The notes under the pieces were generated by a model, which did not search any database, was not told the DNA's origin, and saw only the letters and a program-made list of their open reading frames with translations. DNA of 30,685 nucleotides from a virus. Location of the stretch: positions 1 to 30,685 of IMG/VR virus record IMGVR_UViG_3300031688_000078, one strand, 5' to 3'. Of this stretch, positions 1-30,685 are shown one piece after another. A program made the translations under genes and the position numbers. Numbering within the stretch: position 1 is the first letter of the stretch; every line of letters starts with the position of its first letter.

Positions 1-2
1 CC

Positions 3-944
3 ACGCACGGCAAGGTATACTTCGATGCGACCACCAAAGACCTTGGTGACATTATGATCCCGTCTATGCAGTCCATCGAGAAAGATGGTTGCGTACGTAT
101 GATCCCACATGAAGAGCTAGGCCTACACTTGGATGGGCCAATCATCCTGATGCTCGACGAGATTGGCAAGGCGAACCCCGCCGTGAAGAACGCCATGCTG
201 CGTCTCATACTCGAACGCAAAATTGGTAGTTACTCACTACACCCTGACAGCATTGTCTTTGCCACGACCAACAAAGGTAGCGAGGGTGTTGGTGACATGA
301 TACCGCCACACGCACGTAACCGTATGACTGTGGTGCAGATCAAGAAGACCAACAATATGGACTGGATCGAGTGGGGTATCAACAACGGGGTGGATCACAG
401 CTTACTTGGCTGGGTCAAAGACAATCCACACCTAATGGCATCGTTCGAAGACGTCAAAGACCCCGACGAGAACCCGTACATCTTCCACCCCAAGCAGCAA
501 CGTGCTGCGTTCGTTACTCCCCGTTCACTCGAAGCGGCGTCCGACATACTCAAGCGGCGTGAACACTTCGACGACATGACATTGACCGCAGCCTTGATGG
601 GTACGATTGGTGATCGTGGTGCGATGGACTTGATGGCGTTCGTATCACTGTCAGACCAACTGCCCACACTACAGGCGATCAAGGACGATCCCACCAACGC
701 AAAGGTGCCAAGCAGTGCCGCCGCAGTGTGTATGGTTGTGTATAGAACTCTAGCTGCGATGGACAAGGACTGGCTCAACAGTTGGATGGATTACTTGCCA
801 CGTCTCGACACCGAGGCACAGGCTATGTTCGCCAATGGGGTGCGATCACCCAAGTATTCTAAGCAGTCTATGGTGATGACTAACAAGAAGTTCACCGTGT
901 GGGCTATGAACAACAACCACCTCTACACCGCAGATAAGGTGTGA
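3..944 (+). CDS. MoxR-type AAA+ ATPase, 5' end cut by window edge
   Basis: The reading frame is open from the first base, so the Walker A half lies outside the window. Visible are a Walker B segment (ILMLDE, about nt 145-162), a sensor 1 segment (FATTN, about nt 258-272), an arginine-finger-like stretch (HARNR) and a sensor 2-like TPRSLE. This order fits the AAA_5/MoxR branch. MoxR ATPases normally work with a VWA-domain partner as a metal-dependent chaperone or remodelling pair, and such a partner starts at 1322. Automatic annotation often calls such phage pairs CobS/CobT cobaltochelatase subunits. Nothing here supports cobalamin chemistry, so MoxR is the safer name. A near-perfect copy of the window's recurring palindrome lies inside the gene at 226-240. 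The substrate is unknown. Confidence 0.8.
   Translation, partial: THGKVYFDATTKDLGDIMIPSMQSIEKDGCVRMIPHEELGLHLDGPIILMLDEIGKANPAVKNAMLRLILERKIGSYSLHPDSIVFATTNKGSEGVGDMIPPHARNRMTVVQIKKTNNMDWIEWGINNGVDHSLLGWVKDNPHLMASFEDVKDPDENPYIFHPKQQRAAFVTPRSLEAASDILKRREHFDDMTLTAALMGTIGDRGAMDLMAFVSLSDQLPTLQAIKDDPTNAKVPSSAAAVCMVVYRTLAAMDKDWLNSWMDYLPRLDTEAQAMFANGVRSPKYSKQSMVMTNKKFTVWAMNNNHLYTADKV
226..240. promoter_or_regulatory. recurring palindrome, copy 1 (one mismatch)
   Basis: GTAGTT-ACT-CACTAC, one base off the GTAGTG-N3-CACTAC consensus. It lies inside the MoxR gene, encoding G-S-Y-S-L. Confidence 0.55.
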
Positions 945-946
945 GC

Positions 947-1012
947 ATGAAAACGTATCGTAATGCTGTCATTGTGGCAGTAATCAGCAAGCAGGAGAAG
1001 ACTAATGGGTAA
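947..1012 (+). CDS. possible 21-aa leader-like peptide
   Basis: A very short frame starts 2 bases after the ATPase stop, has a purine-rich AAGGTG upstream, and its stop overlaps the start of the next gene at 1005. It would fill the 60-base gap and couple translation between its neighbours. The peptide has a hydrophobic middle (AVIVAVI) flanked by basic residues. No homology can be claimed. It may be only a chance frame. Confidence 0.25.
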   Translation: MKTYRNAVIVAVISKQEKTNG

Positions 1013-1316
1013 AAGATGGACAAAAGACGACGACGAGTTGTTGACGACAATGCACGGCGGAGGAGTAACGGCCTTTCTTATAAGTCTTGCCTTAGATCGC
1101 ACAGCGGGTTCAGTATCTCAACGTGCGTACGAATTGGGGATCACTACTAAGCGTAGGGTACGACTACCTATAGACCTGCCCGACCAGATGGTTGTGAAGT
1201 CTACCCATGTGAGGCTGTATGATTTTCCAGCCCCGCTACCACTACCTGCGGCCAGCGAAGAAACCCCGAAACCGTCAATGCTGGAACGCATGTTCAGCAA
1301 AATGTTAGGAAGGTAA
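1005..1316 (+). CDS. small Myb/GcrA-like DNA-binding protein
   Basis: This is a 103-aa protein. Its first 45 residues carry a tryptophan-led helix-turn-helix pattern (RWTKDDDELL ... GSVSQRAYELGI), like the start of GcrA-type or SANT/Myb-like domains. The rest is proline-rich and ends in a basic tail. GcrA is a cell-cycle transcription regulator of alphaproteobacteria, and phages often carry short relatives. The gene sits between the MoxR ATPase and the VWA gene in the same orientation. It is a candidate reader of the recurring palindromes found nearby, which is inference. It could equally be an unspecific phage HTH protein. Confidence 0.55.
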   Translation: MGKRWTKDDDELLTTMHGGGVTAFLISLALDRTAGSVSQRAYELGITTKRRVRLPIDLPDQMVVKSTHVRLYDFPAPLPLPAASEETPKPSMLERMFSKMLGR

Positions 1317-1321
1317 CAACA

Positions 1322-2524
1322 ATGTTTATGGCTAACCAATTAACAGAGGAGCAGCGGCTGACAAAAGCCGTTGTCTCCATCATGGGGAACCCGAAGTATA
1401 CCGCACTCGCAGGTGTACTAATGATCGGGAACCGCAACGTGGTCGATGACCCGTCCGTGCCAACTGCATGTACTAATGGACGTGACGAATACTATGGGCG
1501 TGAGTTCGTGAAGCAACTCAACGATGCAGAGCTTAGGTTTCTAGTACTGCACGAGGTGTATCACAAACTGTATCGCCACCTGACCACATGGCGGCACCTC
1601 TACGACCAAAATCCAGAGCTTGCAAACATAGCGTGTGACCACGTTATCAACATCAAGCTCGTGGACGACAACAAAGATAACTTCGCCAGCATGACAGGCA
1701 TACTCGCAAATGCATGCTATGACCGCCGGTATGTCGGTATGGATAGCGCACAGGTGTACAACTTGCTGCGTGAAGAGGGAGGCGACGACGGCAGTGGGGG
1801 TAGTGAGTCACTACCAAAAGGCTTCGATGTCCACGATTGGGAAAGCGCATCCGAAATGGACGCCGAAGAGGTACGAGAACTCGCACGGGAGATCGACGAG
1901 GCGGTACGTCAAGGCGCGTTGGTCGCTGGCAAGCTAGGCAGTGGTGGTGATCTGGGGCTGGAGGATTTACTTCAACCACAAATCAACTGGCGTGAATCCC
2001 TTCGTGAGTTCGTTCAAACCACCTGCGCAGGCAGCGACTACTCTACGTACAGCAAACCCAACCGCAGATACTTGTCGTCGGGAATATACATGCCGAGTGG
2101 TATCAGTGAACAGGTCGGGGAACTGGTATTGGCGATCGACACTTCGGGTTCGATTGGGCAGCAAGAACTCTCCGCGTTCCTCACCGAGGTCAAAGAGATA
2201 TGTGACACTGTACACCCTGAGCGTGTACGACTTCTCTACTGGGACACAAAGGTATGTCGTGACGAGAAGTATGACGTGCATGAACTAGATGGCCTAGTGA
2301 AATCAACCAAGCCGGCAGGCGGTGGTGGCACAAATGTAGAGTGCGTTACCGATTACATCCGCGACAACAACATCAACGCGCAAGCGGCTATCGTACTGAC
2401 AGATGGACACCTGTACGGTGGCTGGGGTCAGTGGACTATGCCTGTGCTGTGGTGTGTCATGGATAACGACAACGCCAAGCCTGATGTGGGCAAGACTGTA
2501 AACATCAAGTCAAGGGATATGTGA
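1322..2524 (+). CDS. VWA-domain protein with N-terminal DUF2201-like metallopeptidase motif
   Basis: This is a 400-aa protein. Residues 77-86 read HEVYHKLYRH, an HExxH zinc motif with a further His five residues on, as in the DUF2201 putative metallopeptidase domain. A VWA domain begins near residue 266. Its MIDAS site is complete: D273-x-S275-x-S277, T337 in a GGGGTN loop, and D361 in VLTDG. Between them is an acidic linker (about 150-200). VWA proteins with this layout are the usual partners of MoxR ATPases, and the partner gene is just upstream. The start at 1322 is preceded by GGAAGGT at good spacing; ATG 1328 is a poorer choice. A perfect copy of the palindrome lies inside the gene at 1800-1814. 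The biological target is unknown. Confidence 0.8.
   Translation: MFMANQLTEEQRLTKAVVSIMGNPKYTALAGVLMIGNRNVVDDPSVPTACTNGRDEYYGREFVKQLNDAELRFLVLHEVYHKLYRHLTTWRHLYDQNPELANIACDHVINIKLVDDNKDNFASMTGILANACYDRRYVGMDSAQVYNLLREEGGDDGSGGSESLPKGFDVHDWESASEMDAEEVRELAREIDEAVRQGALVAGKLGSGGDLGLEDLLQPQINWRESLREFVQTTCAGSDYSTYSKPNRRYLSSGIYMPSGISEQVGELVLAIDTSGSIGQQELSAFLTEVKEICDTVHPERVRLLYWDTKVCRDEKYDVHELDGLVKSTKPAGGGGTNVECVTDYIRDNNINAQAAIVLTDGHLYGGWGQWTMPVLWCVMDNDNAKPDVGKTVNIKSRDM
1800..1814. promoter_or_regulatory. recurring palindrome, copy 2
   Basis: GTAGTG-AGT-CACTAC, perfect; flanking G and C extend the symmetric arms by one. It lies inside the VWA gene, in the linker coding for S-E-S-L. Confidence 0.75.
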
Positions 2525-2525
2525 G

Positions 2526-2729
2526 ATGAGTAAGATGGGGAACTACGTTGTGGGCCTGCAAGAAGCGGTAGCAACTAGGGTCGATTGTCCTGAGTGTGAG
2601 GGCGAGGGCCAATGCACGTACGAAAAGTTCGTGCCTATGGGGTTTAGCAGAGACTACGGGGAGTGGGAGGACTACGTAACTCAATGCGATAACTGCAGGG
2701 GTTGCGGTAAGGTAGATGTTGATGAGTAG
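2526..2729 (+). CDS. DnaJ-type zinc-finger mini-protein
   Basis: This is a 67-aa protein with two CxxCxGxG-like knuckles, C21-x2-C24 (CPECEGEG) and C54-x2-C57 (CDNCRGCG). This is the pattern of the zinc-binding centre of DnaJ/Hsp40. There is no J domain, so it is a free-standing zinc finger, probably a protein- or nucleic-acid-binding adaptor. It starts 1 base after the VWA stop and is likely co-translated with it. That suggests a link to the MoxR-VWA pair, but this is inference. It is followed by about 147 bases without a gene, the longest gap in the left block. Confidence 0.65.
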   Translation: MSKMGNYVVGLQEAVATRVDCPECEGEGQCTYEKFVPMGFSRDYGEWEDYVTQCDNCRGCGKVDVDE

Positions 2730-2876
2730 TGGTGTGGGTAGCTGCGATAGTTCGTGTTGGCACATTTGGTAGCGCACGACCTCAACAACCAGACCCAACG
2801 GCACAGACATTAAGATTTACTACCCACTACAAGAACATAAAACATACCAACTAAGTTATCAATAGGAGACTATAAA

Positions 2877-3947
2877 ATGGCGCTAACATACTCAAATTTC
2901 AGTAGCTTCAAAGAAGTAGTGGATCACTACAATCGTATTAAACCACTGATTGGGAAGCTCAACGCTGGTAAGGACATCCGCCCTATAGGTGATCGTAACC
3001 GTAAGTTCGAGCGCATCATCAAGATCAGCAATAGCTGCTACGCGCTGTCAGACGGGTGGCACTTTGGCCTTGGCCCTTTCGGCTCTCTATATAGTGATAT
3101 AGACCACGGCCCCAATGCTCTAGAGAAATACGCACCTATTGTGTGGCGCAAGCTGCGCGATGGTAGAGACCAAGTAACCCTACGAAACGGGTGGGGTAGT
3201 GGAGGTCACAATAGTCGCTATGCTTTTTTAGACCGACACTCACCTCGTCCAATGAGGTTCTCTGTTGGTAGTGGCAAGCAGTACATGAACGTACATTCCT
3301 TTGGTGGTATACGTAACCATCACGAACATACGGCTCATCACTTCCTTGCAAAGGTACGCACTACGCCGAGGGCTGTATTGAAAGCGATGACCAGAGACAA
3401 GTCGTTCTTCCTAGCATCCGATGACAACTCCGCAGTTGTGTTCACGCGCAAGGGTAGCGACGACTGGGAGCATGTTGTGGGTACAGGTACGCAGGTGGCA
3501 CCCTCGCGAGTGGACAGGAAGACCAAGGCTAAGTTCAAAGAGGACATCCAGAAGTTATTCGAATGGGGCATGACTATGTCACCCCTGCTAATGCTAGAGG
3601 ATAGGGTTTACACCAGAAACCTAAATCAAGAAATGAGTGAGTGGATAAGTAACAGCAGGGAGCAAGGTGCGCCTTACCCGATGATCGGGCACACAGCTTG
3701 GCATGGTTCTAAGCTGCCATTATGTATGTCTTTGTATCGCAGCATTGTGCGCGACGAAGATCACCCTAAACGACTGCACCTATGGGTACAGTTTGCAAGG
3801 GACTGTATAGATAGGCGCACCCCTTACAGTTTTTATCCCCCTGATTTCCTTGTAAAGACCGTCGAGACCACGGAGGAGCTAGCTGCCGTACGGGCAAGAT
3901 ACAACACATTTATCAACAGAGAACTAGGTTTCTTAAACAGAAAATAA
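2877..3947 (+). CDS. hypothetical phage protein (356 aa)
   Basis: I do not recognise a domain. The protein is rich in His, Arg and aromatic residues, has no membrane segment and no signal peptide, and looks globular. A good TAGGAG ribosome site lies just before the ATG. One of the perfect palindromes (2916-2930) lies within its first 20 codons, where it encodes V-V-D-H-Y. It is followed by a similar-sized unknown gene at 3961. The two share a vague layout (a YAL segment, then an Ser-Val ... His-rich stretch, then a Lys/Arg-Ala helix), so they may be distant paralogs. Confidence 0.7.
   Translation: MALTYSNFSSFKEVVDHYNRIKPLIGKLNAGKDIRPIGDRNRKFERIIKISNSCYALSDGWHFGLGPFGSLYSDIDHGPNALEKYAPIVWRKLRDGRDQVTLRNGWGSGGHNSRYAFLDRHSPRPMRFSVGSGKQYMNVHSFGGIRNHHEHTAHHFLAKVRTTPRAVLKAMTRDKSFFLASDDNSAVVFTRKGSDDWEHVVGTGTQVAPSRVDRKTKAKFKEDIQKLFEWGMTMSPLLMLEDRVYTRNLNQEMSEWISNSREQGAPYPMIGHTAWHGSKLPLCMSLYRSIVRDEDHPKRLHLWVQFARDCIDRRTPYSFYPPDFLVKTVETTEELAAVRARYNTFINRELGFLNRK
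2916..2930. promoter_or_regulatory. recurring palindrome, copy 3
   Basis: GTAGTG-GAT-CACTAC, perfect, 40 bases into the gene at 2877. A lone half-site CACTAC occurs at 2825-2830 just upstream of that gene. Confidence 0.75.
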
Positions 3948-3960
3948 TTGGAGAGCAACT

Positions 3961-4842
3961 ATGTTAGAACTAGTATTAGTGTCAGAACTTAAAAACTCAC
4001 TAACGTCCTCAGGTGGCGAGAATATAGGCGTGATGGACATGGCGTCCGCGTTGAAGAGTAAAGTCCGTGGCCTATGCACGGCGCGGAAAGAAAATCATTC
4101 TTTGTGGGTATACCGCCCGAACGATACCTATGCGCTAGGCTGGATAACCTATGCCGACCTCATGGATAATGGCGATGGTAATGATCGCTATTCTGTATTC
4201 TCACCGAACATACTCAACGGCAAGTATAGTTGGGGAACTCGAGAGCATATGTCGAGCGCACTTAGCATGTCCAAAGCTGTTAAGAACGCAGAGAAATACC
4301 TACGTCCGCTAAATCTAGAGCAGGTCATTAGACAAGTGCATCGGGATTTTAGAACGAAACTAAGCGAGGTATCCTCGTCGATGGGTGCCAATTTGGTAGC
4401 ATTATCAAGCCCCCTGCGTACTGGATTCTTTAGTACATCCACGCACAAAGACGTACCTCCTAACGCGCTGCAGCTAGAACTCAAGCACCTATTACAGACG
4501 GACTACGTCTTTATTGACAAGGAGCTTGAAGAAACGCTACACAAGACGTTCGCCGAGAAAGACGAGTGGGAGGAGAGCAAGGGCCTCCTTGACACAGATC
4601 ATATGTTCATCGAAGCGTACCAAAGTGTAGGAGGGAGGCAGTTTTTTCGCGGGTACAACAAGGTGGCGAGATACGGGGCCAGCCAAGACCTGACACAACA
4701 TTTTTGTTACGATCAGGAAGAACTACCTGAACACATCAAGGGCGCGATCTCTGTGCTGTCGATGGTTGACGTAGGTCAGTATGTGGTTGGTGTAGGGTAT
4801 CGGGCTTCCGGTAATATGTTCTACATAAAGTCTGGATCGTAG
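3961..4842 (+). CDS. hypothetical phage protein (293 aa)
   Basis: This is a 293-aa soluble protein of unknown function, 13 bases after the previous stop and preceded by TTGGAGAG. The stretch around residues 78-118 (RYSVFSPNI ... KAVKNAEKYLRP) resembles a recurrent pattern in hypothetical proteins of marine phages as I remember them, with no function attached. It contains no recognisable catalytic motif. The next gene starts 1 base after its stop, so the set 2877-5101 is probably one transcription unit. Confidence 0.7.
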   Translation: MLELVLVSELKNSLTSSGGENIGVMDMASALKSKVRGLCTARKENHSLWVYRPNDTYALGWITYADLMDNGDGNDRYSVFSPNILNGKYSWGTREHMSSALSMSKAVKNAEKYLRPLNLEQVIRQVHRDFRTKLSEVSSSMGANLVALSSPLRTGFFSTSTHKDVPPNALQLELKHLLQTDYVFIDKELEETLHKTFAEKDEWEESKGLLDTDHMFIEAYQSVGGRQFFRGYNKVARYGASQDLTQHFCYDQEELPEHIKGAISVLSMVDVGQYVVGVGYRASGNMFYIKSGS

Positions 4843-4843
4843 T

Positions 4844-5101
4844 ATGGGGATGAGTGGAACCTACCGCGTTGCAATAGACCCCGTGACTAACAAGGTAGAG
4901 GTAATGTGTTTTGACGTAGAATTTCTTGTCGATCACAATGATATTGGCACCTACGACAGTATGAATGAGACCCCCCTCTGGATACAGGAACGTATTGCTG
5001 TCCTAATGATAACCGACCCAACCGTAAGGCCACTGCAAGATGTGGCTGGGGTGGGGCGTAGAATAGATAGATCAACGTATTGGGTATACCACCGACCGTA
5101 G
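4844..5101 (+). CDS. hypothetical small protein (85 aa)
   Basis: This is a small, slightly acidic protein with no recognised domain. It starts directly after the upstream stop (TAG-T-ATG), so it is probably translated by coupling; an in-frame ATG at 4850 is an alternative start. Its stop codon lies inside the palindrome at 5098-5112. The gene end and the regulatory site are therefore fused, and the transcription unit probably ends here. Confidence 0.55.
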   Translation: MGMSGTYRVAIDPVTNKVEVMCFDVEFLVDHNDIGTYDSMNETPLWIQERIAVLMITDPTVRPLQDVAGVGRRIDRSTYWVYHRP

Positions 5102-5112
5102 TGACCCACTAC
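5098..5112. promoter_or_regulatory. recurring palindrome, copy 4
   Basis: GTAGTG-ACC-CACTAC, perfect. It covers the stop codon of the 85-aa gene and directly precedes the iteron cluster. Confidence 0.8.
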
Positions 5113-5113
5113 C

Positions 5114-5163
5114 TTTAATTCGCCGTTTAATTCGCCGTTTAATCGCCGCGCATTTTTCGGCGA
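5114..5163. repeat. iteron-like 12-bp repeats plus hairpin
   Basis: TTTAATTCGCCG occurs twice head-to-tail (5114-5125, 5126-5137), followed by TTTAATCGCCG (5138-5148). The last unit forms a 6-bp stem TCGCCG / CGGCGA (5143-5148 with 5158-5163) around a loop containing five T. The tract is non-coding and alternates AT-rich and GC-rich steps. It could be a replication-origin element or a regulator array. Confidence 0.7.
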
Positions 5164-5215
5164 GTTAACAACACCAAACTACCGAGGCCAGTTACTACAA
5201 CAAAGGAGAAAATTA

Positions 5216-5554
5216 ATGGCGATGACACCAGAAGCTAAAGTTAAAAAGGTAGTGGCCCACTACCTAAAGACGCTGGGGGCGTACTACTTCTACCCTGCCA
5301 CAGGTGGTTTTGGGCGGAGCGGCGTACCTGACATAGTCGCATGCTACAAAGGAGTGTTCTTCGGCATCGAATGTAAGGCGGGGAAGGGTAAGACCACTGC
5401 ACTGCAACAGAAGAACTTAGCAGACATCCACGCTGCAGGAGGCTGCGATTGGGTCGTAAATGAAACGAACATGCACGACACAGCCACCGTGTTAGAATTT
5501 GAATCCCGTGTGGAACGCCAACGCGTCCGCGCTTCAATACACAAACAAAAATAA
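5216..5554 (+). CDS. VRR-NUC domain nuclease
   Basis: This is a 112-aa protein that matches a stand-alone VRR-NUC domain of the PD-(D/E)xK nuclease superfamily. The catalytic set is visible as GVPD (D39), an E52-C-K54 pair in FGIECK, and Q64 further on. Phage VRR-NUC proteins of this size are structure-specific nucleases thought to act on replication or recombination intermediates such as Holliday junctions or flaps. The start has a strong AAAGGAG upstream. A palindrome with 8-bp arms (5247-5265) is embedded in codons 11-17, and the iteron cluster lies just upstream. Confidence 0.85.
   Translation: MAMTPEAKVKKVVAHYLKTLGAYYFYPATGGFGRSGVPDIVACYKGVFFGIECKAGKGKTTALQQKNLADIHAAGGCDWVVNETNMHDTATVLEFESRVERQRVRASIHKQK
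5249..5263. promoter_or_regulatory. recurring palindrome, copy 5
   Basis: GTAGTG-GCC-CACTAC, perfect, and extendable to 8-bp arms (5247-5265). It lies in the first codons of the VRR-NUC gene, encoding V-V-A-H-Y. Confidence 0.8.
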
Positions 5555-5565
5555 GGATACTAGAT

Positions 5566-6135
5566 ATGGATACTATAGCAAAAAATACTTGTGATGTTTA
5601 CATCAAAAGCCAACTAGCAACGCATACCGGTTTTGGGATACGTGCCGACCTCGGGGAAGAAGTTTTTATTAACGCAGCGTTTATGAAGAAGTTTGACCTC
5701 AGGATTGATACCGTACGTAAACTAGTTCTTGCACCTAACCCTAACAGACCCAGCACACCATGGCAGGCTATAGGTATGTCTATGGATGATGCAGGGGCGC
5801 TAGTCGGCGAATTGGTCATGCAAGCTAGTGAAGACGGTGCAAGGCCGATTGAGTTGGGCATAGTGGATGCGGGGGAAGAACCTACCGCCCGTGTGCATAT
5901 CGCCAAGCTAGAAGATCGTATAGTAGAGATGTTCGATATTGAGTCTAACCAATTTGCCAGTACTGCTTCGACACTAGCAGTGGAAATGGACGTTAGTGAG
6001 GGGGAGATGCAGTTAGCACTTAGCCGCATGCACAACGCAGGGGAGATCGCCAAAGCGCAGGTGTTTGCTAAGGGGACTCAGGAGAAAGCCTCATTCGTTC
6101 TGTGGGCACGGGAAACAACTTGGTTCTCGCTGTGA
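5566..6135 (+). CDS. OB-fold-like plus winged-helix protein
   Basis: This is a 189-aa protein. Residues 20-60 (GFGIRADLGEEVFINAAF and following) resemble the beta-barrel core of cold-shock/OB-fold domains, which bind single-stranded nucleic acid. The C-terminal 75 residues (LEDRIVEMFD onward) are predicted from pattern to form a winged helix, with a recognition-helix-like stretch VSEGEMQLALSRMHNAG. The combination suggests a DNA-binding accessory factor for replication or early transcription. It follows the VRR-NUC gene by 11 bases and is coupled to the next gene. The assignment is from pattern only. Confidence 0.5.
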   Translation: MDTIAKNTCDVYIKSQLATHTGFGIRADLGEEVFINAAFMKKFDLRIDTVRKLVLAPNPNRPSTPWQAIGMSMDDAGALVGELVMQASEDGARPIELGIVDAGEEPTARVHIAKLEDRIVEMFDIESNQFASTASTLAVEMDVSEGEMQLALSRMHNAGEIAKAQVFAKGTQEKASFVLWARETTWFSL

Positions 6136-6332
6136 TGGAGCAATCTCTTTCTGGCAAAATGTCACCCGCCCATGAAGCAGAACGTAAATTCCTAACCCAG
6201 CAAGTAGATTTCTGGATGGAGGCGCAACTTAGGAGGGATGCGCCTCTGGATGCTAAGAACCAATATTGGAGAGCCAAAGAAGACTTAACTAAGTTTATAA
6301 GTAGTCGCCGCAAAGAAGGATATAAGATATGA
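6135..6332 (+). CDS. hypothetical small charged protein (65 aa)
   Basis: The ATG at 6135 overlaps the upstream stop as TGATG, which favours it over the in-frame GTG at 6102 that would overlap the upstream gene by 34 bases. The protein is helical and charged with no known domain. Its stop overlaps the next start as ATGA, so three genes in a row are coupled without spacing. Confidence 0.5.
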   Translation: MEQSLSGKMSPAHEAERKFLTQQVDFWMEAQLRRDAPLDAKNQYWRAKEDLTKFISSRRKEGYKI

Positions 6333-6835
6333 CCAAGAAAGAAGAACGTGTGTGGACGTACATACTTGCTAACCGCAAGGCAAGTTCTAGCCAAGTAGCT
6401 AAGGCAACGAGTACGGACGTGCAGTATGTCGAACGGGTTTTTGCAACCATATCCTCACCTAACTGGAGAGAAGAAATAAAAATGGACGAGTACTTGTATG
6501 GTGGCAAGGCTATTTTTACAAAGTCTGATGACGACAAGGCTCGGTATGATTTGCTACCACCAGAACTGCTTGAAGAGACAGCGCAAGTGCTTGCGTTCGG
6601 GGCTAAAAAATACAGCGACAACAACTGGGCGCAGGGTGCATCGTGGGGCCGGTATTTCAGCGCTTTGATGCGGCACATGTGGGCTTGGTGGCGGGGCGAG
6701 GATAACGACCCCGAGACGGGCTACTCGCATCTAGCACACGCTGCATGCTGCCTTGGGTTCCTTATGGCATATCAGCGGCGCAACATAGGCGAAGATGATA
6801 GGTTAAAGGGGAGCGCGACCGCATGTCAGGAGTAA
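6329..6835 (+). CDS. winged-helix fused to dATP/dGTP diphosphohydrolase N-terminal domain (DUF5664-like)
   Basis: This is a 168-aa protein. Residues 70-150 carry the family signature: K70-A-R-x-DLLPP, E-x-A-x-V, GAKKY, NW, RH, GED and HLAHA. I recognise this as the all-alpha NTP pyrophosphohydrolase-like domain annotated as dATP/dGTP diphosphohydrolase N-terminal (formerly DUF5664). Related MazG-like enzymes trim dGTP/dATP to monophosphates, and in some phages they serve the 2-aminoadenine (Z) pathway. Residues 1-50 look like a separate winged helix (SSSQVAKATSTDVQYVERVFATI). The ATGA overlap upstream and 13-base overlap downstream place it in the operon leading to the polymerase. No PurZ or DatZ is visible here. 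Confidence 0.65.
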   Translation: MTKKEERVWTYILANRKASSSQVAKATSTDVQYVERVFATISSPNWREEIKMDEYLYGGKAIFTKSDDDKARYDLLPPELLEETAQVLAFGAKKYSDNNWAQGASWGRYFSALMRHMWAWWRGEDNDPETGYSHLAHAACCLGFLMAYQRRNIGEDDRLKGSATACQE

Positions 6836-7179
6836 AAAAATCTATAACGAATAAAATAGTAGGGTTGTATGGGGCTGGGATGGATATCCCTGAAATAATA
6901 CGAACCATCAACGGCACGTACCCACAAGTCGCGTCTGCTATCAGGCGTTCGGATTTGTTTGTGGGTAGAGAAAAGCCACAGGTAACAAACCTAGAAGGTC
7001 TCAAACGCCGGTATAACATTACGACAGGTAGCATGGGTACGGCTTTAATAGCGAACTCTTCCCCTGAGGTATGGGTGTTCGCTGCCGAGCATACTCTTAA
7101 CAACGGGTACAACAATATGGCAGAGTACCTAATCGACCTCTTGGTAGAGGCATACTATGAGCAGGGAGGTAAAGGGTGA
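6823..7179 (+). CDS. small HTH-like protein (118 aa)
   Basis: The first 45 residues (KIVGLYGAGMDIPEIIRTI ... YPQVASAIRR) have the spacing of a helix-turn-helix of the resolvase/Trp-repressor style. The rest is helical and unassigned. It overlaps the preceding gene by 13 bases and its stop overlaps the polymerase ATG (TGATG). GGGGAG lies just upstream of its start. It could be a regulator of the replication genes; there is no direct proof. Confidence 0.5.
   Translation: MSGVKKSITNKIVGLYGAGMDIPEIIRTINGTYPQVASAIRRSDLFVGREKPQVTNLEGLKRRYNITTGSMGTALIANSSPEVWVFAAEHTLNNGYNNMAEYLIDLLVEAYYEQGGKG
7165..7170 (+). promoter_or_regulatory. ribosome binding site deciding the polymerase start
   Basis: GGAGGT lies 8 bases before ATG 7179. 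This supports that ATG over the adjacent in-frame GTG at 7176. Confidence 0.7.
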
Positions 7180-9005
7180 TGGACGTATATACACTCGACT
7201 TCGAGACGTACTACGATCAGGAGTACTCCTTGTCTAAGCTGACAACAGAGGCGTACGTGCGCGACCCGCGCTTCGAGGTGATCGGTCTCGCCATAAAGAA
7301 GAACGACAAGAAGACGAATTACACAAACGACCCTGCATTGATTGGACGTCTGTTATCCTACATAGACTTCTCTGACAGTGCTATCCTAGCGCAGAACACT
7401 ATGTTCGACGGGGCTATTCTAAGCTGGCGTTACAACGTCAAGCCTAAGTTGTGGCTCGATACGATGTGCATGGGTAGAGCTTTGCACGGAGTGGATCAAC
7501 CTGCGTCCCTTAGAGCCTTGTCTGAACGCTATGATATTGGCAAGAAGGGGTTTGAGGTACTTGCCGCCAAGGGTAAAAGGCCAGCCGATTTCACTGAAGA
7601 AGAAGCTAAGAAGTACGGGGAGTACTGCATCCAAGATGTTGAGCTAACGTACAAGCTGTTCAAGATCATGGGCGCTAAGTTTCCCCGACAGGAACTCAAG
7701 CTGATAGACGTGACCCTGCGTATGTTTATTGACCCCGTGCTTGATCTAGACCTTGGCCTATTGGAGCAGCACCTCGAAGATACACGGGAACGCAAATACA
7801 AACTCATGCGGGATGCGGGGGTGACGGATAAGAAAGAGCTTATGTCTAACCTCAAGTTTGCCACCATGCTACGAGAGCTTGGTGTAGAGCCGCCGATGAA
7901 GATCAGCCCGACAACAGGTAAGGAGACGTACGCCTTTGCTAAGAGCGACCAAGATTTTAAGGCGCTGCAGGAACATAACGATGATCTAGTACAATCTTTA
8001 GTAGCGGCACGTCTCGGGAACAAGTCCACCCTAGAGGAAACACGCACAGAGAGGTTTATAGGTATATCTAAACGTGGATTACTCCCGGTACCAGTAAGGT
8101 ACTATGCAGCACACACTGGTAGGTGGGGTGGTTCGGACAAGATCAACTTACAAAACCTACCTAGCCGTGGGCGTAATGGTAAGAAGCTGAAGAAAGCTAT
8201 CGTCGCTCCCGAAGGCTATAGCATTGTCGAAGCCGACTCCTCCCAAATCGAGGCACGGGTGCTGGCATGGTTCGCAGGGCAAGATGATCTTACCGCCGCG
8301 TTTACCCGAGGCGAGGATGTTTACGTCAAGATGGCCGCACGTATATACAACTGGGCCGAAGCCGAGGTTACCAAGGATCAGCGGTTCGTTGGCAAGTCCA
8401 CAATTCTCGGTGCAGGGTACGGTATGGGCGCGGTCAAGTTCCAAGCACAGCTGAAGGAGTTTGGGTACGAGGTGTCACTCGAAGAGGCACAAAGGATCAT
8501 AACCATTTATCGAGAGGCCAACTCCAAAATCAGCGATGTATGGAAAGAGGCCAACAACATGGTCAAGAACCTTGCCAAGGGCAGACCCATGTCATTCGGT
8601 AAGAGGGGTGTCATTTCAGTAGACGCTACGAACAACGCTATTATTGTGCCGAGTGGGCTGAGTATTTTTTACCCTGACTTGTACGGAGAGTGGTCTGATG
8701 GTGGGTTCGAGTACAGCTACAAAACGCGCAGGGGACGTAAGAAAATATATGGTGGCAAGGTCATAGAGAATGTGTGCCAAGCTATAGCCCGTTGTATAAT
8801 AGGCGAACAAATGCTACGTATTAACAAGAAATACAAGGTAGTGTTGACAGTCCACGACAGTATTCTATGCTGTGTGCCCGACGATGAGGTACACGAAACG
8901 CGCGCGTTTGTGGAGGCCAATATGCGGTGGACACCTGACTGGGCCGAGGGCCTACCTGTTAATTGCGAGAGCGGTTTTGGGAAATCATATGGAGAATGTG
9001 AATGA
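7179..9005 (+). CDS. polA: family A DNA polymerase with 3'-5' exonuclease
   Basis: This is a 608-aa replicative polymerase of the phage PolA type, lacking the 5'-3' exonuclease domain. The proofreading site is complete: D7 and E9 (DFE), D77 (FD) and D153 (Y149-x3-D). Polymerase motif A is D353-SSQIE358-AR, and motif B is R402-x3-K406-x3-L410-x3-Y414. Motif C is H559-D560-S561. Two positions are unusual. The residue matching E. coli Phe762 is Leu410, a class reported in virioplankton and linked to temperate or slow-replicating phages. Motif C has HDS instead of HDE. The stop overlaps the next gene as ATGA. It should act with the primase-helicase at 13728 and the binding protein at 12880. Confidence 0.95.
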   Translation: MDVYTLDFETYYDQEYSLSKLTTEAYVRDPRFEVIGLAIKKNDKKTNYTNDPALIGRLLSYIDFSDSAILAQNTMFDGAILSWRYNVKPKLWLDTMCMGRALHGVDQPASLRALSERYDIGKKGFEVLAAKGKRPADFTEEEAKKYGEYCIQDVELTYKLFKIMGAKFPRQELKLIDVTLRMFIDPVLDLDLGLLEQHLEDTRERKYKLMRDAGVTDKKELMSNLKFATMLRELGVEPPMKISPTTGKETYAFAKSDQDFKALQEHNDDLVQSLVAARLGNKSTLEETRTERFIGISKRGLLPVPVRYYAAHTGRWGGSDKINLQNLPSRGRNGKKLKKAIVAPEGYSIVEADSSQIEARVLAWFAGQDDLTAAFTRGEDVYVKMAARIYNWAEAEVTKDQRFVGKSTILGAGYGMGAVKFQAQLKEFGYEVSLEEAQRIITIYREANSKISDVWKEANNMVKNLAKGRPMSFGKRGVISVDATNNAIIVPSGLSIFYPDLYGEWSDGGFEYSYKTRRGRKKIYGGKVIENVCQAIARCIIGEQMLRINKKYKVVLTVHDSILCCVPDDEVHETRAFVEANMRWTPDWAEGLPVNCESGFGKSYGECE

Positions 9006-9676
9006 GCAAAGCAGCACCGTGGTCGTTTAGTCGGATCAAAGCATTCGAGCAATGCCCCAAGCAGTTTTACTATGAGAAAGTGCTGAAGCAGTACCCGTTC
9101 AAAGAGACTGAGGCCATGCTCTACGGTACAAATTTCCACAAGGCTTGTGAGGACTATATAGGTAAAGGTACTCCTATCCCTGAGAAGTTTGATTACATAA
9201 AGCCGGCACTGGATTCTTTGAACCGCAAGACGGGTGAGAAGATCGTCGAGCAGAAGCTGGGCCTGAACGCTGACCTAGAACCCTGCAGTTTCTTTGCTAA
9301 AGACGTATGGTTCCGTGGGATCGTCGATCTTGCAATCATAGACAAAGACACTGGGGTGGGTTGGATCGTTGACTACAAGACGGGCAAGTCTGCTAAGTAC
9401 GCAGACAAAGGCCAGCTTGAGCTTATGGCGTTGGCGATCTTCAAGCACTACCCTGAAGTAACTAAGTTACACGCGGGGCTGTTATTTGTAGTTGCCAAAA
9501 GCCTTGTGAAGTCTGAATATGAGGCCAGTTCTCAACAACCTTTATGGGGCAAATGGTTGGCGAACTATGCTAAGATGGAGAAAGCATTCGAGGTGGATGT
9601 CTGGAACCCTAGACCTTCTGGTCTGTGTAAACGCCACTGCCAAGTGGTTGAGTGCCCACATAATGGAGCTAACTGA
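9002..9676 (+). CDS. Cas4/RecB-like PD-(D/E)xK exonuclease with probable Fe-S cluster
   Basis: This is a 224-aa nuclease. The core motifs are visible in order: GTNFH46, GIVD109, IVD124-Y-K126-TGK and Q138. Four cysteines, C18 near the N-terminus and C209, C213 and C218 at the C-terminus, match the arrangement of the 4Fe-4S cluster in Cas4 and AddB-type nucleases. Phage members act as single-strand or recombination exonucleases during replication and repair. No CRISPR genes are nearby, so a Cas4 role in adaptation is not supported. The gene is coupled to the polymerase by a 4-base overlap. Confidence 0.85.
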   Translation: MSKAAPWSFSRIKAFEQCPKQFYYEKVLKQYPFKETEAMLYGTNFHKACEDYIGKGTPIPEKFDYIKPALDSLNRKTGEKIVEQKLGLNADLEPCSFFAKDVWFRGIVDLAIIDKDTGVGWIVDYKTGKSAKYADKGQLELMALAIFKHYPEVTKLHAGLLFVVAKSLVKSEYEASSQQPLWGKWLANYAKMEKAFEVDVWNPRPSGLCKRHCQVVECPHNGAN

Positions 9677-9960
9677 TGCCGTACAAAAACAAACCCCGCC
9701 CGTACAAAAAAGAGTATGAGCAGCAGAAAGCACGGGGGGAACACGAAGCCCGTATGGAACGCCAACGCGCTCGACGCAAGATGGATAAGTCTGGCAAAGA
9801 TGCCAACAAGAATGGTGTAGCTGACAAACGAGAGGGTAAAGACATCGCTCACAAGAAGGCGTTGAGTAAAGGCGGCAGCAATAAGAATGGAGTAACTGTC
9901 CAGAGCCGTAAGAAGAACCGCTCGGCTGGCGGTGCTATGAGCAGCCCCAATAAAAAATAG
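9676..9960 (+). CDS. basic HNH-like protein (94 aa)
   Basis: This is a very lysine/arginine-rich protein with a C-terminal stretch D-I-A-H-KKALSKGGSNKNG followed by SRKKNRS. That stretch resembles the end of an HNH nuclease (DxxH, then Asn, then a basic tail). The first beta-hairpin and cysteine knuckles of classical HNH proteins are not obvious, so it may be a reduced or inactive version acting as a DNA-binding protein. It starts on the upstream stop (TGATG), and its own stop abuts the palindrome at 9960-9974. Confidence 0.5.
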   Translation: MPYKNKPRPYKKEYEQQKARGEHEARMERQRARRKMDKSGKDANKNGVADKREGKDIAHKKALSKGGSNKNGVTVQSRKKNRSAGGAMSSPNKK

Positions 9961-9974
9961 TAGTGACTCACTAC
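9960..9974. promoter_or_regulatory. recurring palindrome, copy 6
   Basis: GTAGTG-ACT-CACTAC, perfect, in the 27-base gap between the HNH-like gene and the SNF2 gene. It ends 13 bases before the SNF2 ATG and next to the ribosome site, so a bound protein could block expression. Confidence 0.8.
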
Positions 9975-9987
9975 CACGGAGAACAAC

Positions 9988-11523
9988 ATGAAAATTTTGC
10001 GGGATAAAGCAATAATGCTGCGGGTACGTAACCCAAAGCAAATAACAACGGCTATCCCCAATAGCAAGGAGCTACCAATGAATAAGGTTATCGTGAAGTG
10101 GGGGATGGACGAAGTCTTATCCCTGAAGTCACTAAACATAAAAGTACCGTCACCGATTACGGGGCGGTATAGCTGGCCGGGGCAGTACAAACCCTTTGCC
10201 CACCAGAAAGACACCTCATCTTTTATGACCCTGAACAAGAAATCGTTCTGCTTTAACGAGCAGGGCACAGGGAAAACTGCATCGGCTATATGGGCAGCGG
10301 ATTACTTGATGACCCAAGGCAAAATTAAACGGGTGCTGGTTGTCTGCCCTTTGTCAATCATGGACAGCGCGTGGCGTAACGACTTGTTCTCCTTTGCTAT
10401 GCACCGAACTGTGGACGTAGCACATGGCAGCAAGGAGAAACGCAAAAAGATTATTAACTCGGGCGCTGAGTTCGTAATCATTAACTATGACGGTGTGGAA
10501 GTTGTGCGGGACGAGATCGCTGCGGGTGGTTTTGACCTGTTCATCGTCGATGAAGCTACGCACTATAAGAACGCACAAACAAAACGGTGGAAGACCCTCA
10601 ACAAGCTAGTCAAAGAAGACGATTGGCTATGGATGATGACAGGTACCCCTGCTGCACAAAGTCCTGTCGATGCCTATGGCTTGGCTAAGTTGGTAAACCC
10701 GCTTTCCGTCCCGAGGTACTTTGGCTCGTGGCGGGACATGGTTATGCAAAAGCTCACGCAGTTCACATATAAGCCGAAAGAGACAGCCAAAGACACGGTA
10801 CACCACGTACTGCAACCCGCGATTAGGTTTACTAAAGAGGAATGTCTTGACCTGCCTGACATAGTGTACACCAAACGCTTCGTCGAAATGACCGCGCAGC
10901 AGAAGAGGTACTACAACACACTGAAGAAGCAGATGCTCATGCAGGTGGCAGGGGAATCCGTAACCTCTGCAAACGCTGCGGTTAACATGAACAAGCTACT
11001 GCAGATTAGCGCGGGGGCAGTTTATACTGATGACGGTGACTCCGTAGAGTTCGATATCAAGAGCCGCTACCAAGCGTTGAAAGAAACTATCGACGAGAGC
11101 AGCCAGAAAGTTTTGGTCTTTGTGCCGTTCCGACACACTATCGACATGCTGACAAGGAAGCTGAAAGCTGACGGCGTTACTACGGAGGTCATACGGGGAG
11201 ACGTATCTGCAGCTAACCGCACAGATATATTCGCCCGCTTCCAGAACGATGCCGATCCAAGAGTTCTAGTAATCCAACCGCAGTCCGCTGCGCACGGTGT
11301 CACACTTACGGCGGCAAACACAATCGTGTGGTGGGGTCCGACCCCTTCCCTAGAGACGTATCTACAAGCTAACGCACGTATCCACCGTGCGGGCCAGAAG
11401 CATAAATGCACCGTAATCCAGATAGCTGGCTCCGCTGCAGAGAAGCGTATCTACAAGATGCTGGACCAGCGTATAAACGTACATTCCGCCATGATAGATT
11501 TGTACAAAGAAATGCTTGACTAA
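9988..11523 (+). CDS. SNF2-family superfamily 2 helicase/ATPase
   Basis: This is a 511-aa protein. Walker A is at EQGTGKT (91-97), the DExx box reads DEAT (188-191), motif III is TGTP (218-221), and motif VI reads ARIHRAGQ near 463-470. The VVCPLSIM and VLVFVPFR segments also fit. This is the compact phage SNF2 type, a double-strand DNA translocase that helps replication-fork or recombination processing. GGAG lies 7 bases before the ATG. The N-terminal segment LRVRNPKQI also looks family-typical, so 9988 is preferred over the in-frame ATG at 10078, although that start also has an AAGGAG. A perfect palindrome sits directly upstream, which suggests a regulated start point here. Confidence 0.9.
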   Translation: MKILRDKAIMLRVRNPKQITTAIPNSKELPMNKVIVKWGMDEVLSLKSLNIKVPSPITGRYSWPGQYKPFAHQKDTSSFMTLNKKSFCFNEQGTGKTASAIWAADYLMTQGKIKRVLVVCPLSIMDSAWRNDLFSFAMHRTVDVAHGSKEKRKKIINSGAEFVIINYDGVEVVRDEIAAGGFDLFIVDEATHYKNAQTKRWKTLNKLVKEDDWLWMMTGTPAAQSPVDAYGLAKLVNPLSVPRYFGSWRDMVMQKLTQFTYKPKETAKDTVHHVLQPAIRFTKEECLDLPDIVYTKRFVEMTAQQKRYYNTLKKQMLMQVAGESVTSANAAVNMNKLLQISAGAVYTDDGDSVEFDIKSRYQALKETIDESSQKVLVFVPFRHTIDMLTRKLKADGVTTEVIRGDVSAANRTDIFARFQNDADPRVLVIQPQSAAHGVTLTAANTIVWWGPTPSLETYLQANARIHRAGQKHKCTVIQIAGSAAEKRIYKMLDQRINVHSAMIDLYKEMLD

Positions 11524-11593
11524 CAACTATAAGATACTGTACGACGATGAGACTACTATAAAACAGTGACACTAATATAAAACGGAGAACTAA

Positions 11594-11983
11594 ATGAGTG
11601 TGTCAGTTGATAAGCTAGTCAGTACGTACGCTAAGATACGTGACAAGCGTGCGGAAATATCCGCAAAATACAAAGAGGAAGAGGCCCAGCTTCGTGAAAT
11701 GCATGATAAGGTAAAGCTCGCTTTGCTGGAGTACTGCAAGGAGCATGAAGTCGATAGTGTTCGCACTGCATCGGGCCTCTTCTATCGTACCGTGAAGCAG
11801 CGTTATTGGACGAGCGATTGGGAATCTATGCATGCGTTTATTATGCAGCATAACCTTCCTGAGTTCTTCGAGAAGCGTTTAAACCAAACCGGTGTACGCC
11901 AGTTTCTTGAGGAAAACCCTGACAAACTACCCGCAGGTCTCAATGTAAATTCTGAGTATACAATTTCTGTGAGGAAAAAATGA
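11594..11983 (+). CDS. coiled-coil phage protein (129 aa), Gp157/Gam-like at best
   Basis: Residues 5-52 form an obvious charged coiled coil, followed by a compact alpha/beta part (RTASGLFYR ... WESMHAFIM ... LNVNSEYTISVRKK). The outline of an N-terminal coil plus a small C-terminal domain recalls phage Gp157 and Gam-type host-nuclease inhibitors, but no diagnostic motif is visible. CGGAG precedes the start. The 70-base gap upstream is AT-rich. The stop overlaps the next gene as ATGA. Confidence 0.55.
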   Translation: MSVSVDKLVSTYAKIRDKRAEISAKYKEEEAQLREMHDKVKLALLEYCKEHEVDSVRTASGLFYRTVKQRYWTSDWESMHAFIMQHNLPEFFEKRLNQTGVRQFLEENPDKLPAGLNVNSEYTISVRKK

Positions 11984-12183
11984 CAGAAGTAGATTCGAAG
12001 TATGTCAACATGAACCAAGTAGCGGATTACTTTAACCTGTCTCTGTCTACTATCCGCAAGTGGGTGCATACGGGGCATATCCCCTCCAGTGCCTACATCA
12101 ATATCGGGGAAGTTTACCGATTTCGGTTAGATGACGTTGAAGCAGCTTTGAATAAACAAGCTACAACAAAGGCCGAGGAGTAG
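11980..12183 (+). CDS. excisionase/MerR-type helix-turn-helix protein (67 aa)
   Basis: The protein matches the small HTH_17 pattern: NQVADYFNLSLSTIRKWVHTG as recognition helices, then a wing with RFRLDDVEAAL. Such proteins are excisionases or AlpA-type transcription activators. No integrase or attachment site is visible in the window, so a regulatory role is at least as likely as excision. The short ATGA overlap couples it to the coiled-coil gene. Confidence 0.75.
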   Translation: MTEVDSKYVNMNQVADYFNLSLSTIRKWVHTGHIPSSAYINIGEVYRFRLDDVEAALNKQATTKAEE

Positions 12184-12184
12184 T

Positions 12185-12880
12185 ATGTCAGGGGGCGGGT
12201 TAAACTATATCAGCCTACGTGGTGGACGTTTTAGTGGGATATTTAGTGGTGAACAGGCCAACGTCGAAAGTGATGGCCCGTTAAATATAATTATAGTGAA
12301 CGCTGCAAAGATATCTCGCGCTTACCACAAAGATTTATACGACCCAGCAACCCCCTCTGCCCCGACATGTTGGTCGCTGGATTCGCAGCTACCGTCCGGT
12401 GATGTTCCAGCAGACCAAAAGCAAGCTACCCGCTGTATGGACTGCCAACAAAACATTAAAGGTTCCAGCACTGGTGGGGGCCGCGCTTGTAGGTATTCGC
12501 AGCGCCTAGCTGTCGTATTGGAAGGGAAGATGGGTACAGTCTACCAGATGCGTATCTCTGCCACATCTATTTTTGGCAAAGCTCAGAAAGGTGATATGTC
12601 TTTGCAAGGGTACTCTAAGTATCTGCACAAGAACAAATCTTCCTCGCTGTCGGTAGTTACACAGGTACGTTTTGACAGGAAGTCTAACACACCTAAACTG
12701 TTTTTTAAGGCTGTACGTGCGCTCAACGAACAAGAACTTGGGAAGGCGCTCGAACAAAAAAGCAGCTATGCGGCAAGCATAACTGCGTTACAGACCATGA
12801 CGGTTCGATTAGAAACCGTAAGGGACAACTCTCCGTTTACAGAAGTAAGCGGTTTTGAATATAACAAAGGAGAAGACTAA
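12185..12880 (+). CDS. Cys4 phage protein of unknown function (231 aa)
   Basis: Four cysteines, C62, C84-x2-C87 and C102, could bind zinc or an iron-sulfur cluster in the N-terminal half. The second half is a regular alpha/beta domain (VYQMRISATSIFG, LSVVTQVRFDR). GAGGAG lies 4 bases before the ATG, and the stop overlaps the next start as TAATG. Its constant company with the single-strand binding protein and the primase suggests a replication accessory role. I cannot name the family. Confidence 0.6.
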   Translation: MSGGGLNYISLRGGRFSGIFSGEQANVESDGPLNIIIVNAAKISRAYHKDLYDPATPSAPTCWSLDSQLPSGDVPADQKQATRCMDCQQNIKGSSTGGGRACRYSQRLAVVLEGKMGTVYQMRISATSIFGKAQKGDMSLQGYSKYLHKNKSSSLSVVTQVRFDRKSNTPKLFFKAVRALNEQELGKALEQKSSYAASITALQTMTVRLETVRDNSPFTEVSGFEYNKGED

Positions 12881-13635
12881 TGGCAGAAGCAAAGCAAGTG
12901 GTGTTAATTGAAGGGGTCGAGGCTAGGTACCCACGGCTCAACCAAACATACAAGTTTGATAGGAGTGTTCCCCCCAAAGGTGCGACAGTGCCTTGTGGCC
13001 CCACCGAAGAAAATGCAAAGTACGAGATTAAGTTTCGTATGGACCAGTCGCAGGCAAAAAGTTTGTACGGGAGCATGCTTGCTGCGTACACAAAAGAGGC
13101 CCAATATGGAGCGAACTGGCCGGCAATGCCATCCCCTGCCGATACGTTTGTAAGGGACGACGAGGGCATGTACATTGGTACTGCCCAAATAAAGGGTCAG
13201 TATTCTGGTACGGTTACTGAAAAACCACTACAAGTTGACGCGAAGAACAGGAAGTTACCTGACGACTTTGAACTTACGACTGGTAGTACTGTAAACATAG
13301 CAGTAGTTCTTGTGCCATACAGCATGGCCACTAACGGTGTATCACTACGGATAAAGGCTGTGCAGGTCATAACACTCGTGGAGAAGAAACAACACTCTCC
13401 GTTTGGTGTGCAAGATGGTTATTCAAGTGATTCGGCTCCTGTGTCCGAACAAGACCTATTTGGCCTTGAAATGAAGGGACCGGACACGCCGGTTATAGAA
13501 GACGATTCTTGGGTTGTTGTCGGCGCAGATGATAGCGTACCCGAACCGCAAAAGGTCGCTAAGAAAAAAGAGGTAGCTGCTCCCTCCTCTGTCGAAGCTG
13601 ATCTTTCATCTATCGTAGACGGTTGGGATGACTGA
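12880..13635 (+). CDS. ssb: DUF2815-like single-stranded DNA-binding protein
   Basis: This is a 251-aa protein. Residues 8-170 follow the layout of the DUF2815 family, an OB-fold group of phage single-strand binding proteins related to T7 gp2.5: ARYPRLNQTY, KYEIKF, D-T-F-VRDDEG and AVVLVPYSMATNGVSLRIKAVQV. The C-terminus is a flexible acidic tail ending in DGWDD. That is the typical feature by which phage SSBs contact polymerase and helicase. Position next to the primase-helicase agrees. It is likely essential for replication. Confidence 0.7.
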   Translation: MAEAKQVVLIEGVEARYPRLNQTYKFDRSVPPKGATVPCGPTEENAKYEIKFRMDQSQAKSLYGSMLAAYTKEAQYGANWPAMPSPADTFVRDDEGMYIGTAQIKGQYSGTVTEKPLQVDAKNRKLPDDFELTTGSTVNIAVVLVPYSMATNGVSLRIKAVQVITLVEKKQHSPFGVQDGYSSDSAPVSEQDLFGLEMKGPDTPVIEDDSWVVVGADDSVPEPQKVAKKKEVAAPSSVEADLSSIVDGWDD

Positions 13636-13668
13636 GGGGTCACTCACCTAATTTGAAACGATAGGTAG

Positions 13669-13707
13669 TCGTGGCGGGTTCACCACCCTTTCTAGAGTCC
13701 GCCACGA
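13669..13707 (+). promoter_or_regulatory. 9-bp inverted repeat hairpin before the primase-helicase gene
   Basis: TCGTGGCGG (13669-13677) and CCGCCACGA (13699-13707) are perfect complements around a 21-base loop. The hairpin is followed by TATATTTT. It lies between the SSB stop and the ribosome site of the next gene. It could be a weak terminator, an attenuator or an RNA processing site. Confidence 0.55.
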
Positions 13708-13715
13708 TATATTTT

Positions 13716-13719
13716 GGAG
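13716..13719 (+). promoter_or_regulatory. ribosome binding site deciding the primase-helicase start
   Basis: GGAG ends 8 bases before ATG 13728. This makes the upstream in-frame GTG at 13671, which lies inside the hairpin, unlikely as the start. Confidence 0.6.
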
Positions 13720-13727
13720 CAGCGACA

Positions 13728-16547
13728 ATGAACACCCTAGATTTTTTACGTAGCCTTCTCAGTGACTCTGGCCACTACTGTGTATTCGCGGCCAAGGATG
13801 ACACACGTATACAGAAGTTCTACGGCACTCTTGAAGAAGTAGACCGTGCGACACGCAAGTTTGGCGCAGATGGCCTCAACACATATTTTGCTTTGGGTAC
13901 ATTCAAAAAAGCAGGGGACCGTAAAGTCCCGAACGCACACGAATTTAAGTCCCTATTTCTAGATTTAGACTGTGGGCCACTCAAGGAATACCCGTCACAG
14001 CAAGCTGCGGTAGACGCATTACGCACATTCTGCCAGAAACTTAGCCTGCCCAAACCGCTTATGGTCAACAGCGGTAATGGGTTACATGTGTATTGGCCCC
14101 TTACCGAGGCAGTTCCAGCGGAGCAGTGGGCAGTAGAAGCCCAGCGGCTAAAGCAAGCGTGTATTGATAATGGCCTTCGTGCCGACCCTGTAGTCACTGC
14201 GAACCCTGCGCAAATCCTTCGAGTGCCGGGTTCGTACAACCAAAAACAAGACCCGCCCCTGCCTGTAGAGCTTCTTGGTGTGGAGCTACCAGAGCCTACG
14301 GTGCTGGAGGATTTTACATCCAAGCTGGGCGTCCTAGCGAAGCCAGTTATCAATGCGGCTGACCTCGGCACTGACGCGCTTTACGAATCCTACGTCGAAA
14401 ACTCCGAGAATATCTTTAAGACTATTATGGAGAAGACCGCCGAGGGTCGTGGCTGCGAACAGTTAAAGTTTATCGCAACAAGCCAGACCGAGGTTAGTGA
14501 GCCTTTGTGGAGGGCAGGTCTATCTATTGCCAAGTTTTGTAGTGACGGAGACAAAGCTGCAGTAAAAATATCGAGCAAACACCCTGCATATAACGAAGAA
14601 GATATGCGTAAGAAGTTGAGCGAGATCAAAGGCCCATACACATGCACTAGTTTTGACGACCTCAACGAAGGCATGTGCGCAAACTGTACGGTGCGGGGTA
14701 AGATCAAATCCCCCATCGTGCTGGGCAAGCGTATTCGGGAGTCCGAGGATAATGTATCAGTGTTCGCACCGATACGCAAAGCAGGGGGAAAGAAGTCCGA
14801 ACAGTTTGAGATACCCGAATTTCCGTCACCTTATTTCCGTGGCGCAGCTGGTGGGGTGTTCATGCGCAGCAGCAATGCTGACGGGGATATAGAAGAAGAC
14901 CTAATATACCACCACGACATTTATATTACGCGGAGACTACACGATATTGAATTAGGCGAGACATTAGTGTTCCGCTTGCATTTACCAAAAGACGGAGTGC
15001 GCCAATTCAATGTACCACTTACACATATAACTTCTCGTGAGGAGTTCCGTAAGTGTATGGCGAAAGAAGGCGTCACTGCATGGGGAAAAGGGATGGATAA
15101 ACTAATGGCCTATACAACAAAATGGGTAGATGAGTTGCAGCGTACAACCGTAGCCGACGAGGCATACCGACAGTTCGGTTGGGCAGATGACACTATGGGG
15201 GCGTTCGTACTAGGTGACAAATTAATCACCCCGACAGGGACTGACTTCAACCCGTCTTCCTCTACTACAGCAGGGCTAATGGGCGCGTTTAACGCTAAGG
15301 GCACCCGTGAAAAGAACCTTGAACTGTTAGATTTTTACAACAAACCAAACTACGAACTGCATCAATACGTGGTTGGTGTTGGTTTCGGCTCCCCGCTTAT
15401 GGCCCTGACGGGTTTGAATAGTATGTCTATCCACCTGTATGGTGGTTCGGGTGTAGGTAAAACTACCGCACAGATGGCAGCGATCGGTATATGGGGAAGC
15501 CCTGACGAACTGATGAACAAACCGGAGGACACACACAATTCTCGGATGCTACGTGGCGAAGTGATGCACAACATACCCTTGGTGTCGGACGAGATGACTA
15601 ACGTGAATGGCGATCAGATGTCTGATTACGTTTATCAGGTGTCTGGTGGGCGGCAGAAAAACCGTATGTCCAATAGTGACAACACAGAACGTGCGAGAGG
15701 CAAACCTTGGCATCTCCTTGCGTTGAGTTCAGGCAACACAAGTGCGTGGGAGATACTGGGGCGTCACAAAGCAACGCCGAAAGCAGAGATGCTACGGATG
15801 TTCGAGATACGTGTTAAAAAGATGAACTTCGTTAAGGGGGACAACACTAACACAGCCGGCCTGATAAACGATTTCAAGACAAACTACGGTCACATTGGGA
15901 AGGAATATATACAGTGGGTAATGAACAACAAAGACGAGGTAAATCGCACAGTAGAATCTGTACGTGTACGTCTGGATAAAGCAGCTGGGCTTGGCCCCGA
16001 GCACCGTTTCTGGTCCAACGGAAACGCAGTTATCATAGCGGGTCTGATCTTCGCTAAGAAACTAGGCCTCATAAACTATGACGTACCTGCGGTATACAGG
16101 TGGGTTGTCGGCGAGTTAATATCCCGCAACAACTTTGTGAACGACGTGGGTGCATCTGTATCCGAAACGCTCAACAACTACTTGTCAGAGAACTACAATA
16201 ACATGCTCAAGATCGAGAGCACCGAAGACCTACGAGCTACTGCCAACCATGGGCAGAATCAGCTTGTCCCTGTTAGTGCAGCGCCCAAAGGCCATTTGGT
16301 TGCACGTTACGAGCCTGATACAAAGCTGCTCTTCTTACGGGTTAAACCATTCAGGCAGTGGTGTGTGGACCAGCAGATAAACTATCAAAGCATCGTAGAC
16401 GACTTGAAAGAAAAGCTATCTGCTAAGACTGCGAAGAAACGCCTGACAAAGGGCACTGACTTCAATATGCCGCCCGAGTCGGTACTAGTGATGAAGTTTA
16501 CAGGGTTGGGGGATACTAGTGATGGATCAGAAGGTCTTGAAGATTGA
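13728..16547 (+). CDS. primase-helicase (archaeo-eukaryotic-like primase plus SF3/DUF927-like helicase)
   Basis: This is a 939-aa protein. The N-terminal third shows a primase signature: FLDLD (D79, D81), SGNGLHVYW (115-123, with H120) and R165 in LRVPGSYN. A cysteine cluster follows near residues 306-323 (C-x11-C-x2-C) and may bind zinc. The C-terminal half is a DUF927/SF3-type ATPase with Walker A GGSGVGKT (572-579) and Walker B LVSDE (D621-E622). The protein would prime and unwind at the phage replication fork together with the PolA-type polymerase. ATG 13728 with its GGAG is chosen over an upstream GTG. The next gene starts inside its 3' end. Confidence 0.9.
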   Translation: MNTLDFLRSLLSDSGHYCVFAAKDDTRIQKFYGTLEEVDRATRKFGADGLNTYFALGTFKKAGDRKVPNAHEFKSLFLDLDCGPLKEYPSQQAAVDALRTFCQKLSLPKPLMVNSGNGLHVYWPLTEAVPAEQWAVEAQRLKQACIDNGLRADPVVTANPAQILRVPGSYNQKQDPPLPVELLGVELPEPTVLEDFTSKLGVLAKPVINAADLGTDALYESYVENSENIFKTIMEKTAEGRGCEQLKFIATSQTEVSEPLWRAGLSIAKFCSDGDKAAVKISSKHPAYNEEDMRKKLSEIKGPYTCTSFDDLNEGMCANCTVRGKIKSPIVLGKRIRESEDNVSVFAPIRKAGGKKSEQFEIPEFPSPYFRGAAGGVFMRSSNADGDIEEDLIYHHDIYITRRLHDIELGETLVFRLHLPKDGVRQFNVPLTHITSREEFRKCMAKEGVTAWGKGMDKLMAYTTKWVDELQRTTVADEAYRQFGWADDTMGAFVLGDKLITPTGTDFNPSSSTTAGLMGAFNAKGTREKNLELLDFYNKPNYELHQYVVGVGFGSPLMALTGLNSMSIHLYGGSGVGKTTAQMAAIGIWGSPDELMNKPEDTHNSRMLRGEVMHNIPLVSDEMTNVNGDQMSDYVYQVSGGRQKNRMSNSDNTERARGKPWHLLALSSGNTSAWEILGRHKATPKAEMLRMFEIRVKKMNFVKGDNTNTAGLINDFKTNYGHIGKEYIQWVMNNKDEVNRTVESVRVRLDKAAGLGPEHRFWSNGNAVIIAGLIFAKKLGLINYDVPAVYRWVVGELISRNNFVNDVGASVSETLNNYLSENYNNMLKIESTEDLRATANHGQNQLVPVSAAPKGHLVARYEPDTKLLFLRVKPFRQWCVDQQINYQSIVDDLKEKLSAKTAKKRLTKGTDFNMPPESVLVMKFTGLGDTSDGSEGLED

Positions 16548-16749
16548 TGACCTAGACCCTGACGGGTTACGGGTGACAGTAAAGTGGGAGGATATGGGCG
16601 TTAAGTCGTCTATATTCGTCCCATGTGTCAACACTGAAAAGGCCGCAGAACAGCTGCGGAAACTCGCAAAGCGTAAAAAATGGGAGTTCGACATCCAAGT
16701 ATGTGTGGAAGGCGGTAAATTAGGTTTACGGGCATGGCGTACTGTGTAA
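16522..16749 (+). CDS. hypothetical small protein (75 aa), last gene of the replication block
   Basis: It overlaps the end of the primase-helicase gene by 26 bases in another frame. ATG 16522 is preferred over the adjacent GTG, with GGGGGA upstream. The protein is charged, beta-rich at the start and basic in the middle (KLAKRKKW), with no recognised domain. The transcription terminator follows about 50 bases downstream. Confidence 0.5.
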   Translation: MDQKVLKIDDLDPDGLRVTVKWEDMGVKSSIFVPCVNTEKAAEQLRKLAKRKKWEFDIQVCVEGGKLGLRAWRTV

Positions 16750-16801
16750 CAGTACAGGCACGACATTACTGCTCCTAGTGTTGTTCTCCGTGTACCCACT
16801 G

Positions 16802-16828
16802 GCCCCCACTTCGCGTGGGGGCTTTTTT
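16802..16828 (+). terminator. intrinsic terminator between the convergent blocks
   Basis: Perfect 8-bp stem GCCCCCAC / GTGGGGGC (16802-16809 and 16815-16822), 5-base loop, then six T on the + strand. In the opposite direction the stem directly follows the stop codon of the 2160-aa gene but lacks a U-run. It is therefore strong for the + block and at most partial for the - block. Confidence 0.9.
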
Positions 16829-16830
16829 CG

Positions 16831-19800
16831 TTAAAAGCCTTGGAAGCCTTGGTCAAACTCGTCACGTATTTTGTCCATGAACGGCGTGTGCATTACACCG
16901 CCCCGTGCTTTCCCAGAGTTCCTAACAAAAGCCCTGTAAGAATTTTCCACAGTTTTGTTTGTAATCTTACGGTCTTCGGCACCTTGGGGTAGGCTTTCGT
17001 TGAACTCCCGCATCATCCTGCGTATCTTACGCATCTCTTCTCTGTCACCTGCCATCTGTGCCATGTTGTGACGTTTGTTTAGCTTGGAGCGTCTTTCTGA
17101 CACAGTCTTCTTACGGCGCATAACATTTCGGTTGTACTCAAGCTCACGCACGTATGCTTCTGGTGCGAACCCGCTCCCCTGCATCAGGGCGTTGTATAGG
17201 CTGATGTCTTCTGTGACTGCATCACCTCGACGTGTGGTCGCGCCTTCGTTGTAGAACCTAAGCCCCTTAGATATGTTCCGTAGGAACGCAGGCATCACTG
17301 TTTCGGTACCACGTAGAACGGCATCACTGTTGCTCGTTTTAAGACCGTCTATAATTTCTGTGCCGCCGCGAAGGGCGTTGTTAGTCAAGCCTATCAAAGG
17401 ACCACCTAGCTGTTCCACGAGGGTAAAGATAGGGCTTTGGTCTTTCTCGATAAACGGTGGGCGATATAGCAGGCTGTTGAGTGATATACGACTAGCAACG
17501 TCGATACCAAGAACTTGATTGGCTAGGCCCCCGTATATACCTTCTCCAGTATATTTACGCAGTGCGGATTCGAAATCGTCCTCATCGTCATCAGCGAACA
17601 TGTTGTATATGGCACCCAAAGCACCCATCATCGGCATGCCACCAGCGCCTGCCATAACACCCGTGCTAATTAAGAAGTTCCGAAGTCCAAGCCGCGCTAC
17701 CTTACGCTCGGCCACAATTTGTTGCGCTTGCTCTTGGGTTACACCCTGCTCCTGCACGATCTTTTCAACATTTGTTGTGCCAATAGACTCGTGACCCAAC
17801 TTATACATCATGTAGTATTTGGCGATGGCGAACCGTTTGAACAAGAAGGCTACGTTACCCACACCACTTTGTGCCCATACTGGACGCCCCGCAGCTGCAG
17901 TCGAACCAAGTGTAAACTCGGTCGTGTCAATAGCTTTCTGCGCTGCGTCTTTGTACTGTTGGTCGGTAAGCTGTTTGCCTCCAGCTTTTAGCTTTTGCAC
18001 CTCCAGCATGTACGCTGCAGTTAGAGTTGTTTCTCTGTTGAAGCGTTCCGAGTGGTGGAACATGGCACTGCTCCACTTGTTAATACCCTCTAAAGGAGCA
18101 TCGCGGCCTACTTCAAGGCTTTCCTGCGTCATAGACTGGTTGGCCTGACCTTGGTCACTAGCCATATTAAGCAATAAATCTACTCTATTTTCCTGCATTT
18201 CTGGAGGCAGTTGGCCGTATTCGTAGTTAAAAATAGCCTTGCCGACTATGCCCATTTTTACTTCTTGCTCTATAGGCGCACCCTCTGGGCCAGATACCAT
18301 GATACCCCGTGTTTTTGGGGCGTTCGCCATTAGTTTAATAGCGGCGCGGTATGCAGCGGCGGTTTTTACTACCCCGTACTCTGCGGAAATAACCGGCATA
18401 GCACTCATAGCCACATCGAAGAACGTGATAGCCGCCGACGAAAAGTTTAAACCCATGGTCAGGTTAAAGCCGACACCGTTAGCTACCTGCGACCAACGAG
18501 GGACGTTAGGTTTCTGAGCGAACGCGGCGATCTGATCTAACTTACGTGCAATGTCCGCAGTCTCGGGGTTGCTTAGGTAGCCTCCATCTTTCAACTGAAT
18601 ACGGAACTTCTCGATCTCCGCTGCCGATTGTATCTGCACAATCTGGCGGTTCAGGTCACGGCCCTTCCCCTTCATCATAGTTATAGCATCGAACTCGGTG
18701 TCACCTATTTTGGTGGGTGTCATGTCCCCAATATAACCGCGCACGTTTTTACGTCTGCGGAACCCCTGCATGAGTGAACGCTCGGGCATGGCATCGAGGG
18801 CTAGGTCTACAACGCTTTGGACAGCCGCCTCATACGCTTTGTTGTCTGGTTTACCGTCTTTGCCCCGAAAATTGCCCTTGGAAAACTCCATAGTCTTTAA
18901 GATGTCGTACACAAACCCGGAGCTAGGAACAGCGTTGAAGTTCATCGGCTGATCTGCACGAGTATACTCCGGCTGAGTCCCCGCTACACTTACGCCTTTC
19001 GCGAGTTCAAACGCTCTATTCAGCGATCTGCGGTTCTCGTAGTATTCCACTATTACGTCAGGTTGGCCTTTTTCGTTTAAGGCTGTGTACTGCAAGCGGT
19101 GCTTACCCTTACGCATCAATGGGAAGTAAGGACGGATAATACCACTTTCCTTCATAAGAATATCGGACAACTTCTCAAAAGCCGAGGCACGGGTAGCAGG
19201 GTCACTAATAGTAGCCTCTAAACGAGTACGTAGCGCAGGTAAAATTTCGTCATACGTATCTTGGAAAAAGTTACGCATCTGACGGTAGAACGCCTGACCC
19301 TGCGTTCCCATGCTGACATACTGCTCACGTAAAGCATCGTAAGTCTCCAAGTCTTGCGGATCAGGGTCTTTCATGTTTTTTGCCTTGGTAGTTTTAGCTG
19401 CATCTACCTTAGCGTTAAAATTTTGCACCCAAGCAGTCCGCGCCTGTTCAGTCGAAAACTCTTTTACCACAGATTTCTTGGTAACTAAGTCGTGATACGC
19501 GGTCTTGTAGGAGCTATAGAACCCGCGAGGAAGTGAGGGGTCTACTGTCAGTGCGGTAGACTTAGGGATAATATTGTTAAGTATTTTTACCGCTGCTTTG
19601 TTTTGAGCCTTCCGTGCCCACGCTGCGTAATTACCAACCATGGCATCCAGTGCATCAGTGCGTTTACGCATAGCGCCGCTCATCTTACGGATCATAATGT
19701 TTAACTGCGGAGCAAACGGAATCTTTTTCTTCGCAACATCTGTAAGGATGCGGGAGTCTAGCGACCCGAGGATAATATTCTTCACACCACGTAAGGCAGG

Positions 19801-22800
19801 TTCGCCGCTGTTATAGACGACGTCCGCTGCCATCTCCACGTACTCGGCACGTTTACTCGTTGGTACAGCTTTTACTGCGCTCTTGGCAATATTTAAGCTG
19901 CCTTTGGAAGTCCCCGATTCTAGCAATATGATAGAAGCGCCGCGTGTGGCAGGTGATGGAGCCAGCATGCCGTTGATAATGCTATCCACTTGGTCTAACA
20001 CTGACGTTTGGTTTTTTGGGCGCAGACCTATGAGCTTGCGCACAATGTTGCGCACTGCGCTGGTAAACTTCTCCCAGCCTGACATCTTGCCGTTGTCCAA
20101 CTTCAGCAGAGCTAGCGCACTCTGGAACTCGGGGTTGCTGAAGGCTTCGGCCACGAACTCATCGAGGCTACGGGTGCCGTATACATCGCCTAGTTCTTTA
20201 CGAACTGCCGTCAACAAGTTCTTCAACTGCATGGTTTCCGGTAGTAACGGATTTGCCAAAGACGCCGAGGTAGTAACGTGGGTCATCTCGTGCAGAACAG
20301 TATGCACGTTCATGCCATTAGCAGCGTCGATGTATATGGTGTTTGTTTCGGGTTCGAACATGCCGGCAGCTTTGCGCCCTACCATTTGCTGCAGATCATC
20401 GACCACTTGCACCTTTGTAGTGCCAACAACGGCGCTTAACTTCTTCGCTATCTGACGGATACGCGGTACAGGGTTTGTCCCTGCTATAGCAATCAGCACT
20501 GCTCTTATATTGTTATTACGCAAACCGTTTTTTGCATCAGGGAGCAGCTGATTATTTAGTCCCTGAACGGGGTCGAGTAAGAATAACTCTGCATCAAGGT
20601 CATAGCCTATTAGAGAATCGTCAAAGAACTCTACACCGTCATCTAGCAAAGTCGTATCGTCGGTTACAATTCGGAAGTCCTGCGCCTGCTTCTTCTGGTC
20701 GTAATCTTTTGCCGCATCGCGCTGATCCGTTTCTTGCTCTCTATTTTCGAGCCGTACCTCATCTGACAAGATAGCTTGGGACGTGCCCTTCCCATAAAGC
20801 TCCGAGTAAGTTTTTACGAGGCTATTTGCCTCCGGGGACAGGTTAGCTTCTATCCAGAGCCTAGCCGCAATCGCTTTCGGCTTAGTCTGGTCAAGGTAAA
20901 ATGCTTCTTCGTTTGTATTAACATTTTTTGCTGCGACCTCGTTCTTACCAAAACCTGTGCGGCTGAGAGCGCCTATTTGTGCTAAGGCAACATCGGGGCG
21001 GCGATACTTATTGAAGAACGCTACAGCCCCCTGCGCTTCCTTATTTTTATTGAGGCGTGCCGCAGGAGTATTTAATAGAGCTAGGATAGCCTCTTTGTCC
21101 GCTGCAGTTGTAGGGTCGGTTTCTGAGGTTTCTAAGAGCGCCTTACCCTCTTTACTCTCGTGAAATTCTCTAGCTTTTGCTAAAAGTTTTTTGTCCTCGG
21201 CAAAGAAACGTGCGTCCAGTGCCTGCTGTGCTTCCGCAGCTAAAACCGCTTGCGAACTATCCTGCGCGCCCATCATAGCATCATAAGGGTCAGGTGCGGC
21301 AGCTTCTGGTTCCGGCGCGGGACGCGGTGCATACATAGGGTCGTCAACAAGTCGAGGCTTGCCTGTCGGCTGCAAAGTCTGCTTATCTACGGGTACTTTG
21401 GTCCCCGGTATAAGTTGTCTTGCAGTGCCCCCTTGTACCGGCGTAATCGGCTCGGCGACGATTGCATCGACTTCTTGCTCGAGGGCTTCAACCGCCCTTT
21501 TTTCGTTGGCGGCGGCTACAAGTCTTTCGGCGGTTGCTTTATTTCTGGTAGGATCGTCAACTTGTGACGCCTCTAGTGTATCTGGGCCCCGTCCAGCTGG
21601 TCCTGCATCTCCGCTAGCACCCCGCAGATTATCTCCCACTGGTCCGGGGACAGGTGCTTCAGCGAGGTTGGGATCGTCAAGGTCGAGTTCGAGCTGTCCC
21701 ACGCCTCCTGCACCACTTGCATCGCCATCTCCAAGTCCGGCAGGTCTAGCTGTAGTTTTAGTTCCCAATCCGGCATTTGAGCCTCCTAATAACGCCGCGA
21801 CACGCGCCTCTATGTCTGGGTTTTTTTGAATGACCAAAGGGTTTTTTGCGTAGCTCTTTAATTTAGTTTTGACGTCAGACAGCTTTTTGCCGATCAAGTT
21901 ATTTTTATTCTCTGGGTCGCGGATTTTAGCCTTCGGTCTAACACCTAAATCGGCTAGCATCTCGTCGGTCACTACAGTAGACTCAACAGTAGGCTCAACA
22001 GTAGGCTCAACAGTAGGCTCAACAGTAGGCTCAACAGTAGGCTCAACAGTAGGCTCAACAGTAGGTTCTACAGTAGGCTCAACAGTAGGCTCGACAGTAG
22101 GCTCGACAGTAGGCTCAACAGTAGGCTCGACAGTAGGCTCAACAGTAGGCTCAACAGTAGGTTCTACAACCTTTGTCGGCATTGCCTCGTTAGCTGCTGT
22201 AAATAACTCACCTTGCTCCTGCCCCTGCCGTAGTTCTGGCCGCAGTAACGGGTCTTCGAGATTTAACTCTAGCTGCTCCGGTTCTACTGGCGAAGCTGCT
22301 ACGTCATCGGCTAAAAGTTCGTTAGCCTGAGCTTCTACCGCAGCTGCAGCTTCTTCCTCGGGGGTTAGTTTTGTAGTGGGTATGATCTCTTCTACAGTCC
22401 CACGTTCGCCGAAACCTGTGGCACGTACACCACCACCGATTAGACCGCCTGCAATGGCAGCTTCGCGGTATTCAGCAATAGCTTCATCACTATCAACTTC
22501 TAGCCCCGCCTGCGCACGTTCCATCATCTGCTGGCCGACTTCAGTCAAACTTTCAGTAGCAGCACCGCCGCCAAAACGAGAGGCTGTACGGACAAACAAA
22601 GACTTGCCGATTTTAGGCAGTACACCACCCAACAACAATTTGTCAGACACACCCTCAAGGAGTGCTTGGCCGAAAGTGGAGGTCAGCGCAGCGCTTACAT
22701 CAACACTTTCTTTTCTACCCGCAGCTACTTCGTCTTCCTGCCGCTGGATGTTGTTACCAAACAAGATCGGTGCCGAGACCAAAGCAGCAGCGCCTGCACC

Positions 22801-23313
22801 AATAACAAAGGGCGCAGCAATACCTGTAGCGCCGGCCAAAACGGGTGCAGCAACGGCGGCACCGAGACCAAGACCCAGCTGTGTAATTTGTTCGCCAGCA
22901 ATTTCACCCGCGTAGGTTAGTCCAGAACCAAAACCTTTTACGTCGGTAGACTGCATGCGTTCGGGCTGTTCAAGACTAAGTGCGCCTAACTCTTGCCCAG
23001 CACGTTCTTCTAAGCCCTGCCCATAGTTTGCAAGGAACCCAAGACCAGTCTGCTCACCGAGAGTACCGACTGTCTCACCGAAAGCCTGCTTAACTTGCTT
23101 CTTGCCACGCTCGTAGCCACGACCAACTGCAGTGCCGTCTTCGAACTCTATCTCGGTGCCGTACTCCTGCTTGTAATCCTCAAGAAAAGCACTTCTATCC
23201 TGCCTAACCATGGCCGCTAGTCTGGCAAACTCTTCATCTGTTGGGAGGTTTCCAACAATGTTTAAATCGTACCCTTGTCCAGTTTTAGCATCGTCGTATT
23301 TATAAACGCCCAT
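16831..23313 (-). CDS. giant polyvalent virion-associated protein with zinc metallopeptidase site (2160 aa)
   Basis: This is the largest gene of the window. In order: an N-terminal region with an alanine/glycine-rich hydrophobic stretch (about 140-186); a 16-fold VEPT tandem repeat (about 383-446); and a Pro/Ala-rich linker. A gluzincin-type site follows, H1008-E-M-T-H1012, with E1056 in EFVAEAF as probable third ligand. A long helical half comes next. It includes an F-x-FKRF-x-IAKYY-like segment near 1800 that recalls PLxRFG polyvalent domains, then a second hydrophobic stretch followed by an acidic DDDEDD patch near 1900. Such proteins are packaged in phage heads and ejected with the DNA. 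The protease could mature virion proteins or act in the host. Domain borders are by eye. Confidence 0.75.
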   Translation of the reverse strand: MGVYKYDDAKTGQGYDLNIVGNLPTDEEFARLAAMVRQDRSAFLEDYKQEYGTEIEFEDGTAVGRGYERGKKQVKQAFGETVGTLGEQTGLGFLANYGQGLEERAGQELGALSLEQPERMQSTDVKGFGSGLTYAGEIAGEQITQLGLGLGAAVAAPVLAGATGIAAPFVIGAGAAALVSAPILFGNNIQRQEDEVAAGRKESVDVSAALTSTFGQALLEGVSDKLLLGGVLPKIGKSLFVRTASRFGGGAATESLTEVGQQMMERAQAGLEVDSDEAIAEYREAAIAGGLIGGGVRATGFGERGTVEEIIPTTKLTPEEEAAAAVEAQANELLADDVAASPVEPEQLELNLEDPLLRPELRQGQEQGELFTAANEAMPTKVVEPTVEPTVEPTVEPTVEPTVEPTVEPTVEPTVEPTVEPTVEPTVEPTVEPTVEPTVEPTVESTVVTDEMLADLGVRPKAKIRDPENKNNLIGKKLSDVKTKLKSYAKNPLVIQKNPDIEARVAALLGGSNAGLGTKTTARPAGLGDGDASGAGGVGQLELDLDDPNLAEAPVPGPVGDNLRGASGDAGPAGRGPDTLEASQVDDPTRNKATAERLVAAANEKRAVEALEQEVDAIVAEPITPVQGGTARQLIPGTKVPVDKQTLQPTGKPRLVDDPMYAPRPAPEPEAAAPDPYDAMMGAQDSSQAVLAAEAQQALDARFFAEDKKLLAKAREFHESKEGKALLETSETDPTTAADKEAILALLNTPAARLNKNKEAQGAVAFFNKYRRPDVALAQIGALSRTGFGKNEVAAKNVNTNEEAFYLDQTKPKAIAARLWIEANLSPEANSLVKTYSELYGKGTSQAILSDEVRLENREQETDQRDAAKDYDQKKQAQDFRIVTDDTTLLDDGVEFFDDSLIGYDLDAELFLLDPVQGLNNQLLPDAKNGLRNNNIRAVLIAIAGTNPVPRIRQIAKKLSAVVGTTKVQVVDDLQQMVGRKAAGMFEPETNTIYIDAANGMNVHTVLHEMTHVTTSASLANPLLPETMQLKNLLTAVRKELGDVYGTRSLDEFVAEAFSNPEFQSALALLKLDNGKMSGWEKFTSAVRNIVRKLIGLRPKNQTSVLDQVDSIINGMLAPSPATRGASIILLESGTSKGSLNIAKSAVKAVPTSKRAEYVEMAADVVYNSGEPALRGVKNIILGSLDSRILTDVAKKKIPFAPQLNIMIRKMSGAMRKRTDALDAMVGNYAAWARKAQNKAAVKILNNIIPKSTALTVDPSLPRGFYSSYKTAYHDLVTKKSVVKEFSTEQARTAWVQNFNAKVDAAKTTKAKNMKDPDPQDLETYDALREQYVSMGTQGQAFYRQMRNFFQDTYDEILPALRTRLEATISDPATRASAFEKLSDILMKESGIIRPYFPLMRKGKHRLQYTALNEKGQPDVIVEYYENRRSLNRAFELAKGVSVAGTQPEYTRADQPMNFNAVPSSGFVYDILKTMEFSKGNFRGKDGKPDNKAYEAAVQSVVDLALDAMPERSLMQGFRRRKNVRGYIGDMTPTKIGDTEFDAITMMKGKGRDLNRQIVQIQSAAEIEKFRIQLKDGGYLSNPETADIARKLDQIAAFAQKPNVPRWSQVANGVGFNLTMGLNFSSAAITFFDVAMSAMPVISAEYGVVKTAAAYRAAIKLMANAPKTRGIMVSGPEGAPIEQEVKMGIVGKAIFNYEYGQLPPEMQENRVDLLLNMASDQGQANQSMTQESLEVGRDAPLEGINKWSSAMFHHSERFNRETTLTAAYMLEVQKLKAGGKQLTDQQYKDAAQKAIDTTEFTLGSTAAAGRPVWAQSGVGNVAFLFKRFAIAKYYMMYKLGHESIGTTNVEKIVQEQGVTQEQAQQIVAERKVARLGLRNFLISTGVMAGAGGMPMMGALGAIYNMFADDDEDDFESALRKYTGEGIYGGLANQVLGIDVASRISLNSLLYRPPFIEKDQSPIFTLVEQLGGPLIGLTNNALRGGTEIIDGLKTSNSDAVLRGTETVMPAFLRNISKGLRFYNEGATTRRGDAVTEDISLYNALMQGSGFAPEAYVRELEYNRNVMRRKKTVSERRSKLNKRHNMAQMAGDREEMRKIRRMMREFNESLPQGAEDRKITNKTVENSYRAFVRNSGKARGGVMHTPFMDKIRDEFDQGFQGF
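21975..22166 (-). repeat. 12-bp minisatellite, 16 units, encoding VEPT
   Basis: Sixteen head-to-tail 12-bp units lie inside the 2160-aa gene, with only third-position-like variants (CAACAG, CGACAG, TCTACAG at unit joints). One edge unit encodes VEST. They make a rigid Pro/acidic linker. The unit keeps the reading frame, so copy number can change without damage. Confidence 0.95.
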
Positions 23314-23331
23314 GAATCATCCCCTTGTAAA

Positions 23332-26300
23332 TTAGGCTTGCTTGCGTACAGGCCCAGCTGGGCCAGCTGGCATAGTGACACCTTGGCTAGCATAAGCCGA
23401 GTTTATCTGACTCGTAAGGGATTCTAGACGTGCGTTTAGCTCCCTACGCTCGACTGCATAGGGGTCTGTTGGTTTTCCCAAAACGTCGCCATACCACCGC
23501 TCTTCTGGAAAGGGCATACCTTCGAGGCGTGCCATAATCTCGGTCCTCCGGTCTTCAAGGTTATCAATAATTCCTGCGGGGACCTTACCTGTACTCTTGC
23601 GGTTTGCCGCTGCCATCTGCGCATTTCGGAGCATTATTTCTGCATCCAGCTTTTTCGTTTCTGTCTCGTAGTTGCGTGTACCCTCTACATTCTTTGAGTA
23701 CGCCCCCAACCCGGCCTTCGCTGCTTTGCCGAAGCTACCCGAGTCCATTAACTCAGCCCCAGCGTAAGCCAACGCCAGCCACTTATCTTGGTTAGCTTTC
23801 TTCTCACGCTGCGTAAGCTCTTCACCGATTTTAGCTACTGCCGTGTTACCAACTTTTGGGTCAACTTTTGGGTCAACTTTTGGTTTGCTCGCGGCTTCTC
23901 TGGCGGCTTTTCTGGCAGCTATTATGCCCGCACTTTTGCCACCCTCGCCCAACGGTGATCTGGGGTCAGTTGCTGTTGCTAAAGAGGCCAAACCCTCCGC
24001 AGCACCGGGACGGGCAACTACATTGGGTTCAAGCGTATTGTTCACGAACGGCACGTCCAGAATACTCCCGGGGGTATTATCTTGGGCTAGCTTCGCATCC
24101 TCGAGCTTCTCTTTGGCCAACGCTAATGCTTCTCGAGCAGCTTTTATTTCGTCCTCTGTGAAGGCGGCTTTTAGTTCTTGACCAGCTTGGAACACTGCAG
24201 TTTGAGCATCGGCGGTATTTTCTTGCGCCTTTATGGTTGGTTGTTCCCCGAAAACACCGGAACCAGTATCTACGCCCCTTCTACCTAGCTCCTCAAGCGC
24301 CGACCCGTAAGCATTATTGGATGGATCGCCTGCTATATCAATAAGCTCGGCGTTTGACAGTTTACCCATAGCCTCTAGTTGCCCCTTCATACCTCTGCTG
24401 TAAAGGTCGGCGCTACCACCGTACATCGCGTCAATATTGTTCCTACGACCTTCGGGATTATCCATGTACATCGCGTCTAGTTGACGTTCGGAATAAAAAG
24501 GAGAAGCGCCAGCAACCGCTGCTTCTTCTTCGTACTTCGACATATCCGCAGGGTCATAAATTTCCTCCCGCGGCGTGGTTAAATCGCTCTGGTAATAGTC
24601 TTGGGCGGCTGTGTTTACCTGAGTTATGGGGGCAAGAGACGGGTACGCCTCGCTATCGGGGAAGAAGTAGCTGCCACGCCCGCCTGTCGCAGACTGAGTT
24701 GTTGGGTTACCTAGGAAATCAACTATTGCCCGCTCGTCGTCCGGCGCTCCTTCTGCCCCAGCTAGGAAATCATAAATGTCCTGCTGGTTTTTGGCTTGTT
24801 CGGCATCCTGCCCTGCCAACCGACGGTTTGTACTACCGAAGTCGAACCCGTCGCGGTATTCGTCATAGCTGCCAGAAAAGCCTTCGGGAGCACCCCGTTC
24901 AGGAATCTCGTTCACGCCCATCATGCGAGCAGCTTCAACCTTACGTGCTACTTCTCGCTCTGCGGCTGCAGCCATTTCTGCCTCTGCATCTGCGTGCATC
25001 CTTCTAACTCCAACGGGCACTTCTCCAGTACCCAGTTCAGGAATCTCGTTCACACTCATCATGCGGGCAGCTTCAGCCTTACGTGCTGCTTCTCGCTCTG
25101 CGGCTGCAGCCATTTCTGCCTCCACACCACCGTGCATTTCTCTGTAGCCAAAGGGTACTTCGCCCCGTTCAGGAATCTCGTTCACACTCATCATGCGAGC
25201 AGCTTCAGCCTTACGTGCTGCTTCTTCGATAGAAGCTAGACCACCGACCAAGTTTTGGGAGGAATTATCCGCACCGTTTTGTGCCGCATTGCGTATCTCA
25301 GTAAGGAGCCCTGCTCCGTTATCAGTGTCGAGAGCGTTACGTATCTTAGGAGTATTCAGCTCTGTGGAGCCTATGTTTGCATAGGTGCGTTGGTCAACAC
25401 CATCATCAGTGCCCTGACCCCCAGCAGCCTGCTGCTGATAGAATAGCTTATCGCCGGGATGTCTGGGAATAAAACCTGTTTCCGGATCAGCCTCGGGGAC
25501 TTTTAAATCGTCTAGTTCGCCTTGCAGTTTAATTTCCTGAAGGCGGGCTGCGTTTCTTTCATCTGCTATACGCGCACGTTCGGCGTAGGCAACGGGGCCA
25601 AATTGTCCCGCAGGGCCTAAGTCCGTCTCGGCGACTACGGGTTCAGGGTCCACGGTAGGCGGCACGCTGGGGAGATATTCTACAGGAGCGCCCTCGGCAA
25701 AAAGCCCTGTCGGGTCATCGGTCATAACCGCCGTCATACTGTTTTCCATAGACTGACGGCTCTGGTCTGCTGCGTAGTCAGCGCCAAACATTTCGGCGTC
25801 ACGCTTCTGCTGGTCTTTAATCATCCCACGAGTAGGGTCTCGGAATGCTCTTTTCAGCAAGTCCATCTTTCTTGGAGTTTCTAACGCCTCTAAACCAGTT
25901 ATTTCTGCGTCACGGGAGCCACCGGGGGCAAACAACTCTGCGTACATCCTCAGCGCCTCGGGGTCGTCTTTTACTCGTTCGTACACGTCTGGGTGTGTAG
26001 CTTTAAAGTAAGCAATATTAGGCAGCGTACCAAGAGACATATCGCCCCCGACCGCCAACCTCATAATACCACCCCCAGCCATTTTTTGAGGTTGGTTAGG
26101 CTGTGCAGGGAGTGCTGCTGCCTGTGCGTTTGGCACACCTGTATTCTGTGTCATGTCAGTCTTAGGGGCGAGCGACTGTGCAATCCCCGCGAGGCCCCCT
26201 TGGGGTACACCTGCGCCGTTAACCGCTTCTTGGGCTACCGTAGGCTGCATAAGACCTTCTTGCCTCTGCGAATCGGCACGCATGCGTTTACGGCGTTCGA

Positions 26301-26415
26301 TCTCGCCCAAGACCATGAACTGAGGTGCAGACCCGGAAGGCATCTGCATTTCTTTTATCAACTGATCTTCTGAGAAGTTTTTCAGTTTGTCTTGAGTGTC
26401 GATCATATCAAGCAT
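23332..26415 (-). CDS. low-complexity virion-type protein (1027 aa)
   Basis: The N-terminus (FSEDQLIKEMQMPSGSAPQF ... GEIERRKRMRAD) is a helix pair that I recall as recurrent in marine phage structural proteins. It is followed by a KMAGGGIMRLAVGG motif (111-124) and long Ala/Glu/Gln/Pro-rich stretches. Three imperfect 44-46-aa repeats (MSVNEIPERG and AEAEMAAAAERE) lie in the middle, and a short KVDP triple repeat lies near the C-terminal third. There is no catalytic motif. It starts on the stop of the frameshifted gene (TAATG) and ends 18 bases before the 2160-aa gene, so the three are co-expressed. It is probably an internal virion or DNA-ejection protein, by context only. Confidence 0.65.
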   Translation of the reverse strand: MLDMIDTQDKLKNFSEDQLIKEMQMPSGSAPQFMVLGEIERRKRMRADSQRQEGLMQPTVAQEAVNGAGVPQGGLAGIAQSLAPKTDMTQNTGVPNAQAAALPAQPNQPQKMAGGGIMRLAVGGDMSLGTLPNIAYFKATHPDVYERVKDDPEALRMYAELFAPGGSRDAEITGLEALETPRKMDLLKRAFRDPTRGMIKDQQKRDAEMFGADYAADQSRQSMENSMTAVMTDDPTGLFAEGAPVEYLPSVPPTVDPEPVVAETDLGPAGQFGPVAYAERARIADERNAARLQEIKLQGELDDLKVPEADPETGFIPRHPGDKLFYQQQAAGGQGTDDGVDQRTYANIGSTELNTPKIRNALDTDNGAGLLTEIRNAAQNGADNSSQNLVGGLASIEEAARKAEAARMMSVNEIPERGEVPFGYREMHGGVEAEMAAAAEREAARKAEAARMMSVNEIPELGTGEVPVGVRRMHADAEAEMAAAAEREVARKVEAARMMGVNEIPERGAPEGFSGSYDEYRDGFDFGSTNRRLAGQDAEQAKNQQDIYDFLAGAEGAPDDERAIVDFLGNPTTQSATGGRGSYFFPDSEAYPSLAPITQVNTAAQDYYQSDLTTPREEIYDPADMSKYEEEAAVAGASPFYSERQLDAMYMDNPEGRRNNIDAMYGGSADLYSRGMKGQLEAMGKLSNAELIDIAGDPSNNAYGSALEELGRRGVDTGSGVFGEQPTIKAQENTADAQTAVFQAGQELKAAFTEDEIKAAREALALAKEKLEDAKLAQDNTPGSILDVPFVNNTLEPNVVARPGAAEGLASLATATDPRSPLGEGGKSAGIIAARKAAREAASKPKVDPKVDPKVGNTAVAKIGEELTQREKKANQDKWLALAYAGAELMDSGSFGKAAKAGLGAYSKNVEGTRNYETETKKLDAEIMLRNAQMAAANRKSTGKVPAGIIDNLEDRRTEIMARLEGMPFPEERWYGDVLGKPTDPYAVERRELNARLESLTSQINSAYASQGVTMPAGPAGPVRKQA
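23860..23885 (-). repeat. short tandem repeat encoding KVDP
   Basis: The 12-base unit around AACTTTTGGGTC occurs nearly three times and encodes PKVDPKVDPKV in the 1027-aa protein. It is a second small in-frame minisatellite of the same length as the VEPT unit. Confidence 0.75.
24897..25226 (-). repeat. three imperfect 132-138-bp repeats in the 1027-aa gene
   Basis: Copies start at about 24897, 25035 and 25167. All contain GTTCAGGAATCTCGTTCAC and a GCAGCTTC...CTTACGTGCTGCTTC stretch. The third is cut short. The DNA is conserved beyond the protein need, which points to recent duplication. Confidence 0.85.
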
Positions 26416-26666
26416 TAGCCGAACGCCTTATATAGAGATAGTGCACTGAGACCCGTACCAACTGCTTGTTGGAACTGCCCGGGCTGTTGAGTTGGAACAG
26501 TCTGAGTTCCCTGCGTGTTAGTTGTACCTGTTGCAGCAATAGGCATGCCTGAAAGAATACCAGTCATGTTCCCGATCTGCTCGCGGGTAAAACCCTGTTC
26601 TGTTAAGTAGTTTTGGTAGTCCAGATCAATTTTGGCTTGGTTTTCGCCTTGTATATTTGCGCCCAC
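26415..26666 (-). CDS. C-terminal part of a frameshifted phage protein
   Basis: This frame continues the protein encoded upstream at 26603-27469. Its real reading extends upstream of ATG 26666 to about 26711, giving E-R-Q-T-E-I-Q-N-E-Q-L-R-E-G before the ATG. That joins smoothly to the helix SELTRLEK of the other frame through a -1 shift at about 26709-26716. Used alone it would be an 83-aa fragment (LDYQNYLTEQGFTREQIGNM ... GLSALSLYKAFG). It has no convincing ribosome site at 26666. The joined protein would have about 351 aa. Confidence 0.6.
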   Translation of the reverse strand: MGANIQGENQAKIDLDYQNYLTEQGFTREQIGNMTGILSGMPIAATGTTNTQGTQTVPTQQPGQFQQAVGTGLSALSLYKAFG

Positions 26667-27469
26667 GCCTTCACGAAGCTGCTCGTTCTGGATTTCTGTC
26701 TGACGCTCGATTTCTCCAAACGGGTAAGCTCTGAACCAAGCCCTTGACCTGTTTTTAACGCTGCGAGACCTGTGTTTGTACCAAATTGGTTACTCGCTTC
26801 AGTGCCAGTCTGCACGCGCCCAAGTTCAGCTGCGCGGCGTTGCTCTGCGGTCATCAGTGCAGCTCTGTCAGCGCCGAATTGTTTTGAGGCGTCTGCGTAT
26901 GCACTCTGCTGGCCCTTGGCTTGTATGCCTGCCATCTGGTTTAAAAGCCCTTCTTCGGCCAACCCCTGCTGCACTGCCTGACGTGAGCCCCCGAAAGCAC
27001 CAGCCTGCACTGCTTTAGCATCGCGGGAACCTTGAAGGCGGTTAAAGTCACGTACCGCTGCGTCTTTCTGAACGTCGGTTACGTTCTGTTGGTACGGAGA
27101 CATGTACTTAGCTACTGCATCGCCGCTAAAAGTAGAGGGGTCAGAGTAGCCAAACTCGGAGAAATTGCCCCCTGTGTAGTTTCCTAATTCGTTAGCTCGG
27201 TCCATACCCGCCGTTGCAAACTCCTGTGCAGCTCCAAGACCGGCAACCCCAGTATTAGCTATACCCAGCGTGTTAGTACGCGAATCGGTTACATTAGGGT
27301 CAGTTTCGGCAAACCGGGGCCCTGTGTAGGCTTCGTAGGGTTTAGAAAACTCCGCCTCTGCTTTGGCGATGTTCCGCTCAAAGTATGGTTTTGCCCACGC
27401 TGGTAAGTCTGCCTGAGCAGAGCCTTCAGTCGTAGTCGTGTTGTTTACTGTTTTGCTACCGCCACACAT
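26603..27469 (-). CDS. virion-type phage protein, N-terminal part, frameshifted near 26711
   Basis: The start ATG 27469 (MCGGSKTV) has AAGGAG at 27477-27482, 7 bases upstream, and is preferred over the upstream start of the open frame at 27529. About 253 residues are in this frame: LPAWAKPYFERNI, SPYQQNVTDVQKDAAVRDFN, GSRDAKAVQAGAFGGSRQA and a helical repeat-like region. This reads as a known type of marine phage structural protein, but I cannot name it. Downstream of the LTRLEK helix the frame turns basic and unnatural (RQKSRTSSFVKAW) up to the stop. The natural continuation is in the -1 frame (26415-26711). Confidence 0.6.
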   Translation of the reverse strand: MCGGSKTVNNTTTTEGSAQADLPAWAKPYFERNIAKAEAEFSKPYEAYTGPRFAETDPNVTDSRTNTLGIANTGVAGLGAAQEFATAGMDRANELGNYTGGNFSEFGYSDPSTFSGDAVAKYMSPYQQNVTDVQKDAAVRDFNRLQGSRDAKAVQAGAFGGSRQAVQQGLAEEGLLNQMAGIQAKGQQSAYADASKQFGADRAALMTAEQRRAAELGRVQTGTEASNQFGTNTGLAALKTGQGLGSELTRLEKSSVRQKSRTSSFVKAWAQIYKAKTKPKLIWTTKTT

Positions 27470-27476
27470 GGGCCAG

Positions 27477-27482
27477 CTCCTT
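27477..27482 (-). promoter_or_regulatory. ribosome binding site deciding the start of the frameshifted gene
   Basis: On the - strand AAGGAG lies 7 bases before ATG 27469. It sits between the upstream stop at 27486 and this start. Confidence 0.65.
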
Positions 27483-27485
27483 ACT

Positions 27486-29144
27486 TTAGTTACGCGCCAT
27501 ATACTGTTGCATAGTTTTAGGTGCAGCACTTTCGGACTTGTTTACTGCATCTAAGAACCCGCCGCCATACTTCTTCTCAAGGGCGTCTGCTGTCTTTTTA
27601 CGTAAGACAAACTCCCCGTCTGCAAGTAGTACATCTTGTTGACCTTCTAGGGACGCAGGGACTTTGTCGTCAACACCGGAACCATCGCCCGGCCCGTTAA
27701 CCTCACCGGCCTCACCGTTGGCGAAACGCTCTACTGTATCGCCCATTTCCCCAGACTGCACTTTATCCACTAAGTCGCGGAGAGCTTCCTCCCCATAATT
27801 CGCTAGAAACTGCCCTAGTGCAGCTTTCGATTGCTCTTCAGGCAGCTCACCTTTTACAGCGCGGACTGCGTCAGAGATCATGGTTTTCTCGTTGCCGCCT
27901 TCTGGTGGAGCTACTTCAATCTCACCGCCTTCAGCAAAACCTTGATTCGCACCTTGCCGAAGAAGGTTCTGTGGGAAAGGTAACTGTTGGTCGGAGAGAA
28001 ATGAAGATGGCCCTTGGCTTGAAGGCCCCTGATAACCCTGCAGAGTTGACATAATCCCGAGTCCGCCAAATCCGCCAAATGTCTGCTGTTCTTTACTGTT
28101 AACTTCTTGTAGAAAGTTATCTTTCTTTTGGTCAAAGCCCGGATCACCGTATTGACCCTCTAAGTAGCTACCGTACTGCTGTAAAGGCTCGCTATACGCA
28201 GGTTGCCCACCCGCTGACATAAGCATCCCGCCATAATTCCCGCCACCGCCGTTAAAGTTAAAGTTGCTAAAGTCGGGTTGCGGCTGCGCCATGCCATATG
28301 GAATATGCCCCATATACCCACCGCCGCGCATCGGAATAGGAGTGGTAGCAAGCGCACCGCCTTCAGCCATGCCCATAGATTGTTTACTCTGCTGATGGGC
28401 AAGCAGCTGTGCGTACGTTGGGTTGATGATAAACTTTTGGGACGATGGGTCGTTAGGATTGTAGTCAGGATTAGGGATTGGGTCAAAACCCCCAATAGCG
28501 GCAGTGCTCATATCACTGGGTGGTAGTTGCCCATCAAGGGTCACTGTCGGTTGGGAAGCTGGAGCACCAGCTTGTGCTTGTACAGGAGCGCTTTCCCCAT
28601 CGCCACTCATCAAAGCCATCATACGATTGTGTTGCAGCATTTGCTGTTTTTGTTTCTCTTTGTAAGCGGCTTCCTCTTCTGGGGTGTCAAACGTTGGAGT
28701 AGCGAACATCTTTTTAATACCACCAACTGCGTCACCCGCAGTGTCCCCTACGTTTAGAATACTCTGCCCCGCCGAACCTTTAGTAAGCTCGTTAGTAGCA
28801 ACACTGCCCAGTAGGCCCGGAAGACCCCCAGTCGCAGCGCCAAAAAGGGCAGAGGCGTACCGTTGTTTGTACTTGTCGTTGGCATCTCGGCGTATCTGCT
28901 TTTTCTTGCCATCTACCATGATCGTTGTGTAGCCGGGGCCGTCATCGTTATTGTTATTACTGGAGCTATGGTCGTAAAACTTCTGGTCGCGGTTCTTATT
29001 GTTCTCCGTCAAGCGGCCGTCCACGTAAGACATGCCGTCACCCGGCGTGAAAATGTTTGCTAAGGTCTCCTTGAAGCTGTTGCCGGAGCCTTCTTCGCTG
29101 TCGTTATCGGCGTTGTTAGCCGATCCTACACCACCACTACACAT
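27486..29144 (-). CDS. glycine-rich virion-type protein with GPGDG and LADGEFV motifs (552 aa)
   Basis: The protein starts MCSGG, similar to the MCGGS start of the next gene. A polar Asn-rich region is followed by a small hydrophobic stretch (ALFGAATGGLPGLLGSVA). Then come Gln/Met/Gly-rich stretches with GMAEGG and GFAEGG motifs. Near 484-513 the protein has a GPGDG-x-DDKVPA element leading to LADGEFV. This element recurs in many phage tail or internal proteins and in tape-measure C-termini. It is a virion or ejection protein by context. AGGGGAAGG precedes the start. There is no enzyme motif. Confidence 0.65.
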   Translation of the reverse strand: MCSGGVGSANNADNDSEEGSGNSFKETLANIFTPGDGMSYVDGRLTENNKNRDQKFYDHSSSNNNNDDGPGYTTIMVDGKKKQIRRDANDKYKQRYASALFGAATGGLPGLLGSVATNELTKGSAGQSILNVGDTAGDAVGGIKKMFATPTFDTPEEEAAYKEKQKQQMLQHNRMMALMSGDGESAPVQAQAGAPASQPTVTLDGQLPPSDMSTAAIGGFDPIPNPDYNPNDPSSQKFIINPTYAQLLAHQQSKQSMGMAEGGALATTPIPMRGGGYMGHIPYGMAQPQPDFSNFNFNGGGGNYGGMLMSAGGQPAYSEPLQQYGSYLEGQYGDPGFDQKKDNFLQEVNSKEQQTFGGFGGLGIMSTLQGYQGPSSQGPSSFLSDQQLPFPQNLLRQGANQGFAEGGEIEVAPPEGGNEKTMISDAVRAVKGELPEEQSKAALGQFLANYGEEALRDLVDKVQSGEMGDTVERFANGEAGEVNGPGDGSGVDDKVPASLEGQQDVLLADGEFVLRKKTADALEKKYGGGFLDAVNKSESAAPKTMQQYMARN

Positions 29145-29173
29145 ACGAAAACCCTTCCCCTAAACTTGTTGTG

Positions 29174-29632
29174 CTACTGTACTACACGTTGCTTGTAATT
29201 TCCACCCACAACATCATATCCTAACTTCTCTAACATGGCACCGGTTTTATCGGCGCTTAGACCGCTGGAAATACCCATGTAAATCTCAGCGGCTCCACGT
29301 TCTTTTGCCCACTTTTCAAAGGCACGTAACAGTTGCAGCCCTACTCTAGAGCCCCTACTTTGTGGAGAGACATACCACAGTGTGTCGGAGGCTATCAAGT
29401 CTGTACCGAAGTAATGCTCACCAATAGACCCAAGAAGAACACTATTAAGGGCACCATCAAAAGTACCAACGTAGGCAAAGTGCGTATCCGGGTTGGTCAT
29501 ATAATTGTAAACCAACCTCCCACACTTGCTCGGGTCATAGTTAAAGTGCCTATACACACTCTCTTGGTGCATCCAAAACCCGAGGTCTATAACTCCCGGT
29601 AAGTCTTTAGGTTCTATGGGTCGAATGGGCAT
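29174..29632 (-). CDS. GNAT-family N-acetyltransferase
   Basis: This is a 152-aa protein with the GNAT order: an N-terminal beta-strand PIRPIEPKDLPGV, a central WYVSP strand, then the acetyl-CoA loop RGSRVGLQLLRAFEKWAKERGA (R/Q-x-x-G-x-G/A type, about 92-113), and a C-terminal GAMLEKLGYDVVGG. Phage GNAT proteins in the lysis/virion block are common and their substrates are mostly unknown. The start is 5 bases after the endolysin stop. Confidence 0.8.
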   Translation of the reverse strand: MPIRPIEPKDLPGVIDLGFWMHQESVYRHFNYDPSKCGRLVYNYMTNPDTHFAYVGTFDGALNSVLLGSIGEHYFGTDLIASDTLWYVSPQSRGSRVGLQLLRAFEKWAKERGAAEIYMGISSGLSADKTGAMLEKLGYDVVGGNYKQRVVQ

Positions 29633-29637
29633 AGGTA

Positions 29638-30459
29638 CTAGGACAACATTGCGTTATAAGTCTTCGGGCCTACGATCCCATCAGCAACAAGATTTTTACT
29701 TTCCTGCCACGCCTGAACCGCCTTTTGCGTCATCATACCAAAAACTCCATCCGTTTCCAGTTCTAATGCACCCTGCACCCTCTCGACCGCTTCGCCACTA
29801 GAACCCACCTTTAATAGAATAGGAGTACGGGATGGGGTGTACGAGCCACCCAATACTTCCAAGGCGCGTTTGTAGTGGTGCTTTCTGTCTTCTAAACCGA
29901 TAGTGCCACCGTTAATTCTCTTGGTTGCCCTAACAACGTCCTGAGAATCCGCATGACGGTTCAACTGATTTTCGTTCCAGAACCAGCAAGCACTTTCCAA
30001 CGCGCCACGCTTAGTTCCAAGGTATTCGATTGCGTCATCTAGCTCCATGCCAACGCTCTTTGCAAAGGCAGATACGTTGTCGAAACCCGTTAATTGGATC
30101 ACACCCTTTCCCGAAAACTTCCAGCCATCTCCAGAAGGTGGTGGTCCGTTACCCATGCGGCCACCATAGACTACATTTGCAATCTTTTCAGGCTGACGGT
30201 GGTACTCTTGGGCATCCCGCCCCGCACGTTCAAAGTATTTAGGGAAAATTGCGTTAAGGCCCTTGGCGGAATAGTTTAGGTTTTCCTTAAGTACCTTGAA
30301 GTTCAAGCTCTCATGCCCACACTGCGCAACAAACATTGCGATTCTATCTTCGGTGTTGATACCGTATTTGGGTAATAGCTCTTGCATTGGCTCGACCCAA
30401 CTGTCCCAATCATCGTTGCCGTGAAGCAAGTGGTTTACCTGTGAAGAAGTTAAGATCAT
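29638..30459 (-). CDS. endolysin: GH19 lysozyme/chitinase-like domain plus peptidoglycan-binding domain
   Basis: This is a 273-aa protein. Residues 1-200 match phage GH19 endolysins: AQCGHES (E50), KENLNYSA (E59), the YGGRMGN region, FSGKGVIQLTG and TKRINGG. Residues about 210-273 form a PG_binding_1 domain (LKVGSSGEAVERVQ ... DGVFGMMTQKAVQAWQ ... DGIVGPKTY). It cleaves the murein glycan strands at the end of infection. Its start overlaps the holin stop as ATGA, the usual holin-endolysin coupling. No signal peptide is visible, so release depends on the holin. Confidence 0.93.
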   Translation of the reverse strand: MILTSSQVNHLLHGNDDWDSWVEPMQELLPKYGINTEDRIAMFVAQCGHESLNFKVLKENLNYSAKGLNAIFPKYFERAGRDAQEYHRQPEKIANVVYGGRMGNGPPPSGDGWKFSGKGVIQLTGFDNVSAFAKSVGMELDDAIEYLGTKRGALESACWFWNENQLNRHADSQDVVRATKRINGGTIGLEDRKHHYKRALEVLGGSYTPSRTPILLKVGSSGEAVERVQGALELETDGVFGMMTQKAVQAWQESKNLVADGIVGPKTYNAMLS

Positions 30460-30685
30460 TTGTTTGCTCCCATAAATTTAGAGACACTACGCTGCCCAAA
30501 CCAAAATGCGATGATAGCAGAAAAGAGTGCTTGGGTTTCATTGTCAAACATCAAAGGCACGGCGTCTTTCCAGTTGCCACCCTCTTCCATAGCCTTCAAG
30601 AGTATGACCGCCTTGACGGCAAGGAATAAGCCAAAAAACAAATAAGTAATAACAGGTCGTACGCTTGCGGATAGTCCTGCGGCAA
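30456..30685 (-). CDS. 3TM-type holin, 5' end cut by window edge
   Basis: The frame is open to the right edge, and 75 C-terminal residues are visible. Two hydrophobic segments are seen: PVITYLFFGLFLAVKAVILL and a second around TQALFSAIIAFWFG. A conserved-looking WFGQRSV end and a basic tail follow. This matches the GTA-type three-TM holin pattern. It forms the membrane lesion that lets the endolysin out. The first transmembrane segment and the true start lie beyond the window. Confidence 0.65.
   Translation of the reverse strand, partial: AAGLSASVRPVITYLFFGLFLAVKAVILLKAMEEGGNWKDAVPLMFDNETQALFSAIIAFWFGQRSVSKFMGANK

Follow-up and report, generated by a model that had tools for sequence, protein, structure and literature searches.

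How does one short palindrome come to lie scattered over part of a viral genome, between genes as well as inside them, and which protein reads it? The question is raised by a 30.7-kb virus fragment, IMGVR_UViG_3300031688_000078 (30,685 nt; "the window" denotes this whole stretch), in whose first 10 kb a sequence-only reading had noticed repeated copies of GTAGTG-N3-CACTAC. The + strand of the window encodes an ATPase, a Myb-like protein, a DUF2201/VWA protein, an Hjc-like nuclease, a nucleotide pyrophosphohydrolase-like protein, DNA polymerase, an exonuclease, a helicase, an HTH_17 protein, a Gp2.5-like protein, and a primase; the - strand encodes a 2160-aa polyvalent protein, ejection-like proteins, an acetyltransferase, and an endolysin. 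A 12-bp unit, AACAGTAGGCTC, is arrayed at 21972-22187 inside the gene for the 2160-aa protein, where it encodes disordered repeats of the Pro-Thr type. By polymerase identity, no named phage is close (Rhizobium phage RHph_TM3_14A, 36%; Pseudomonas phage KPP25, 35%).

Distribution of the palindrome in the window

The five perfect copies and the copy with a single mismatch were confirmed (Table 1), as was their confinement to the first 10 kb, computed directly: farther right only two matches occur, at 15558 and 19039, with 2 mismatches each, which is the level of chance. The claimed excess over chance held equally well. With up to 2 mismatches allowed, the window contains 9 matches against 1.22 expected (maximum, 3 in 100 shuffles); in 200 first-order simulations the motif never appeared exactly, and no palindrome with 6-bp arms and a 3-base gap rose above 2 copies. 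GTAGTG makes up 5 of the 10 palindromes of that form in the real window. The copy at 9960 is the last of the series, which goes on leftward of the window, as seen in two related loci, L005 and L147; L147 is 98% identical to the left end of the window over 206 bases and 97.7% identical to L005 over 2.2 kb.

TABLE 1 Copies of the palindrome in the window and the genes in or beside which they lie
Feature	Position	Strand	Context or best matches
Hybrid palindrome GTAGTT-ACT-CACTAC	226..240		In ATPase gene; codons GGT AGT TAC TCA CTA C
Perfect palindrome	1800..1814		In DUF2201/VWA gene; variable low-complexity linker
Perfect palindrome	2916..2930		Near start of 2877-3947 gene (V V D H Y)
Perfect palindrome	5098..5112		Overlaps stop codon of 4844-5101; upstream of Hjc-like nuclease gene
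Perfect palindrome	5249..5263		Near start of Hjc-like endonuclease gene (V V A H Y)
Perfect palindrome	9960..9974		Overlaps stop codon of 9676-9960; 13 bases ahead of helicase start codon
ATPase gene, truncated by window edge; one site inside	54..944	+	phrog_1297, E 8e-44
DUF2201 metallopeptidase-like/VWA gene; one site inside	1322..2524	+	PF13203, E 6.8e-26; PF09967, E 5.5e-16
Hjc-like endonuclease gene; one site inside	5216..5554	+	phrog_93, E 1.2e-14; PF01870, E 3.5e-4 (just under the PF01870 cut-off)
DNA helicase gene; last palindrome at upstream junction	9988..11523	+	phrog_62, E 8.5e-114

Four palindromes at largely shared positions in related phages

A polymerase search in viral contigs gave 80 related loci. 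Those with polymerases 80-100% identical to that of the window carry the GTAGTG palindrome again, in up to 10 copies per locus, with the exception of L008/G002, which carry GTAGTT-N3-AACTAC. Loci at about 67% identity have GTTAGTG-N3-CACTAAC, and another set at about 65% has TCGGGCA-N2-TGCCCGA, each with 8-11 copies per locus. L044 (polymerase 65% identical) may represent a further type, in the style of TTTAGGG-N4-CCCTAAA, with 3 TTAGGG copies at a gap of 4. Within one genome the arms are constant and the spacers free; the spacing of the arms varies in a few loci (3 or 4 in L126 and L127; 5 in L128).

The positions of the sites are largely common to the lineages. From left to right, these are upstream of the first early-arm gene (X, see below), two to three sites behind X, and one behind the early promoter; the start of the DUF3150 gene, the DUF3150/ATPase junction or the interior of the ATPase gene, and the neighborhood of the VWA gene; and then the beginning of the gene after VWA or the position just ahead of it, and the junctions that precede the Hjc-like and helicase genes. 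The junction upstream of the Hjc-like gene (equivalent to 5098) has a site in all four palindrome lineages, and the helicase junction site (equivalent to 9960) is syntenic in the GTAGTG, GTTAGTG, and TCGGGCA lineages. In G001, a nearly complete relative of 60.5 kb, all 12 sites lie within 31603-45359; they are confined to the rightward early arm, between the divergence of terminase and early genes (31603) and the start of the helicase gene (45359).

Neither KPP25 nor Rollin showed the palindromes. Two records without palindromes, G013 and G014, carry no weight in either direction because these fragments do not include the X region. Relatives that conserve the genes and have lost the palindromes, which the sequence-only reading had named as evidence against its proposal, were looked for; near relatives showed the opposite, and in farther ones the palindrome had switched sequence.

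Selection on the sites as DNA

Amino acids differ between relatives where the change perfects the palindrome, which indicates selection at the DNA level and bears out the earlier claim that protein coding does not explain the copies. At the equivalent of the hybrid site at 226, three relatives (L108, L111, and L115) have a perfect GTAGTG palindrome, in which GTT or GCT (Val/Ala) takes the place of a Tyr codon that is otherwise widespread among the lineages, and G002/L008 have a perfect GTAGTT palindrome, in which TCA (Ser) is replaced by AAA (Lys). The equivalent of 2916 in the GTAGTT phage L008/G002 reads GTA GTT TAT AAC TAC, with Asn in place of His. The 1800 site is retained in GTAGTG lineages though the surrounding linker varies in length and sequence, and it is absent from this linker in the TTAGTG and CGGGCA lineages. 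In close relatives the 5249 equivalent takes a hybrid or perfect GTAGTT form; the switching is incomplete, and the VWA site of L117 is still GTAGTG.

Protein X and its covariation with the palindrome

Candidate readers were screened by comparing proteins between G001 and G002, close phages with differing palindromes. The three small DNA-binding proteins proposed from the window did not survive this comparison. The Myb-like protein at 1005 is only 28% identical to its counterpart in G001, which has the same palindrome, whereas the G001 and G002 counterparts, with different palindromes, are 80% identical; the excisionase-type (HTH_17) protein at 11980 is 93% identical between G001 and G002 despite their differing palindromes; and in G003, G005, and L015-L020, all of which retain the palindromes, the HTH protein at 6823 is missing its entire N-terminal (HTH) part. 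The protein encoded at 5566-6135 has a C-terminal winged-helix-like module that is swapped or lost between close phages (L011, G002, and G005). As a reader this module was also rejected: the GTAGTG phage L011 has the G002 version, and G005 is without it.

As judged from sequence comparison, the best candidate and likely reader is a protein of about 172-202 aa, here called X. It is encoded by the first early-arm gene, which lies outside the window and is immediately preceded by a palindrome. Searches with every X type gave the 40 loci used for the comparison, with 29 distinct proteins; at the site upstream of X, each of the four X clusters goes with its own one of the four palindromes, with 0 exceptions. 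The backbones of G001 and G002 are nearly the same (polymerase, 98% identity; terminase, 97-98%; portal, 97%), and BLAST finds no similarity between their X proteins, which accompany GTAGTG and GTAGTT, respectively. The X types nevertheless form one family (hhalign E 2e-7; G002 X was matched by profile at E 4.7e-7). In two mosaics with a G002-type X, L119 and L120, the X-proximal sites are GTAGTT and the distal ones mostly GTAGTG. The X of L147 (4557-5126, 189 aa), with GTAGTG sites around it, is the best stand-in for that of the window phage.

No recognizable DNA-binding domain was found in X by PHROG, PDB sequence, or fold searches: nothing in PHROGs was significant (none below E 0.04), no PDB chain matched below E 0.2, and Pfam gave no match for the X of G001 up to E 0.1. 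An AlphaFold2 model of the G001-type X (pLDDT 86) consists entirely of helices, one of them 31 residues long, and had no match above background in PDB and viral fold libraries, which does not prove a new fold; the model of the G002-type X is of low confidence (pLDDT 42). The X family profile matched no protein of the Rhizobium phage, KPP25, or Rollin.

Layout of the X region

The palindrome upstream of X is centered at about -54 to -60 relative to a sigma70-like X promoter predicted by consensus in G001, G002, and G005. Farther right, the best promoter of the form TTGACA-17-TAnnnT, likewise predicted by consensus, has the center of a palindrome at +56 to +65 in all five genomes examined (G001, G002, G005, G010, and G011). 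Behind X, a conserved CCAGT..GTAGC element comes after the palindromes, at a distance of roughly 10 bases or less where this was checked, and the tandem units so formed are spaced about 105-125 bp (L147, 5492-5720; G001, 32721-32900; G010, 12122-12450; G011, 28850-29070). Iteron-like repeats of AATGTTCC (or GGAACTT) occupy an AT-rich noncoding stretch (L147, about 5720-6000; G001, 32900-33240; also G011), which is a possible replication origin. In G001, G002, G010, G011, L128, and L147, the interval between terminase and X contains, ahead of the first palindrome, a GGATTAGTAATACATAGG-like stretch and then a G-rich tract; this arrangement is conserved although the X types differ. Rfam searches around X gave nothing above gathering scores.

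Discussion

The reading that we favor, with moderate confidence, is that the palindromes are dispersed double-stranded DNA sites for X and that X controls or shuts off early rightward transcription as an operator-binding repressor and roadblock. X would be made from the first early-arm gene and would bind, probably as a symmetric dimer that reads both arms with little regard to the 2-3 base spacer; recognition of duplex DNA is suggested because the arms are constant and the spacers free. The spacings of 3-5 in L126-L128 and of 5 or 6 in the Rhizobium phage are unusual for a rigid dimer and count against this reading, as does the result that X has neither a recognizable DNA-binding domain nor a clear fold match. 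The site just upstream of X would allow autoregulation, two to three sites would be bound in the noncoding, iteron-bearing stretch behind it and one some 60 bp past the predicted strong early promoter, and the remaining ones at gene junctions or within genes, at intervals of 1-5 kb up to the helicase. On these sites X may act as an autoregulated repressor and, in the manner of stoperators, as a block to elongation. The geometry of promoter and site, with further sites at junctions and in genes, fits a set of operators and roadblocks for the early arm. What the computations show is that the sites exist, that they are confined, that they are selected as DNA, and that X covaries strictly with their sequence; that X binds them, dimerizes, and acts as a roadblock or in shut-off is inferred. 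The earlier interpretation stands in that the palindrome marks the early or replication arm and in that a stoperator-like dispersed regulatory site is its best class; the readers that it proposed do not.

A role in organizing, replicating, or segregating the genome, in which X would bind the palindromes as DNA at an origin, at centromere-like sites, or for condensation, is in our judgment unlikely. It would account for the two to three tandem sites per genome beside the AT-rich, iteron-bearing noncoding stretch, for the coverage of the replication arm, and for the coverage of both arms in the Rhizobium phage. However, neither a ParB-family protein nor an integrase was detected in the fullest relatives, and control of transcription is a better fit for the site that every lineage has at +56 to +65 of its main early promoter and for the successive junction sites.

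We regard as quite improbable that the palindromes function as hairpins in RNA or in single strands, with X as an RNA-binding antiterminator or translational regulator, in the manner of lambda N and boxB. Lambda N is the product of the first gene of an early operon and diverges fast, and X is likewise first in its operon and fast-diverging; loops of 3-5 bases, of varying length in L126-L128, could allow hairpins, and many junction sites lie 10-25 bases ahead of the next start codon. Yet each genome has constant arms and free loops, with no compensatory stems: the innermost pair was broken in 16 of 16 distinct single-mismatch variants counted and replaced by G-U in none of them, although one G-U variant exists (G005, 13865). 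Moreover, the first site precedes even the promoter predicted for X, and the terminator-like sequence of X comes before the tandem sites. The variable spacing in L126-L128 and the tandem sites by the iteron-like stretch would nevertheless fit roles in RNA and in replication. The 3-base loops also prompted us to consider whether a virion RNA polymerase could use the sites as hairpin promoters of the N4 type, which was rejected; sites lie deep inside genes, and the 2160-aa protein matches a DarB-like/LPD39 polyvalent family, not an RNA polymerase.

That the palindrome is instead the target of a host protein, a restriction/modification system, or a nuclease, with lineage differences reflecting the hosts, is very improbable: X is tied to the sites by association only and the phages have no assigned hosts, but the palindrome sequence goes with X rather than with the phage backbone, the switch in the mosaics stops part-way along one genome, for which no host factor can account, and sites that are retained and improved are the opposite of avoidance.

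More tentatively, and as a proposition that we hold to fall somewhat short of probable, X would be a new all-helical DNA-binding family of virulent phages that carry out early shut-off by genome-wide palindromic roadblocks, with at least four specificities, and the sites would follow X by recombination near its gene and by point mutation farther away, even inside genes. A search of open-licence papers found no account of such a palindrome and X system. The relatives amount to a natural experiment in which a DNA-binding protein would change its specificity in step with its whole set of dispersed sites, with near-identical phages whose sites have switched, mosaics that are half-way, and coding sites that override amino acid conservation. 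As a candidate DNA-binding family with four readable specificities, X could be useful for deriving a recognition code and possibly as a source of orthogonal regulators, and the system points to roadblock-type control in apparently virulent Gram-negative phages.

Comparison with known systems

In six records, possibly incomplete and including the 60.5-kb G001, PF00589, PF00239, PF02195, and PF01381 (integrase, resolvase, ParB, and HTH_3) had no match, with positive controls; polymerase peptide patterns, which detect close relatives only, found no relative in bacterial genomes, so no prophage was seen. Together these results make a virulent lifestyle likely, though not proven, for this family of aquatic phages.

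Dispersed sites for one phage protein are known from other systems. The Streptomyces phage phiC31 has conserved inverted repeats bound by its c repressor, and the likeness lies in palindromic sites dispersed in the early region; phiC31 differs as a temperate actinophage, and its c repressor is not known to be related to X. N15 has dispersed centromeres with SopB, and P1 has scattered C1 operators; each thus has several dispersed sites for one DNA-binding protein. N15, however, uses a ParB-type protein, whereas a PF02195 match is absent here (from records that may be incomplete), and the C1 operators are asymmetric, unlike the palindromic sites here.

The stoperators of Cluster A mycobacteriophages such as L5 and Bxb1 are similar in that about 10-30 copies of a short site are dispersed per genome, often at gene borders (PMC6550527). 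Cluster A phages have 20-30 repressor sites per genome, mostly away from promoters, and these differ between subclusters together with the repressors (PMC6550527), as the site sequence here covaries with X. In contrast, Cluster A sites are asymmetric and oriented with transcription, whereas all four types here are palindromic; the Cluster A repressor has a helix-turn-helix domain, whereas PHROG, PDB sequence, and fold searches gave no clear match, HTH or other, for X; and Cluster A phages are temperate, whereas the six possibly incomplete records have no integrase or ParB match. Because site symmetry, protein, and apparent lifestyle differ, we do not file the X system as a Cluster A type.

The closest cultured relative by DNA polymerase, Rhizobium phage RHph_TM3_14A (MN988472; loci L142, L145, and L146), carries about 30 copies (up to 1 mismatch) of GTTACCT-N4-AGGTAAC genome-wide and shows arm spacings of 5 or 6. 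It is similar in that a G-rich stretch ahead of its first early gene has a site and differs in that both genome arms carry sites, those in the structural arm mostly at gene borders. The positional counterpart of X in this phage, QIG67493.1 (242 aa), is unlike X in sequence. The roughly 30 copies suggest that cultured phages share the phenomenon, the place of X being taken by a different and possibly unrelated protein.
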